Shown here one piece after another: positions 1 through 64,000 of a stretch of DNA of 64,000 nt. Origin of the DNA: Symbiodinium natans (lineage: Eukaryota > Sar > Dinophyceae > Suessiales > Symbiodiniaceae); contig CAJNDS010002634.1 in the NCBI GenBank assembly GCA_905221605.1, forward strand, positions 2,069,077 through 2,133,076. The letters run 5' to 3'. The notes under the pieces were generated by a model. That model searched no databases. It saw only the letters and a program-made list of their open reading frames with translations, and was not told where the DNA came from. How positions within the stretch are numbered: the stretch's first letter is position 1; every line of letters starts with the position of its first letter. Position numbers and translations under genes: made by a program.

Positions 1-129
1 GGTGCAGAGCCCAAGCCCATTGGCCCTGAGGCCGGACTCACACAGCGATTGCGGCTGCACTGTCCCTTTGCGCTCCTCTGGCACGGCGTCTTCGAGAAAG
101 CTATGTCCTTGTTGGAGGCCATGTGGGCT
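1..129 (+). CDS. Exon, unidentified protein, left edge of window
   Basis: Frame 1 is open from the first base and reads as ordinary protein (includes RLRLHCPFALLWHGVFEKAM). GT dinucleotides at 123 and 130 are possible donors; the frame ends at a stop near 195 after the composition changes to intron-like sequence. The start lies outside the window. It shares the orientation of the RNF213-like exons further right and could be part of the same gene, but no domain is recognisable. Confidence 0.4.
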
Positions 130-342
130 GTGGGTTGGGCCTCCCCGGTTGAAGGTTTCGAGTCCTCGGATGCTTGGGGTTGGTTTGGAGTTTAAGCTGC
201 CGGTTTCGGGTTTGGGGGTTGCTTTGGAGAAGTTTAGGTTGTGGGGCTAATGCTTGTGGCTTGGGCCACGGGCTGCCTAAGGCGACTAAGGGTTGCGCTA
301 CCGCCTAATATTAAATACCCCTGTAATGTTGTATACTGATTA

Positions 343-945
343 GTGTGCTCCCCCGGAATTGTGGAAAAAAACTCGAAAATTATTCAGGGGGATCTATTTG
401 AGGAGGACCCCCGGAATTGTGAAAAAAAAGTCGGGCGATGCAAAATTTCGGCGAGGCTGTTGAATGGCGTCGTTGTCTAGAAATCGCTTCTGAACTGAGC
501 CTGAAGTTGTCAGGCCCTGAAATCTTCAGTCTCCAGGCCAGCCCCAAAACTAAGATTTGCTTATTAAATTCTTTTGTACCGAGGCCAGGCCATCAAATTT
601 CAAAGGGGGTAGTCCAGCAGCTGCCCGAATGCCGTATAATATGAAAAGTTTGCTCCCCCGGAATTATATTTTTTTGCGGGCTAGTTGGGTTTGGATCCAG
701 AGGCCTAAGGGCTGAGGCTTCCTAAACCTTGAGGCCTGAAGTTGTCGGGCCCTGAAATCTTCAGTCTCCAGGCCAGCCCCAAAGCCAAGATTTCCTTATA
801 AAATGCTTTTGTACCGAGGCCAGGCAATCAAATTTCAAAGGGGGGAGTCCAGCAGCTGCCCGGATGCCGTATAATATAAAAAGTTTGCTCCCCCGGAATT
901 ATTTTATTTTTTATTTTTGCGGGCTGGCTTGGTTGGGATAGATGG
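343..945. repeat. Direct repeat pair of about 200 bp with CCCCCGGAATT motif
   Basis: A segment at about 499-690 recurs at about 734-940 (offset 235) with few differences. Both copies end in TTTGCTCCCCCGGAATTA followed by a T-rich tract. Shorter CCCCCGGAATTGTG copies occur at about 346 and 408. No gene is seen in 250-945. Confidence 0.75.
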
Positions 946-947
946 AT

Positions 948-1195
948 CCCCTTTAAATTCATATAAACTCATCCCTTTCAAAATCATGTGGATCCCTTTA
1001 ACATCATATAATCCCTTGTAAATTCATATAAACTCATCCCTCTTAAAATCGTATGGATCCCTTTTTTTCATACAGTCTCACCCCGTTTAAAATCATATGG
1101 ATCCCTTTTAAAATCATACGAGCCATTCCCTTTTAAACTCATATGGATCCCTTTTAAATTCATATAAACTCATCCCGTTTAGAACCGTACAAAGC
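948..1195. repeat. Imperfect tandem repeat (ATGGATCCCTTTTAAA family)
   Basis: Alternating blocks of the type GGATCCCTTTTAAAATCATA and AAATTCATATAAACTCATCCC repeat about seven times with point changes and small deletions. No coding potential. Confidence 0.75.
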
Positions 1196-1375
1196 CCCCC
1201 CCCTAAAGAGTGGGATCATTTGTTGAGGGTGTTCGTTGGGAGGGGGGAGAGGGGAGGGGGGGAGGGGAGGGGGGGAGGGGGGGGGGGGGGGGAGGGGGGG
1301 GGGGGGAGGGGGGGGTGGGTGGAGGTCTATGGTAGGGGGGGGGGGGGGGGGGGGGGGGTGGGGGGTGGGTGGGCC
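1196..1375. repeat. Poly-G low-complexity tract
   Basis: Long runs of G broken by single A or T. The proline-rich open frames on the opposite strand are artefacts of this composition. Confidence 0.85.
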
Positions 1376-1383
1376 ATCGTGAA

Positions 1384-1581
1384 CGGCCTCGCAATGTGAT
1401 GAACGCCTCCACAGCCTCAATGCCTACCACCTACGATCACAAGATCAATGTCCTGCGCAGGCGCACTCCGAGAGCGAAGTCGAGCCTTGGACCCGGATGC
1501 GTGAGATTTGCCGCGTGGATGGGCAGCACATGCAAAGGCGTGGGCTGGCGCTGTTCACGCTGTTCCCCTCAGTCTTAAATG
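1384..1581 (+). CDS. Possible exon, unidentified
   Basis: An open frame of about 65 codons reads as ordinary protein (includes EPWTRMREICRVDGQHMQRR) and ends in a TGA. A pyrimidine-rich CCCCTCAG at about 1571 could instead be a splice acceptor, and a second frame is open too, so the reading is uncertain. Confidence 0.2.
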
Positions 1582-1758
1582 GTCAGACTTGACGTTTCAG
1601 GAACTAAAAACCGCTTTTTTTGTAGGTTGCCTAAGAATCAATCTTATAAGGGGTTGTTGTTGCAACAAGCTACAAAAAAGTAGGTGTTGGGTTCTTCAGG
1701 TAGAGTTTAGTTCATGAGCTGTCGCTGTACAGGCCTCCAGCTTTTGAGGCCCCCTACA

Positions 1759-1806
1759 CCCTAAAACCTAAACCCTAAACCCCAAACCCTAAACCCTAAA
1801 CCCTAC
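1759..1806. repeat. CCCTAAA telomere-like array
   Basis: About six CCCTAAA/CCCCAAA units ending in CCCTACAG, which could serve as a splice acceptor. A coding-like stretch of about 70 nt follows. Confidence 0.85.
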
Positions 1807-1965
1807 AGTCAAGGCTGCGAGGACGGCGCGGCGGGGTTCCAATTCTAGCTCTCGCAGAGGGACGTCTGGGGGGTTTACATAAAGATGCCCTAACAGTAGG
1901 GTTTCCTTATAATAGGGGCCCTGCTAAGGTACCCCTAGTTTCGGTTGCCCCCTTATGTTCCTAAG

Positions 1966-2036
1966 GTTTAGGGTTTAGGGTTTAGGGTTTAATTAGGGTT
2001 TAGGGTTTAGGGGTTAAGGTTTAGGGTTTCGGGGTT
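1966..2036. repeat. TTTAGGG telomere-like array
   Basis: Roughly eight TTTAGGG units with variants, immediately before the exon at 2043. Confidence 0.85.
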
Positions 2037-2042
2037 TCGAAG

Positions 2043-2117
2043 CAACTGAAACCTCATCGTCGGCCCTCGTAGGTGGTTCAGTGGCGGAGCTTGCCATGCC
2101 TATGGCCACGACGCCGC
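2043..2117 (+). CDS. Exon, unidentified
   Basis: Open frame reading TETSSSALVGGSVAELAMPM then ATTPR, followed by a strong donor GTGAGC at 2118. The 5' boundary is set after the AG that ends the preceding TTTAGGG-derived sequence. Function unknown. Confidence 0.4.
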
Positions 2118-2157
2118 GTGAGCTCAACTCATGAGTTTGAGCTTAGAGGCATTCAAG

Positions 2158-2258
2158 GGTTTAGGGTTTAGGGTTTGGGGTTTGGGGTTTAGGGTTTAGG
2201 GTTTAGGGTTTAGGGTTTAGGGTTTAGGGTTTAGGGTTTAGGGTTTAGGGTTTAGGGC
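2158..2258. repeat. TTTAGGG telomere-like array
   Basis: About fourteen nearly perfect TTTAGGG units. Confidence 0.9.
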
Positions 2259-2390
2259 CTAGCTACAGGTCTGATTGATATGGGTTGAGGCGGCCTAGGG
2301 TCGTCTTTTGCAGCAAGAGTGAGATGACAGGCTTAGCTGCAGAAGTTCTTTCCGAGCCTCCCCCCCCCACCCCCGGAGGTTGTTTCGGGC

Positions 2391-2537
2391 ATGGGGGCTA
2401 GGACATGGAGGCTACAAGCAGCATGGGTTGAGGCCTTGGGGCAGAGAGCATCGCAGTTCTTTGTCCAGCGGCCATCCGGAACAGCCCAAACACACCCCCG
2501 GAGTGATGAAAGCACCGAGCCAGACTTCGAACCCTGA
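2391..2537 (+). CDS. Possible exon or 48-codon ORF, unidentified
   Basis: ATG-to-TGA frame including EALGQRASQFFVQRPSGTAQ. Composition is protein-like, but the overlapping frame at 2380-2667 is also open, so the choice of frame is uncertain. Confidence 0.25.
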   Translation: MGARTWRLQAAWVEALGQRASQFFVQRPSGTAQTHPRSDESTEPDFEP

Positions 2538-2723
2538 ACTAAACCTTGTTAGCCCAGTGGTACCCTTGCCCCTTTTGTGTGGTTCTGGGTTCCCTGATAA
2601 AGTAAAGCAACCAACCCCACAAAGGGTGCCTTCTTGTAATGTGGTTACTGGGCTACCAAGACTCTAAGCCCTCAGCCCAAAGCCTAGACCGTGCCTGAAC
2701 AAATGTGCTAATTTCATGGTTCC

Positions 2724-2879
2724 ATGTCTGTAGGCGACACAAAGCGCTTTGGTTGGCAAAGGGGCGTTAGGAAACCTATATACCGAAATTGTAGACAGCT
2801 TTCTAAGGCCATCCTTCTCGCTGCCTTCGAGACTGGCTTGACCCTGGAGGATCATGACGTGGCACTGTTTCCGTTCTGA
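2724..2879 (+). CDS. Exon or 51-codon ORF, unidentified
   Basis: The frame reads LSKAILLAAFETGLTLEDHD then VALFPF and a TGA. The part from about 2799 is the most protein-like and follows an AG. No family recognised. Confidence 0.35.
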   Translation: MSVGDTKRFGWQRGVRKPIYRNCRQLSKAILLAAFETGLTLEDHDVALFPF

Positions 2880-3166
2880 CGTTGGAAAGCCTTGCCATAG
2901 TCTTTGAGATGTAGCTCCGAGTTGCTGCGTTGAGGGCTGAGCACAGCTGATCTATCAGACATGCCAGAATAAGAACCCCCCCCCCCCTGGTTCTTGGACT
3001 CGCATTCTTGAAGAACAACAGAAGCCCTCAGAGACCATTTTCGCTCATGACACCATGCACCCAGATCAAGGTAGAGGGCAAGGTAGCTTCCCAGTGAACA
3101 GCTTTCCCCATATGGTAAGTTGTACATGTGCCAGCCAAGACATGCGTTGCGCTGCTGCTGCGTGAG

Positions 3167-3229
3167 GTTGTTGGATGTCGTGCTCAGCTATGCCAGGACT
3201 GCATCATGTGCAAGACAGACTACTTGGAG
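3167..3229 (+). CDS. Exon upstream of an inverted-repeat intron
   Basis: Open frame ending CTT GGA G just before a GT that starts the inverted-repeat element at 3230. Joining it to the frame at 3379 keeps the frame open (LLG then VESTG). Unidentified product. Confidence 0.35.
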
Positions 3230-3378
3230 GTTCATGATACTTATTAACCAACAATAACTGTACTAAAACCCACTTATAAGCCCCTTAAGTGTATGGTTAC
3301 AAGTACAGTTATAAGTACAGTTCTAAGTACACTTATAAGTACAGAATAGTTGGTTAATAAGCACCATGAACCTTGAAG
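3228..3378. mobile_element. MITE or introner-like element with 25-bp terminal inverted repeats
   Basis: The left arm 3228-3252 and right arm 3349-3373 are inverted copies with two mismatches (core TTATTAACCAAC / GTTGGTTAATAA). The interior holds several AAGTACAGTTATAAG-type repeats. GT at 3230 and AG at 3377 lie at the edges, so it could be spliced out as an intron. CTTGGAG on the left and CTTGAAG on the right may be an imperfect target duplication. Confidence 0.7.
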
Positions 3379-3560
3379 TAGAGTCTACTGGAGCAAGCCC
3401 AAGCCTTGCAGCTTTGCCGTGCACAACTGTATCTCACTCTTCCAGGAAGTCCGTCAGAGGCGTCCCTCTTGGGCCCGATGTGCACTTGGCAATCCGATAC
3501 CCGATTGCAATGACAGGGCTGAGGGCCCTTCGTAAGAAGATCTACAAATACTCCATGCCC
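3379..3560 (+). CDS. Exon downstream of an inverted-repeat intron
   Basis: The open frame continues to 3782; the first 60 codons are protein-like (includes AIRYPIAMTGLRALRKKIYK). Beyond about 3600 it turns into telomere-like repeat. The donor is not identified. Unknown product. Confidence 0.35.
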
Positions 3561-3757
3561 CCACTTCCGAAACCCCCCACAACCAGGGTGTCCCGACTCC
3601 TATACTGCCCAAGCCGCAAAGAACCGCCCAAAAGGCAGCCACTGTTCCAGAGGTCGTGCCGTACGCAAGGGCTTGGAGGTTTAGCGTTCAGGGTTTTCGG
3701 TAAGGAGCCCTGGACACTGAACCCTGAGACCCTGAACAAAGGCTTCGTTGTCCGTTC

Positions 3758-3958
3758 AGTTACCCTAAACCCTAAACCCTAAACCCTAAACCCTAAACCC
3801 TAAACCCTAAACCCATTTTTTAGTTCGGCGTAGATTCCGAGATGCTGCTATGGCTAGGCTCTAAGGTCCGCAGTTCGACAGGCAAGTATTAAGGCTGGGA
3901 TTTTGTGGCCGGAAGCCTAAACCCTAAACCCTAAACCCTAAACACTAAACCCTAAACC
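3758..3958. repeat. Two CCCTAAA arrays
   Basis: Arrays at about 3761-3816 and 3906-3958 flank about 90 nt of unique sequence. Confidence 0.85.
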
Positions 3959-3974
3959 CCGAACGCCAGGAAAG

Positions 3975-4055
3975 CTATGGCCGGTTCTGCCACACTTGGC
4001 CAAGCTTGAGTCGTTGGGGCTCATGGCGCCCATCAGGGTGGCGGTGCGCTCTGAG
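3975..4055 (+). CDS. 27-codon exon between two telomere-like introns
   Basis: Exactly 81 nt between an AG acceptor (3973-3974) and a GTGAGG donor at 4056. It reads LWPVLPHLAKLESLGLMAPI then RVAVRSE. The upstream intron is made of CCCTAAA units, and the downstream one becomes a CCCCTAAA array within 30 nt. Product not identified. Confidence 0.6.
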
Positions 4056-4082
4056 GTGAGGGGAGGGGGGGGGGGGAGTGGC

Positions 4083-4178
4083 TGCCCTAAACCCCTAACC
4101 CCTAAACCCTAAACCCCTAAACCCTAAACCCCTAAACCCCTAAACCCCCAAAACCCCTAAACCCTAAACCCTAGACCC
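4083..4178. repeat. CCCCTAAA/CCCTAAA array
   Basis: Mixed 7- and 8-bp units directly downstream of the exon at 3975. Confidence 0.85.
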
Positions 4179-4342
4179 AGTGTTCAGGAGGGGTTCTCTA
4201 ACGTCCGGTGGTTGTGGCGGTGTATGCGGGGGCTTAGCGTTTCGGGCTGAGGGGCTTCGGGTTGCGGACATCAGGCCTCTGGAGCTTTGGGTTCGGGAAG
4301 AGGAAGGCAGACACTTTCTCTAGAGTAGGTAACCTTGAACCT

Positions 4343-4420
4343 TCTTGGGGCATTCTAATCCCTAGAAAATCTCGAAGGCTAACCTTTAATTCTCCCAGGT
4401 TACTGGACAACTAAGAATTA
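4343..4420. repeat. Dispersed repeat, partner at 20411
   Basis: Shares TTACTGGACAACTAAG-type sequence and its upstream 60 nt, diverged, with 20411-20485. Confidence 0.5.
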
Positions 4421-4422
4421 GC

Positions 4423-4484
4423 AGCCCTAAACCCTAGACTCTAAACCCTAAACCCTAAACCCTAAACCCCAAACCCTAAAACAA
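4423..4484. repeat. CCCTAAA array
   Basis: About eight CCCTAAA units ending in an AG used by the next exon. Confidence 0.85.
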
Positions 4485-4485
4485 G

Positions 4486-4598
4486 CCCCAAAGGAGCCTG
4501 CCGATCGCTTCTTGCCGTCCATCGCCGAAGCGGCGGTGGCTGCTGTGACCTCGGACAGCTTTCGGCCCGCCGACATCCTCGAACTGGGTCCGCAGTAG
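4486..4598 (+). CDS. Exon ending in a stop, unidentified
   Basis: Reads KEPADRFLPSIAEAAVAAVT then SDSFRPADILELGPQ and TAG. The helical, Ala/Leu-rich pattern loosely recalls FASTK/OPR-type repeats, but this is only an impression. It follows a CCCTAAA array ending in AG and is followed by a TTTAGGG array. Confidence 0.5.
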
Positions 4599-4602
4599 GG
4601 CC

Positions 4603-4692
4603 AGGGTTTAGGGTTTAGGGTGTAGGGTCTAGGGTGTAGGGTTTAGGGTGTAGGGTGTCGGGTTTAGGGTTTAGGGTGTAGGGTTTAGGGCT
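4603..4692. repeat. TTTAGGG/TGTAGGG array
   Basis: Alternating TTTAGGG and TGTAGGG units. Confidence 0.85.
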
Positions 4693-4793
4693 CGGCTTGT
4701 TGACTTGGGCTTTCTCGAGGGTTCAGATGCTCATGTCAGGGTCATACTATCTGACAGTGTCACTCCCAATCCCGAAGCACCGCTTAAGGTTGG

Positions 4794-4884
4794 TTAGTAG
4801 GGAATGAGGGAATGAGGTACCCTATATAATCCCTTAAAGGGTATATACAGGGGGATATAGGGTACCTCATTATTCCCTACTAAA
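4794..4884. mobile_element. MITE-like inverted repeat element
   Basis: About 30-nt arms (TAGTAGGGAAT...GAGGTACCCTATAT and its complement) face each other around a short centre. The left arm has a small duplicated GGAATGAG. Confidence 0.65.
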
Positions 4885-4907
4885 CAGCAGTAAGACCATG
4901 GGCTGAG

Positions 4908-4993
4908 GAGCTGCAGCTCAAGGAAGTGGAGCTGCTTCTCACGGCACTGAGCCAGGTGTTCATTGCAGGCCCCTGCAGTCACACTTGCTGCAG
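4908..4993 (+). CDS. Exon, unidentified
   Basis: Reads ELQLKEVELLLTALSQ and is then followed by GTGTTC (4956); the frame stays open through a second possible donor at 4994. Leucine-rich helical pattern. Unknown function. Confidence 0.45.
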
Positions 4994-5099
4994 GTGTGCC
5001 TGGCACTAGCAGAGAGTTCTGAGTAGCATGTGCCTTGAATTCTAAACCCTAAACAGTATATACATGTATGGACCCTTCAATCCCAGAGCTTCGGTTTAG

Positions 5100-5170
5100 C
5101 GGCTGCCTTCGTTTTGCCTCACGCGTATCTGCCGATACCCAACCCTCTCGTGGAGGAGGTTCTGCAAACG
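5100..5170 (+). CDS. Exon, unidentified
   Basis: The acceptor is a TTTAG; the exon reads AAFVLPHAYLPIPNPLVEEV then LQT and ends at GTGAGA (5171). Confidence 0.55.
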
Positions 5171-5442
5171 GTGAGATCGACCAGGAGAAGGAGACTCAAC
5201 CCCAAAACCCTGTAAACCCTACAGATAGACCCTTCCACCGAGGCTCACATAACTTCGTGCCCTGCAACACCCCTAGCAGCATGATATCTAAGGGCACCCC
5301 TGCCTGGCAACTCCCCTACACTCCTCTTAGGGGCCCTCAACGCTTCAAACCCAAATGCCAAACTCCAAGTGGGTCCCTAAATCCCCAAGCCCCCCAAGGT
5401 TGATGAAGTAGGCCCTTTTAGGGTTTAAAGACAATCCCACAG

Positions 5443-5582
5443 CCCTGGCTCCAAACGCCAAAGGAGAAGCTGCAGTCGCTGAGGCAGGTGTTGGTACACC
5501 TGGTGCTACCCCTTGGACAGCGTCCCCCGACATTTGGCTCAATGCTTGCAGCGTTAGGGCTCATAGAGGAAGTACGAATTGA
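5443..5582 (+). CDS. Probable exon, unidentified
   Basis: Follows ATCCCACAG and reads LAPNAKGEAAVAEAGVGTPG and onward, open for 45 codons. A donor CAG/GTGTTG lies inside, so the exon may be shorter. Confidence 0.35.
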
Positions 5583-5877
5583 GGAGCTTGGGGTTGTATA
5601 AGGGAGTTGTTGGGTTCAGGGTTTATCGGGTTTGTGGAGGGTTTAGGCTTCTATCTAAAGATTGCCAGCATTCATCTGGGCCCGGATGGAACAAGATCGG
5701 TTCAGAGATCTGCCGTAGTAGGGGGGTTTAGGACCGGCTCTGGGGTTTGGGACACCGATCTTGAGAGGTCGACCTCAGCATGGGCTCAGGTTAAATTTGG
5801 GCTTAGGGTTTAGGGTTTAGGATTTAGGGTTTAACCCTAAACCCTTCGGTTTCTGGGTTTCGGCTCTGGGGGGGCCG

Positions 5878-5988
5878 GAGATGCACAAGGGTTCTAAGCT
5901 CCGGAACGCCTTGGAAAGCTGCAGACGACCGCTGGATGCCCTTTTTCCAAGGCTCGGTGTTAGAGACCTTGGGGTCAAACGACCGTAA
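5878..5988 (+). CDS. Probable exon, unidentified
   Basis: Frame EMHKGSKLRNALESCRRPLD then ALFPRLG, open to a TAA at 5986. Flanked by TTTAGGG units and by a CCCTATAAA array. Confidence 0.4.
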   Translation, partial: EMHKGSKLRNALESCRRPLDALFPRLGVRDLGVKRP

Positions 5989-6009
5989 CACCTACAAAAC
6001 TCTATAAAC

Positions 6010-6135
6010 CCTATAAACCCCCTACAAAACCCTATAAGCCCTGTATACCCGAGAAACCCTATAAAGTCCTATAAACCCAATAAACCCTATCTACCCTATA
6101 AACCCTATAAACGCGATAAACCCTCAGACCCTAAA
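6010..6135. repeat. CCCTATAAA degenerate array
   Basis: About twelve 9-bp units of CCCTATAAA and variants, a derivative of the CCCTAAA motif. Confidence 0.8.
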
Positions 6136-6348
6136 CCTTAGCCATGGCTTCAGGGTCTTCGGGTTTGGGCTTGCCGGCTTCAGTTGTCACTTCAAAAGCT
6201 CAGAGGGATTCTTGAAACCAGGAACCTCCTCGAGTCGAAGGAACCGAAAGCTTTTCGGGTTTGGGGTTTAGGGCTTGGGGGGCGGGGAGGGGGAAGTTCA
6301 ATTCGGGGTTCTACCCTAGACCCTAAACCCTAAGCCCTACAAAATGAA

Positions 6349-6428
6349 GTCTGCTGTGCTTTGGTCTCCTGGAGCCAAGGATGCGGCAGCTCTATGAGGC
6401 CATGACGGCCTTGCAGACCGGTCGGTAG
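6349..6428 (+). CDS. Exon, unidentified
   Basis: Reads LLCFGLLEPRMRQLYEAMTA then LQTGR and TAG; GT-containing donors lie just before the stop. Preceded by CCCTAAA units. Confidence 0.5.
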
Positions 6429-6469
6429 CCAGGAATGCAAGACTTAAGCCGGGGGTTTGGGGCTTTTGG

Positions 6470-6542
6470 GTTTGGGGTTTAGGGTTTAGGGTTTCGGGTT
6501 TAGGGTTTAGGGCTTGGGGGTGGTTTGGGGTTTGGGGTTCAG
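6470..6542. repeat. TTTAGGG array ending at a splice acceptor
   Basis: Units of TTTAGGG, TTTCGGG and TTTGGGG lead into GGGTTCAG, used as the acceptor of the next exon. Confidence 0.85.
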
Positions 6543-6593
6543 GGTTATCCCTGCCTATTCCTGGCACGGATTCGCGACTTCGTGGTGGTGCAG
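6543..6593 (+). CDS. 17-codon exon, unidentified
   Basis: 51 nt between a TTCAG acceptor and a GTAGGG donor (6594), reading GYPCLFLARIRDFVVVQ. Both flanking introns are made of telomere-like repeat. Confidence 0.6.
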
Positions 6594-6828
6594 GTAGGGT
6601 AGACAGCTCTTTTGGGGTTAAAACGGTTTTAGGCTTACTCGGGCTTGGGGGCCTGCAGCTCTTTGTTTTGGTCCTTTGGGAGGTTTTGAACTTTGAGGGG
6701 GGGGGGGTTGGGAGAGAAGGTCTGTGGGACCTATCTTCTCATCCTAATTAGACCCTCCTCAATCCTAGCCCCTACACCGCCAGCACCCTGAGCCGAAACC
6801 CCAAGCCCCGAACCCCATTTCCCTGCAG

Positions 6829-6882
6829 TGTGGCTGATCTGCTTGCGGGTACCGCCTGCGCCTGACCGAACTCGGCTGCGAG
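6829..6882 (+). CDS. Short exon, unidentified
   Basis: Follows TTTCCCTGCAG and reads WLICLRVPPAPDRTRLR, then a donor GTTTCA at 6883. Another frame on the same strand and one on the opposite strand are also open here. Confidence 0.4.
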
Positions 6883-7076
6883 GTTTCAGTTGAGCGAGGT
6901 TGGCGAGATTGTCCTTGGCTTGTGGCCTGGGAGCCAGCCGTGGTACCAGCGTGTATGGCACTGGCCACATGGTGGCAGCGTTTGGGTTTTGGTGCTTCGG
7001 GCTGTTTGGGTGTTGGCGTCGAGAAGTTAGTTTTTGAAGATGTCTTTGAAGCCTCACGGCCCAAGTGAAACTGAAG

Positions 7077-7194
7077 GTTCGACCGAAACAACCAACGCGA
7101 GCTGCGTGCGGACGGGGAGAAGCTTGCTGCAGTTCGCCATTTCTTCAGTACCTCTCTGGCGCAAACGCCCGGCTTGGAGGCCGTTCAGCCTTGA
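7077..7194 (+). CDS. Exon, unidentified
   Basis: After ACTGAAG the frame reads FDRNNQRELRADGEKLAAVR then HFFSTSLAQTPGLEAVQP and TGA. Strongly protein-like, charged and helical. A second frame downstream (to 7396) is also open. Confidence 0.5.
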
Positions 7195-7510
7195 AACTCT
7201 GACCCAAGCCCTGGCCACCCAGACTTCAGAAAGTTCAGCCGTACATCTGCAAGCCCTACGATGCTGCACAGTGTTCGAGCAGGGAGCTTTCGGGGGTGTT
7301 GGCTCTTGCTTATGCCAGTCATCGGATTTGCACTATGACGCCTGGACGTGCACGTCCAAGCCGTTTCAAATCTGCACACGCACAGCACACCTGTAGCTAC
7401 AATGAGCCTTTCTCCTCCCCCCCCCCCCCATGGCGCTTCGGGCTAGGTACTCTATAGGATAGAGTTGTCAACGCAGTTTGAAATGAACCGGCAAGAGCAA
7501 CGCGCAGCAC

Positions 7511-7627
7511 ATGAATCTCGAAAGGCGCGTACACCGGCATACACCCCTGATCTTTCTGCGACTCACTTCGAAGGCCGAGCTGGACATGGCGCTGTACCTC
7601 TCCACCGGCGCCGCCCCCTCCATGGAG
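7511..7627 (+). CDS. 39-codon exon, unidentified
   Basis: Reads LTSKAELDMALYLSTGAAPS then ME and a GTGAGC donor at 7628. G+C-rich third positions are typical of the host exons here. Confidence 0.55.
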
Positions 7628-7799
7628 GTGAGCAAAGTCCTCGCGCTTCAGTGGCTGGAGTCCTGCTTGGGCGGATCGTTGCTGAGCCTCGGCTGCATTC
7701 AACGAAGGGCGTGTGATGAAATGGTGTCAGCCAAGTGACAGCATTCGGGTTTAGGCAGTTTCGGGTTGCCAAACCGGCCCAAATCTGTCTGCCCCTGAG

Positions 7800-7981
7800 A
7801 AGCTGCACTGTGAGGTCGCAGAGCGCCCGGCTTTGCGGGTTGAGGGCACGTGTGATATCGGGTTGTCGCAGAGCTGTGGCGGAACTGCAGGAGCTGTGCG
7901 TCAAAGATACAGTTGGCGCGCCGGCTTCTTTCAAGCCAGTCGTCAACTGTCCGCGGTGTTTTGGAGGACAAGCGGGCACAG
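7800..7981 (+). CDS. Exon, two frames plausible
   Basis: Ends at ACAG/GTCCTT (7982). One frame gives AVAELQELCVKDTVGAPASF and then a CPRC motif; the other gives KLHCEVAERPALRVEGTCDI. I cannot decide between them without alignment. Confidence 0.45.
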
Positions 7982-8123
7982 GTCCTTGTACGGGTATGTT
8001 CCCCCAAGGTTGATGAGAGATGTTGATAAAGCATGATTCTCCTAAACCGTGCGATTTGTGGCTTGGTCAGCGAGGCCAGGGGCAGACAAACACAGCCCAC
8101 CCCAAAGCAACGCTGCCCATTCG

Positions 8124-8240
8124 CAGGACTTGCTGCAAAAGCAATTCGAGAAGGCCTTCTGTCTTTGGGCGAGCATGCTGCAACCGATTAAGTGGTGGTT
8201 GAGGGGCTTTACAGCAAGGATCGCTACAAGTGCAATTTAG
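8124..8240 (+). CDS. Exon, unidentified
   Basis: After CATTCGCAG the frame reads DLLQKQFEKAFCLWASMLQP then IKWWLRGF and on to TAG at 8238. Aromatic-rich helical sequence. Function unknown. Confidence 0.5.
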   Translation, partial: QDLLQKQFEKAFCLWASMLQPIKWWLRGFTARIATSAI

Positions 8241-8626
8241 TCTCAATCCCTCTGTCTAAACTCTTCCTTGGTAAGCCCTGCATGCCCATAGCTTGGGCTC
8301 GGGGGATGTATAGCTCCCCACTGAAACCCTGAAGGCCCGGGACCCAAGTGCGTATGTCGCAGTACTAGTTGGTCTATAGGGAGTGTGGTTTGAGGTAACC
8401 CCCCACAGCCAAGACCTCTGAAGATGCAGGTGGGACACCGCGACCACCATGCCATGGCCCCCTGGCGAACTTCATTGGGTATAGTGCTGGATCCCTAATT
8501 TCCAACTGGGTGCGTCGCCCGCCTCGGGCTTGAAGGGTTTAGGATGTAGGGTGTTAGCTTCGGCCACACAGGCCTGTGAGCTTGACAGTCTGGCCGAAGC
8601 AGGGACAGGGCCTGGTAGATCCCTAG

Positions 8627-8865
8627 GTGTTTCTGTCTTTCACCGTAGACCACAACAAAGTGGGTTTTCGGGTTCTTCACTTGCTTAACTTCATCTCAAA
8701 ACTCTTTCCCGGGGCTGAGGCAATCTTGGTCCAGGCCTGCCAGGGTGACCTGGAGGCTCGCATGCAGAGTGTCTTGGCAAGAGCTCCGAATTTGGTTTTG
8801 GCCCCTGGTTCTTTGAAGTTCAGGTGTACTGCTCCCTTCTGGCATCTGGCCGCCCCAAACAAAAG
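8627..8865 (+). CDS. Exon, unidentified
   Basis: Open frame including LFPGAEAILVQACQGDLEAR and VLARAPNLVLAPGSLKF, ending at AAAAG/GTCAGG (8866). The 5' boundary is uncertain. Confidence 0.45.
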
Positions 8866-9176
8866 GTCAGGGCTTGCTTTGCTTGTTGCTTCATCGTGAG
8901 AGCTTCCAGCGCTTTCTGGAACCCTCTAAGCCTACGGTTGAACAATGTGCCCAGGCAGCTTCCGATTCCTGAGCCCTACACCCGAAACCTTAACGCGAGC
9001 CCGATGCGCTCAGGTGACCGACCTGTGAGCCCCGAGAGACCCACAGCCCAAACTCGTTTCACCCTTTTTTGATCCAGGACTGACTTCCCCTTCCTTAACC
9101 TGTACCCTCAAGCCGTAGATCCCTAAACCCTACAAGCCCAAGAGACCTGCAACACCTTGAATACCCTAGATCTTGG

Positions 9177-9273
9177 GATGTCCCCCCTTATACTAGCAGT
9201 CCGTGATAGGGACTAGAATAGGGGGGGGGGTACCAGAGTCCTTATTCAGGACTGCTAGTATAGGGGGGGAACA
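9177..9273. mobile_element. MITE-like element, same family as 18994-19103
   Basis: Arms of about 26 nt (GATGTCCCCCCTTATACTAG and its complement) with a G-rich loop. The second family member at 18994 has the same arm sequence. Confidence 0.75.
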
Positions 9274-9859
9274 TCGCTGGCGAGAACCCTCGAAGCCCTA
9301 AGGCGTTCGCGACCTGCGCCGTCACTTTGTCGGGCTGCGCGGGTCCGGTCTTGACTTTGCCTGGGGAGTTGCAGCCTCCAAGTTGGCATCTTTTCTCAAG
9401 AGTCCAAGGTTTTTGGGGGGGGCTTTGGGCTTGATTCACAGGTTCTTTAGGTTGTCTTTGGATTCATCGGGGCTTTTGATGGTTTCTTGAGCCCCTGTTG
9501 CACGCTGCTGCGCACGGGTGAGGTCCTTGCTTAAACTTTCGAGAGCTGGCGGCACCCTCAGTCCGAGAGAAGCGCACGCCCCAAAAAACCCAGAACCGAG
9601 CATCAGAATGGAACATCCCAGGACCCCCCAAATCCCTTTGTAAACCCTAACACGCCTAAAGCTTTTCATGCTTAAGCCGCCGCTGCGTTAGCTTAGGGCT
9701 TCGGGTTGTGAACTTTGTGTGCACTGCCGGCCGGTTAGAGCGAAGGACCGTCCCTCAAGCTTCTGCAGCCTCCTTTCTTTAAAGTAAAGCCACCCGGCCC
9801 CAAGGCCATGCAATCAGGACTCAGAACCCTTCAGTTACCCTTCGAAGGTTGCTTTTCAG

Positions 9860-9949
9860 GAGTATGCGTGCCCGCAGAGCTCTGGGCATGTCCAGCGCCA
9901 GGTCTTGATGAAGGCGGCGAAGACCGTCCAAGACAACCGCCCGGACCAG
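9860..9949 (+). CDS. 30-codon exon, unidentified
   Basis: Exactly 90 nt between a good acceptor (TTGCTTTTCAG) and the donor GTAACC at 9950. Reads EYACPQSSGHVQRQVLMKAA then KTVQDNRPDQ. One of the best-defined exons in the region; product unknown. Confidence 0.65.
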
Positions 9950-10498
9950 GTAACCACGGAGGCTCTCGTGGGGGTTTGTGGTGTAGGCTCTTGTTGCGGC
10001 ACCATTCCTGCAAGTCTATGTCGATGTCTCATGTGTGCTTATGAGCTGTCTTAAGCCTGAGGCTAAGTTGATTGTTTTTTTCTTGCCCACTCACGACCCG
10101 CAGATACAAGGGCATAGTCGTCTAACCTCACATTTCTATCTTCACTGAAAAAGAGCCTGCGAGCTTGCCATGCTACGGCTCAACGTCACCTGACAAACCT
10201 CCAGGAACCCCACCTGCAACAGAGGTCTTTTTCTGGGGCAAATTCACTACATCCACATACTTGGCATTTTTCACTCGTAGTTTGGGTATCTGGAGAACTG
10301 AGCATATCGAATTTACATCAGTTTCATTGTGTTTCTACGAATGGCTTTGTGCTGTTGCCCTTTGCGCCGACTGTATGTCTGTTTACCTTTGCAATTCTCT
10401 TCTCACAAAGCTATTCTCATCTTTAATGTTTCTGAAGCTGTGTCTTATGTGTATCCTTCTTTCGGACATCAGACAGTTATTGCCTTGTCCAACCGTAG

Positions 10499-10710
10499 AG
10501 ATGCGGGGCTGCTGGTCTCAAGCCCAAGGCAAAAAAAGCAACAAACGCAAGTTCAAAACGCGGATGCAGAAGGCAAAAGGCCTTCTCACGGGCAAGGTCA
10601 CGTCTGAACTTCTGGATGCTGCTGGAGCTTCTTCAGCGGGCCCTTCACGTCGGACCTTGGAAGTTTTCTTAGTCAAGAGCCTCGTGCTGAACGTGCGCGG
10701 GTTTGGCTAG
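10499..10710 (+). CDS. Exon, unidentified, basic
   Basis: Follows CCAACCGTAG and reads MRGCWSQAQGKKSNKRKFKT then a Lys/Leu-rich stretch, ending in TAG. Another frame is open for the first 100 nt. Unknown product. Confidence 0.45.
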
Positions 10711-10799
10711 GTGTGGGGTTGACGGTTCATGCGCATTCCTTGCATTCTTATAAACTTACAAGCCCGAAGCCTCAGACCTGAAACCTAGCAGTAACCCAG

Positions 10800-10992
10800 A
10801 TTCGAGTCCAACATGAAAGCTTGGCCCACATCCGTGCTCAAGTGTTTCTCTAATTCGCCGACCTTTGTTGTTAGCATGGTGGCCCCACCGACCTTGACCC
10901 CTGGCTTTGCCGTATCTGACGCTGATCCTCCACTGCTGATATCAAAACAGCTTCTCCAGATTGCCACCTGGCATGATCAACCAGATGCTTGA
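10800..10992 (+). CDS. Exon, unidentified
   Basis: After AACCCAG the frame is open for 63 codons, including VVSMVAPPTLTPGFAVSDAD and LLISKQLLQIATWHDQPDA, then TGA. Confidence 0.4.
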
Positions 10993-11054
10993 AGACCTGC
11001 TCGGACCGTCATCTCGCATAAAGTGACCAAATTTTGGCTGTCACACGTGCGCAA

Positions 11055-11252
11055 ACCCCCCCCCCCCCCCCCCAAAGCCCACACAGGGGGGGGTGGGGGG
11101 GGGGGGGGGGGGGGGTTTCACAGACATTCATATGCTTTGAACAAGCTTGCAAGGCTTGAACAGCGGGGGGGGTTGGGGGAGGGGGGCGGATGACATAATG
11201 CTCGCAGAATGTCTTTAAACATAACGGGTGGGTGGGGGGGGGGGGGGGGGGG
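11055..11252. repeat. Poly-C and poly-G homopolymer tracts
   Basis: A run of C followed within 30 nt by runs of G, and a further G run at about 11227-11252. Complementary runs could pair, and the G runs could form quadruplexes. No coding sequence seen in 10993-11373. Confidence 0.8.
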
Positions 11253-11373
11253 CATTTGCAAACACAATGCTGGCATGCCCATGCTTCGTGCGGCTGCGTG
11301 TGTAGGAGTTTGAGGCCTTCTTCGCCTGAAGACTCCCCTATCAGAAGTCGAACCCCATTCCCACTTTCTTAGA

Positions 11374-11489
11374 ACCCTAAACCCTAAACCCTAAACCCTA
11401 AACCCTAAACCCTAAACCCTAAACCCTAAACCCTAAACCCTGAACCCTGAACCCTGAACCCTGAACCCTAAACCCTAAACCCTAAACCC
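11374..11489. repeat. CCCTAAA array
   Basis: About sixteen units, with a CCCTGAA block in the middle. Confidence 0.9.
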
Positions 11490-11750
11490 AAAGACGGCCC
11501 GAAACCATACGCCGAGTTCGTCCCATGAGCTTTCAAGAGCCCACCGAGGAGTCTGAGGATGGACCGGATCGAGCTCCCATGTCTGAACTTCTTAGGGTGC
11601 TTGAAGGCTTAAGGACTCTTCAGGGGTTTTTAGGGTTTTTTTAAACGTTAAGAAAAAAACCTAAAAGTTTTCTTGTTTACGTGTAGAAGGCCTAGGACTT
11701 TGCAGGCGTTTCTGACGTTTGGGTGGGGTGCCTTGGTGTTTTCCGTGTAG

Positions 11751-11884
11751 TTGTGGAAAGAGCATCATGTGGAGAGATCCGACTGCCCACTGCGCGCAGC
11801 ATGTGCAAGTTTTCGGGAGCCCCTGTGTGCTTTCCCATACAAGGAAGGGAAGCCTCCAGCATCACCTAGCGTGGGAACCCTTCA
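11751..11884 (+). CDS. Exon, probable RNF213-like gene
   Basis: The acceptor is GTTTTCCGTGTAG. The frame reads LWKEHHVERSDCPLRAACAS then FREPLCAFPYKEGKP and ends at GTAAGC (11885). Cys/His-rich. Placement in the RNF213-like gene rests on position and orientation only. Confidence 0.5.
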
Positions 11885-12008
11885 GTAAGCCCTGAGATCA
11901 AGCCAAGGGATGCAAAGCTTTAGTAGATTTATGGGACATTTGATGCTTCCCCTTATTGGGTTTAAGAGGATCATACATCAGGAATCTGTTTCAGAGATGT
12001 TTTTTAAA

Positions 12009-12104
12009 GGGCCGTCCTAGAAGGGTTTAGGGTTTTGAGGGTTTTGAGGGTTTTGAGGGTTTTTAGGGTTTTTAGGGGTTTTTAGGGTTTTTAGGGTTTT
12101 TTGT
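12009..12104. repeat. GGGTTTT / TTTTAGG array
   Basis: Repeats of GGGTTTTGA and GGGTTTTTA, diverged from the TTTAGGG motif, leading into the TATAG acceptor of the next exon. Confidence 0.8.
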
Positions 12105-12108
12105 ATAG

Positions 12109-12230
12109 CTCCAAAGAGGCTTGCGCAGCTGAAGCATCGAAGTGTGGGCCTCCCAGAGTGGCGATTTCTGGAGCTGCCGGCCATAAGCGACGGGTTGCCG
12201 CCGGCAAGCGCATTGGTACAGGAGCACTGA
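12109..12230 (+). CDS. Exon, RNF213-like E3 module
   Basis: Frame APKRLAQLKHRSVGLPEWRF then LELPAISDGLPPASALVQ. A tiny further exon may lie just before a GTAAGT at 12282. The pattern fits the helical E3 shell that precedes the RZ finger in RNF213-type ligases (inference). Confidence 0.5.
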
Positions 12231-12493
12231 GGGTTTTTTCTGCCCTTACTTCTGCCCCCCAAGGCAGAAGTACGCGGAGCTTGTAAGTCAGTTTCAGTAT
12301 TTTCCCAGCAGTTGCAGTGTTTTCTCTGCAGCCTAAACACAGGGTGACGCGCGAGTGCTATAAGCATAGTCATTTGAAGCATAGTCATTTGGTGTACTTC
12401 GGCAGTTTTCGGTCCAGGGTTTGGACTTTGTTGAAGCCCTTGGTCACGAGTCACTAAGCCCGAAAACTGGCTCCTTGGAAGTCGCGAGCACAG

Positions 12494-13537
12494 GAGATCT
12501 GCCCCAGTGACTGCCTCTGCCATCCCACCTTCCTGGGACAGACGTACGCTGTGCTCAAGGAGGACATCCTGAAGAGCAAGACAGCTCCGAACGTATCCAG
12601 CACGCAGTTGCAGCCGGCCAGCGATCTTACAAAAGTTATGGCCGTGTTCTCCACACAGTACCTGGGCCACTTCCGTTCACAGGTCATGCCGCTGGCGGAG
12701 AAGATTTCCGTAGACAGCCGCTTTGCACACAAGCTGCTTACAGCATTGCTGACCAACTTCCCCGATTGCCCTGCCTGGCAGGTGCAGGAATCGAGTACCG
12801 CAGACTGGGTCTTCATGGTTCGCCCAGTCCTACATCTGGCGCTCAAGAGCGCGGAGGACAGGCAAAGCTTTTGGCACCGCTTGCTCGTCTCGCCACAGAA
12901 CTTCCGACAGGTGCTTCTTCCTTTCATGCCCGGTGACGAGGCTGCAGCCGTCCTTGCAGTTTTAGGAACTGCGCAAGGCCAGCGTGCTGGAGTCTATCAA
13001 TGCCGATGCGGCTACACGTACACCATTGGGAACTGTACCCAGCCTTGGGTGAGGGCCCAGTGCCCAGAGTGCCATGGGCAAATTGGTGGAGAGAATCACC
13101 AGTTGCAACGGGGAAATCGACGCCTCGAAGATACCGGACATGACGCCTGGAGGAGGCGCACGGGGCGCCCGGGGTACAGCAATGTTCGGGGAGAGGCTGC
13201 TCGCCAGACATGGAGGGATCTGACCGTTACAGAGCTCCGGTCCGGACGCTTCTTCCTTCACGGGCTTCTCAGCTTGGGCACGGCGCTGCAGCGCGCTGCT
13301 CGCAGTGATCTCGCCGAGCTCTCTGCAGCGGATCTCATGAGGAATATGGCCAGCGACTGGCAGGTCTTGAAGGAGCTGTGCAACTGCAGCTCGGAGGAAA
13401 TGTCCGAGTGTCTCCACGCAATAGCCAAACAAAGCTGGTACCTACCGGCGCCGGCAGGACAACAGGAGGCGGATCGGACGCACTTGGAGAGGCTGTGGTC
13501 GCAACATCTCCGTCGCGCCCCGTCAGGCAGGACCTAA
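12494..13537 (+). CDS. RNF213-like E3 ubiquitin ligase, large exon with RZ-type zinc finger
   Basis: The longest host exon. It begins after GAGCACAG (12493); the frame is open from 12458 and ends in TAA at 13535. Residue numbers here count from 12551. Residues 30-120 look like a helical E3 shell (VFSTQYLGHFRSQVMPLAEK). Residues 151-183 form an RZ-type finger: C151, C153, C162, then CPECH (171-175), the IGG signature (178-180) and H183. The stretch after it (FFLHGLLSLGTALQ, then DWQVLKELCN) resembles the start of the RNF213 C-terminal domain. The family are giant AAA-plus E3 ligases acting in the cytosol; in animals they ubiquitinate lipid-associated targets and pathogens. Oddity: the usual C-P-N-G-H start of the finger is C-R-C-G-Y here, so the histidine position is tyrosine and an extra cysteine is present. 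ZNFX1-type helicases share the finger, but the surrounding sequence favours RNF213. Confidence 0.7.
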   Translation, partial: EICPSDCLCHPTFLGQTYAVLKEDILKSKTAPNVSSTQLQPASDLTKVMAVFSTQYLGHFRSQVMPLAEKISVDSRFAHKLLTALLTNFPDCPAWQVQESSTADWVFMVRPVLHLALKSAEDRQSFWHRLLVSPQNFRQVLLPFMPGDEAAAVLAVLGTAQGQRAGVYQCRCGYTYTIGNCTQPWVRAQCPECHGQIGGENHQLQRGNRRLEDTGHDAWRRRTGRPGYSNVRGEAARQTWRDLTVTELRSGRFFLHGLLSLGTALQRAARSDLAELSAADLMRNMASDWQVLKELCNCSSEEMSECLHAIAKQSWYLPAPAGQQEADRTHLERLWSQHLRRAPSGRT

Positions 13538-13649
13538 TTCAACACGAACCCAATACCCAAACCCCACATCCGATGGCCAAAACAAAAGAACCAAAAGCCG
13601 TAAACCCTGATCCGCATCAACCCCAGAGACCTTCCAAACTGCCGAGAGC

Positions 13650-13705
13650 CACCCTAAACCCCCAAACCCCCAAACCCCTAAACCCCGAAACCCCGAAACC
13701 CTAAA
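13650..13705. repeat. CCCCTAAA/CCCCGAAA array
   Basis: Degenerate units between the RZ exon and the next exon. Confidence 0.75.
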
Positions 13706-13720
13706 ACCAAAGCTCCGCAG

Positions 13721-13878
13721 GTCGAGCGTGTCCCAATGATGACGGGACGAGGCAAGCGGAGGAAAGGCTCCGAGACGAGCTGGAAGATCGGGTGAATGTA
13801 GATCAGCTGCCCCGCCGGACTGTCAGAGACAGAATGCTTCCTTGGGCTCCTGGGATGCAACATGGACTTTTCAGATGA
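13721..13878 (+). CDS. Exon, RNF213-like C-terminal region
   Basis: After AGCTCCGCAG the frame reads RACPNDDGTRQAEERLRDEL then EDRVNVDQLPRRTVRDRMLP and ends at TGA 13876. An in-exon GTGAAT is an alternative donor. Confidence 0.5.
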
Positions 13879-13890
13879 GTCAGACCTTAC

Positions 13891-14008
13891 CCAGACCCCT
13901 GAGAGGATCCAAAAAGTAGAGCCCCCAAATAGTACGCGATACTACTATCGGGTCATTCTTGGGAATCCTTAAGGGGATCTACTTTTTGGGATCCTCCCAG
14001 GGGTCTGG
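13891..14008. mobile_element. MITE-like element within an intron
   Basis: Arms of about 29 nt (CAGACCCCTGAGAGGATCC.. facing GGATCCTCCCAGGGGTCTG) separated by about 55 nt. It lies between two exons of the RNF213-like gene, next to a CCCTAAA array. Confidence 0.75.
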
Positions 14009-14039
14009 GAAGCTACTCTTGCGCTGCTTCCGGCAGCTT

Positions 14040-14187
14040 TAAACCCTAAACCCTAAACCCTAAACCCTAAACCCTCAACCCTAAACCCTAAACCCTAAAC
14101 CCTGACCCCTAAACCCTAAACCCTAAACCCTAAACCCTAAACCCTAAACCCTAAACCCTAAACCCTAAACCCTAAACCCTAAACCTA
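14040..14187. repeat. CCCTAAA array ending in a splice acceptor
   Basis: About 20 units ending CCTACAG at 14190, directly followed by coding sequence. Confidence 0.9.
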
Positions 14188-14190
14188 CAG

Positions 14191-14262
14191 GGCGCTTCCT
14201 GAAGAAGCCCAGGTCATGCGAAGCTGGCAGCCGATCAGCGGCATGCATATGATGGACGAGCT
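14191..14262 (+). CDS. Exon, RNF213-like C-terminal region
   Basis: Frame ALPEEAQVMRSWQPISGMHM then MDELLG. The acceptor is the last unit of the CCCTAAA array. The donor is uncertain because the frame stays open into the next intron. Confidence 0.5.
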
Positions 14263-14340
14263 CCTCGGAGACCAAATGACCCCTAAAATTCGGGTCATAT
14301 ACTCTATACTACTATACTTCCAATTCAGGTATATGAACCA

Positions 14341-14400
14341 CCCTAAACCCTAAACCCTAAACCCTAAACCCTAAACCCTAAACCCTAAACCCTAAACCCT
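14341..14400. repeat. CCCTAAA array
   Basis: Eight perfect units. Confidence 0.9.
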
Positions 14401-14425
14401 GTCAGAGTTCTTTTCGTGCCCCAAG

Positions 14426-14512
14426 GCTCAAGGGGAACCCCGAGTCGGCGCGAAAGCATCCGCTCCTCCTTCGGGCCTTCGAGCGCGAAGCCGACCTCAT
14501 TACCGTTTCCAG
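14426..14512 (+). CDS. Exon, RNF213-like C-terminal region
   Basis: The acceptor is TTCGTGCCCCAAG. The frame reads LKGNPESARKHPLLLRAFER then EADLITVSR. The 3' junction (CCAG/GCCATG) would be a GC donor, which dinoflagellates use. The pattern of a hydrophobic helix leading to a downstream LP.I..F segment fits the RNF213 C-terminal domain. Confidence 0.55.
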
Positions 14513-14520
14513 GCCATGGG

Positions 14521-14655
14521 GGGGTTTAGGGTTTAGGGTTTAGGGTTTCGGGTTTAGGGTTTCGGGTTTAGGGTTTCGGGTTTAGGGCTTCGAGTTTAGG
14601 GTTTAGGGTTTGGGGTTTAGGGTTTAGGGTGCAGGTGTAGGGTTTGTAGGGGTGC
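14521..14655. repeat. TTTAGGG/TTTCGGG array
   Basis: About seventeen units, begins within 10 nt of the exon end. Confidence 0.9.
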
Positions 14656-15061
14656 GGGTAATTAAAATGGACTTTGAATGCGGGCGTCCATCCCAAGCCC
14701 CTTTGTTGAAAACGGCCCTGATCTTAAGCCCCGACGCTCCACGAGGCAATCTAAACATTCTAAACATTCACGTAGAATAATTATGTGCCTTTGGCTTTTT
14801 CTCAAGCCGCAAAAGCCGTTTAAGAATAATCGAATCACAAAGCCTCACCAAATTCAAGCTCCAGCGTTGCGTGCTTCAGACTGCGCAGTCAGAAACTGCA
14901 CGCCGTGAAGGTGAACCAAACGCATCCTTCGAACGAGAGAGCTTTCATCTCTAAAGGATTGTCTTACCACAAAAGATGTCTACATTCGGGGGGCCCCTGG
15001 AAGCGTTGGAGAAAGAGTTCGGCCTGGCTCACGCCTCGCCTGGTATTTCCGAGTTGCAGGG

Positions 15062-15120
15062 GAAACCCTAAACCCTAAACCCTAAACCCTAAACCCTAAA
15101 CCCTAAACCCTAAACCCTAC
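15062..15120. repeat. CCCTAAA array ending in CCCTACAG
   Basis: Eight units whose last unit supplies the acceptor of the next exon. Confidence 0.9.
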
Positions 15121-15122
15121 AG

Positions 15123-15161
15123 TGCGCCCTGCGACCTCACGCGTGCCCGGACATGGCATGG
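15123..15161 (+). CDS. 13-codon exon, RNF213-like gene
   Basis: CALRPHACPDMAW between the array-derived acceptor CTACAG and GTTCCT (15162). Confidence 0.4.
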
Positions 15162-15234
15162 GTTCCTCAGTCTGGCAACCGGGGCTCTTGGCCCCCCTTG
15201 ACTTGAGGCCTCGGCTCGTCTAGGGCTTTAGAGC

Positions 15235-15323
15235 TCCTATAGCCCCCTTAGTAGTTTGTTTGTGCATAAAACCCAAGAAAAAGGGTGTTGTTCATACTTT
15301 TGTAAAGTTCTAAGGGGAGTAGA
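15235..15323. mobile_element. MITE-like element, related to the 20145 introner
   Basis: Arms CTATAGCCCCCTTAG and CTAAGGGGAGTAGATAG. The interior (AAACCCAAG; GTTCTAAGGGGAGTA) is shared with the element at 20145-20252. Confidence 0.6.
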
Positions 15324-15337
15324 TAGTTCAGGGCCCG

Positions 15338-15469
15338 ATGTTTCTCCGAAACACGGGGAGGCTGCCGCACATTGCCAGCTTCCAGAACTTCCTCCTTCGT
15401 CACTGCGAGAGCTGGACCATGAGCCAGGCAATGAAGCTGACCGTCGGGGAGACTCGCCGAGACAGCGGG
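15338..15469 (+). CDS. Exon, RNF213-like C-terminal region
   Basis: 44 codons reading MFLRNTGRLPHIASFQNFLL then RHCESWTMSQAMKLTVGETR. The donor GTTTAG at 15470 is the first unit of a TTTAGGG array. The LPxIxxFQxxL segment followed by an A-x-x-LTVxE helix matches what I know of the RNF213 C-terminal domain. A second open frame (SPKHGEAAAH...) is less plausible. Confidence 0.6.
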
Positions 15470-15508
15470 GTTTAGGGTTTAGGGTTTAGGGTTTAGGGTT
15501 TAGGGTTT
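15470..15508. repeat. TTTAGGG array starting at a splice donor
   Basis: GTTTAGGG units begin exactly at the exon boundary. Confidence 0.85.
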
Positions 15509-15689
15509 CGGATTCCGCACTTAAGATGCCTGAGTCTAAGGCGGGTTGTTTTGTCACAGGAGGCTCGTCTGGGTTGTTGTTAGAATACGGGATGCCACAA
15601 GTCCGAGGAACGCCATTCACCAATGTCGGTCTTTAGTTATCCCAACGAACTTCGTGCCTCAGACTTAGGTTACTGTGCTCAGATAACCT

Positions 15690-15980
15690 CTGCAAGTGTG
15701 GCCTGCACTTCTCACGCCTGCGCTTCCCAAGCCTCTCGGGTACGAGACCAAGTGTTTGGACGTAAGAGACAAGAGCGGTGGACTGAGGACGTTCTTGAGA
15801 AGGAGCTTTCCGAAAGCCTTCAGCCATTGGCCCGGGGCCTCTTCAAGGCAGCCATGGAAGCATGGAACTTCGTGGTACCGAGGGCACGGATAGATTACCA
15901 GTGCCGGGGTGAGCTGACACTGCCCAGCATGCCGGCAGACCCGCACCAGGTGCCCATTGTAGCGAGGCTGACTCCCGGGC
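15690..15980 (+). CDS. Exon, RNF213-like C-terminal region
   Basis: Open from 15623. The core reads ELSESLQPLARGLFKAAMEA then WNFVVPRARIDYQCRGELTL and LPSMPADPHQVPIVARLTPG. An AMEAWN helix followed by a C.GE.TLP turn fits the RNF213 C-terminal domain. The donor GTTTTAGGG at 15981 is again the start of a TTTAGGG array. Confidence 0.6.
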
Positions 15981-16078
15981 GTTTTAGGGTTTAGGGTTTA
16001 GGGTTTGGGGCGTAGGGTTTAGGGTTTAGGGTTTAGGGTTTAGGGTTTAGGGTTTAGGGTTTAGGGTTTGGGGTTCAG
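15981..16078. repeat. TTTAGGG array starting at a splice donor
   Basis: About thirteen units directly after the exon. Confidence 0.9.
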
Positions 16079-16109
16079 GTTTTTTTGGCTTTCGGGTTCA
16101 TGGCTTTAG

Positions 16110-16210
16110 GCTGCAGCACTTGCAAGCCCAAACCAGAATTACAGGTCTTACGAGAGTCGTACCGAGAGCTATCCCAACTTGCCCGCTGCATGGACATAGC
16201 ACGCCTGTGA
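16110..16210 (+). CDS. Exon, RNF213-like gene (probable)
   Basis: After TGGCTTTAG the frame reads CSTCKPKPELQVLRESYREL then SQLARCMDIARL and TGA. An internal CAG/GTCTTA is an alternative donor. Confidence 0.45.
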
Positions 16211-16420
16211 ATGGATTACCTGTCTCCCCCCACCTGAGACAGGAACACGTGTGGATTTCCAGATCCTCGCAACAACTCAGTCCGAAAGCCACGCCAATAC
16301 GGGGCGGATTAAGTCCTAATAATCTTCCCTTATGATCCCTGCGTACGTATACTATGATATCCCCCCAAAACCCTGTTCTACTTATTAAGGCCCCTATCTG
16401 AACTAAGCCGAAGAGCTCAG

Positions 16421-16501
16421 GCAGCCTGGCTACGGTCAGACCGTGAGGATTGCCCCAGATCCCTGGAAGCTCTGCTGCTGGCGCGCCATTTGGTGGACTG
16501 A
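16421..16501 (+). CDS. Exon, RNF213-like gene (probable)
   Basis: AAWLRSDREDCPRSLEALLL then ARHLVD and TGA; the acceptor is GAGCTCAG. Confidence 0.4.
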   Translation, partial: AAWLRSDREDCPRSLEALLLARHLVD

Positions 16502-16604
16502 GTTGATCTCCACCACCCCCCCTCCGTCAAGACCGCAAGCTCTTAGCCAGTGTAGAGCAAAGACCCTAAACCCTAACCCTTAAAAGTGACGAAAAGCTTG
16601 TGAG

Positions 16605-16691
16605 AGGACTTGCACAATGAGCTTCTGGGCCTGGCCACGGAAGCTCTGGGAATGGATGAGGATGTCATGTTAGAGAATGCACGTGCTGAGG
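16605..16691 (+). CDS. Exon, RNF213-like gene (probable)
   Basis: EDLHNELLGLATEALGMDED then VMLENARAE, ending at GTGAAG (16692). An LHNELL helix of this kind occurs in RNF213-type C-terminal domains (inference). Confidence 0.5.
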
Positions 16692-16762
16692 GTGAAGAGT
16701 CTGTAGGGTTCAGGGTGTAGGGTTTAGGGTTTAGGGTTTAGGGTTTACGGTTTAGGGTTTAG

Positions 16763-16848
16763 GTAGTTGCATGGGCCGTGAATATGGTATATAAGGGGTA
16801 TATAAGGGGTTCCGTTTACGGGCCCATACTAAGGGACCATGTAACTAC
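16763..16848. mobile_element. MITE-like element within an intron
   Basis: GTAGTTGCATGGG faces CCATGTAACTAC, with a duplicated TATATAAGGGG inside. It sits immediately after a TTTAGGG array. Confidence 0.65.
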
Positions 16849-17099
16849 GCTAAAGAGCATGCCTGGCTACTTATGCAGCTTTGAAAGTTTTAGTGTCGAT
16901 GCAAGCAGTGACTTTGCCCTACACTTACGCCTCCCAAGCCGTCGATGCACTTGAAGCAGATTCAAGCAGTTTCAAGCAGTTCCTTCTCAAGCTGCCCTCA
17001 ACTCCTGCTTGTTCTGTCATGACAGTAGCTGAGTCGGATTCGAGGTCCCAGCTCCCCTAGGCTGCAAGAAATCGATCTCCTGAGAATCACCCTATACAG

Positions 17100-17263
17100 C
17101 TCGGAAGGAGGATGTGGCAACATGCTGCCTCGCCGATGCTTTGCATCCGTTTTTTCTAAGCTACGAGCCAGGCCCGTCTCAGGAACTCGGAATCCGGTTA
17201 ATCAAGTACCGGGAAGCCGTCTTGTGTGGGAAATGCATGTCTAGCGCAGGCTTCCTCGTCTAG
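17100..17263 (+). CDS. Exon, RNF213-like gene (probable)
   Basis: The acceptor is CCTATACAG. Reads EDVATCCLADALHPFFLSYE then PGPSQELGIRLIKYREAVLC and TAG at 17261. Strongly protein-like. Confidence 0.5.
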
Positions 17264-17354
17264 CGTGCGTCTTGCTGGGTGTCATGTGGGTCTGGGTTGG
17301 GTAAAAGAGCTTTAGGGTTCGGGGCTTGGGACTGTGGGCAGCAACATGTGCCAG

Positions 17355-17544
17355 CTGCAAGACAGGCTCTTTGGATCAGTGGGCTGCAGAGGCCGCTCAG
17401 GCCAGCATTGCAAACCGGAGCTTGAAATTCGACTGGGCTTCAGCGGCCAGCCGGGTTCACGCCATCTTCTCTGGAGCCCGCCGAATTGTTCCTGACAAGA
17501 AACTTGGCCTTTGTGTATTCAATGTGTCACGAATTCCTCCGTAG
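17355..17544 (+). CDS. Exon, RNF213-like gene, possibly near the C terminus
   Basis: The frame reads LDQWAAEAAQASIANRSLKF then DWASAASRVHAIFSGARRIV and ends in TAG. The spacing of an FDW segment, a basic helix and an F.xGxRxI motif fits the last conserved block of RNF213-like proteins, so the stop at 17542 may be real. Opposite-strand frames are shorter. Confidence 0.5.
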
Positions 17545-18010
17545 TCCTCCACATCGATGCCAGAAAATCCTATATGCGGCCTGTTCATGTATTGAATTCC
17601 CAGTCTCAGTGATGGTGTAGCTTCTTTGCCGCCAGCAGCACATCCTTTTCGCTTTTGCAGACCATGACATTCAGGGTACCACTGTTCATGCCGCGAGCAC
17701 ATCGGCTGACTTCTGACGTGTCTCCATGCCAAGCTTGGGAGCACTCAACGCTTGTTTCCGGCCTCATGCCAGAAGTGTGCCCCACACTATTGCATAACAC
17801 ATTGCTCCAAAATGTCGTCGTTTTGCTAGCCACTCAACGACTGAAGACCCAATCAGAAACAGAGCCGCAGAGCATTGCTGCGCCAAAGGCCAAACACATG
17901 GCTCACCAAGTTGCACGAGCTAGAATCTATGCCACTGCACGTCTGGTTTGGACCTGGAAGTAGCCGAACCCTGTAAAGCCCAGGGTTTTAGGGCTTAGGG
18001 CACTCTCCAG

Positions 18011-18232
18011 CCTTCTCAGCCGAGGATTTCTGTCATGAACTTCCTCGGGCAGACGCGCGCGCAGCGCCCGAGAAACCAAGCGCCGCTTACAGAGGCATCG
18101 CCGCACTTTTATGGGGGACTTTGCCCCTGCGGGTCCTAGCTTTAAACCGAATATTCCATGTGCCACCGATTAGGGACTCAAGAATCTTGATCAGTCTTCT
18201 TGAAAAAAATCCGGCAAGAGGTTCTCGGACAG
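18011..18232 (+). CDS. Probable exon, unidentified
   Basis: After CACTCTCCAG the frame reads FSAEDFCHELPRADARAAPE then AAYRGIAALLWGTLPLRVLA. It stays open to 18549 across telomere-like sequence, so the 3' limit is a guess. Confidence 0.4.
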
Positions 18233-18675
18233 TTAGTTCAGGGTTTAGGGCAAACAGGTTTTATGACGGGTTTCAGGGTTATTTTCAGGGCTCAGGAGTT
18301 CTAATGCTGGTTCTTCTCTCTTTGTTGTCGGAGCTGCCCCGTCATGGCTGTTGCATGAAGTCAGGTACGCCCACGTTCCTGGTTCGAAACGCCCAGCTAC
18401 CCCAAACCCCTCTCCAAGCATCTCTTCAAAGAAACTTCTCTGAACCCGACGCCTTTGTCCTGCCTTCTGCCAAGCCAGGGTTTGAGGGCGCAAGGTTGAG
18501 AGGGTTCAGAGTTGAGGGGCTCGAGTTGCCATGTCTTTGGGCTGCATGAGGCGGTCAAGCAGCAGCTGCAGCGCAGTCTGAGCAACGGATTACTCCAGGA
18601 CGGTTCTCTATATTGGTGTCGTTACTGTTTTGGACGAATGGTCTAAATTTGCTTTTGCAAAGGTGAGAACTCCTG

Positions 18676-18840
18676 TTGTATCTTATGGCTGGTCAAACTT
18701 TCGTTCGCTTGAAACATGGCAGTGGCCAACTGTGGGACTTGCAGGACGCTTGCTTGACTATACTGCGTGACATGGAGGCATGGCGACGTGCAAGGGGAAC
18801 CTTCGTCATAGTACCTCTTCTCTTTGGCAGCCGTGTTTCG
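18676..18840 (+). CDS. Probable exon, unidentified
   Basis: Reads LWDLQDACLTILRDMEAWRR then ARGTFVIVPLLFGSRVS, followed by a poly-G run at 18844. The opposite strand is also open. Confidence 0.4.
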
Positions 18841-18984
18841 ATTGGGGGGGGGGGGGGGCAAGGACTGGAGGCTTCCGAGCAGACGAAAGTCCCTGCAACC
18901 CGCCTTTTGGATGATGAAGGTCTAGATACCCACCGGCCCCAGGCCAAGAAGCATGTTTTCAGCCAGCGGTTCTCATCGAAAATA

Positions 18985-19103
18985 ACCCAACCTTGGGATG
19001 TTTGTTCCCCCTTATACAAACAGTCCTTCATAGGGACTATAGTACCCCCCCCCTCCATTATCATCCCTGTTAAGGACTGTTAGTATAAGGGGGGCAACAT
19101 CCC
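18985..19103. mobile_element. MITE-like element, same family as 9177
   Basis: Arms of about 34 nt: GGGATGTTTGTTCCCCCTTA.. and its complement ending GGCAACATCCC. CCCAACC flanks both sides and may be a target duplication. Confidence 0.75.
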
Positions 19104-19243
19104 AACCCAAACCCCCAAACCTAAACCCTAAACCCCTAAACCCCTAAACCCCTAAACCCCTAAACCCCTAAACCCCTAAACCCCTAAACCCCTAAACCCC
19201 TAAACCCCTAAACCCTAAACCCTAAACCCTAAACCCTAAACCC
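19104..19243. repeat. CCCCTAAA then CCCTAAA array
   Basis: About eleven 8-bp units switch to 7-bp units, ending in the CCCAG acceptor of the next exon. Confidence 0.9.
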
Positions 19244-19245
19244 AG

Positions 19246-19348
19246 CATGCTCGTGGAAGGCGTGGCTGCGCATCGCACCCGCACCGGGGCAGACTGCAGC
19301 AGAGTTTGCCCGGCAAGTGATGTGCCTTGGCGCTTGCGCATGGATGGG
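19246..19348 (+). CDS. Exon, unidentified
   Basis: CSWKAWLRIAPAPGQTAAEF then ARQVMCLGACAWMG. The acceptor is the array end, the donor GTTTCG (19349) the next array's start. Confidence 0.5.
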
Positions 19349-19369
19349 GTTTCGGGTTTAGGGTTTAGG

Positions 19370-19436
19370 TTGAAGGGTTGAAGGGTTGAAGGGTTGAAGG
19401 GTTGAAGGGTTGAAGGGTTGAAGGGTTGAAGGGTTA
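19370..19436. repeat. (TTGAAGGG)n tandem repeat
   Basis: About eight perfect 8-bp units, next to a TTTAGGG array. Confidence 0.95.
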
Positions 19437-19580
19437 GGGGTTTAGGGTTTAGCGTAAACTATAGAGCCCTAGAAGCACCGCAAGCCCCAGCGAGCTTAGG
19501 GGGAATTTAAGGCGGGTCGAGGCTTCGGAGGTATTCTGGGGGTTCGTTCAAGGCCCAAACGCTGCAAGCTCGAAGGTCCT

Positions 19581-19690
19581 TAATATAGGGGGTTGGAATA
19601 ATTCCCCTTAGCAATTCCTTATGGTCCCTATATATATATATACTATAATAACCCCGATGCCCGATTCTAATTATTCAGGCCCCGATATTA
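19581..19690. mobile_element. MITE-like element
   Basis: TAATATAGGGGGTTGGAATA faces TTATTCAGGCCCCGATATTA (imperfect complement). The core CCTTATGGTCCCTA..TATACTATAATA is shared with sequence at about 16320-16375 and 25960-26005, which look like decayed relatives. Confidence 0.6.
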
Positions 19691-19862
19691 TGCGAGCCCG
19701 TTTGCACTTTGCCCTAGGGCCCTAGGGATGGGTGATCTCACCTGCTGTGCGTTGCGTTGAGGGCTTGGGATGAAGCCTCTCTGCACCTGGTGAGGCCATA
19801 AAGGCTCCTAAAGCTGCCACCCTAAACTCTGAACCCTAAACCCTAAACCCACTTCCGAATAG

Positions 19863-19944
19863 CGATGCCTCAGCCGGTGCGGAAAGCAGGCACATCGCCG
19901 TCGACGAGATCCCGGATGCCCTGAACTCTCTGCAAACTTCGCAG
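19863..19944 (+). CDS. 27-codon exon, unidentified
   Basis: DASAGAESRHIAVDEIPDAL then NSLQTSQ and the donor GTGAGC (19945). Confidence 0.55.
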
Positions 19945-20077
19945 GTGAGCTGTGCTATCGAAGCTTAGCCGGTATAGCTGAACTCTTTTTAATGAGGGGG
20001 AAGGGCACTCAACTTTGAAAGACATAACTTAATAGTAGTAGTAAACAAAACAAAAGTTCGCCTGCAAATTGCCCCAG

Positions 20078-20144
20078 TTGATGGAAGAAGTCAGGAGAGT
20101 TTGGAGGATGCTCACAGCAGCCCGCTGGAAGGCTTGTCGGAGAA
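20078..20144 (+). CDS. Penultimate exon of an unidentified gene
   Basis: The acceptor is AATTGCCCCAG. Reads DGRSQESLEDAHSSPLEGLS then E and the first two bases of a Lys codon (AA), where the introner begins. Confidence 0.6.
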
Positions 20145-20252
20145 GTACCTCTATCCCCCTTGGGAACTTTTTTTTAAAATTCTGTCTATATGAAACCCAA
20201 GAGGACATTAAAAATATTATTATTATTTTTTACGGTTCTAAGGGGAGTATAG
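20145..20252 (+). mobile_element. Introner: intron formed by an inverted-repeat element with GTACC target duplication
   Basis: Terminal inverted repeats are 20145-20167 (GTACCTCTATCCCCCTTGGG..) and 20235-20257. GTAC(C) is present at both ends (20145-20149 and 20253-20257). The left duplicate supplies GT and the right TIR supplies TATAG, so removing 20145-20252 joins GAG-AA to G-TAC-CGG and restores one reading frame (LSEKYRVPLPDEVKRHLLAL). Confidence 0.8.
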
Positions 20253-20385
20253 GTACCGGGTGCCTCTACCTGATGAAGTCAAGCGCCACCTCCTGGCTCT
20301 CACGGCCTCGGAGAGGGCGGGCATGCTCCAAGAGTGGCGGCACTTCTTCCGGAACTACCTGACGGACTACAAGGAGCCTAAGTAG
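20253..20385 (+). CDS. Terminal exon of an unidentified gene
   Basis: Reads YRVPLPDEVKRHLLALTASE then RAGMLQEWRHFFRNYLTDYK and EPK, TAG. Clear C-terminal coding sequence, charged and helical. It may end the gene begun upstream or be a separate short gene. Confidence 0.65.
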
Positions 20386-20410
20386 TAGTAGAGTAGAATG
20401 ACCTTGATCC

Positions 20411-20485
20411 TCTTTGGGGTCTTGTAATCTCCATATACTTCCCAAGGTTAAGCTTTAGCTTTCTAGGCTACTGGACAACTAAGGA
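20411..20485. repeat. Dispersed repeat, partner of 4343
   Basis: Shares GGCTACTGGACAACTAAG and flanks with 4343-4420; lies in the 3' flank of the gene ending at 20385. Confidence 0.5.
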
Positions 20486-20526
20486 GCCTTATGGAGCACA
20501 AGCAGCTCTGTGCGCTTTTTGGGAAG

Positions 20527-20723
20527 TCGAGGACCACCCATGGGTGGCCGCCCTGGACAGGAGTGGCCTGACAATGTCTTCTTTCGGGCCTGCCTTTCAG
20601 GAACTCTATTCCGTGTGATCGGGTTGAAACTAGCACCTTGGCAGGCAGTGATCTGCTCTCTCGCGCTGAAGCAAGGGCAAAAAGGTGTGCCGACGCCCCT
20701 CCATCCTCATACAGGCATTGAAG
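20527..20723 (+). CDS. Probable exon, unidentified
   Basis: Reads FFRACLSGTLFRVIGLKLAP then WQAVICSLALKQGQKGVPTP, ending AAG/GTTGAA (20724). Confidence 0.45.
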
Positions 20724-20883
20724 GTTGAATCCTAGCCAACCTCACGCGCGCGACGTTCGAGGAGCTCGGTCGGTTGTAAAAACACCTGGTATTTACACAC
20801 GAAACAAACAACATGAAGAACGACTAGCCACACAAAGAATGATTGCCTTCACACACGGGGTCATCCGATCAGAACTTTGCATA

Positions 20884-21071
20884 CATATATATATATATAT
20901 GTACATAATACATACATACATACCTACATACCTACATACCTACATACCTACATACCTACATACCTACATACCTACATACCTACATACCTACATACCTACA
21001 TACCTACATACCTACATACCTACATACCTACATACCTACATACCTACATACCTACACATACATGTAAATAA

Positions 21072-21103
<32 letters not shown>

Positions 21104-21120
21104 TTATATTTATATTCATG
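20884..21120. repeat. (TA)n and (CATACCTA)n microsatellites
   Basis: An AT run, then about eighteen CATACCTA units (about 20911-21056), then further TA/TATT repeats. Open frames here encode only HTYIPTYL-type repeats and are not genes. Confidence 0.95.
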
Positions 21121-21179
21121 GACCATCACATCTTGGGTTTCCCGTGCCTTATCCCAAGCATAGAAATATCTATAATGAT

Positions 21180-22200
21180 AGATGCGAACCAATCCAATCA
21201 GACATTTGTTCTCACATAACGATATTTGGAATCGTTGGTTCTTTTGCTTACTTCTTATGATCCTGTTTGTGTCTTGGGGTTGCGATCGGGGTTGTCGCTT
21301 CAAGAATCCCCAGAGTAGAACACTCTTGCACGAAGCAGTTGATTCCACCCGCAAACCCTACAAACCCTAAACCCCATGCTTGATATAGCGCCGCCCCGCA
21401 CACATTGTCGGGTCGGATACCGGCGTGCTTGTAGAATCTGCTCCGAGCCTCGATCATGTCGCATGAACTTCGATCCACCCTGACAGGGGTTTAGGGGCTA
21501 GGGTGTAGGGCGTAGGGTTCAGGGTTTAGGGTGTACGGTTTAGGGTTCAGGATTTAGGGTTTAGGGTGGTGGAAGGCTCTTAAGCTTAAAAGTCTCATCT
21601 CATTCGTGGCATTGCTGAGCGCTGTTGCCTTTTGTCGGTCCCAGCTGCATAGGAACAACTTCCTCCCGCTTACCATGCAATAGGGTTTAGGATTCTTGCG
21701 GTCTGTTCAAATAGGGTTTAGGGTTTAGGGTTTAATTAGGGTTCTTGAGGCTAGGGACCTGCTGCCTGTTCATTGCGTTGGCCATTTCGGGGGATGTCTG
21801 GGAGTCTTTGCAACATGGCTTCACAGCGTGAGCGACCCCAGCCCACTCTACCCGAAACCCGTATAAATCCTACAAACCCGATAAACCCTAAACCCTAAAA
21901 CCCCGAAACCCTATAAAACCTATAAAGCCCGATCCCTAATCTTCCAAAAAGCGTGTGCGAATGGATGGTCTGGCGAACTTCCGGGCGCCGCCGCGGCCTT
22001 CGTTCTGGCAAGGCGTGTGTGGGTGAGGGGCTTTTGGGGTCGGGTGCTGGGTTTTGGGTTTTGGAGCTAAACAATAATACTTAGGGACATTTGGGGTTTA
22101 GGGTTTAGGGTTTAGGGTTTAGGGTTTAGGGTTTAGGGATCTAAACAATAAGTTTCGACATTTAGGGTTTTGGGGACTTGGCTTCGCGGCGGACCGTGAG
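21180..22200. repeat. Segmental duplication copy 1 (partner 33960-34960)
   Basis: Blocks at 21181-21480, 21570-21690, 21750-21800, 21950-22020 and 22140-22195 recur in the same order at 33964-34960. The spacers between blocks differ by telomere-like insertions. On the minus strand a frame (DMIEARSRFYKHAGIRPDNV) is protein-like in this copy but shifted in the other. Confidence 0.85.
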
Positions 22201-22219
22201 GACCCGGGTGGGCATTTTA

Positions 22220-23520
22220 TCATGCTTGGGTTGGTGCTTTAAGCAAATGGGATGGGAATTGGCGCTATAAGCAGATGGAAGGGGAGTTGCATGGTGCTAT
22301 ATGCAAATTGAATGGGACTTGCACGGTGCCATAAGCAAATGGAAGGGGTCTTGGGCGCTGCTCAAAGCAAATGGAATGGGACTTGAGCGGGGTCATGGGC
22401 GGTGCTATATAAGCACAGGGAAGGGGTCTTGGGGGCTGCTATATGCAGATGGACAGCGTTACAAGCAGCGGTCTGGTCTGGGGCGGTGCTATAAGCACAT
22501 GGAATGGTTGGGCGGTGCCTACAAGCAAATGAGAGGGGGTTTGGGTGGTGCCAAAGGCAAATGGAAAGGGCTTTTGACGGTGCTATAAGAAAGTGGAATG
22601 GGAGTTGGGCGGTGATGTGAGAAAATGGAATGGGAGTTGGGCGGTGCCATAGGCAGATGGAATGGGAGTTGGGCAGTGCTGAAAGGCAAATGGAAGGCGT
22701 CTGGGGCAGTGCTATAAGCAAATGGAATGGGGCGTGGGCGGTGCTACAAGCACAAGCAAATGAGAGGGGTCATGGGCGGTGCTTTACGCAGATGGAAGGG
22801 GTCTGGGTGGTGCTAGAAGCAAAAGGAATGTGACTTGTGCGGTGCTAGGAGCAAATGAGAAGGGTTATGGGCGGTGCTATCAGCAAATGGAAGTGGTCAG
22901 GGGCGGTGCTACGAGCAAATGGGAAGGGTCATGGGCAGCGCTATAAGCAAATGGAAGGGGTCTGGTCTGGGGCGGTGCTACAAGCAAATGAGAAGGGTCA
23001 TGGGCGGTGCTATAAGCAAATGGAAGGTGTCTGAGGCAGTGCTATAATAAGCAAATGGAATGGGACTTGGGCGCTACTACAAGCAAATGAGAAGGGTCAT
23101 GGGCGGTGCTGTATAAGCAGATGGAAGGGGTCCGGGGCGGTGCTACAAGCAAATGAGAAGGGTCATGGTCGATGCTATAAGCAAATGGAAGGGGTCTTGG
23201 GCGCTGGGACTTGGGCCGTGTTACAAGCATTTTTTTTGCAGCAGTGCTATAAGCAAAGGGAGAGGTCTTGGGGGGTGCTTTATGCAGATGGAATGGGATG
23301 TGGGAGGTGCTAAAAGCAAATGGAAGGGGTCTTGGCGGTGCACTAAGAAAATGGAAAGGGCTCTTGGGCAGAGCCAAAAGTAAATGGAAGGGGTCTTTGG
23401 GCGGTGCTAAAAGCAAATGGAATGGGCATGGAGCGGTGCTACATGCAAATAAACAGGGTCATGGGCGGTGCTACAAGCAAAATAAAAAAGGGTCATGGGC
23501 GGTTTGGATTTCTTTTTGGG
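22220..23520. repeat. Minisatellite, about 35 variable units of 32-40 bp
   Basis: Units follow GGGCGGTGCTATAAGCAAAT then GGAAGGGGTCTT, with unit-to-unit changes in the middle and at the end. Frames through it are open by chance. Confidence 0.9.
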
Positions 23521-23732
23521 GTTTGGGCTCCAAAGAGCTTGCGACTATGGCAAACTCCTTACTGCGAATAATCAGTTTTCGGTAAGGGCCCAAGTTTTAG
23601 CACCCCGACAAAGCCTTCCTAAACTCTTGCTATGCACACCCCGGGTCCCCAAAACCCCTAAACCCTACAAGCCTGAACGTTCAACCCACCCCCATCTGTC
23701 GGAGGTTCTAAGGATCTAAGGGGTTGCAGCAG

Positions 23733-23792
23733 GAGCTCCCCGCGAAACTGCGGGAGGGCATGGATCGCCTACACGACTTGGCGGGAGCAGGG
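23733..23792 (+). CDS. Short exon, unidentified
   Basis: Follows GGTTGCAGCAG; reads ELPAKLREGMDRLHDLAGAG and runs into GGGATTTAGGG, which would be a GA-type donor. Confidence 0.45.
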
Positions 23793-24239
23793 GATTTAGG
23801 GGTTTAGGGTTTAGGGTTTCGGGTTTAGGGTTTAGGGTGTAGGGTTTAGGGGATTTCACGCACAGAGGTGCGCGCGCCCATGGGCCTGAGATGTCTTTGC
23901 GCGAAAGAATACTGCTGTGTTGCAAAGCTTGATCTATTACAATTTCCCCTTTTCAAATGAGGTATAGACTATACCTGTGAAACACTGTTCTGATTTGGGA
24001 TCCTACAGGAAGCTCTGTCGTTTGGTTAGTTCATTGCGTGGGCAAAGACTTTTGTGAATGGTTCACACACCCAGTCGCAAGGTTCCATGTTTGAACCTTT
24101 CGTCGATTGAGGTTGATTTTTCATATGTTTGGAATTAGATAATTCAACCGATTCTCCCACATAATTCGCATGGTGGTGACTTTTCATTTTTGGGATACAG
24201 GGAATTCTGGATTTGGATTCGTTTGATTTCATGTCAGAA

Positions 24240-24650
24240 CTTTATTTTCGTGGATAGAATCCTTTTGTTTCGGGGTGATTGGTTTTGTTTCCGGATGATT
24301 GTTTAGGTGGTTGCTGTTGTTACGGGATGATTATTTAGGTGATCGTTTCTGTTGCTTTGGCGATTTTTTGTTTTATGTGGCGCGTTGATTGTTTAGGTGT
24401 TGTTTCTGTTGCTTCGGGGTGATTGCTCAAAATAGCGTTTCTATTGTTTCACGGTGATTGTTTGGGTGGTGTTTCCTTTCGCCTCAGGGCGATTGTTGAG
24501 GTAGAGTTTTTGCCGCGTCCGGGTGATTGTGTAGGTGGTGTGTCTGTTGTTTCGGGTGATTGTTCAGGTGTTGTTTCTGTTGCTTCGGGGTGTTTGTTAG
24601 CTTCGGGATGTGTGTTTAGGTGTTGTTGTTGTTGTTGCTGCGGGATGTTT
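24240..24650. repeat. Minisatellite of about 38-bp units
   Basis: Units of the type TTGTTTCTGTTGCTTCGGGG then TGATTGTTTAGGTGG repeat about ten times with decay at the left. Confidence 0.85.
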
Positions 24651-24904
24651 GGAATTTAGGCCATGAATCTGGGAATGTGTAAGCCCTACACCCTCCTAGC
24701 TGCCCCTAACTGAACTCCTAAACCTTTACACGCACTAAACCGCTGAACCTTAAGCCCTTCAAAACTGGCGAAGCTCTGCCACCGCAGCTGTTCATCAAAC
24801 TACTCTCAAGGTCATTCTGGGAGTAGCAGCGTGCAGTTGTCTCCTTGTCGTCCATGTACATGAGCCACTGGACGTGATTAGCTATCTGTTTTGCCACGAA
24901 TCTG

Positions 24905-25231
24905 ATGGAGTTTATTTTGGGGTTTGACGCCCGCGAAAGCAGCAGTCTTTTAAACGATGCTTGCATGGCATTGTCAGGTACCCGCCTCACTCGGACGGTC
25001 TTGGCCGCGGTTATCTTTGCAGGTGGTTCAGAATCACACAGGTTCCAGCAGAATCACAGCCTGGATGCGGTGCATAACCGGACCATCTTTCAGACGCACT
25101 TGCAAAAGAACCCTGGTCGCATTCTGGGGGAGTATCTTGCCAAAGAGGGGGCTTCAAGATTACTCGCCACAGATGCAGCTGCTGAAATGGCGGCGAGAGC
25201 CACTCGGAAAAAGACAGCTTCTTATCCATAG
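24905..25231 (+). CDS. Possible exon, unidentified
   Basis: The frame includes FQTHLQKNPGRILGEYLAKE then GASRLLATDAAAEMAARATR and ends TAG. A TTTGCAG at about 25021 could be an acceptor, and another frame is also open, so the reading is tentative. Confidence 0.35.
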   Translation: MEFILGFDARESSSLLNDACMALSGTRLTRTVLAAVIFAGGSESHRFQQNHSLDAVHNRTIFQTHLQKNPGRILGEYLAKEGASRLLATDAAAEMAARATRKKTASYP

Positions 25232-25513
25232 AAGTGTTGGGATGTGTTGAGACATGAAACTGAGTGGCCTGGTAAGGACGGGAAAACTCTTTAACCTGTC
25301 AAGTCCTAAGGCCTAAATCCCTAAGCCGAAAAGGGGTTTAGGGTTTCGGCACCCTAAACCCGAAAACCATAAACCTGAAACCCTGAACCTTTCAGAGTGG
25401 CCTGAGTGTCAGCTAGACCTGCGGCAAAAAACAAAACCTTTCAGACCAGGCTGAAGTCGGCCTCTCTCGACTTGGCTACAGCCGTGTCCCAAGGGCACCA
25501 AGGGTACCAGCAG

Positions 25514-25569
25514 CCATGATGCGGGCGTACAACCAAGGCGTAAATCCCGGGGCCGCTGGACAGCACCTG
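25514..25569 (+). CDS. Short exon, unidentified
   Basis: MMRAYNQGVNPGAAGQHL after ACCAGCAG; followed immediately by a CCCTAAA array, so the donor is unclear. Confidence 0.4.
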
Positions 25570-25570
25570 G

Positions 25571-25875
25571 CCCTAAACCCTAAACCCTAAACCCTAAACC
25601 CTAAACCCTGAACCCTGAACCCTAAACCCTAAACCCTGAACCCTATGGTTTCCCTACTTTACGCCTGGAACCTCCAAGTGGCTATCTTTTTTTACCATAC
25701 GTCCCTTATAAACATGTGTAGGGTTTAGTCATTTTTCCAAGTTGCTTCGGGACACAGCACGGTTTTAGTATTGAGACCAGGCTCGTGGCTTTGAGCTTGC
25801 AGAAGCTGAAGGAATCGCATAGGGTTTAGGGTTTAGGGTTTAGGGTTTAGGGTTTAGGGTTTAGGGTTTTAGGGC
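25571..25875. repeat. CCCTAAA array and TTTAGGG array in opposite orientation
   Basis: 25571-25645 is CCCTAAA, 25818-25875 TTTAGGG. The two could fold back on each other across 170 nt. Confidence 0.9.
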
Positions 25876-26080
25876 ACACTTGCGTCCTAGTCGGCAGCCG
25901 GTCATTTTGGCCAAGCCCTATACTTTGCTTCAGACCCTCAGTGGACTTATGCCTATAGCAATCCTTACGTCCCTGTATACATTATAACTGATAATATTAA
26001 GGGGAACTGGATTTAGGGTTGGGCTTGTGGGATGGACTGCCTACGTTCTGGGTTCTCTACCAAAATGCCATGGAATTCAG

Positions 26081-26181
26081 GGGAAGACGAAGCTGCCAGA
26101 CGTCAAAGCTATTTCTGACGAGCTCACCAACGCGATGATCAAGCGCCGACTGCAGCCGGCGCGCCGTCCTTTGAACAAAGG
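26081..26181 (+). CDS. Exon, unidentified
   Basis: The acceptor is GGAATTCAG. Reads GKTKLPDVKAISDELTNAMI then KRRLQPARRPLNK and the donor GTTTGG (26182). Confidence 0.55.
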
Positions 26182-26339
26182 GTTTGGGGTTGAGGGTTTA
26201 CGGAGAGTGCCTCAAATGACAGTGATAGTGGTCATAATCAACATAGAAGGTTGATCGTTGACACGTGCGATAGATGAGAAGTATGGTCGCAACAGAAAAC
26301 AGGGTTTCCAGAATAGTTGGTACTTGCACGATCCTACAA

Positions 26340-26620
26340 GTTGGAGGTCCGCATCCATACCCCTGCTGACCATAGTATACTATAGCATACTGTGGTGTAC
26401 CATAGCATTTGCATCTCTGGTTTGTTTCGACATCCTGTAGATGATTGTACGTAAAAGTCTTAGTGCGCTGTAGTATAAAAGTAGAACATCGTCTACTGTA
26501 GTTTAGTACACAGTGGGACTCTACAACTAGTTTCTACTATGCTGCAGCACATCGCCACGAATATACTATTATGAGTAATAAAGGATTGAAGCTACTATGG
26601 TAGCAGCACTACCAATCCTG
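26340..26620. other. Non-coding, rich in TATAGTA-type short palindromes
   Basis: Repeated CATAGTATACTATAG-like words, no open frame that looks real. Confidence 0.5.
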
Positions 26621-26685
26621 GCCATGATCGTTGCAACATTGAGGCGGCAAGCATTTGCAAAGCAAACCGTTGGGTATTTCTACGC

Positions 26686-27275
26686 TTGCTAACAGTGCAA
26701 GTAGCACTTCTTCTACCTAACATACAGCATGTTTTTCCACGTTGCATCGTGCCTGCACAGCATGCTCGGACTTTCCTCCAAGTAAAGCAAGTTCTCCTGG
26801 CACATCATCGCAAACCAATATTTCCGCGGACACACGAGACAATATGTGCCGTGGACTTAGTCCAGTTTGTGGGGGCCGCCAGCTTAGCCCTGGTCCGCAA
26901 ATCCGAAATCTCAAGCCGATCCTGTGATCCTGGCAGGCGCAGAATATCGTCAAGACGAATCAGATGGCCAATGCTGTTGAAAATCAGTTCAAGCTGCTTG
27001 CTTTTGCTTAAGACAGATTGAAGCATAAGCATCCTCATTGCAGTATAGTAGCATTGCTCTGTATGACTGCAGAGAAGAAGCAGATGGGTGGTGAAACAGG
27101 GTTCGGGAACGCTCCTAGAAATGCTCCTAGGAGTTCATTGAGTTCATTCATCCACTCCCTACACAGCAGCCAGGTTTCGACCGGGCCAGTACAAGCCAGA
27201 GGCCTTCCAGTTTCGTGGCCCGACGAACCCGATGAGTCGTCTCAATCAAGGTGCCTCATGGCGAAGTCTTCTTAA
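26686..27275. other. Overlapping open frames on both strands, strand undecided
   Basis: A plus frame of 111 codons (26686-27021) and a minus frame of 77 codons (26805-27038, including SKSKQLELIFNSIGHLIRLD) overlap. The minus one is more protein-like, the plus one fits the neighbours' strand. A short plus frame ending 27275 (GLPVSWPDEPDESSQSRCLM) may be a terminal exon. Confidence 0.3.
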
Positions 27276-27460
27276 ACCCTACACCCGAAATCCTAGACCC
27301 GAAGCCCTGCTGTAATTCGTGTTTTGCTCACCCTCCTCCACATGGATACGGGATCTGCTTCTGGGGGATATGAGCACAAAGGTGAGGGGTAAATCCAAGC
27401 ATAGTCCTGGGCGGAAGAGTTTGAACAAGTGGGCGGAGCCTGAATGAAAGTAAGCGCCTG

Positions 27461-27560
27461 CGCCCTAAACCCTAAACCCTAAACCCTAAACCCTAAACCC
27501 TAAACCCTAAACCCCAAACCCCAAACCCCAAACCCCAAACCCCAAACCCTGAACCCCAGA
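27461..27560. repeat. CCCTAAA/CCCCAAA array
   Basis: Perfect units change to CCCCAAA units at about 27510. Confidence 0.9.
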
Positions 27561-27588
27561 CCCAACCAGCGCACCTCGGGGTTTCTAG

Positions 27589-27671
27589 TCCGCACGGGCT
27601 GCAGATAGGGAAAGCACGGGTCGACGAAAAAGACGCCATGGCGCGGCCGACCCGTAACCTTGCAACCTTGG
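27589..27671 (+). CDS. Exon, unidentified
   Basis: After GTTTCTAG the frame reads PHGLQIGKARVDEKDAMARP then TRNLATL; the donor GTTTAGGG (27672) begins the next TTTAGGG array. Confidence 0.55.
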
Positions 27672-27717
27672 GTTTAGGGTTTAGGGTTTAGGGTTTAGGG
27701 TTTAGGGTTTAGGGTTT
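27672..27717. repeat. TTTAGGG array at a splice donor
   Basis: Seven units starting at the exon boundary. Confidence 0.9.
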
Positions 27718-28272
27718 TGAAACAGCAGCAGAAGTGAGCTTGGTTTGTCTGTGTTTGTGTGCTTGTTGCCTAGTGAAGCTTAGGTAAGGTGCTCCTGGAC
27801 TTGGGCGGTGGGTGTTGCAGGGGTTTAGGGGCAATATGGGTGGTCTCAGCAGAGATACCAAGGCCCCAGAGATGTTCACGTTTTTGTTGTGGGGCCGAGT
27901 TCTCCCAAGCGAGGGGGGTGGACGGGGTTGGCAAGAGAGGAGATCGTTCTTGGTCTGCTTGTTCCAAACGCTTCTCGGCCGGGGGCCGAGGCGAATTGCG
28001 CATGTGATCCCCGTAGCATCCCTATCGAAGCTTAAGACAAACGATGCCAAATACCCGTCCTCATTGAACAGGCTCCTGCCATTGGAGCTTGTGTTGAGTT
28101 CGGGGTAGGGTCTATAGGGTTCTAGATCCCCAAACCCGAAACATTTCTCGGAGAATCCCGGGACAATCCCTGGCCTGCTTTCAAAATGTGCTGCAGTTGC
28201 AGTCTATGCTATCATTCCTTTGTTTTGTTTGCCGATAGCTGAGACTGCACTTCCCATCTTTGCAGTTTCCAG

Positions 28273-28320
28273 GAGGTCGCGCTGCCGGTGACTTCAATGG
28301 CCCCAGCATCTTTGCACGAG
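28273..28320 (+). CDS. 16-codon exon, unidentified
   Basis: EVALPVTSMAPASLHE between TGCAGTTTCCAG and GTGGGG (28321). Confidence 0.5.
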
Positions 28321-28671
28321 GTGGGGCTTTTTAATGTTTCGTTATGCTCTGGCTTTTGCAGTTGCAATACTCAGACTGTATACTTCATTGCGAAGTTACT
28401 AAAAGTACAGTGACCACTGACTTACCACCCCCGTAAACTTACTTACCACTTGCTTGAATTGCTGAATTACTTAATGCTGGACCGTCCGAAATCGCGAGCC
28501 TCAGGGAACTAATCTCATTTCAATTTCGGGAAGGGTTGTTGTGTTGAGGCTAACATAGCGAAGCTTAGCTAAGGCAACCACTGGATGGCTTCCCATGAGT
28601 ACACGCACGCCCTTGGATGGCTACTGTGTACATGTTCGTTGTTCAACATACCTGTCCCCAAATACAAGCCC

Positions 28672-28965
28672 TAAACCCTCAAAAGCCTGAACCCTAAAGC
28701 CCTAAACCCTAAACCCTAAACCCGAAACCCGAAACCCTGAACCCTGAACCGTGAACCCTGAACCCTGAACCCTAAAGGTAGGTTTTCGTTCAAGGATTCA
28801 CCTTTTGAGGGCCTCTTTTCCCCAAAGGTCCCATCTCTTAAAGGAAGCTGCAGCACAAACTCCGCATGGGTTTAGAGCTCCATAGGTTTTTTAGAGTTTA
28901 GGGTGCAGGGTTTAGGGTTTAGGGTTTAGGGTTTAGGGTTTAGGGTTTAGGGTTTAGGGTTCCGG
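28672..28965. repeat. CCCTAAA/CCCTGAA array and facing TTTAGGG array
   Basis: 28672-28770 reads CCCTAAA, 28895-28965 reads TTTAGGG; about 120 nt of unique sequence lies between. No gene seen in 28330-28960. Confidence 0.9.
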
Positions 28966-28969
28966 GGGC

Positions 28970-29032
28970 CTCATGGTACATGTGTCACCGAGTCGCGATG
29001 AGGAGCTCGAGGTGGACGGAGCGGCTTTCTGA
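28970..29032 (+). CDS. Possible exon, unidentified
   Basis: LMVHVSPSRDEELEVDGAAF then TGA, directly after a TTTAGGG array. Confidence 0.35.
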   Translation, partial: LMVHVSPSRDEELEVDGAAF

Positions 29033-29469
29033 GGCCGCAGGCTCAAGTTCGCCATGCAAGTTGGCTCTGTTTCAGTGCCATACTGCTTGAGTTCCCTTGA
29101 GGGAGCTCTGTTCTATTTTTCCCCCCAACAGCTTGAGCTTTGGCGTCTTCAGCCCAATTTTAGCTTTCATACCCATAAAGGGTTCTGCAATGGGTTTTGG
29201 CGCGGGAGCAGGAATGGGTTCTGGAGGAGGGTCCGCAAGGAGTTCTGGAGCGTTCTGGAGGAAGGGTCTGGAGGGGGGTGGGTTCGGAAGTTGGGGCGGG
29301 TTTCCGGCGTTCCAGATTAAGGTCAAAAGCGCGTTCCTGAGCAGGGTTCAGAGGAACATCTTCAGGCGCAACCGGAACATCCTGACATTGCAGGAATCGG
29401 CTCCGTGATGAAGATCACTACTGAGTCACTACTGGCGCTGGCAGAGCCCAGCATACATCGCGTCCCTTC

Positions 29470-30065
29470 ATGACCAATGTTTGCATGATGCATGCATCCA
29501 TTGGCCAGTCCACATATCTGAGGCTGCTTCCAGCATCACATTCTGCCCAACCATCTGCTGGTGACGTGCAAAGTCTCCAACTGACAGCTGAACTCCACTC
29601 GCATCAGAGACCAGGAGCCCAATACCCCCGGCCACATATATCCACATGAAGGAAAAGGGAAACAAAGCCACACAAAAGGAGACAAGGAGCCTAAGAATCC
29701 AGCGAAGGCCAGCCGCATGAACGGAGACCAGGAACCCGGCAATGGCCACCCGCATGAAGGGATACGAAGGGACAAGGCGAAGCAAGGAGACCAGGAAGCC
29801 GGCCATGGCCACCAAGAATCTGGCAATGGTCACAAAGAGGCCACCCGCGTGAAGGGAGACAAAGGGAGACAAAGAAGCGAGGGGCCCAGGAAGTGGGCAA
29901 TGGCCGCCCACATGAAAGGAGACAAAGGAAGGGAGACAAAGGAGTTAGGAACCCGGCAAAGGCCACCTGCGTGAAGGGAGACAAAGAGAGACAAAAGGAG
30001 ACAAGGAAACCAGGCACCCGGCCATGGCCGCCAGGAAACGGGCGGTGGCACGATGGCCGGACGAA
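29470..30065. repeat. Minisatellite, GGCCACCCGCATGAAGGGAG type
   Basis: Units built from GGCCACC(T/C)GCATGAAGGGAGAC, AAAGGGAGAC and AGGAACCCGGCAATG alternate about eight times, clearest at 29700-30060. Open frames on both strands are by-products. Confidence 0.8.
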
Positions 30066-30481
30066 GGTCTGCTGCGGCAAGCTTCTTGATGCCCCCAGCT
30101 TGAACTTTGGGGTTCTCGGAGCGCCCGAGCGGCTTCTTCGTAAGCGGGTTCCGGAGGAAGGGTTCCGGAGCGAGCGCTCAAGGAGCGAGCGCGTGCCTCT
30201 TCAAGCGGGAAGCTTGAAAGAAAACACTGTCGGCTGTATGGGGCGCAGCGTGCCGGATTCAAGGCCACCACGCGCTTCAAGAACCCATGAAAAACGCGTT
30301 CTGCTGCTGTTGGGGATACCTGCTGGGATGATGTTTAATTAGGGTTTAGGGTTTAGGGTGTAGGGTTTCGGGTTTAGGGTTTAGGGCTTAGAACCCAAAG
30401 GAATATCACGAACTATAGTTCCCTTGCTATTCAGTTCATGTGTTTGTGGGTCTGTTCCTTTCTCTTGTCAGCATCCCAGGC

Positions 30482-30710
30482 AAGCGGCTACCCGAGCAAA
30501 GGCAGCTTCTCCAACTTTGTATCGCTCCTTGACTCAGAACTTCGGGTCCCTTTTTGGGTACCTTGTTTAGAAGCTGCCGCACTACAGAGGGACCCCGGAA
30601 TGGAACCAAATTTCAAGAACAAACTACTCAGGGCTCAGGACTTTAGGGGTCTTGGGAGAAGATTGGTCAGTATGATACAGTATGTTGCACTGAAGACCTC
30701 TAAACCCTAA
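30482..30710 (+). CDS. Probable exon, unidentified
   Basis: The acceptor TCTGTTCCTTTCTCTTGTCAG is the best polypyrimidine tract in the region. One frame reads PSKGSFSNFVSLLDSELRVP and is open to 30708; another (IPGKRLPEQRQLLQLCIAP) stops sooner. Confidence 0.45.
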
Positions 30711-31611
30711 ACCCTACACCCCAGTACGGCCTGAGAAGCCCCTTCAGTCATGGGACAACTCTACAGCCTAAACCCCCCCTAAACCCTAAACTCAAGCTTT
30801 TGACCCCTCTCTTGAGGACCAGTCCCCTAGGAATGGTCGGAATGCCCCGAAACCCCAGGCCAGGGGCCTCCGCAGCGTCTCCCGCATGGGGGTCACCCCC
30901 CTCTTTGCGACCTGAAATGCTGTAAGACCTGCTTGAAAATGTACCTGAAACCAGAGCCTGCTGGGACCCCCGACCACTTTCTGGGACACAAGACTCCCTC
31001 GAACCCCCCGGACACTGGAACGGAAGAAGTTTTTGGAAGTGGGCGGTTGGCTTCAGTGTTGGCCTAAACCCCACAGAGAATAGGTTTGGGTGCGCCATTT
31101 CAAAGCAAACCCTAACCCTAAACCCTGAACTCTCCCAAAACCCTAGAAGTCTCAGACCCTCTGCCTCAGTCCCATAACTCCCCTGTTGCCCTTTGTGGGT
31201 TCGAGATTCCCTTACAGTAACCAGCCCCCCCAAAGGTTACGAAACCCGAAGTAATCATAAACCCTAAACCAAGCTAGGCGGACGGCTAAAAACCCCTAAA
31301 CCCTAAATCCTAACCCTAAACCCCTTAAACCCTACCGACCAAGGAATGAGTACCAAGGCATGAACGTTCTCGAAGTGCAACCGGCGGCTTCGGGCAAGAG
31401 CAACTGGGGCTTTAGGGTTTTTAACGGTTTAGGGTTTAGGGTTTTTGGTTTAGAGCTAGTGTTTAAGGGCTTTGGGGTTCTTAAGGTTGAGGGGCTTTCC
31501 TGTTTTTTGGGTTCATCCCTTAAATGCGTTGAGGATCCTATTGCAACTAAGGAGCATTCCTCAAAGCTACATCCAAACCCCAAAGTCTAAAACGAGCCCA
31601 CGCCCCCGCAG

Positions 31612-31833
31612 GCTGTGCGGGCGAGGCTTGCCGAGCGCCAGCGAGCGCTTGTCTCACTCGCAACCCGAACCGCTCGCTGTGGATGCCTGTACGCATGCTG
31701 TATACGCCCTATAACCTCCAAGGAAAGGCTCTGGAGGCTCCCACCCCTACCTCCACGGAAATGCTCTGGAGGCTCCCACCTCTGCATGCCCCAAACACGG
31801 TCTTCTCAGTACTGGTCCCTTACAGTAAAGTAA
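31612..31833 (+). CDS. Probable exon, unidentified
   Basis: After CGCCCCCGCAG the frame reads AVRARLAERQRALVSLATRT then ARCGCLYACC and continues to TAA at 31831. It may end earlier at an unmarked donor. Confidence 0.45.
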   Translation, partial: AVRARLAERQRALVSLATRTARCGCLYACCIRPITSKERLWRLPPLPPRKCSGGSHLCMPQTRSSQYWSLTVK

Positions 31834-32289
31834 GTACTCAAGTCATGACCTGTAAAAGGCGCTGACCTTTCAGGGAGGGGTAGCCCCATGGCCCTGCTGG
31901 CCCCCGCCCTATCTCTACCTGGCCGACTCGTTGTCTGGCTTCCTGGCCTGCCCCCTCCGGCCCGGCCCCCTGGCTCTGGCCCTTGTGGCCTTGGACTCCT
32001 GAATCTTCTTGAAACTGTCTGGGACCCCCCGACCCCCCTAGCATTCCTTTGACTCTCGGACCCAACCCCGAATTCATGAAACTGAATAAGTTTTTAGAAA
32101 TGGACTGTTGCCTTGAGTTTAGGCCTAAACCCTTAAAGGAAGAGGTTTGGGTGGCTTAGCCGTCTCGGACGGCGTGGGGTGGGAGAAAAGTGTTAGATGA
32201 CCCTCCACAATCGGGCCAAAGCTGCTCTTCGCACCTCACGAAGCTTTCGAGCTTGTTCCGAAATCTAACCTTCACAGCACCTACGCCCA

Positions 32290-32360
32290 AAAACCCTGAA
32301 TCCTAAACCCTAAACCCTAAACCCCAAACCCCAAACCCCAAACCCCAAACCCCACCCTGG
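32290..32360. repeat. CCCTAAA/CCCCAAA array
   Basis: About nine units upstream of the next exon. Confidence 0.85.
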
Positions 32361-32369
32361 GTATTCCAG

Positions 32370-32440
32370 GCAACCAGCTGGGGGATGCCGGCGCCTCCGA
32401 CAAATGGCTGCAGAATGAAATCAAGGACTCGGAGTCCTAA
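32370..32440 (+). CDS. Short exon, unidentified
   Basis: NQLGDAGASDKWLQNEIKDS then ES and TAA; the acceptor is CTGGGTATTCCAG. Possibly the exon before the dynein-light-chain-like one, if the TAA lies past the true donor. Confidence 0.5.
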
Positions 32441-32641
32441 GCTTTGAGCCCTAAACCCTAAACCCTAAACCCTAAAACCTAAACCCTAACCCCCAAGCAC
32501 CCTGAGTCCTAAGATACTTAGGGCCTTTGAAAGACTACGTAGCTGCAGGGGCAGAGTGATCTGGTGAACCTTCCAAGATGCCCTACCTTGATCAAAGTTT
32601 AGGGCGTGCGGTTTAGGGTTTCGTGTTGCATTTTGCTCCAG

Positions 32642-33271
32642 GAGCTGTGCGACAGGGTTCGGACGAATGGAAAGTTGGCAGATAAGCTCAAGGCCTCGTG
32701 CGACAAGAGGTTTTCTGGACTGACAGATCGGAAGACCGACACTGTGGTAATCGTCTCCGATGGCGAGGTCGAGACTGCCACTGCTGCAGACGATGTCTTC
32801 GCCAACTACGTATTCGACAGTGACGCGGGGGTGAAAAGTGTGTCTGTTATCAAGCCAAGAGGCAGAGCCGTTAGCCCCCCTGAGGGGATGAAACCCTTCA
32901 GTAGCAACCCCTTCAATGGCGGCTATGTGGTCGGGGAGAACGGGGTGCCGCCTGACTATTCTGTGAATCTTGAGAGGGCAGCATCTTCATGGTACAAGGT
33001 ACCGAACAATCGAGGATTGCTACAGAGTCAAGGAATTAGCAACAGGGAAAGCATGGACTGGATGAGAAAGCTTGTGATGAACGAGGTGGAGAGGCCAGAT
33101 CACTCAGTCAGCACATATGCAAAGGTCATTAAAGAGTCCCTGGAGACGAAATGGGGAGGACCGTTTCAGGTCGCGGTGGCAGAAAGCCCCTTCACATCAC
33201 CTTCACTTGGTTCGGCCAGCATCTATGCAGAGTTTGAGGTGGGGGATCTTTTTGTGCACATCATCGCGTGA
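32642..33271 (+). CDS. Dynein light chain (LC8-like) C-terminal domain, terminal exon
   Basis: 209 codons from the acceptor TTGCATTTTGCTCCAG to TGA at 33269. Residues 1-150 of the exon are not recognisable (acidic start, GVPPDYSVNLERAASSWYKV). The last 55 residues fit the LC8/DLC1 fold: an AKVIKESLETKWGG helix, then FQVAVAES and the edge strand ASIYAEFEVGDLFVHIIA. LC8-type proteins are dimeric hubs of axonemal and cytoplasmic dynein; many alveolate proteins carry such a domain at the C terminus. It shares the orientation of the exons to its left. The domain call rests on pattern only. Confidence 0.5.
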   Translation, partial: ELCDRVRTNGKLADKLKASCDKRFSGLTDRKTDTVVIVSDGEVETATAADDVFANYVFDSDAGVKSVSVIKPRGRAVSPPEGMKPFSSNPFNGGYVVGENGVPPDYSVNLERAASSWYKVPNNRGLLQSQGISNRESMDWMRKLVMNEVERPDHSVSTYAKVIKESLETKWGGPFQVAVAESPFTSPSLGSASIYAEFEVGDLFVHIIA

Positions 33272-33655
33272 GAAGAGGAGAGACCGTGGGTGTTCCCAAA
33301 AAGGACTCCGCACTTGACGGGTTATGGTACTTACAGCCAGAAGAAGCCTAGGTAAGGGTGGAGCCATAGTTCTCCTACGTATAGCCCTTATAAGTGCCCA
33401 TGCACCTCCTAGTAGATGTCACGATTGCCATTTGCAGCCCTTTCATTTCTGTAGTGGACACCTGGCTATAGCGCCACTCTAAGCGAATAAGTACATGTGC
33501 GTGTTTGAAGCGTGCTTACTCGTACCCTATGCCTGGTGTACTTGGATGGGCAGGGTTTTGTTGGGATTAGCAGGGTGTAGAATCTAGGGCTTACCTACGG
33601 AATCCAAAACCTGCTTTACAGCAGGTAGAGATCCAAGAGCCGGGGTGTTAGTCGA
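33272..33655. other. Intergenic, nothing recognised
   Basis: 3' flank of the dynein-light-chain-like exon. No open frame or repeat stands out. Confidence 0.4.
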
Positions 33656-33860
33656 TGTTTGCTAAACACCTGGTTTTGGGCCACAAAACCAGGTTTCCGA
33701 TTTTGCAGCCCACCCACAACCCGTAAAAACCTGTGTGAAACCCGTAAAAACCCGTGTGAAACCCGCAAAAGCCTGTGGTGGCAAGCCAGGTTTCTCCTTG
33801 CCTTCTGCAAGTTTCTCTTAGAAAGTCGGGTTTTTAAGCACAACCTGCATTAAGCAGGTT
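33656..33860. repeat. Short tandem (GTGTGAAACCCGTAAAAACC) inside a weak inverted repeat
   Basis: Three to four 20-bp units at 33717-33775. AACCTGCTTTACAGCAGG at about 33608 and AACCTGCATTAAGCAGG at about 33842 are short palindromes bounding the block. Confidence 0.6.
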
Positions 33861-33959
33861 TTGGTTGCTGTAGGTAGGGCTTAGGGTCTAGTGAAACCCC
33901 AAGTCCTAAACTGGCCCTAGCAATGAACTCGTCTTGGTTCGTCTGTAGCTGCCCCTGCG

Positions 33960-34960
33960 CAGTGATGCGAACCAATCCAATCAGACATCTGTTCTCACAT
34001 AACAAGTTCTGGAATCGTTTGTTCTTTTGCTTTCTTTATATGATCCTGTTTGCGTTCCTGGAGGTTCCCGGTTTAACTGGGGATGGCACTTGGTTTTTGC
34101 TGCATGGTTGGGAGTCTCTGGGTTGCGAATGGGGTTGTCGTTTCAATAATCGCCAGAGTAGAACACTCTGCACGAAGCAGTTGGTTTCACCCGCAAACCC
34201 TATAAACCCTAAACCCCATGCTTGACATAGCGCCGCCCCGCATACATTGTTGGGTCGTGCCTGTAGAATCCGCTCCGAGCCTCGATCATGCCGCATGAAC
34301 TTCGATCCAGCCTGGAGAGGGGTTGAGGGTTGAGGGCTTAGGGTTTCGGGTTTGGGGTTTGAGGTTTGAGGTTTGGGGTTTGGGGTTTGGGGTTTGGGGT
34401 TTTGGGTTTGGGGTTTAGGGTTTAGGGTTTAGGGTTTAGGGTTTAGGGTGGTGGGGGCTCTAAGGCTTGAACGTCTCATCGCATGTGGGGTATTGCTGAG
34501 CACTGTTGCCGTTCATCGGTTCCAACTGCATAGGAACAACTTCCTCCCGCTTACCATGCATTTGCAGCTCTTGAGGCTAGGGACCCGCTGCCTATTCATT
34601 GCGTTAGCCATTTCGGGGGGATATCTGCATGTCCATAGTTCATGTCTCGAAGTCTTTGCAACATGGCTTCTAAATTCCATAAACCCTCTAAATGTCCTAG
34701 ACGTAGAAGCCCTTAACCCTATAAACCCAACAAACCCTACCTTCAAAAAGCGTGGGAGAATGGATGGTCTGGCAAGCTTCCGGGCGCCGCCACGGCCTTC
34801 GCTTTAGCAAGGAGTGTGTGGCGGGCTTTGGGTCGGGCGCTGGATTTTGGGTCTTGGATGCTGGGTTTTGGGTTTTGGATGCCAACGAAGAGGTTTCGAC
34901 ATTTAGGGTTTTGGGGATTTCGGCTTGGACTTGGCTTGGGGGCGGGGAGGGTGGGGGGGG
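33960..34960. repeat. Segmental duplication copy 2 (partner 21180-22200)
   Basis: Shares the ordered blocks listed for copy 1, including the CCAATCCAATCAGACAT start, the GAACTTCGATCCA block and GAATGGATGGTCTGGC. It carries its own TTTGGGG/TTTAGGG array at 34320-34450. Confidence 0.85.
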
Positions 34961-35289
34961 GGAAAGGGCACTTCATCATGCTCTGGCTGTAGAAGTCGGA
35001 TCACGCCAGCCATCTCTCTGTGTCAACGGGTCAGGGCATGAGCACTCTTGCATGTGATGTACAAGCCGGCGTGCCTCAGAAAGGCGGCAAAATACGGCAG
35101 CCCTACTTATACAGCTCATCCCTTTCTCCCGTTTATAGGGTTCCAGGATTTCAAGATGTCTAGGGGCCTGTTCAAGGGTGCCAGGGTGCCGTGCCCGGGC
35201 GGGGCGGGGGGTCACCATCTGAAGTTTTTGGGGAGTTGAGGGCTTTATCGGGTCTTGGGAGTTTGAAGGCCTAGGCTTAGGTCTTATCT

Positions 35290-37170
35290 TGGCCCGGTGC
35301 CTTCTGTACCAGGGCCCTTTCTTTTCCCAAAAATAGTAATGTATTACGAAATCTTCATTGAGAGACTAAAACGATAATCCTCTATGAACAAGATCATGGA
35401 TACCGATTATATTGAAGATAAGAGAATATAAATTTCGCGCATTCATTAAGGAATATAAAATAAACATATTTAATTATCGATTTTCTAAATCCTGAATATT
35501 AAATCTATGAATTGGTAACGACCCAAGAATACTTACAATCTTTGAAAACCACTTGATTTATATATTGGACGAACTAAAATGAAGAGAGACCTTATATTCT
35601 TGGTAATTTGAAGATGTTTGATGATTATTTTTGGGTATAGAAATTTTTTGTACTAAACAAATTGAAGATTCTCGGGTTGGATAATAGATTTCATAGATTT
35701 TGAAATCTTCGTTTTTTTCGATTTCAAGAATTAGGAATTAGTTTCATCTGAATTAAGGGCAAGATCTGATTGATATTTTTGGATATATATATGTATATAT
35801 ATATATATCATTTATATCATATATATATCTCATTTATATTATAGGCTCCCAAGATTTATTCGATTAAGGATTTATGGATTTATCGCTAAGACATATATTT
35901 TTATTTAAGTTCTATTGGATTTGATATTTTCATCGATTGGAATTTTAGAATTAAATCTCTACCCAATCTTAAAGAAATGAGGAAGGGAGGAATATTGATT
36001 AGAATGGAGGGAGGGGGAGGGGGGATAATAGAGATATGGAGATTATTTGGGAGAATTCTCAATTCTCGCCACTAAACTATATAGAAAGAATATCGAATTA
36101 ATTCTGGCATTATTTACACATAAACATTATAAACCATTTTTGCATCCGGAAATATCAAAAAAAATTTCAGAGATTCCAAAAGAAATTAATCTAATTAAAT
36201 ATATCTTTCTTACATATCAAATTATCATGAAATAAAATCATGATAAATTCTTAATCATCATCCCCAGGAGAAATATTAAATTCATTTTATAGATATCTAA
36301 TTGCGAATATTATGATTTCTACATTAATTGAATTTAAAGAATGGAAATGGGGGATGTGGATCTATCTGAAAAGATAAATGATATCCGAAAAATAATCGGA
36401 AAGAATTATGGATATTTCAATTCTCGCTTTTTGGAAATTCTCTGGGGGAGGAATAATATATTTATGATTAATTTTTTTAAATTTCGATCCTTCTTTTTTT
36501 CATAAATTCTTCATATTATATTATGAATATAATCTAAACCTTCTATTTTATCGAAGAAATTTTGGATTTCGAATCATGATGAATTATGAATTTTTGGGAT
36601 TAGATATCTCTTATATCTTTCTATGATCAATTATGAAATTGGATTATCGTCTTTATTAAATATAATCCCAACTCATGATTATATAAAATAATCTAGATAT
36701 ATTATTGGCATTTTCGATTCTGAACTTGATGATTGGAAATTTATCTAGGTGAGATTCCGAGGATTATTGAGGATGGAAATTAGAATGGAATATAGGGGAT
36801 CATATACGCCCTTCGGGAGAAAGAGATTATTTTCTTATATATAATATTTTCTTATTCCTCTTGCAAATGGGATGTTTCTCTTAATTTCCATATCAGCCTC
36901 AGAAAAAGATAGGGGATCATTTGATAGATTGCAATTTATTCTATCTTCATTGATATCCAAACCTTGGAGGAAATTTCGATGGATCGATATATCATGATGA
37001 ATATTTATAAGGAATTGATGATTTTTCTGAAAATTTTGCGGGGAATCGAAAAAGGAGATTTGAAATTATTGAATTTATTAGAAAGCAAAATTCTTCACGA
37101 TTGAAGAAACGAATAGATGATTCTCGAAGGAATTATTTGATTAGATTTAATGACGATTATAAAAGGGACT
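35290..37170. other. AT-rich island, no recognisable genes
   Basis: Base composition shifts abruptly from G+C-rich flanks to strongly A+T-rich sequence with recurrent GATT/GAAT/TATAT words and a TA microsatellite at about 35787-35835. The only frame over 60 codons (36047-36235) has no recognisable motif. It is unlike the dinoflagellate mitochondrial or plastid genes I know. It lies where the plus-strand host exons and the minus-strand retroelements converge. Confidence 0.75.
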
Positions 37171-37220
37171 AGAGGGGACCCGTCGATTCCATCGACGGCA
37201 TATCCGCCTACTAAATAGAA

Positions 37221-37252
37221 ATAGATATACGTTAAAACTCTCTCTCTCTCTC
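37221..37252. repeat. (CT)n tract, possible LINE 3' tail
   Basis: About nine CT units; on the minus strand this is a GA tail downstream of the LINE coding region, next to the AT-rich island. Confidence 0.6.
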
Positions 37253-37689
37253 TCGGTCGCTGCAGAGGTAACTCCACATAGCGGCGCTGTGAGACATACA
37301 GTCTGGCACTGTGACCAAACCGGCTCATCGTGTGAGCAATTGGTGAAGGTTCCACATGACCGGCCCGAAAGGCCCAAGCATCATGTGGGGAGGCCTCATG
37401 TCTATATGAACACAAAACGGAACTACAAAAGAAGCAAAACGAGAATGCCGCATATCAACGGTGAACCATATGTACAAAACGAAGCAAGGAAAAAGACATA
37501 GTGATAGTGAGCCGCACTTGCACATGGGGCATCAGGGGCATGCCAGTACCCATGAGAGCATAGGCACCAGTCAGAGCCGTAACGCGCAATCGAAGCACGT
37601 CCGTCACCCCACGCATCCCCTCGACGACCCCCACTCAGGCCTACCAATCCCAGGAGGGCGATAGACATGAGCTGCCGCGCACTCTCTGA

Positions 37690-38610
37690 CTACTCTACAA
37701 TGCCACTCAATGGTTCAGGGATTTGACGTGTCAAAAAGACAATGTAGCCTCGCTGGTCTACAAGTCCGCAAAACGATGCATGCTCCTCTTCAGTCCCAAC
37801 CCTGACGAGCTGAGGTCTTGTATCGTCATCTTTAAGAGCCCAGCCGTGTCCTGTTCGCAACAAAGCACGATAGTGGCCTTCATGACAGGAGCGCCCATCA
37901 TGTATGACTATGGAGCAAACCCGATACGCATGCCAATCAACGTGCAGAGATGTTGGAGTGGTGAAGACTGGCATGTAGACATCCTGCCTTGTCACTCGGT
38001 ACGTACGACCATCCTTGTTCCAACCTGAGTCATGTCGCTTAAAGCGAGGGAGCGCCAACACATCAAAAGGAGCAGGCTCCTGGAGGGCATATATCTCTCG
38101 CTGTGAGTGCCAACATGCAATGAGCGATTGCAACGTGTTTTCGGGCGCATCAGGCGGTGTGTGCAAGCTGATGGGCACAAGGGCACAATATCCACCATCT
38201 GTGGTTCCCTCCACGCCGGCTTCAATTGTGCGAGCCTCCCACTTACCTGCCCAGTGCTGAATGCCGAGTTTATTATGTAGATACATGTAAAAGTCAGCAA
38301 CGTCATGTTGTATGTGCGGCCTCAACCATCCCAGCATCACGAAAGCGAGAGACCTGTACAGAGAGATGGGCTGTTGGTGCGCACACCGAAACACATGGAG
38401 AAGCGGCTGAATGGCATGTTGCAGTTGGGGAGGCAGGAATGCAACTGGGCTGGAGCTCAGAGCCCACACACAGGCTGTGATGGAGGCATTTATGTAGCAG
38501 TGGTTACCGGGGTTCAGGAGTCGCGCCTGCAGTATGGTATGGACGAGGTCCACCGGTGCTGTCGTGGTAGAGCCGGGATGGGCCCCCGAGACAGGATCCC
38601 TTAGAGCAGA
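37690..38610 (-). CDS. USP-like ubiquitin hydrolase domain at the C-terminal end of the LINE
   Basis: This is the last part of a long open frame that starts at 41598; residue numbers count from there. The Cys box LLNPGNHCYINASITACVWA matches the USP consensus N-x-G-N-x-C-Y-x-N, with the catalytic Cys at residue 1034 (codon 38499-38497). The His box is EGHYRALLRTGHGWALKDDD, with His1242 (37875-37873) and acidic residues after it. Both boxes look functional; the 208-residue spacing is short for a USP but possible. USPs cut ubiquitin from proteins. Whether this is its own ORF, joined to ORF3, or fused to the RT is unclear. The domain ends at TGA about 440 nt before the GA tail. Confidence 0.65.
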   Translation of the reverse strand, partial: SALRDPVSGAHPGSTTTAPVDLVHTILQARLLNPGNHCYINASITACVWALSSSPVAFLPPQLQHAIQPLLHVFRCAHQQPISLYRSLAFVMLGWLRPHIQHDVADFYMYLHNKLGIQHWAGKWEARTIEAGVEGTTDGGYCALVPISLHTPPDAPENTLQSLIACWHSQREIYALQEPAPFDVLALPRFKRHDSGWNKDGRTYRVTRQDVYMPVFTTPTSLHVDWHAYRVCSIVIHDGRSCHEGHYRALLRTGHGWALKDDDTRPQLVRVGTEEEHASFCGLVDQRGYIVFLTRQIPEPLSGIVE

Positions 38611-38624
38611 TCTGTCTTTCTGAG

Positions 38625-39087
38625 CTACCGATCGCGAAGGCGGTTCAGGATCTTTTGCAGCTCCTGACAAGCAGGGCTCCGCTTCATGCCCTCCGGCCGA
38701 AGCTGTGCTCCGATGAGGGACAAAGCCGAATGTCCACAGAGCAGCCTGACGCAGTCGTAGAGCTCGTCCGCCTTGGCCCCCCGCAGTGAGACCTCGATGA
38801 GGAACACCGTGGTCGGCTTGGTCATGTTCTCCGTGATGGCCCGGGTTGCATGGCATCGAAGAAGTGTGACCGGCTCTTGGAAGCCGGCCTTCAACTTGGC
38901 CAGGAGCTCCACTGTCCGATCGAAGTCCATGGGAGTACGTTGCTCGTCCTTGACCAACCTCTGAAGTGCAGGGCTCCACTTCTCTATGATCCACTGGTTC
39001 TCGGCATTGAGGCGTCCTTGGTTCCTGACCGCAGTCATTGCCGCCGGCGTGTTCTGGAGTTCTGCGAGCCTGGCCTCCATCTCCATC

Positions 39088-39139
<52 letters not shown>

Positions 39140-39620
39140 TCATCCTTACAATGCAGTCCATAACCAAGCACCTCAGAGGAAGCCGAACCTGGTCTGGGGT
39201 GGCCTCTCGCATCTCCTGCCACCTTTTCGTTACTTTGAGGAACGGGGCAATGATGCCCGGGGTCTGATTGGCCATGTGTAGGACAAAGGCCCGGTCTGAC
39301 CGAGTGAGGTTGGAGTGGTCCTCTTGCCTGATCGCCATCTGGGCTACCAAGCGAACTGCCGTCTCCAGGTCCGCGTTGGTTTGCCTCTTGGCCGGCCGCT
39401 GTGTCCTGGTGCCTCGACTGGGTGGCGTTGCCGTAGATGCCGTACCGGTAGAGCGCGTTGACCGCGGCGACTGACTTTTCCTCCTTTTGTTGGGCGGGGT
39501 GGTAAGGAGTGGTGCTTCTGCCGTCTCCTGCATCCCCTCTAACTCCTCCTTGTTCCGTGCTGTGGCCACGCTGGGGAGCAAGTCCCAGAAGGCCTGTGCC
39601 TCTGCTGCTGCCGTCATCAT
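38625..39620 (-). CDS. LINE third ORF, unknown function, with a 16-Gly homopolymer
   Basis: ATG-ATG start directly after an in-frame TAG and ending TGA: 331 codons. The N terminus is basic and low-complexity (NKRRKSQSPRSTRSTGT). The middle (AVRLVAQMAIRQEDHSNLTR, FVLHMANQTPGIIAPFLKVT) and C terminus (ALQRLVKDEQRTPMDFDRTV) are helical. A 48-nt run of G (39136-39089) encodes the glycines and is a multiple of three. A second frame, joining RT and USP, is open through the same kilobase but reads as low-complexity sequence there, so I take this frame as real. No domain recognised; it could be a gag-like or nucleic-acid-binding protein. Confidence 0.55.
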
Positions 39621-39679
39621 GCGCTAGCGCAAGGGGTCTACGACTGTGAGCAGTCAGTGAAAGAGGAGCTTGGGCACTG

Positions 39680-41480
39680 CCGGGCCGCAGCAGAAGTTGC
39701 AACATGCATGCTTGAAAAGCAGCTGTACACTGCCTGTTATGTCCCTTTGAAGCGACAGGACACAGACAAGCCCAGCACGGTTGGCCTTTAGATGGCATGG
39801 AAAGAGCTAGACATCGAGCGCCCAGCCGCACAGCTGCACAGTGATGATCCTGCCACTCCTGCGCGTGTATGCGCTTCCAGTGTGTTTTTACGGCACGATA
39901 GTCAGCAATCCATTGGTTACACAGAGCACACCTTTGCATTAGGCGCCTGCGGAAGGAGCGTACTGTGCAGATGATGGTCCAGGCATCTGCGAAGGAAGAT
40001 GATGATAGCAGGGCTCTGACATCTTGGTCCTGAAAAAGGGACCCATTGACCAAACTACAAGTTGCATCTGTCCTGACAGCCTGGCGGTCTGTGCTCTGAA
40101 GCTGAAAACGGGCCTCAGCCATTTCTCGGAGGCCTGGGCAGGCATGCTCGGCCACGTGTTGCTTGAACGGTCCCCAATGCGAAAACGACTTGCTGCAGAA
40201 CCGGCATTGCGGCAGGCCTGCAACAGCGCAGGAGTGCGCATCAAGAGCAGCGCGGCCTGGCACGGCGTCTGGGTGCTTTTTGGCACGGTGTATGCGCATA
40301 CCTCTGTCATCCAGAAAGTATAGGCCACACACAGGACACGCAACGCGAGTTAGTGCGGGTTCTGTTACCGGTATTACAGCTTGGGGAGAGCCATTGTTAC
40401 ACGTTAAGCCCTGGTAGTGGTCTGCTACAAGGTGCAGATGAGTCTCAACCCAGGTATCGGGGAAGGTTTTGGCAGTGGGCATGTGAGCCAAAGACCTGTA
40501 GCTGTCAAGAAGATTGTTACATCGTCGACTTAACAGGTAAAGGGGGTCCTTTAGGTCATGCTTCTGCAGCAGCGCCTCCGTGGAGACGCCAGTGAGGTGC
40601 ACGGGACACCTGGTGATGGCTCGGACCTGTCTTACCATGGCCACTCTAAGCTCTTGTACTTCAGTCGGGGTCAAACAGCAGAGGTGCAAGCCAGTGAGAA
40701 AAACGGGCTGCAGGCATGCTCGCCAAAGCTGAACCTGTGACGCCTGGGTAAGGCAATGTTTCCCAGCAAGCAGCTTCCGCATCTGTGAGTATCGCGCTTT
40801 GGCCTGCGCAATGTTATGGCGCAGGGTGAGAGAGCCGAAATTACCATACGTCACTTCCATGCCCAGATACCTAAAAGACGTGCAAAGAGGGATAAGAAAG
40901 GGTTTAAAGCTTCCAAAACCCGGATGCGGTACGCGAAGGTGTGGCTTGTTCTGTATGATGGTGACATACTGCTTGCGTAGGGATCGCGCTTTGGGGCCGT
41001 GCATCAAGAGGAGGCACTTGGATTTGCCTGGGTTGACTTGGAGTCGCATTTCTGCAAGAAGGGCAAGAAAAGCACCCAGCTGAGTGACAGCGTGGTGCAG
41101 GTCTTTCTCAGCAGTCAGCATCCAAGACACATGGTTATCGTCTGCGAATAGCGTTATTCCTGCAGTTGTTGCAGCCGATAAGCATTCGCTTATTCGTCGA
41201 TACAGATAGCAGGAGTAACATATCCAAAGCGTTGGTGCCAACGTGCACCCTTGCCTTATCCCGTTCGTAGTGCGGGTGCTAGCCTGCTCCGAGCCTTGAG
41301 TGAGGTTGTACTCGCAAGAAGCATGGAGGGCTAATATGACACTTACGATGTCCTCTGAGATCCCTGCATCTCGGAGCGCCATGCCGAGCATACTTCGGTC
41401 GGCTAAATCAAAGGCCTTGGATAAATCCAGACTAACTTGTAGTCCACCTACAATGTCATGTTCCCTGTCTGGCCTAACCC
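39680..41480 (-). CDS. LINE reverse transcriptase palm/thumb and three C2H2 zinc fingers
   Basis: Residues count from 41598; homology starts at about residue 40. LDLSKAFD (57-64), RQGCTLAPTLW (115-125) and the catalytic FADD (151-154) are the RT A, B and C motifs. Thumb sequence follows, then C2H2-type fingers at 421-442 (CPVC..H....H), 465-485 (CRFC..H...H) and 557-578 (CALC..H....H), and a further Cys/His cluster near 608-624. C-terminal fingers occur in several LINE clades and bind template RNA or target DNA. The upstream RT part lies in another frame. Confidence 0.85.
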
Positions 41481-43681
41481 CTGAGTTGGAGAACACGGCA
41501 TAAGGCGAAATCCATGGTTTGGTGGGCAATATACACGTACTGGGGGACGTCCGCAGCATACCTATCCACATACGGGAGGATTTTGTGTTTGAGAACACAT
41601 GCCATGGTGCGTGCTTCCACTGGCAAGAGACAGATGGGCCTCAAAGACCCCGGCGTGGTGGGAGGCTTGCCAGGTTTGGGGAGCCAGACCAGGTGACCTG
41701 AGCACCAAGTGTCAGGCAGAATAGGCGGGTGCCCCCCTGGCAGTATTTGCTTGACACTGTCTGTTATCAACGGTGCAACAATATTGCCCGCAGCCTGCCA
41801 CGCAGTCACAGAGGCATGTCCTGGGGGGACTGCCTTGCACGGGGTGAGATGATTTAGGGCACGAAGGTACTCGTCCTTGGTGCAGTGAAAGGCCTCACAA
41901 AGAGTGGAGAGGTCAGGCCGAGCGTCAGCCTGAGCAAAAGTGGCTTGGCTGTAGGCTTGAAGTTGTGCGAGTTGGGCCTTTGGGCTTATGAGATGCCCCT
42001 CTGTGTTGCGCAACTGAATGCGCTGGCGCGGTTGCTTGCGCGCTAGTTGCTTGACAACGCGAAAGAGCCCATGATGGTCACCCTTGTGCTGGGTCTGCGC
42101 CTGCTGGATATAGTGCTCGTAGCGTTGCTTGCGAGCTTGACGACTAGCCTTGCGGGAGGCCCGAACAAGTCGCTGTAGTTTGGCCGCGTTGAGCCATTCC
42201 TTAAGGACAGCATGCCCGCGCCGAATGGTGCGTGCTCGGAGCGCTTGTCTCGCCTGCCAAACAGTGTGTATGGCAGCTTTGACGTCCGGGTGGGACTCAG
42301 TAGGACGGGGTCTGACGCGAACCGGGGGAGGAAAGAACTTGAGGCTGGCTTGGTATATCAGAGTATCAAGCTGCTTTCTATCTGTGCCCGGAGACTGCTG
42401 GATACTCTGCGCGATGTAAGCTCTGTATTCCTGCATGATGGGTTGTTTCTGCTTGATGGCTGCGCGCATGTCGTGCTCATCACATTTGGGCGGGGGCAGG
42501 CTGTGAGCTGGAGCACGTGAGAAGGCAGGAAGGTAGAAAATCGAGGCTAGAACCGGCAAGTGACGTCCACCACCTCTCCAGGAGGCGACCTTGAAGGCCC
42601 GGAGGGGCGAGGCATGTTTGGCTGGGCCAGCTGCGTTAGAACTACGGGTGATGATGTAGTCTATCTGCGAGGCAGCATTTGGTGCTTTGAACGTGTACGG
42701 CGAGCCTGAGTAGGTATTTAGCGCGCACAATGAGAACTCTTGCAGGATCCGCATAAAGAGGGTACTGTCAGTCTCTGAACGTTTCTTCGTGGTGGGCACG
42801 GCTGTGCCGGTACAAGCTGTATTAGGCTCAAGGGTGGTATTGAAATCACCCATGAGAACCAACATATTGCGCTGAGGCACCGCCGCAACAGCACGCCGAA
42901 GTTCATCCCAGAAGAGGCGGCGTTGTTTCAGAGTTTCTTGGACATTCTGAGGTCGCCACACAGTTTGGTATCCGTGCAAGATGTCTATGACCGAGTTTCT
43001 GACAGGGACGCGCGCATGGTGGAGACGACCCGGCACCAGAGTGCGATATTGGATTTCGGCATCCTTGCACAGATGACTGTTGACCAGAAGGAGGAGGCCT
43101 GAGTTGCGGTCTGAGGCCGGCTCAGAAACAGCACGGTAGCCACTGATGGAAAACTCGGTTTCACCACCCGCCGGCCAATGCGTCTCTTGGACACTAACGA
43201 CGTCTGGCTTAAGGTGCTGTGGCTGCTCTGACAACCACAGTTTGAGTTCATCAAAGACTTGGGTCTGGCAGCCGCCGGCATTCCACGTCATCAAGCGCAG
43301 GCGGCGACTGTTTCCTGACTTGGGTTGCTGTGGGCCGTGATCGGCACGCCGCTCAGGGCTCAAGGCAGAGCAAGGACGACCGAGGAGGGTCTGGGTAGTG
43401 TGCAAGATACCTATGTACTCGGTAATACCCTTGAGGGCAGCGCGACGAAGGGCACGCTTGAACGCCCGCTTCTGTATCCAGCCTGGGAAAGGTACAGCTG
43501 ACGTGGTCTGAGGCGCATGGACAGCAGCTGTGGGATGGATCTGCGCCAGCAAGGCTAAGCCCCCTAGAGCAAGTGAGCAGATATGAGGCCGCGGCTGTGT
43601 TTGTGCTGGGGAAGACATGGGCCTGAAAGACGCGGACAGATCGTCCGGAAACACGTTAAGCGCATGGTCACAAAGCTTCAC
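41474..43681 (-). CDS. LINE ORF2 N-terminal part: APE-type endonuclease and RT fingers
   Basis: 735 codons. Residues 128-346 form an APE/EEP endonuclease: LMTWNAGG (N134), VQETHWP (E166), MGDFNTT (D279, N281) and SQIDYII (D341). These catalytic residues of target-primed reverse transcription all look intact. A basic helical linker follows, then the RT N terminus (HLVWLPKPGKPPTTPGSLRP and ICLLPVEARTMACVLKHKIL). The frame stops just before RT motif A; a +1 shift near 41480 continues into the RT palm. ORF1 lies 41 nt upstream. Confidence 0.85.
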   Translation of the reverse strand: MKLCDHALNVFPDDLSASFRPMSSPAQTQPRPHICSLALGGLALLAQIHPTAAVHAPQTTSAVPFPGWIQKRAFKRALRRAALKGITEYIGILHTTQTLLGRPCSALSPERRADHGPQQPKSGNSRRLRLMTWNAGGCQTQVFDELKLWLSEQPQHLKPDVVSVQETHWPAGGETEFSISGYRAVSEPASDRNSGLLLLVNSHLCKDAEIQYRTLVPGRLHHARVPVRNSVIDILHGYQTVWRPQNVQETLKQRRLFWDELRRAVAAVPQRNMLVLMGDFNTTLEPNTACTGTAVPTTKKRSETDSTLFMRILQEFSLCALNTYSGSPYTFKAPNAASQIDYIITRSSNAAGPAKHASPLRAFKVASWRGGGRHLPVLASIFYLPAFSRAPAHSLPPPKCDEHDMRAAIKQKQPIMQEYRAYIAQSIQQSPGTDRKQLDTLIYQASLKFFPPPVRVRPRPTESHPDVKAAIHTVWQARQALRARTIRRGHAVLKEWLNAAKLQRLVRASRKASRQARKQRYEHYIQQAQTQHKGDHHGLFRVVKQLARKQPRQRIQLRNTEGHLISPKAQLAQLQAYSQATFAQADARPDLSTLCEAFHCTKDEYLRALNHLTPCKAVPPGHASVTAWQAAGNIVAPLITDSVKQILPGGHPPILPDTWCSGHLVWLPKPGKPPTTPGSLRPICLLPVEARTMACVLKHKILPYVDRYAADVPQYVYIAHQTMDFALCRVLQLRG

Positions 43682-43722
43682 TCCTTGTTGTGGAGAGATG
43701 CAAATCGTTGCATGGTGAGTTC

Positions 43723-45693
43723 CTAGGTCCCCTGTGGGAGACCTAACCCTCGTGTCTGGGGAAGGGGTATCGTGTGAGGATTTATAAGCGTGGGAATCAT
43801 CCCCCCCCCCCCGGAGTTGGGACCGGGGCAGCTACAGATCGCTCGGGGTCGGACAGTCGGCGCGGTGGGCCCGCAGAGACTGTACAAACATGAAAGGGTT
43901 CGGCAAGCAAGCGTCGGATAGACTACGCTGGTTTGAAGCCAAGGGTGGGCTGCAGGGGCAATGACAAGTGAGAAGCCATCTGGCCAAAACAACCTGCAAG
44001 AAAGAGACCCAGCTGTTTTCAGGTTCACATCATCAGGCCGTCTGTCTGGCGCGAGCGTCGCGCGCCTGAGGGCTTGAATACTTTCAGCTCGCAGTGAAGA
44101 AGACAGCTCATCTGCATCAAGCCAGCAGGGGGTCCACTGAGCTTTAAACATAACCTGAAGGCGCCAGCGGCCAACGCAGTTACGGGCAGGGCCTGAGCTC
44201 AGCTTAGATGCGCAAGGCCAGTGGTAGCTAGGCAGTGGCCTGGCTGATTTGTCGGTCCCGACAGGACCGGGGCAGCACGCGTGACCGCATTGCCGCCAGA
44301 GGAAACCCATGTTCAGCACGGTTTGCCCTGGCTGGTAAGGCAGCAGCCAGTTAAGCACGGTCCGAACCCAGCTGTACCGAGGCGTTAAGGATTCGACACA
44401 ACGACGACAACGGCGGCCCCGGCAGGTGAGCCATCGGAACCTGGCCCAAGGGTGGCTACGACATGATTTGCCGGCACAAAGACTAGCAGGAATGTAGCAA
44501 GGGGTCGCAGAACATGCTCGCTGCTCACAGTTTCGCATGTGTAGTATGTACCTCTGCGTCGGCGCTGTTACGTGGTACTGCATACATTTACTGTGAGTGC
44601 ATGAGCGGAGTGCTTCAGTTGCAGCACATACGGTGGCCTCCATGGCCCGCGGAGCTGCTGCGAGCGGTTTGGCAGCCAGTGGCCGACGCTGGGCCCGTGT
44701 CAGTTGCGCTGCATATGCAAGGCTGTACGCGAGCGACGGCCTCATCCCTTCAATGACCTCCACTACGCTGCTGGCGCAGGCAATCGCATCCATATGGCCC
44801 AGTACACTTCGCACACTGCTCAAAAGGGTAACGGTAGCTTTTTCACCTGTGGGTAGCGAAAACGGAACCCGAAAAAGTGTCCCATGTGCAACAGTCATAC
44901 ACACCGCGGTCAAGGTGAATACTTGTGACCTAACATGAGGCAATGCGGCACTCAGGACTGCATGAACGTTACTTGGGCTCTGTTTAAGGGGGTGAGTCCA
45001 CGAGGCACCTGGCTTCGCATGACAGTGTTGCGGGGCCGTCCTGACATGTGGCACGATGTACACAGCGGGGGTGAAAAGGAGGGGTGACCCAAGAACCAAC
45101 AGTCGACTAGGGGAACCCAAGCATGGCAGGTGACTACGAGGAGTACAACCGCAACGCTGCCTTGCTAAGGTGAGCGGCCTAGTGCCTCCTACAGGCGGAA
45201 AACATGTAGGCATCATCCGCGAGGGCCTGCGTTCGACCTCGGCGTCGCCATTGCAGCGCCGGCCCATAGAAGGCAGTAAGCCAACGCAAGTTGGCCAGCC
45301 TTTTGCCTGCCACTGCCTCCCGCAAGGATGCGGCCACATATCCAGCCAGCGCAGCGCCCGTTTTCCATACGTTCCGCAGATGGTCCCCGAGCAGCTGGAA
45401 AACAGCCAAGTCGCACATGAGAGGCAGGTCGGTGGTCTGTGCAACACCACACCATCAGAGCTTGAGTTCGGAAAGCGGCTGTCAGTACACGGCCAGCGCG
45501 ACACCATGGTCCCTTGTTCACGACTCCAGCGCGGGGGCAGCCTGTGCAATGTATCTTCGACCCACACGTTGTGTGCCAGGCGGCGCTGACGTTGTCCGAA
45601 CATGTAGTCCAGCGCGTCAGAAACACAGTCCATGAGGAAGAGCCTTGCGAACCCAAGCCTGGCATCGGCAGTTGCGAAAGCATGATCCACCAT
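43723..45693 (-). CDS. LINE ORF1-like region, Cys-rich, possibly frameshifted
   Basis: A 656-codon open frame just upstream of ORF2. No domain recognised. Residues 370-470 are rich in Cys/His/Arg (SKCMQYH, GRRCRRC, RQCGHACC), as in nucleic-acid-binding ORF1 proteins. The first 80 residues (MVDHAFATADARLGFARLFL) are protein-like, but between about 45420 and 45180 a different minus frame (MCDLAVFQLLGDHLRNVWKT) is clearly better, so at least two frame changes are likely. A 12-nt G run near 43801 lies in the C-terminal part. Confidence 0.45.
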   Translation of the reverse strand: MVDHAFATADARLGFARLFLMDCVSDALDYMFGQRQRRLAHNVWVEDTLHRLPPRWSREQGTMVSRWPCTDSRFPNSSSDGVVLHRPPTCLSCATWLFSSCSGTICGTYGKRALRWLDMWPHPCGRQWQAKGWPTCVGLLPSMGRRCNGDAEVERRPSRMMPTCFPPVGGTRPLTLARQRCGCTPRSHLPCLGSPSRLLVLGSPLLFTPAVYIVPHVRTAPQHCHAKPGASWTHPLKQSPSNVHAVLSAALPHVRSQVFTLTAVCMTVAHGTLFRVPFSLPTGEKATVTLLSSVRSVLGHMDAIACASSVVEVIEGMRPSLAYSLAYAAQLTRAQRRPLAAKPLAAAPRAMEATVCAATEALRSCTHSKCMQYHVTAPTQRYILHMRNCEQRACSATPCYIPASLCAGKSCRSHPWARFRWLTCRGRRCRRCVESLTPRYSWVRTVLNWLLPYQPGQTVLNMGFLWRQCGHACCPGPVGTDKSARPLPSYHWPCASKLSSGPARNCVGRWRLQVMFKAQWTPCWLDADELSSSLRAESIQALRRATLAPDRRPDDVNLKTAGSLSCRLFWPDGFSLVIAPAAHPWLQTSVVYPTLACRTLSCLYSLCGPTAPTVRPRAICSCPGPNSGGGGMIPTLINPHTIPLPQTRGLGLPQGT

Positions 45694-45699
45694 GTTGCG

Positions 45700-46219
45700 A
45701 TCATCCAGCTCAGCATGCTCCAGATTGCGCCCATACTATGTGCCGAAGGTGCAGCGAAAAGGAGGTTACCCTTGCACACGGCAGCAAGGGGTCACCCCCA
45801 TGGCGGCGGACGATCGGAGAAAACCAACCCCAAACAAGCACCCAAAGAAGCAGCACCCCCACGAACCCCGAAGCCAGAACCCAGCCAAGAAAACAGGGGC
45901 CCGAGCGATTCGAGCCGAGACACTTCGCTCCGGTCATTCTCAACATGCTGCAAAGCAAGATGTGGCCTGTACGGAGAAAACTGACACCAGACAGCTTTTT
46001 CAGCCGCCCATACGAAAACATGACTGCGCGAGTGTGAACCAAGAAGCCCAGATGAGCTTGCTGCAAAAGAGATGCCCTACAAGTGAGACTACCTGCCAGT
46101 ACATATGCTGTGCTACGGCCCGCCCCGAGAGCCCACTTTCTTGTAACGAGGTCTTGAATGTTCTTCTGGCCAGTGCCGGTGAGACAGAGAACCCCAAAAA
46201 TTGGGGTGGGTGGGTGAGG
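45700..46219. other. Spacer between LINE and YR element
   Basis: Open frames on both strands but none protein-like. No repeat recognised. Confidence 0.3.
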
Positions 46220-46312
46220 AAACTTGACTTTCTCGCTAGCAAGCACAACTCTAGAGCCAAAATGACGCACGAACATAGTTTATAAAACATACATGAACAA
46301 GTACATGATACG
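46220..46312. repeat. 93-bp terminal direct repeat, copy at the 3' end of element B
   Basis: Identical to 54724-54816. GCTAGCAAGCACAACT at 46235-46250 is complementary to 46324-46339, giving a 16-bp stem around most of the repeat at this end only. Confidence 0.9.
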
Positions 46313-46526
46313 TTCTATAAACTAGTTGTGCTTGCTAGCGGTATAGCCGGAGGCTTCAAAAGGCTGCGAGCTTCGCTCCACGCTTTATTTTTCTCAGGAG
46401 TGCCGGAAATCCTCACCAACGTCCACTCGAGGAAACAGCAACGATGCACAAAACAGGTTGATGGGTGGGACCATGTTACCCCAAATTAAACTACCCAGCA
46501 ACCTCGCACCGGAAAAAACCCCAAAC

Positions 46527-47144
46527 CTAAGTGAGGTTGTTCGGCACTCCCCTGCTCCGCACAGACCATGGAAGGTGAGCCCCTTCGGGGAAGACAGAAA
46601 TTTTTGGACGAGGCAACCAAAGGGCCTCGAGTGACAACCGCACTCTGTCCTTTTCAAGGCAGTCAGGGGGAACCTCATACTCAGCAGGACGAGACAAAGC
46701 ATCAGCCTTGACATTGCGTTCCCCGGAAATGTGTGACACATCCAGCGTTGTTCTATGTACAGCTGCCAGCAAAGAGATCCTTTCCAGGAAAAAACAGAGG
46801 GGCCGAGAGGTGGAGAAAGAGGCATTCACCCCTGCTTCTGCACCTGTGTTGTCTGATGCGGAACGTAGCTGCAAAGGGATTCTGGCGCAAGGTAAAAGAG
46901 AAGATGTTGCCAAAATCAGCGCCCCCTGGGCGAGCGCTTCATAGCAAGCAATATCAAGCTGCATATCCGCTTGCACGGGAATCTCAAGGGCCCTAAAGGC
47001 ACTGTAGGGAAAAGTTTCGCGAAACCAGCCCACCAATGCAGCACACCGAGCCGTGTGCACTTGCATCGGCTCGTGCCTCAAAGGATGCGTTGCCTTGAGG
47101 GCGCATGCTGCAAAATGGGCACACATGCAAAAGCCAGTGTTCAA
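46527..47144 (-). CDS. RNase H domain of element B
   Basis: The RNase H starts in the RT frame (ADASAHGS) and continues here after a +1 shift near 47040 (GWFRETFPYSAFRALEIPVQ). ASDNTGAEAG carries the third acidic residue; HISGERNVKADALSRP is the C-terminal signature. It degrades the RNA strand during cDNA synthesis. Confidence 0.75.
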   Translation of the reverse strand: MNTGFCMCAHFAACALKATHPLRHEPMQVHTARCAALVGWFRETFPYSAFRALEIPVQADMQLDIACYEALAQGALILATSSLLPCARIPLQLRSASDNTGAEAGVNASFSTSRPLCFFLERISLLAAVHRTTLDVSHISGERNVKADALSRPAEYEVPPDCLEKDRVRLSLEALWLPRPKISVFPEGAHLPWSVRSRGVPNNLT

Positions 47145-48711
47145 ACAAGCCTAAAATGCGTACTGATTCGGGGCTCAATTTGCGCTTTGAACTGGATTGA
47201 CTTGACACACGCATCCAAACTCGCCTGTCTGTAATGCGCACTCGATCCAAGTCAGACAATGTTGATAGATCCTGATGACGGACTGACAAAAGTGTGCTGT
47301 GGAGCGGAATTGCTGTACCTGGAGGGACCGACTTGAATTGCAGGGAATCCGTCAAGTGGTGACGAAGCTGTGGCCAAACATCTGGGGCCACCGAGTAGTT
47401 GGTAGCGGCGGGGCTGAAAAGATCATGATAGAAGGTGTACAGAAGTGACTTCATTGTCGGGAAAAGGTGCGCCGCCCAAAGAGCCAGCCCGACAAACCTC
47501 TCCAAATCCTTACGTGAAATTTTTGGATTACGCTGAAGGTCTTGAACCATCCCCAAAAGTTTTAACCGTTTCTCCTCTGCAAGCGACACAACACCGGAGG
47601 TGTAGCAGAAACACCACCCTATCCAATGAACCCGAGAGCTGACTTGAAGTTTCTTCCAACTCAAGGGTACCCCCAGTACCTGGAGGAAGAGGCAGATCAT
47701 CGCCCCTGTTGCTGGCAAGACGGCTTCCGCCTGAGAGAATAGGTAGTCGTCCACAAACAAGTGGCCTGCATGGCTGAACCAAATCAAGATGTGCAACAAC
47801 CGAAGCAGGCAGGAACCTAAGCGCCCCCACCAATGCTGCGCAAAGACCGCCCCGAATGGGGCCACGCGATAGAAGTACAAAGAATCTGCAAAAGCGAAAC
47901 CTAGGAGACCCTGCTCGGACTCCTTGACAACGCATCTTTTGTGAGCACTTTTGACATCAAGAGATATGGCAGCTTGCCGCGAGCGGGTGCCCCGAAGGGG
48001 GAAACAGTGCATCACGTCCCTAACTGATGGCATATGCTGGACTTCTGGAACGTTGCAGCTTGCATTCGTGCCACACACTGAATTATCTAAGACCAACCTT
48101 TCCGAACGATTTGGCGCACGGACCACGGAGAGCTTCCCTATTGCCAGTGTACCCGGCCATTTTGCCTTAGCTGCCTCAATGTCGCCATCAAACTTGAAAC
48201 AGAAGCCCTGATCAAGTTCCTCCTGAAGCAAGGCTTGAGTCACGGACAAATCAACTGAGGCCGAGCGCCAATTCTGCATGTGGATGGAAAGTGATACATC
48301 CTCAAGGTTCTCTTTTTGATTCGGCCAAAAACAATTTGACACTGGGATATCGTTGTTGTACCCCGTGGGGACGCCTTGCAAAAGGGATTTGCAAAGACTC
48401 ACATCCGGATCACCACAAAAACAGGCAAGTGCCTCAAGCGCATGCAGATGCAAGGGTTGATGCTCACGGACCTTCCATGTATTTGCATCTGTCGCCACAC
48501 CTAAGCAGGAGAAGAAGTCTTTGCGCGCATCTTGCACCTCCGACGCGGTGAAAAGGGGTTCGGGATTAGGCCAAGTGGCTTTAGCAAGCAGGCGTTTGGG
48601 GCCCTGCATGTCACAAACTTTCCCCAAAAGGTATGTCCGAAGATTTTTAAGCTTGTCCTGGCACAATGGGGTACTCCAATCCCCACAAGAGTGGCGACCT
48701 GCCCCACCCAC
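46993..48711 (-). CDS. Reverse transcriptase of element B, with conserved N-terminal domain
   Basis: 572 codons. Residues 20-150 form a helical domain with LLQGVPTGYNNDIPVSNC (110-127), also found in element C. RT motifs: RLVLDNSVCGTNASC (205-219), LDVKSAHKR (251-259, catalytic Asp252) and FVDDY (319-323). QGLLGFAF and APFGAVFAQHW follow the DIRS/Ngaro pattern. The first 70 residues overlap the end of the methyltransferase ORF in another frame; similarity to element C shows this frame is right from about residue 10. Confidence 0.85.
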   Translation of the reverse strand: MGGAGRHSCGDWSTPLCQDKLKNLRTYLLGKVCDMQGPKRLLAKATWPNPEPLFTASEVQDARKDFFSCLGVATDANTWKVREHQPLHLHALEALACFCGDPDVSLCKSLLQGVPTGYNNDIPVSNCFWPNQKENLEDVSLSIHMQNWRSASVDLSVTQALLQEELDQGFCFKFDGDIEAAKAKWPGTLAIGKLSVVRAPNRSERLVLDNSVCGTNASCNVPEVQHMPSVRDVMHCFPLRGTRSRQAAISLDVKSAHKRCVVKESEQGLLGFAFADSLYFYRVAPFGAVFAQHWWGRLGSCLLRLLHILIWFSHAGHLFVDDYLFSQAEAVLPATGAMICLFLQVLGVPLSWKKLQVSSRVHWIGWCFCYTSGVVSLAEEKRLKLLGMVQDLQRNPKISRKDLERFVGLALWAAHLFPTMKSLLYTFYHDLFSPAATNYSVAPDVWPQLRHHLTDSLQFKSVPPGTAIPLHSTLLSVRHQDLSTLSDLDRVRITDRRVWMRVSSQSSSKRKLSPESVRILGLFEHWLLHVCPFCSMRPQGNASFEARADASAHGSVCCIGGLVSRNFSLQCL

Positions 48712-49760
48712 GGTCCAACATCCAGGGCCTTGACAGGTACTAAAGCCGACGCGGTGGCAATAGTGTGTTCAATCTGTGCACCTGCAAGAAGCGGCCTGAT
48801 GTGCAACGCGAATTCTTCAGCCAGGCATTGAGGGTACTTAGCCGTCTTACGACTTTTGAACGAGCCATCACTCTCACGTCCCTGCACGGACTCATGTGCA
48901 TTGCGTCCGTGTTGACACGTCTGGCCCATCACGGACAGGGCTTGAAAGCTCGATGCAAACAACCAAGTTTTTGCCCAGTTCTCCCCAAATGCACAGGCCG
49001 GGAGGACAATGAGGGCTGTGGACCCACAGTGCAACCAGCCTTGAACGCACGATTCATCCCAGGACATAGCACCTGAAGGTTGCTCCAAATGGCCATGGCC
49101 CCCGGCCCCATGGACTGCTTGAAGACATTTGCACGCCCTGAAAAGCATCTCGTGACTTGTTTGTATACGAGCCTGAGCTGATGGGGGTAGATTCTCCAGG
49201 CCCCCTAGCTGGGTTGGTGTGCGGATGGCAAAGGGCGGACCTCCAAAGAGTTTCAGGCGGGAGTATTCCGAGCAGCAAGGGGATGCCGCACAATACCCCA
49301 CAACACCTGAGCCACAGATGAACAAGAGCTGCTCGAAAAAGGTATTATCGAGAATGTCCATGCTGCTATCCAACAGGAAATCAACTGCAAGTGTTGGGAA
49401 GCCTAACTCCTGCACCGCTGAAGATAGAGGCTTCTCCGCGCCCGAACAAATGTCCAGGAAGATTCTTGAAGACTGCTGCAGCGCTGATTGAACTATGGCA
49501 GGCGAGGATGGTGGTGGGCGAGGTATTTGGGGCTGCAAGATCAAGCTGTGGTGAGCAAACCCTTTTGGAGAAGGCTTTCCCCAATTAACCCCGGAGCTAG
49601 GAACTGCCTGCTGAGTAGGAGGGCAATGGGCGGGTGTGGGAACCGGTGCTGGGGGCACGGTTCGTGGCTGGGGCCAAGGGAACCCCAAATCCCTAAGTGG
49701 ATCACCTGACACGCCTGGGAGGGTAAAGGCCGTCAGCACCCATCTATCGCCAAATGCCAA
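48501..49760 (-). CDS. Cytosine-C5 methyltransferase-like domain of element B
   Basis: 419 codons; the last 70 are a shadow of RT sequence. FLDICSGAEKPLSSA (101-115) resembles SAM-binding motif I, and a DFLLD follows. AASPCCSEYSRLK (158-170) is in the place of the catalytic PPCxxYS loop, with Pro-Cys-Cys instead of Pro-Pro-Cys. LEQPSGAMSW (225-234) is in the place of the ENV/ENP motif. CAFGENWAKTWLFAS (256-270) recalls the late C..G..W.K.T segment. Retroelement-borne cytosine methyltransferases are known from dinoflagellates and some algae. Whether this one is active is doubtful given the altered loop. Confidence 0.55.
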   Translation of the reverse strand: MAFGDRWVLTAFTLPGVSGDPLRDLGFPWPQPRTVPPAPVPTPAHCPPTQQAVPSSGVNWGKPSPKGFAHHSLILQPQIPRPPPSSPAIVQSALQQSSRIFLDICSGAEKPLSSAVQELGFPTLAVDFLLDSSMDILDNTFFEQLLFICGSGVVGYCAASPCCSEYSRLKLFGGPPFAIRTPTQLGGLENLPPSAQARIQTSHEMLFRACKCLQAVHGAGGHGHLEQPSGAMSWDESCVQGWLHCGSTALIVLPACAFGENWAKTWLFASSFQALSVMGQTCQHGRNAHESVQGRESDGSFKSRKTAKYPQCLAEEFALHIRPLLAGAQIEHTIATASALVPVKALDVGPWVGQVATLVGIGVPHCARTSLKIFGHTFWGKFVTCRAPNACLLKPLGLIPNPFSPRRRCKMRAKTSSPA

Positions 49761-50641
49761 AGGTGCACGGGGAACTTAAATGGCGCGTGATGCGTTGTGA
49801 CGATCTTGCCAGGGAGAGTCACCCCAAGCTTGGGGATGAACTGCGGCACAGTGCCTGCTTGATCCTCAACCCAAAGGCCTCCATCCGAGTACGAACCTAT
49901 ACCCACTGTCAAGTTTGATGACCCCGGCAAATTTGCTGTGTCCTTGTGCGGGGACGTCAAGATGTTCCTGCTGACACACAAGGCATTCCAAGTCTCACCT
50001 GGGAACAGTTGGCACAGGAAACCATTAAGGCTTGCACACAATTGTGGGAGTGCATCTGTAACTGATGAGTGGGCCGAAGGATTCCCTAGGCGCACCCCAA
50101 AGTTCCAGTATCCTGATTCCCCCGGAGCCGCTGAAGTAACGCTCCTGGCAGGAAGCACGCGTGGAGGCCAAGAGGCTGAAAGCAATGCCTGAAGACAGGA
50201 CTTAAAGTCGTGTATGCATGAAGAACCTTCTTCTGCGACATGTGTAACACCCACCTGCCCGGGTGTTACCGCACCCCTGGAACGACCAGGTGTGTTGCAC
50301 GTGACATCACCCAACACGGGTTGTGACGGGATGTTGCCCTGAGGACATTGCAGTGCTGGCGACGACACAGGCCCAGCGTTTGTCTCCAACAAGGAGACCG
50401 ATTTCGGAATCACATTTACAGGCTCGGCTGGCCGAGCTGCCGGCTGGATATCATACCCAGCAACACGATTTGCACCTGCCTGGTGCTTTGCTGAAAGAGG
50501 CTGTTGAGGTGATACTGACATACAAGGCGACGAAGGGTGTGACTGAACTGGCTCAGTGTGAGCTTGCAAAAGATGCGGGGCATCTGGGGGTGATACCTCT
50601 GTAGACTGCGAATCTGAATTCGGGAATTTTTGCCACGGCAC
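49733..50641 (-). CDS. 2-oxoglutarate/Fe(II) oxygenase-like domain of element B
   Basis: 302 codons after a non-ATG start; the frame is continuous with gag except for one TGA (50659-50657). Residues 1-140 are Pro/Ser-rich and probably unstructured. From about 175 on: YWNFGVRLGNPSAH, then CVSRNILTSPHKDTANLPGS (H232 and D234 as a possible HxD iron site), TVGIGSYSDGGLWVED and KIVTTHHAPFKFPVHLWHL with candidate distal His. The N...PHxD..N...G.(Y/F).GG pattern resembles the TET/JBP family, which oxidises DNA methyl groups. Dinoflagellates contain hydroxymethyluracil, so the match would be apt. Pattern-based only. Confidence 0.5.
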   Translation of the reverse strand: MPWQKFPNSDSQSTEVSPPDAPHLLQAHTEPVQSHPSSPCMSVSPQQPLSAKHQAGANRVAGYDIQPAARPAEPVNVIPKSVSLLETNAGPVSSPALQCPQGNIPSQPVLGDVTCNTPGRSRGAVTPGQVGVTHVAEEGSSCIHDFKSCLQALLSASWPPRVLPARSVTSAAPGESGYWNFGVRLGNPSAHSSVTDALPQLCASLNGFLCQLFPGETWNALCVSRNILTSPHKDTANLPGSSNLTVGIGSYSDGGLWVEDQAGTVPQFIPKLGVTLPGKIVTTHHAPFKFPVHLWHLAIDGC

Positions 50642-50656
50642 AAGGGTAGGTTCGAA

Positions 50657-51862
50657 TCAGTGAGGCGTCTGCTCATGCTGAGAGGCTGTGTGCGACTTGC
50701 TCCCGCACGCTGATCCATCCTGCTTGGGGTATGCACATGCATGAACAAAGGGGCAGGAGCCTCCCCTTGTGCAGCGGCCAATCTGCCACTGGACACACAG
50801 CCCTTTCTTCTCAGATCCCACTTGGATCTCTTTCACGAAGGTGATGTGTCTCCCTGGAGCGCCCTTGGGCTTACCGCCCTTTTCCTTGCCCCGGCCCTTG
50901 CCTAGGCCTTTCCATTGACCAACCTGCTTGCCCTTGCCTTTGAGATCAGGGCCGCGGGGGATGAACAAGGCTTTCGGACGAGCCTGCAGCAAGGTGCTAA
51001 GCTCACCTCTGATTTCAGTGAACTCATGCAACGCGTCATTCAAGCTCCAAGCTTTCTCACTGACTAAAGAATGGATGCTCTGCCAAATCCGACAATCTGC
51101 CTGTTGCGCTTCTAGGATTGTCGGTGCACGCAGTCCTGATGCTGGGTCGAAACGCTGGGACACAAGCTGGACAAACTTGCAGCTATAGGCTTTGAGGCGG
51201 GCAAGGTGAGCTGAGCCAACCATGGCTAACGCAACGTCATGCACTGCCAAGATCCGCTGGATACCACTGATCCCCATATTGGCATCGGTCACTTCGATTG
51301 TAGGCGGATCATCAAGGAGCAAGCTGGAAAGACCCAGCATTTCGAGCTTGGGCTGTTTGTGGGGTCGGGCAATCAACAACTCCGAAGCTTTCTCTTCCGT
51401 CATGCGATGTTTCCAAGCTATCCATTTATACTCCGAACGTGCCTCTTGATGGGCTGCGAGGGAAATCAGCCTCAAAGAGGGTAGAGTAGATGGATTCAAG
51501 ACCTCACTTGGGTAATTTGCAAGGAATTGGCGCTTCATGTCGGACAGCTTCGTGGATGCAATTTTGGGAGCAAAACTCTCTACCCATGTCTCCAAAGTAG
51601 GATCTGCGTTGACTGGGGCCGGTAGAGCACTAGAGGAACTGGATGCTTGCATGCCCGCCCACGCTGCTTTGATTTGGGCTATCTGCAACCGAGACAAAAT
51701 CTGACCTGGGAAGATCTCGGGGAGGGCTCCCTCAACTTCTGCCTGGGTTTCAACGACGTGTTTGAAAGCCGAGGCTGTCCAGCCCCGTGGCCACTTTGAT
51801 GACCTCTGCTGCCAAGCCTTCCTTCGCCAGTGCACTCTCCAACTCGGAGTCAGCCATGTCAA
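50657..51862 (-). CDS. Gag-like protein of element B with CCCH zinc finger
   Basis: 401 codons. Mostly helical, with a Lys/Gly-rich segment (GKGKQVGQWKGLGKGRGKEK) before a CCCH finger LCVQWQIGRCTRGGSCPFVH (C-x7-C-x5-C-x3-H) and a second Cys/His pair (CGSKSH). It is likely the RNA-binding particle protein. It ends at a TGA followed in the same frame by the oxygenase region. Confidence 0.6.
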   Translation of the reverse strand: MTWLTPSWRVHWRRKAWQQRSSKWPRGWTASAFKHVVETQAEVEGALPEIFPGQILSRLQIAQIKAAWAGMQASSSSSALPAPVNADPTLETWVESFAPKIASTKLSDMKRQFLANYPSEVLNPSTLPSLRLISLAAHQEARSEYKWIAWKHRMTEEKASELLIARPHKQPKLEMLGLSSLLLDDPPTIEVTDANMGISGIQRILAVHDVALAMVGSAHLARLKAYSCKFVQLVSQRFDPASGLRAPTILEAQQADCRIWQSIHSLVSEKAWSLNDALHEFTEIRGELSTLLQARPKALFIPRGPDLKGKGKQVGQWKGLGKGRGKEKGGKPKGAPGRHITFVKEIQVGSEKKGLCVQWQIGRCTRGGSCPFVHACAYPKQDGSACGSKSHTASQHEQTPH

Positions 51863-52228
51863 GCAAAGATAACGCAGGGCTAATGTTGGTGTTTAGCGCT
51901 AGAACAATACTTGATACCTAGATAGGATGATAGAGCTTTGTTCTCGTGAGCTAGATGATCATGCTAAGCAACAAATCTGAAATGTACGAAACTTCCAGGG
52001 CGTCGCCTGACCACCACGTGAAACCCTTGCAAGACGCAACGTCCCTAAAGATCTTTCCCTTGGGGATTTGCTAGCCCAATCGAGCGCCTGCCTGCAGAAA
52101 CACCCAGAGCATGTCAAGATCATAGCAGCAATCTAACCCTTGGTGAACATGTGCAACATGACAGCCTGCTGTTTCACTGATGCATACGCAAAACAACAAC
52201 CACACTTTTCTGACACGAACATTGAAGC
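51863..52228. other. Spacer between recombinase and gag in element B
   Basis: About 366 nt, less G+C-rich than the ORFs, no frame of interest. It may hold an internal promoter or 5' leader of gag. Confidence 0.35.
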
Positions 52229-53236
52229 TCACTCCTCGGAACAACAAGATAAAGCTGCCAAGCATGCACCGCGTCTGCACAACCGACACGAAGATGGCAC
52301 TGACGTGTGGATCATGAGCCGATCGGCCGGAAGAGTGGCACCACACTTTGCACGCATATATGTGCCATTGACAAGTGTGCCTGACAAAGCATCTGAAGGG
52401 CAGAGCACATGCAACACCGCGGTGCAGGAGCCCAGCAAGAATTCATCGGGTTCACCTAGGTTGTGCTCTTCGGCCGGGGGTGCCGAAGGTTCCTCCTCGC
52501 TCTCATCTGAAGATCCTGGGTCAGAGTGATACACGAGATCTTTGTCCAGCGCCTCTATGTCTGGATCAGGGGTGACTAATTGATTTTCTGCGACCTCCCA
52601 ACTCCCATTACTGCTTTGAAGCAAATCATCACTGCCATCAAGTTGAAACGAGAACCACTGGAAGGGTTCAAACTCGTAGTCCTTAGAGAAAGCTTCCGGT
52701 GGAACGTACGCTGGCGTCAAGGGCTGCTGCCCCCCTCTGTGCTGGGGGACCAAAAATCGGAAGCCTGTGCGGATGCTATCACGAATGCAAGATTGGCACC
52801 GAAGCATGCCATGAACATCGTCACGGGAATAAAGAGCGGAGCTGCTTATGCGGTGGTGCCCTTGACGTTTCCTATCAACCTCATCAACATTGACTTGAAG
52901 GGACATGGAAAGCATAGTGGCTTTGAGACTATGCACTGTGAAATTGAGGGGCGGTACCTCTGGTGGAGAGGACGCCCAAGGCATGAGGAGAAAATGCCTC
53001 AACCACCTCAGCGCCTCAGCATAGCTCATAGCTTGCAGGGGGAACATGAAGCTTTCGCCTTGCACTGCTGGAAGTAAGAACGATGGAAGCCACGATTCTG
53101 TGTGGTTTCGAACATGCATTGAAACAAGCCTGTCAAGGGCATGCAGCTGACCCAAGAATGCGTCCCGCGAGACAGAATACCTGACGCAAGGATGCCCCAG
53201 GGCTGCCCGGTGTGACATGTTTTGGTCGCATAACAC
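52229..53236 (-). CDS. Tyrosine recombinase of element B, C-terminal half
   Basis: 335 codons. FTVHSLKATMLSM (H102, K105) is the HxxR/K box, RQGHHR (H127/H128) the second box, and SSSALYSRDDV (Y136) the nucleophile. These follow a -1 frame change from the N-terminal half near 53215. Residues 150-335 are a tail rich in Glu/Asp/Ser (GSSDESEEEPSAPPAEEH) and end with Cys-rich sequence of unknown role. Confidence 0.75.
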   Translation of the reverse strand: MLCDQNMSHRAALGHPCVRYSVSRDAFLGQLHALDRLVSMHVRNHTESWLPSFLLPAVQGESFMFPLQAMSYAEALRWLRHFLLMPWASSPPEVPPLNFTVHSLKATMLSMSLQVNVDEVDRKRQGHHRISSSALYSRDDVHGMLRCQSCIRDSIRTGFRFLVPQHRGGQQPLTPAYVPPEAFSKDYEFEPFQWFSFQLDGSDDLLQSSNGSWEVAENQLVTPDPDIEALDKDLVYHSDPGSSDESEEEPSAPPAEEHNLGEPDEFLLGSCTAVLHVLCPSDALSGTLVNGTYMRAKCGATLPADRLMIHTSVPSSCRLCRRGACLAALSCCSEE

Positions 53237-54237
53237 GTACCACGAAGGACATGCAAGTCAAAAGATAATGAACTCCACTCCACGCGTTGAAGATCTGCAA
53301 ATCGCAATGAACCCCAGGCAGCAACCAAAAAACCACCAAGCACAACCACTTCAAGAAGTGACGCCTGCTTCATCAAGATGCGCCTTTCCCACAGCTGAAG
53401 CACCCAAGTGGGTAGTGGGAAACTCTCACGGCGTTCACGAGGAATTTTTGACTTCAGAAAGGAACCAATCACTTTTTCGTACGCGCACGATAAGATTGTA
53501 CATTCTGCGACTTTGCATAGCCAACGAAGTGCTTTGATTGTCATGCAACAGCTTGAACCCAGAGTAGGGTCTCCATGCTTCTCAAGGGACATGGTGACTA
53601 GTATGTCTGCCATCATAACACTATCAAGATTGCCAAAACAGAGGCCTAGCCCTTCAAGGTTCGCCACAAAGTGTGACCAAGCTGCCAGGTAACGGAGCAC
53701 CGTGTTCGTGGCATACCCGGAAAGAATCCGCGAGGTGTGATGACTGGCAAATTCGGAGCACTGGATCTGCTTGAACAATCCACTACAATCACCCATAAAA
53801 ACAAGAACACCCCAAAATAGTGACAAGGCCATCTGGGAGAAACCTGCAATCTGCTGGAACTTGGGATGGTGGGGATCGGCCGCCTTTGCGGGCTTTCGCT
53901 TCGAGACAGCTTTCAAGAGGAACGATGAAGTACTCTGCTGCTGTTGGTTGGACTCTACAGAGAACTGCCGAAACCTGGCAAAGTGCCTGGCTGATTCTTC
54001 TTCAGCATCAGAATCACAATCGCTCCTGCTGGACGTTGCAATTGGCAATAGGAACAGGCAGAGGTTGCCCGGCACGTGGAACTGGCTCAATGTGTCGTCC
54101 CTGGGAGTACAAAGGTTGGGCAAGACCTGCCGACGGCAGAGGGGGAGCGGTTCCTTTAGGTTTGTCAACTGGTAGCGCAAGCCCCCCCAGGGGTGGTGGT
54201 GCACACTTGCTCTTTGCCTTACTGAAATGCTTATCAT
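53026..54237 (-). CDS. Tyrosine recombinase of element B, N-terminal half
   Basis: 403 codons. Residues 170-270 form a SAM-like core-binding domain (GYATNTVLRYLAAWSHFVAN). AAWGSLRFADLQRVEW carries the catalytic Arg312 and LRGTCYATKT the beta-hairpin Lys339. After about residue 345 the frame is wrong and the real protein continues in the 52229-53236 frame. The enzyme would join element circles into the genome without target duplication. Confidence 0.8.
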   Translation of the reverse strand: MISISVRQRASVHHHPWGGLRYQLTNLKEPLPLCRRQVLPNLCTPRDDTLSQFHVPGNLCLFLLPIATSSRSDCDSDAEEESARHFARFRQFSVESNQQQQSTSSFLLKAVSKRKPAKAADPHHPKFQQIAGFSQMALSLFWGVLVFMGDCSGLFKQIQCSEFASHHTSRILSGYATNTVLRYLAAWSHFVANLEGLGLCFGNLDSVMMADILVTMSLEKHGDPTLGSSCCMTIKALRWLCKVAECTILSCAYEKVIGSFLKSKIPRERRESFPLPTWVLQLWERRILMKQASLLEVVVLGGFLVAAWGSLRFADLQRVEWSSLSFDLHVLRGTCYATKTCHTGQPWGILASGILSRGTHSWVSCMPLTGLFQCMFETTQNRGFHRSYFQQCKAKASCSPCKL

Positions 54238-54270
54238 CAGGATCCGTCGGGCGTTTCATCCTACAACCCT

Positions 54271-54576
54271 CTAGTCTTCAATCAAGCTTTGCCAAAAACC
54301 TGGAGGCCTTGGGAAGCTGGTCTGAACTGCACGCACAAGAAAGCTGAAGCAACTCTCAAGGTGCAAGAGCCGAACAGAAAGGCAGCCGATGCTACTGGTG
54401 CCAGTATGGCCGCGCAGATCCCGACGGACCCTCTGATCTTCCTGCTCGATGCGATGCACACGCTCTTCCAAGACTGCAATGTGTGTGTGAAGGGCTTCCA
54501 ACTGGCTCTGCAACTCGTGAACTCGAAGCTGCAACTGATCTGAAGAGGCGTCAAGCCCAGCACACGATGCTTCCAT
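54271..54576 (-). CDS. Small coiled-coil ORF at the 5' end of element B
   Basis: 101 codons, ATG start, ending 34 nt before the recombinase. Heptads run through LRVHELQSQLEALHTHIAVL and EERVHRIEQEDQRVRRDL. Possibly an N-terminal extension of the recombinase polyprotein or a separate oligomerising protein. Confidence 0.5.
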   Translation of the reverse strand: MEASCAGLDASSDQLQLRVHELQSQLEALHTHIAVLEERVHRIEQEDQRVRRDLRGHTGTSSIGCLSVRLLHLESCFSFLVRAVQTSFPRPPGFWQSLIED

Positions 54577-54723
54577 GCACTCACTTTGGAGTGAGCCCGC
54601 TCACCCCTGGAGCATCGTTGAAAATGAAAACTAGGCTGAATGCAAAGGTTGCCAAAACACAAACCAAGCACTTTGGGAAAACATGGATGAGAAGACTTCC
54701 CATAAAGAAAGCATGCCGTGGAC

Positions 54724-54816
54724 AAACTTGACTTTCTCGCTAGCAAGCACAACTCTAGAGCCAAAATGACGCACGAACATAGTTTATAAAACATACATGA
54801 ACAAGTACATGATACG
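54724..54816. repeat. 93-bp terminal direct repeat, copy at the 5' end of element B
   Basis: Identical to 46220-46312; adjoins the truncated Copia-like fragment. Confidence 0.9.
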
Positions 54817-54872
54817 GATCCATCGGGACATCATGCGCATCACCCTCGGGTGCGATCTGACCATCAGACGCT

Positions 54873-55310
54873 TCAGCTTAAAGTGAGTGATGCATCATTG
54901 TATGCGAATGTCAGCATGCTACGAACCGTATGCGGGTCGGAAACTGGCCCAGCCAGACCTCCATTAGCAGCTAACGATCCCACATCTTCTGCGTACTCTT
55001 CAAGGAACCACTTGCCTGCTCTCTCACACAAGGTTGTACGCTTCCAAAGCACTTCAGTGAACGGGGCCAGTGTGGTGTCAACAAAATTATTGGTATGCGA
55101 CTTCAGTACGTAGCACTCAGGGCCAACACGAGTCCATCCCCGCCTTGCATCCATTGATGTGAGGCCTTCTTGCAATGCGACCTCAACTGCACGGATGCTT
55201 GGACCTGATGCACACACGGTGATGCCAGCTGCAGTGGAAATAGGGCAGACGGACTGAGTGGAGCTTGATCCCTGCGGATCACACACTGCAACACCTCCTC
55301 CATTAGGCAT
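54873..55310 (-). CDS. Copia-like pol fragment
   Basis: 145 codons continuing the polyprotein after the protease (VALQEGLTSMDARRGWTRVG, LWKRTTLCERAGKWFLEEYA). The first 25 codons repeat the end of the protease ORF (VCDPQGSSSTQS). The remaining pol domains are missing. Confidence 0.5.
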   Translation of the reverse strand: MPNGGGVAVCDPQGSSSTQSVCPISTAAGITVCASGPSIRAVEVALQEGLTSMDARRGWTRVGPECYVLKSHTNNFVDTTLAPFTEVLWKRTTLCERAGKWFLEEYAEDVGSLAANGGLAGPVSDPHTVRSMLTFAYNDASLTLS

Positions 55311-55440
55311 TAAAGATCGTTTTCAAATTATCTCAAGTAAGTGACCTACTGGTGTCCTGAAACACGGGGACTGAGTGGAGCTTGATCCCTGGGGATCACA
55401 TAGTGCAACACCTTCTCCACTAGGCATGCCTTGCATTGAG
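55250..55440. repeat. Duplicated 60-bp block in Copia-like fragment
   Basis: GACTGAGTGGAGCTTGATCC and the following 40 nt occur at 55254-55310 and 55370-55428 with seven or so differences. Confidence 0.8.
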
Positions 55441-56246
55441 CCTCGAACACGATTCATGGCTCCACCGGTGGCACTGCAACTCAAGCCTTTCGCCTCGCTT
55501 TGACTCAGCAAGCGGATGGAACCTTGTGCACAAAACGACTGATGCCTGTACCCAATCGGAATGCTCGTACTTGCATCCGTCAAGCAAATGCCTTCACACT
55601 CAGGCTTCACGAACCATCCAGCTTTTGCAAGCTTACCTAGGCAAACCAAAGGACTGGTAACCCCTGATACCACGAACCTCTCGTAGAACTTCAGTGGTCC
55701 TATGGTGACTTCAGCAATCCTCGTGTCTTGCACGCGTAGGGGATGACCCTGTGCATCAGTGTACTGGACGGATCGGGCATGGGGATCAGACACTCCTGCA
55801 TTGGCGAAGGACAAGGGAAGAGCAGAGACATCTGCTCCAGAGTCCAGTATGATGTCCACATTCCCTGACTGCAACACCTCAGGCACTTCTCGCACATGCT
55901 GATGCTGACACGTCAACATGCGAATTGCATAATCATCGGGCCAGTAGCCTGCTGCCACCTCATCTTGCATTCCGGACTCAAGATCACCCTCTGAAAGGTC
56001 ATAAATCGTGAGATTCACTCGATCATCGTCATCCATGGTGTAGGCTTGTGTGCCGGAGAACGACACTCTCCGGACTGCGGCACTCTTGGCATTGGGATTC
56101 AAGGACGCTTGACTCAGGGCATTCAAGGACGATTGACTCGGGGCATTCACGTGGGAGCTCGAAGAAGATGCAGCTTCAGCTTGGGCGATTTGCTTTAGCT
56201 GGGGGCAATCACGCTTCCAGTGGCCGGATTGACCACAGTGCAGGCA
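55323..56246 (-). CDS. Zinc knuckle and retroviral-type aspartic protease, Copia-like
   Basis: The CCHC knuckle CLHCGQSGHWKRDC (C-x2-C-x4-H-x4-C) is at 56246-56205, preceded in the same frame by a Gly/Lys-rich linker that runs back to about 56455. Counting from the Met at 56150, the protease active site is DIILDSGADVSALP (D103-S104-G105), and VTSPLVCLGKL fits the flap-side strand. The knuckle and linker are out of frame with gag by -1. Confidence 0.8.
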   Translation of the reverse strand, partial: CLHCGQSGHWKRDCPQLKQIAQAEAASSSSSHVNAPSQSSLNALSQASLNPNAKSAAVRRVSFSGTQAYTMDDDDRVNLTIYDLSEGDLESGMQDEVAAGYWPDDYAIRMLTCQHQHVREVPEVLQSGNVDIILDSGADVSALPLSFANAGVSDPHARSVQYTDAQGHPLRVQDTRIAEVTIGPLKFYERFVVSGVTSPLVCLGKLAKAGWFVKPECEGICLTDASTSIPIGYRHQSFCAQGSIRLLSQSEAKGLSCSATGGAMNRVRGSMQGMPSGEGVALCDPQGSSSTQSPCFRTPVGHLLEII

Positions 56247-57565
56247 TGCGTCACGACCTTTGCCTTGGCCTGGTCCACCTGATGCACCCTGCTTACCCCC
56301 ACTTTTCTTACCCTTCTTAACTCCCTTAGGCCCTCCTTGACCCTTTTGGTGGTCCTTGCCTCCTCGTTTGCCTGCACCCCATTGACCCCTGCCACCTTTG
56401 CTGCCTCTGCCCTTTTTGCCATTTTTACCATCTCCATACTTGCCGCGCTTACCATCTTACCACGTTTGCCACCCTTAGTCTCTTCATTAACCCGACTTAT
56501 GTCCATTGGCGCTGGACCATTCGGATCAGCTGCATTGCTGGTTCCCAGCTCAAGGTGAACCCTGCTGTTCGACCAGGTGGTGGTCACGGACTCGTAATTC
56601 ATCACGGCCTCACGTATGGTGTCATATGATGAAGATTCAGTCATTTGCAGCTGTATGTGTTGACGCAGGTGATTGGGCAACACACGCACAAGCACACCCA
56701 TCTGCACGTCAGCACCTATTGCTGATCCAGATACCTTACGGTACTCATCCGACACCCTTTCTAGAGCATTGACCTGCTCTCGGAAGCTTTTGTCTTTGGT
56801 GAAGGCTGGATATGACATGTAGGCACTAAGGAGTGCCAGGCTGCGTGCACGTGTGCGTGGGGCGTATACTGACTGCAGCTGCCTCCACAGCTCGAAGCCG
56901 TTCTGCTCAGGTATGGATCTTAATATGACAAGCGGGCGACCCTTGAGCAACCCTGAAAGGATCGCGTAAAGGCGTCGGGCACGGGGCTTGGTTGACTCAA
57001 CCATGTCAGCGATGGTCACCACCACATGCGGACTGGTCTCTATGGTGGCTAGCTCCTCACCGTATTCAGGTTCTGCATAGATAAGCCATGATTTGAAGGA
57101 ATGAGCGAACTCTTGCCATTTTGCAACGTCACTCTCATGTGAATCATTTCCCCCAAAACCTTCAGGATAACGCAACACCTTTGATGCATCACTGTAGCCT
57201 GCAAACTGTCTGTCACTCGCGGCACGCTGTGTGGCGGATGACATTTGCTGCACCGCCTGTGCTGCACTATGCGCTGCCTGGCTGGCCGTTTGGATCAATG
57301 CAGCGACCTGACTCGGATCTGCGAGAACTACTTGGGGCTGTCCTTGCTGCACACCATCACTCGCTCCAATCTGGTGCATCTGAACATCTGGACCTGCTCC
57401 GGTCGGTGCGCCTGCTTCTGCTACGGTCTGACCTTGACCTGCAAGTTGGGCTTGTTGCTGGGCTTGCTGGGCTTGGTGGGCTGCCTGCTGCTGGGCAGCG
57501 TGCATTGCGGCTTGAGGATCCATTGTAGGAATGCTCGGACTTAGGGTGTGTAGGGGCTTCGGCAC
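56195..57565 (-). CDS. Gag capsid-like protein, Copia-like
   Basis: 456 codons, the last 85 in the wrong frame. The N terminus is Gln/Ala-rich (MHAAQQQAAHQAQQAQQQAQ). The capsid-like core includes FELWRQLQSVYAPRTRARSL, typical of Copia UBN2 gag. The better start may be the Met at residue 15 (MDPQAA). Frame change near 56448-56462. Confidence 0.75.
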   Translation of the reverse strand: MPKPLHTLSPSIPTMDPQAAMHAAQQQAAHQAQQAQQQAQLAGQGQTVAEAGAPTGAGPDVQMHQIGASDGVQQGQPQVVLADPSQVAALIQTASQAAHSAAQAVQQMSSATQRAASDRQFAGYSDASKVLRYPEGFGGNDSHESDVAKWQEFAHSFKSWLIYAEPEYGEELATIETSPHVVVTIADMVESTKPRARRLYAILSGLLKGRPLVILRSIPEQNGFELWRQLQSVYAPRTRARSLALLSAYMSYPAFTKDKSFREQVNALERVSDEYRKVSGSAIGADVQMGVLVRVLPNHLRQHIQLQMTESSSYDTIREAVMNYESVTTTWSNSRVHLELGTSNAADPNGPAPMDISRVNEETKGGKRGKMVSAASMEMVKMAKRAEAAKVAGVNGVQANEEARTTKRVKEGLRELRRVRKVGVSRVHQVDQAKAKVVTHACTVVNPATGSVIAPS

Positions 57566-57600
57566 TTAGGGAACCACCTAGGGTACCCCAATGGGCCTAC

Positions 57601-58020
57601 CTAACCCACAACCCACACGCTGGGCTGACTCCTGCGAGTCACACACGCTGGCGGTTGGCTAGTCTCAAGAGAGGATCCCAAGGGACGATTGAACCGGGTC
57701 TCACCAACAGGTTGGTAGGGTGAGTCGCGTAGGATCACAAACACAGCAGACAAGAAGGGCTCAAGTAGACTATCTTCAGCACTCAGGACTTTGCAACCGT
57801 ATGCAATGATCTTCGCTGCTGACTCGATCTGCTCAAGCTGGTCAGTGACACTCTTCCTCTTCTGCAGCTGCCGTCTCTCAAAGCTCAACTGACTCAACGT
57901 GGGTGTCTTCTCTTTACCCACTTGAAGCTCGATGTACCACTCGATGACAGTAGCTCTCAGCTTACGAAGAGTTGCAGGTCTATCCCAGTACACAAGCTTA
58001 CACGCACCTTGGTCAGGCAA
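57601..58020 (-). CDS. Unidentified ORF upstream of the Copia-like gag
   Basis: 139 codons after a non-ATG start, including LRKLRATVIEWYIELQVGKE and LSFERRQLQKRKSVTDQLEQ, probably coiled coil. Same strand as gag and 36 nt upstream of it. It could be an element-encoded accessory protein or part of an older insertion. Confidence 0.35.
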   Translation of the reverse strand: MPDQGACKLVYWDRPATLRKLRATVIEWYIELQVGKEKTPTLSQLSFERRQLQKRKSVTDQLEQIESAAKIIAYGCKVLSAEDSLLEPFLSAVFVILRDSPYQPVGETRFNRPLGSSLETSQPPACVTRRSQPSVWVVG

Positions 58021-58035
58021 CGGCGTGGTGTAAAG

Positions 58036-58150
58036 AGCGCGGAGGGCTATGGCTCAAAGCTACAGCTACCCCAGGCCCAACCTACACTACAGCACGGAGG
58101 GCTATGGCTCAAAGCTACAGCTACCCCAGGCCCAATCTACACTACAGCAG
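58036..58150. repeat. Two tandem 56-bp units
   Basis: GGAGGGCTATGGCTCAAAGC... through CACTACAGCA is present twice with one difference. Confidence 0.9.
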
Positions 58151-58307
58151 ATAGGTTCCAGTCTGCACTCAGAGCACCGTCACCAAGGAAACCAAAGGAG
58201 TCCCTGGTCAGTAGTGCTCCGCTACCATGAGAATTTTCCTGATACTTTCAGACGCCTGCCGGGATCACAACATACTGCACTGGAGATCACAACACAACAT
58301 GACTTCT

Positions 58308-59081
58308 CTACCAAAACACATGTGGCCCAACGTGTAAAACGGGTGCACCAAAATGTGCCCATGTAGCTATGTACCAACTTTTGCAGAAAGACATCTCAGC
58401 CACTGAGGCCACCTGAAAACCCAAAAGGTCGTCCACGTATAGGGCTTGGAAATGCGCGATGTAAATCAGGAGGTGCAAAGTACGAACCAAGAATGCACCC
58501 AGTCGCGCAAACCAATACGCCGAAAAGGCCGCCCCAAAGGGGCAAACAGAATAGAAGAAGAATGTATTGCCCACACGCACTCCAAGCAGGCCTTGTTCAG
58601 ATCGGCGAACTCGAATGGATTTGTGCGCGGCTTTTACATCCAGTGACCATGCAGCAATTTGCTGCCTCAGGCCCCGTAGTGGCCAAGCGGACAGAATGGA
58701 CTGTAAGGTTGGCAATGCACTTCGTTCTGGGATTGAGCAGGCGGCGTTCGTACCACAAATGGAAGAATCTACCACCAGTCGAGGGTCCCTGCCTTCAGAA
58801 TGGACGATGTTCATCTTGCCCACAGCGACCTGTGGAAAAAGCCGCTTCGCCTCATCAAGCGACTCAACTTTGTGCAACCAGCCCTTGTCAACCTCCTGTT
58901 GGACCAGTCGATCCAGAAGGACTGGATCGTCTTCGGCACTGCCAGTTCTCCTGGCAGACTTGCAATGACTCGTCCGTACCAGCTTTGCCTGACTGCGCCA
59001 TGCATCCCGACGGTGGTATGTCGTTTTTGAAGCCAGTCGGGACACCATGCAACAAACAGCTAAATAATGTAGTGTCCACAT
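58308..59081 (-). CDS. Reverse transcriptase fragment, element C
   Basis: DPRLVVDSSICGTNAACSIP, LDVKAAHK (motif A) and YVDDLL (motif C) align with element B. The reading frame is right from about 58955. The last 20 codons are not RT. Confidence 0.8.
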   Translation of the reverse strand: MWTLHYLAVCCMVSRLASKTTYHRRDAWRSQAKLVRTSHCKSARRTGSAEDDPVLLDRLVQQEVDKGWLHKVESLDEAKRLFPQVAVGKMNIVHSEGRDPRLVVDSSICGTNAACSIPERSALPTLQSILSAWPLRGLRQQIAAWSLDVKAAHKSIRVRRSEQGLLGVRVGNTFFFYSVCPFGAAFSAYWFARLGAFLVRTLHLLIYIAHFQALYVDDLLGFQVASVAEMSFCKSWYIATWAHFGAPVLHVGPHVFW

Positions 59082-60114
59082 CCTGCAGGAAATGACTTAA
59101 TGAAGCGAGTGCATGCAGGCAGTATGGCTGGCCTTCTGGAATGCTCCAATCGACCTTTCCCATGTTCTCCGAGGAGAACCAAGCTGACAACTCGTCTCGC
59201 AGCTCCTGCGCCTCTTGCTCTGAAAACAATGGAGAATCTGACTTTGTCCGCAAATGTTCGCGCAAGCGCGAAAGAATAAGCTTCTTTCCACAAAATGACA
59301 ATGTATGGCGCAACATTTTGAGAACATTGCTGCGACCCTTTGCCGGGCCGCTCCAATCTGGGTCCCGGTTGCTCTGCAGACCCCCACCATCTACCCAAGC
59401 GTGGGGAGCTGCTTCTAGCTCTTTCACCGGAATACATGCCCATGCACTCTCGACCGACGCACCGCCCCGAGACTGGGATTTCGAAAACCCCATGCTGCGA
59501 AGCAAATTGCAAAGCGAAGCCTGCAGCTTCGGAGGGTATGCCAGTGATTTAAACTGCAATGTACAACCACGTCGCATGCAAATTTCGCCAAAGCTGGCGA
59601 AAGCCTCGGAAGTTGTGACAAACAGCCATGCAGGTCCACAAGGCTCACCAAAGGCGCAAGGTGGTATCGACCCAATGCATCGTAGAAAAGATGATACAGA
59701 ATGTTTGAAAAGGGGGGCATCCCAGCATGATGACCACGCTAAGACATCCACCACCACATGTGCACCTGAATAGAAACTGACATGGCACAAATGCAAAGCC
59801 CACTCAATAGCAGACTGAGGCCACATACAATGAACTCGCGCCATGACAAAAGGGAAAACACCCTCCGCTGCCGCCCGAAAGACCAGATCCTTAACACCAC
59901 TTTGCCCCACCGGATCAAACTTGACGAATGGCAAGGCCTCCGCGTCCAGTGCCTGAGCAGCAGACAAAACCGACTCGGTGAGGGAGCCAATAAAACTTGA
60001 ATCCCGAGTTCTGGCCATAAAAAAAGTTGAAGCTTTTAAGCTTTTTTTTTCAAAGGTTGCTACTGGGCTTAATACAGCTGTCAGACTAGCAAGATAAAAA
60101 CACATGTTGCACAT
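58888..60114 (-). CDS. Element C N-terminal region: methyltransferase-like remnant and GVPTG domain
   Basis: 408 codons. IPPCAFGEPCGPAWLFVTTS aligns with the CAFGENWAKTWLFAS segment of element B; GASVESAWACIPVKELEAAP and LFSCLLHGVPTGFKNDIPPS align with the region before RT. Upstream motifs I and IV are not recognisable here. Frame changes to the RT frame near 58955 (+1). Confidence 0.6.
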   Translation of the reverse strand: MCNMCFYLASLTAVLSPVATFEKKSLKASTFFMARTRDSSFIGSLTESVLSAAQALDAEALPFVKFDPVGQSGVKDLVFRAAAEGVFPFVMARVHCMWPQSAIEWALHLCHVSFYSGAHVVVDVLAWSSCWDAPLFKHSVSSFLRCIGSIPPCAFGEPCGPAWLFVTTSEAFASFGEICMRRGCTLQFKSLAYPPKLQASLCNLLRSMGFSKSQSRGGASVESAWACIPVKELEAAPHAWVDGGGLQSNRDPDWSGPAKGRSNVLKMLRHTLSFCGKKLILSRLREHLRTKSDSPLFSEQEAQELRDELSAWFSSENMGKVDWSIPEGQPYCLHALASLSHFLQDVDTTLFSCLLHGVPTGFKNDIPPSGCMAQSGKAGTDESLQVCQENWQCRRRSSPSGSTGPTGG

Positions 60115-60407
60115 GCAGAGTTACTTGAAGCTGCAAAGAACCCTTTTTGCAAAGCAGCGGCTGGCAATTGTAAGCTTGCACGAAATAAGGAGTAACAGGT
60201 CTGACACAACACAGTGACATTGACGGTGAAACTTGGTCTGACTTAGGAACTTGCCTGGCAAAGCCTTGACGGGAATGTTGCCTAGCAGAATCTTGTCGTA
60301 CTGTTAGGAGCAGACAATCATCCGCGCTGCACTCACTCATCAGTGGCCTTAGAAACTGCAGCAAACTCAGGCAATGATGTGACGTTCAAAAAACCAGGAC
60401 AAGGGGG
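60115..60407. other. Spacer, nothing recognised
   Basis: No protein-like frame or repeat seen between element C and the satellite. Confidence 0.3.
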
Positions 60408-62090
60408 CCTTCCATGCCAGAAGATGCTGGGTACCGACTGAAGAAGTGTTCACTCGTCCAGTCTGACAGGCCACCTGCAGAAACCCAGCACGCGCATCAG
60501 CGCTTAGCCGTGCTGTCTGATGCCGGACCAAGGCGTGTTGGCCAAAATCTCGCAGGCCCTTCCCAGCAAAATCAGCCCCACACCCGGCCAACGGTGTAAG
60601 AACCGGCACTTTATACCTGGTCCGTGCTCGGTCCTTTGGTAGGGCGTCTGACTCAGATGCAAGAAGCAGTTCATCAATTGAAATTTGACTGAAAGGATAA
60701 TTGAATTTTCATTGTCGGACACACGCAAACTGCAAATAGGCGGGAGTAACACATGTGTGAAGCAGCAGTCGAAGTAATGGCCTTCCACGCCAGAGGATAC
60801 TGGGGATCGTCAACTGGATAGATGTTCGTCCAGTCTGACAGGCCACCTGTGGAAACCCAGCACGCGCATCAGCGCTTAGCCGTGCTGTCAAACGCCGGAC
60901 CAGGGCGTGTTGGCCAATGTTTCCCCAGACCCTTCCCAGCACCCTCAGCCCCACACCCGGCCAACGATGTGAGAACCGGCACTTATACTTGGTCTGTGCT
61001 CGGTCCTTTGCGTCTGACTCAGAACCCAGCGGGCGAGAAATCTGACACTGTGCCACAATCACGTCCGTTTACTTGTATTTAACCAAAGCTGGAAAATCAA
61101 GCTGTCAGATCACTGACACTCGCAAAATTTCAAAGAGACGGCAGTAACAGTAGTAACACGTGTCAAGCGGCCTTCCATGCCAGAGGATGCTGGGTACCGA
61201 CTGAAGAAGTGTTCACTCGTTCAAGTCTGACAGGCCACCTGCGGAAACCCAGCACGCGCATCAGCGCTTAGCCGTGCTGTCTGACGCCGGACCAAGGCGT
61301 GTTGGCCAAAATCTCGCAGGCCCTTCCCAGCACACTCAGCCCCACACCCGGCCAACGATGTGATAACCGGCACTTTATACCTGGTCCGTGCTCGGTCCTT
61401 TGGTAGGGCGTCTGACTGAGACCAAAAGCGACTGGCAAGCCTTCTCGTCCAAAGATTTAAAATTTGAGTCATTATTAATCATCTGACAGCATTCGCACAC
61501 AACAGGCAAAACCTTGAATTTGCAGTCTCGGAAAAGCTACGACGACTTGTCAGAGCTAACAGACACACAGCCAGCAACCCCCAGCCCAAAAGCAGTAAGT
61601 CTGTAGGCCTTCCATGCCAGACGGTGCCGGGTACCGACACAAAGAATGTTGCACTCATTTCTGTCTGACAAGCCCACTGCAGAAACCCAGCATGCGCATC
61701 AGCGCTTAGCCATGCTGTCAAACGCCGGACCAGGGCGTGTTGGCCAAAATTTCCGCAGACCTTTCCCAGCACACGCAGCCCCACACCCGGCCAACGATGT
61801 GAGAACCGGCGACTTATACTTGGTCCGTGCTCGGTCCTTTGGTAGGGCGTCTGACTCAGAAGCAAGCACCCGAGGAGTCTCACACTGTAGCAAGAAGCAA
61901 GTCCGTTCACTTTTCACCAGTCAGACGCCTGAGATTGTGTCTCACACGCACAATGACAAAGCTGTAACAGGTGTCAAGCAGCAAATCAATGTCCAAGACT
62001 TACGACAGCCTTCCATGCCAGAGGAGGCTGGGTACCGACTGAAGAAGTGTTCACTCGTCCAGTCTGACAGGCCACCTGCAGAAACCCTTA
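60408..62090. repeat. Satellite, about 255-bp units ending in a tRNA-like half
   Basis: Four full units begin at about 60408, 60780, 61170 and 61604 and a partial fifth at 62008. Each starts GGCCTTCCATGCCAGAGGAT, carries CCGGACCA(A/G)GGCGTGTTGGCC in the middle, and ends TTTGGTAGGGCGTCTGACTC. Unrelated spacers of 110-190 bp separate the units. The end resembles the D arm and 5' anticodon stem of an elongator tRNA-Met. Long plus frames here are not genes. Confidence 0.85.
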
Positions 62091-62298
62091 CCGCTTGTTC
62101 CAAATTGGGTTTGAACCCAAAAGCCAAAAGCCTAACATGGAGACTCGCAAGACACAAAGCAGGCGCTGCACGCCACTCACATTTTTTCATCAGTGGGCGA
62201 ATCATTAATCACATCCTGTCACGTGCCGGTGCACACAACGCGGTGCACATACATTGCACATGCGTCTCACCATACCCTAGCGAACCTCAAGCCCCCTT
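62087..62298. repeat. 212-bp direct repeat, distal copy
   Basis: Nearly identical to 62612-62823 (CTTACCGCTTGTTCCAAATT start, CCTCAAGCCCCCTT end). Interrupts the fifth satellite unit. Confidence 0.95.
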
Positions 62299-62611
62299 TG
62301 AGGGCGAGGCAACTGTACATGCAACACTAATGGAAGTGCCGATGGCACACAGGGAGTTGCAGCCGCTTCAGCGGGCCCTGTTTGTCATGCCCTGGGTGGG
62401 CCGGGCGGGTCAAAATTTTTCACTGAGCTGTGGAGCCAGCGCTGCACCCACAGAGCTCCAGCAAACGCATTTGCAAATTGTCGTTCGCAACACCAGGCAT
62501 GTCAAGCATCAGAATCTTTTGGGTTACAAAACCAAGAACAAACGGCACACCGTTTTTCTTAGAGACATTTGGAAGCAATCGATAAAACACCATTCGCTCG
62601 CGAACAGTAAG
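62299..62611. other. Unique 313-bp sequence between the 212-bp repeats
   Basis: No recognisable coding potential; probably non-coding 3' end of element D or a separate small insertion. Confidence 0.4.
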
Positions 62612-62823
62612 CTTACCGCTTGTTCCAAATTGGGTTTGAACCCAAAAGCCAAAAGCCTAACATGGAGACTCGCAAGACACAAAGCAGGCGCTGCATGCCA
62701 CTCACATTTTTTCATCAGTGGGCGAATCATTAATCACATCCTGTCACGTGCCGGTGCACACAACGCGGTGCACATACATTGCACATGCGTCTCACCATAC
62801 CCTAGCGAACCTCAAGCCCCCTT
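62612..62823. repeat. 212-bp direct repeat, proximal copy, at the 3' end of element D
   Basis: Contains the stop codon of the element D ORF (TGA at 62812-62814 on the minus strand). Confidence 0.95.
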
Positions 62824-63975
62824 ATTAGCCGACAGTCCAAGGCAGATGGCATCCAGGTGCTCCGACACGTCGGAACACGGGACACTGATGCCACCCCACA
62901 GCAAGTGCTGGGACACCAGCCTTGACGGGTGATCTGCGCAGTTCGACGGGGAAGGGACGCGCGAGAACCAAGGGATGAACTCGCACCCAACTTCCAAGCC
63001 CACAAACATTTTAAGCAGATTTTTCACTATTGGGGACCTGCCCCGACAGGAAATTAAAATATCCCTGACTGCATTGTTGTCGACGAAAGCCACAACAGGT
63101 GAGCGCGCAACCCTTTTGCCCCAAAGGCGGAACGCAAGCAGCACCGCAACAAACTCCGCCTCCATTATAATTGTGTCCTTGTTAAGCTCACCTAGGAGCT
63201 TGCGGGCATCACTGCCAAGGGCGTGAGAGAAGCCAGCAACCAACACACCCTTGTCATCAAACAGGAGACCGCCCACGCCACAAGGCAGTACGGGGTCGTC
63301 CTTCGAGTAGGATGCATCAGTGAAGACATACCAGGTTTGCTGCTTGCTAACCTGGACTAGCCGAGGACGGCCGCTTTCCAACATGTCGACTAGAGAGCTG
63401 AAAGTGTCGATGCACTCAGCCGGCAGATCGGGAGGGGCACAACCGTGGGCATACTCCGAGAGCTGTTGCAAGCAAAATTTGCTCTGGCGTCCAAACAGCT
63501 GTCCACTTGCAAACTGAAGTTGGCCTCTCAGCTTGAGAGCTTGAGGCACACTCATACGCCGGTCCTTCTGGGCCTGCTTCATTGTCTCAACGAGGAGCTG
63601 AACTCTCTTTTCCGTATTGCAAATAGTCACACGACCCAAGTGGGCACTCGATAGCACTATGTCAACTCCTAATGCACAAAAGGCTTCAGCAAACGGTACA
63701 TCCTTCTTTCCACCCTGGGCCAGGTCCCATCCCAACAGGGTGAAGAGCAAGGTGATTGTTTGGTGCACATTGGCCACCTGTGTGCCTTTAGCAACCGACA
63801 CGAAGTCATCAAAGTAGTGGGACCAGCAAAGGGCGAAAAAGAACGCGCCAAGATGCCATATCGAGTTAACGGTTCTCAGAAAAGTCGACACCGACTTGAC
63901 TGCCCCGAAAGGGAGGGCATGTAGCTGGAACACTACTACCCTCTTCAGGTCAGGATCCCACAGTCCAATGTACAA
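62812..63975 (-). CDS. RT palm and RNase H of element D, partial at right edge
   Basis: 387 codons; the N terminus lies beyond the window. QLHALPFGAVKSVSTFLRTV and HYFDDFVSVAKG (catalytic FDD) are RT motifs B and C. RNase H has WYVFTDASYSKDD, MEAEFVAVLLAFRLWG, AFVDNNAVRD and RVPSPSNCADHPSR, with the acidic residues in place. It differs from elements B and C and no frame change is seen, so this is the most intact coding sequence among the retroelements. Confidence 0.85.
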   Translation of the reverse strand: MYIGLWDPDLKRVVVFQLHALPFGAVKSVSTFLRTVNSIWHLGAFFFALCWSHYFDDFVSVAKGTQVANVHQTITLLFTLLGWDLAQGGKKDVPFAEAFCALGVDIVLSSAHLGRVTICNTEKRVQLLVETMKQAQKDRRMSVPQALKLRGQLQFASGQLFGRQSKFCLQQLSEYAHGCAPPDLPAECIDTFSSLVDMLESGRPRLVQVSKQQTWYVFTDASYSKDDPVLPCGVGGLLFDDKGVLVAGFSHALGSDARKLLGELNKDTIIMEAEFVAVLLAFRLWGKRVARSPVVAFVDNNAVRDILISCRGRSPIVKNLLKMFVGLEVGCEFIPWFSRVPSPSNCADHPSRLVSQHLLWGGISVPCSDVSEHLDAICLGLSANKGA

Positions 63976-64000
63976 GGCCCAGGCCCCTGTAGGGTCCAGA

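Follow-up and report, generated by a model that had tools for sequence, protein, structure and literature searches.

The 64,000-nucleotide stretch of Symbiodinium natans DNA analysed here (the window) contains, on its minus strand, a tyrosine-recombinase (YR) retroelement in which a predicted 2OG-Fe(II) oxygenase opens the pol polyprotein, ahead of a methyltransferase-like domain, a reverse transcriptase (RT), and an RNase H-like domain (Table 1). The oxygenase is carried by a 302-aa open reading frame (ORF) at positions 49733-50641 of the minus strand, and the plus strand over the same interval has many stops. The initial annotation had drawn attention to this ORF and to its residues H232 and D234; the ORF, both residues, and the distal H296 are present, but the copy is not intact. 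The ORF is the first part of the pol polyprotein of a broken copy, and its frame breaks just past the distal His: the intact pol of the related locus L009 matches 50656-49748 and then another frame from 49754, so that the 2OG-binding Arg of the window copy lies in another frame. The window copy is 94.5% identical to the open copy L009 over 8967 alignment columns, and further frame breaks are found in its recombinase-like ORF, in gag, in the interval between the methyltransferase-like and RT domains, and in the RNase H-like domain. At the locus L001 on contig C250, 3906 bases are identical to the window copy, frame break included, as the result of either a recent duplication or an assembly duplicate. 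Four proteins annotated in Symbiodinium natans match, three at 94-100% and one at 72% identity, over 11-76% of the query.

Table 1. Features of the YR retroelement in the window, listed from the 5' to the 3' end of the element
Feature	Position	Strand	Basis
A1 repeat of split direct repeats, element 5' end	54724..54816	-	93 bp, 100% identical to 46220-46312
Tyrosine-recombinase-like ORF, in pieces, different frames	52232..54277	-	tblastn of the intact 682-aa L009 ORF
gag-like ORF with C-terminal CCCH zinc finger, one frame break near start	50660..51878	-	pieces 84 and 99% identical to L009 gag
In-frame TGA at the gag-like/pol boundary	50657..50659	-	sequence
2OG-Fe(II) oxygenase domain, TET/JBP-like	49751..50233	-	profile match iE 6e-54, model positions 2-166 of 204
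Oxygenase metal residues, window copy	H232 49946-49948; D234 49940-49942; distal H296 49754-49756	-	read from sequence
Methyltransferase-like domain	48711..49466	-	profile match iE 1e-124, positions 1-257 of 257; alignment
Reverse transcriptase (FVDDY)	47608..48216	-	profile match iE 7e-104
RNase H-like domain, split by frame break	46695..47091	-	profile positions 1-26 and 32-142, two frames
B1 repeat	46447..46483	-	94.6% identical to L009 9234-9270, recurring at L009 9865-9901
A2 repeat	46220..46312	-	100% identical to A1; L009 similarity extends to 45924

In L009, the A1 repeat (844-935) is followed by the recombinase-like ORF (1376-3421, 682 aa), a gag-like ORF (3773-5002, with a CCCH finger), a single in-frame TGA, a 1394-aa pol ORF (5006-9187), B1 (9234-9270), and A2 (9406-9497), while B2 starts at 9865 and is cut by the locus end. 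Within its pol, the oxygenase spans residues 142-334, the methyltransferase-like domain 403-654, the RT 823-1025, and the RNase H-like domain 1198-1339. On the minus strand of L010, the A repeat at 9455-9555 recurs at 925-1025 and the B repeat at 1025-1197 recurs at 390-562. L009 and L010 thus both have the split direct repeats in A-coding-B-A-B arrangement that characterise the YR (DIRS) order, and they have the RT and RNase H domains expected of such retrotransposons; in the window, A1, B1, and A2 are present and no B2 was found. The window recombinase-like ORF survives as three pieces (54277-54023, 54048-53146, and 53146-52232, in tblastn with the L009 query), and the gag-like zinc finger matches zf_CCCH_4 in Pfam at E 1.2e-4, under the cut-off of that family.

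Pfam gave no match for the oxygenase, methyltransferase, RT, or recombinase of the window ORFs. PF00078 matches the RT of L012 above its cut-off (1e-8) and those of L011 (4e-5) and L018 (0.011) below it, with no match for L009 and L010, which belong to the subfamily of the window; there the RT was recognised by alignment with L011, L012, and L018. The RNase H-like domain, with no Pfam match, was likewise assigned by alignment. No recombinase family was found for the recombinase-like ORFs in Pfam or in PDB, and among the six ORFs that of L018 has no significant match to the other five and that of L015 matches weakly; by our own reading, the candidate catalytic residues K, HxxK/R, G[HYR][HW], and Y align in all six and the first Arg in five (Asp in L012). 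The earlier assignment of the element to the YR class is supported by its split repeats, which occur together with this recombinase-like ORF.

One in-frame TGA parts gag from pol in each of the six YR loci of the 10-kb set that include the whole upstream ORF (L009, L010, L011, L012, L015, and L018), with 402-559 open codons upstream. Its position agrees between close copies, and broken copies have nearer stops; the oxygenases of L011, L012, L015, and L018 share 33-47% identity with the L009 domain. A UGA is also found between gag and pol in Tca2 of Candida (PMC2194720), and the TGA described here is possibly a site of programmed readthrough.

Elsewhere in the window, a remnant of a second YR element with a methyltransferase-like piece and an RT, and with no oxygenase match, lies at 58311-60120 on the minus strand, and a further RT-like ORF at 62815-63999 (minus strand) runs off the window. 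Beside the YR element, Copia-type gag and aspartyl protease ORFs occupy 55326-57565 on the minus strand, with matches below cut-offs. The interval 22001-24000 has a strong GC skew of 0.38.

In the 759-Mb assembly of the window's own genome, the oxygenase has at least 132 tblastn matches at E<=0.001, a lower bound because scoring covered 130 of the 1371 first-look candidates; the domain therefore occurs far beyond chance. We examined 55 of these matches in 48 loci, which represent 47 distinct places (L003 is L009; L002 is the window copy, and L001 is identical to L002). Residues were counted over 51 aligned segments, each position only in the segments that cover it, the others being gaps. The first metal-binding His is present in 47 of 48 segments, the Asp of HxD, the Asn three residues after it, and the distal His in 48 of 48 each, and the 2OG-binding Arg in 45 of 46 (Met in L024, with a gap in L001 and L002). 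Among 20 diverse copies, HxD and the distal His are conserved in all, and the Arg that follows the distal His in 19. The segment lacking the first His belongs to L044 (G000:C257:47429-49458), a 1336-aa open frame in which Arg takes its place. Small oxygenase ORFs of about 220 aa (L024 4665-5333 on the minus strand, P0009, P0010, P0012, and others) have Met instead of the expected 2OG-binding Arg, and the proteins of this subfamily cluster in groups as large as 45.

The 20 diverse places, taken from the 132 matches, comprise seven YR-type loci, 12 Copia-type loci, and one small ORF (L024). The initial annotation, which described the oxygenase in a YR retroelement, is therefore too narrow in scope, since the domain is also found in Copia-type polyproteins. 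The YR-type pol ORFs with a methyltransferase-like domain and an RT are those of L009-L013, L015, and L018. Ten Copia-type ORFs were scanned as far as each locus extends, and each gave an RVT_2 match, which lies above the cut-off in eight and below it in two (L016 and L022); L019 and L021 were counted as Copia-type without a scan because their oxygenases are close to those of L016 and L022. The oxygenase stands ahead of an integrase or gag-pre-integrase domain in L017, L023, L025, and L026, ahead of the RT with no integrase match in L020, L022, and L028, and after the RT in L016 and L027. In L014 it sits between a very weak integrase match (E 0.18) and the RT, which is possibly a third place for the domain. 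The 223-aa ORF of L024 is preceded by one ORF whose integrase match falls below the cut-off and by another with a weak Peptidase_S74 match. A tblastn search of phages with the oxygenase domain of L023 gave no match. A Tpt1/KptA RNA 2'-phosphotransferase-like domain follows the oxygenase in L027 (E 5.8e-21) and, below the cut-off, in L016 (E 9.2e-5), both being Copia-type polyproteins of about 3000 aa (L027 292-9102 and L016 364-9420, plus strand).

A tree of 26 oxygenase domains requires three changes among the YR, Copia, and small-ORF types (minimum two), fewer than with shuffled labels, although near-copies favour such clustering and only seven of the 23 inner branches have good support; a single clade for either type was not rejected (p-AU 0.32 and 0.33). 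The long, mostly weakly supported branches, together with the grouping by type, suggest an old family with few exchanges. Between L009 and L010, dN/dS is 0.087 for the oxygenase, 0.042 for the methyltransferase-like domain, 0.046 for the RT, and 0.045 for the RNase H, against 0.79 in the 141 residues of spacer that precede the oxygenase. The corresponding values between L012 and L013 are 0.166, 0.144, 0.056, and 0.074, and the pair L016 and L019 gave 0.115; L021 and L022 are too close for an estimate (one change of each kind), and dS is saturated between most families. The oxygenase is thus under purifying selection, far more constrained than the spacer and less tightly than the RT.

A structure model of an intact oxygenase copy (pLDDT 89.8) is a double-stranded beta helix, in agreement with Foldseek and with the fold comparison. 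As the initial annotation proposed, and as judged from this model and from the conservation of HxD, the distal His, and the Arg in other copies, the domain belongs to the iron(II)/2-oxoglutarate oxygenases. Neither of the two outcomes that the annotation named as refuting, a fold other than a beta helix or freely varying HxD residues, was observed. Its further placement as TET/JBP-like fared less evenly. The fold, the HxD...H triad, and the 2OG-binding Arg are those of TET/JBP enzymes, and ranks 1-8 of the Foldseek search were taken by CcTet, a fungal DNA oxygenase; human TET2 and JBP were absent among the structure matches listed. Tet_JBP is the sole 2OG family in the Pfam listing for the 20 members, five of which match it at E<=10, two of these being near-copies (L021 and L022) and none belonging to the subfamily of the window. 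The best of these matches (E 2e-4) scores 21.1 bits against a curated cut-off of 34.9, and because all fall below that cut-off we use the label TET/JBP-like and do not file the domain as a member of the family. In PDB, a single-sequence search with the oxygenase gave no match, and a profile search returned CcTet at E 1.8, ranked below a chance match.

The closest competitor is an AlkB-like demethylase of RNA or of alkylated bases that would guard the element RNA, as in orchid Ty3/Gypsy elements. The model has an AlkB-like fold as well, and in the fold comparison the TET and AlkB scores tie, with AlkB, ALKBH3, ALKBH5, and FTO scoring as high as the TETs; moreover, retroelements pass through an RNA stage. 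However, the distance from the distal His to the Arg is nine residues (ten in L014), and AlkB proteins have a longer spacing. Pfam lists no AlkB family for the 20 nor for 36 members, with the HMMER filters dropping most matches above E 0.1. In addition, the AlkB signature after the distal His is RxxxxxR (PMC544882); of the 19 sequences with its first Arg none has the second, and Y or F always stands at position R+6. A Gypsy-encoded AlkB with m6A demethylase activity in vitro is on record (PMC9289625), but with the signature and spacing as they are we consider this function unlikely for the present domain, and TET/JBP-like is favoured over AlkB-like, but not proven.

In the HMMER alignment, Gly331 and Asp337 of CcTet correspond to two Asn of the family, one invariant and the other nearly so. 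Since the Asn at Asp+3 takes the place of Gly331, base reading would differ from that of CcTet; human TET2 presumably has an Asn at the equivalent position, where it contacts the base. The two Asn would be compatible with a TET-like enzyme that reads bases, and they do not discriminate between 5-methylcytosine and thymine.

The methyltransferase-like domain, already noted in the same polyprotein by the initial annotation, accompanies the oxygenase in all seven YR-type pol ORFs among the 20 loci, following it in six and preceding it in L018. This pairing in two orders, with purifying selection on both domains, would suit a two-step modification, in which the methyltransferase methylates cytosine and the oxygenase converts the product to a hydroxymethyl or further oxidised mark. 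We read the motif SPPCxxYSR as similar to the catalytic PPC motif of C5 methyltransferases, and all seven domains have the final Cys of xPxC. Against this, PPC is found in five of the seven, whereas the window, L009, and L010 have SPCCSEYSR; none of the seven domains matches PF00145, and the best Pfam match is to MTS (E 0.054, in one of seven). The structure model of the domain (pLDDT 47.6) is too poor for use, and 10 of the 12 Copia-type oxygenase loci gave no match to the methyltransferase profile, the exceptions being L014 (same ORF, iE 7e-10) and L028 (weak, preceding ORF, iE 3e-5). We therefore regard the two-step scheme as decidedly doubtful. A search of PDB with the methyltransferase profile returned SYK kinase as its lone match, which was judged to be due to chance. 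Finally, action on protein or tRNA rather than DNA, to which gibberellin oxidase, lysyl hydroxylase LH3, and aspartate beta-hydroxylase at Foldseek ranks 20, 32, and 44 might point, is highly improbable, given that the best matches in both structure comparisons are nucleic-acid oxygenases and that the domain shares its polyprotein with an RT and an RNase H.

On the strength of the predicted fold, the conserved metal- and 2OG-binding residues, the purifying selection, the position in pol, and the recurrence in YR and Copia-type elements, we propose that the domain is probably a nucleic-acid Fe(II)/2OG oxygenase of the TET/JBP type, encoded by the element at the start of pol, with 5-methylcytosine or thymine as the likeliest substrate. 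In the putative mechanism, gag would be translated and some ribosomes would pass the in-frame UGA to yield gag-pol, so that the oxygenase could travel in the particle together with the other three pol domains. After cDNA synthesis, the oxygenase would act on 5-methylcytosine or thymine, oxidising the C5-methyl group of the base in the element DNA or, alternatively, in host DNA at the insertion site. The copy might thereby escape or alter host silencing based on base marks, and the tyrosine recombinase would then insert the DNA.

Several known systems bear a likeness to this arrangement. In fungi, TET/JBP-type oxygenases are likewise associated with several unrelated types of mobile elements (KDZ, hAT, IS3EU, Helitron, and others; Kojima 2025, PMC12730594). 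These are DNA transposons, and the 2025 survey found no TET/JBP genes in retrotransposons, whereas here the domain lies within YR and Copia-type retroelement polyproteins of a dinoflagellate. SymbioDIRS-Dnmt3 (de Mendoza 2018, PMC5890265) is a YR retroelement of Symbiodinium that shares the A-coding-B-A-B repeats and two domain orders; it has a methyltransferase with RT in pol and a separate recombinase ORF, comparable to the methyltransferase-like domain and the recombinase-like ORF here. Its DNMTs were counted as PF00145, in contrast to the domains described here, and the words TET and dioxygenase do not occur in the main text of that article. The Ty3/Gypsy elements of the orchid Phalaenopsis also acquired a 2OG oxygenase, but as an AlkB m6A RNA demethylase in an additional ORF (PMC9289625). 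The solved structures of CcTet and Naegleria Tet have the same fold and, per the family description, the same metal triad; these are cellular proteins, with 13-16% identity to the oxygenase in alignments. Our literature search, of incomplete coverage, found no earlier report of such an oxygenase domain in retrotransposons.

Hydroxymethyluracil stands in for as much as 70% of the thymidine in dinoflagellate DNA, and a review suggests TET-family enzymes as its likely makers in general (PMC6723414). In Breviolum, the base is enriched over repeats (Marinov 2024, PMC11071213). The consulted parts of both articles name no specific dinoflagellate enzyme for it, and the latter does not contain the words JBP or dioxygenase. 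We offer, as a speculation with rather poor odds, that the TET/JBP-like domain of pol, common to YR and Copia-type elements, is a putative hydroxymethyluracil writer that hydroxylates thymine, and possibly also 5-methylcytosine, in new element DNA, so that repeats would deposit part of their own hydroxymethyluracil. Since the oxygenase has been kept intact by evolution, these elements may chemically rewrite DNA marks. The large and conserved family of TET/JBP-like retroelement domains provides a concrete, expressible candidate for making hydroxymethyluracil or removing 5-methylcytosine; should the domain act on DNA, these retroelements would carry an enzyme of their own that erases or rewrites base marks.
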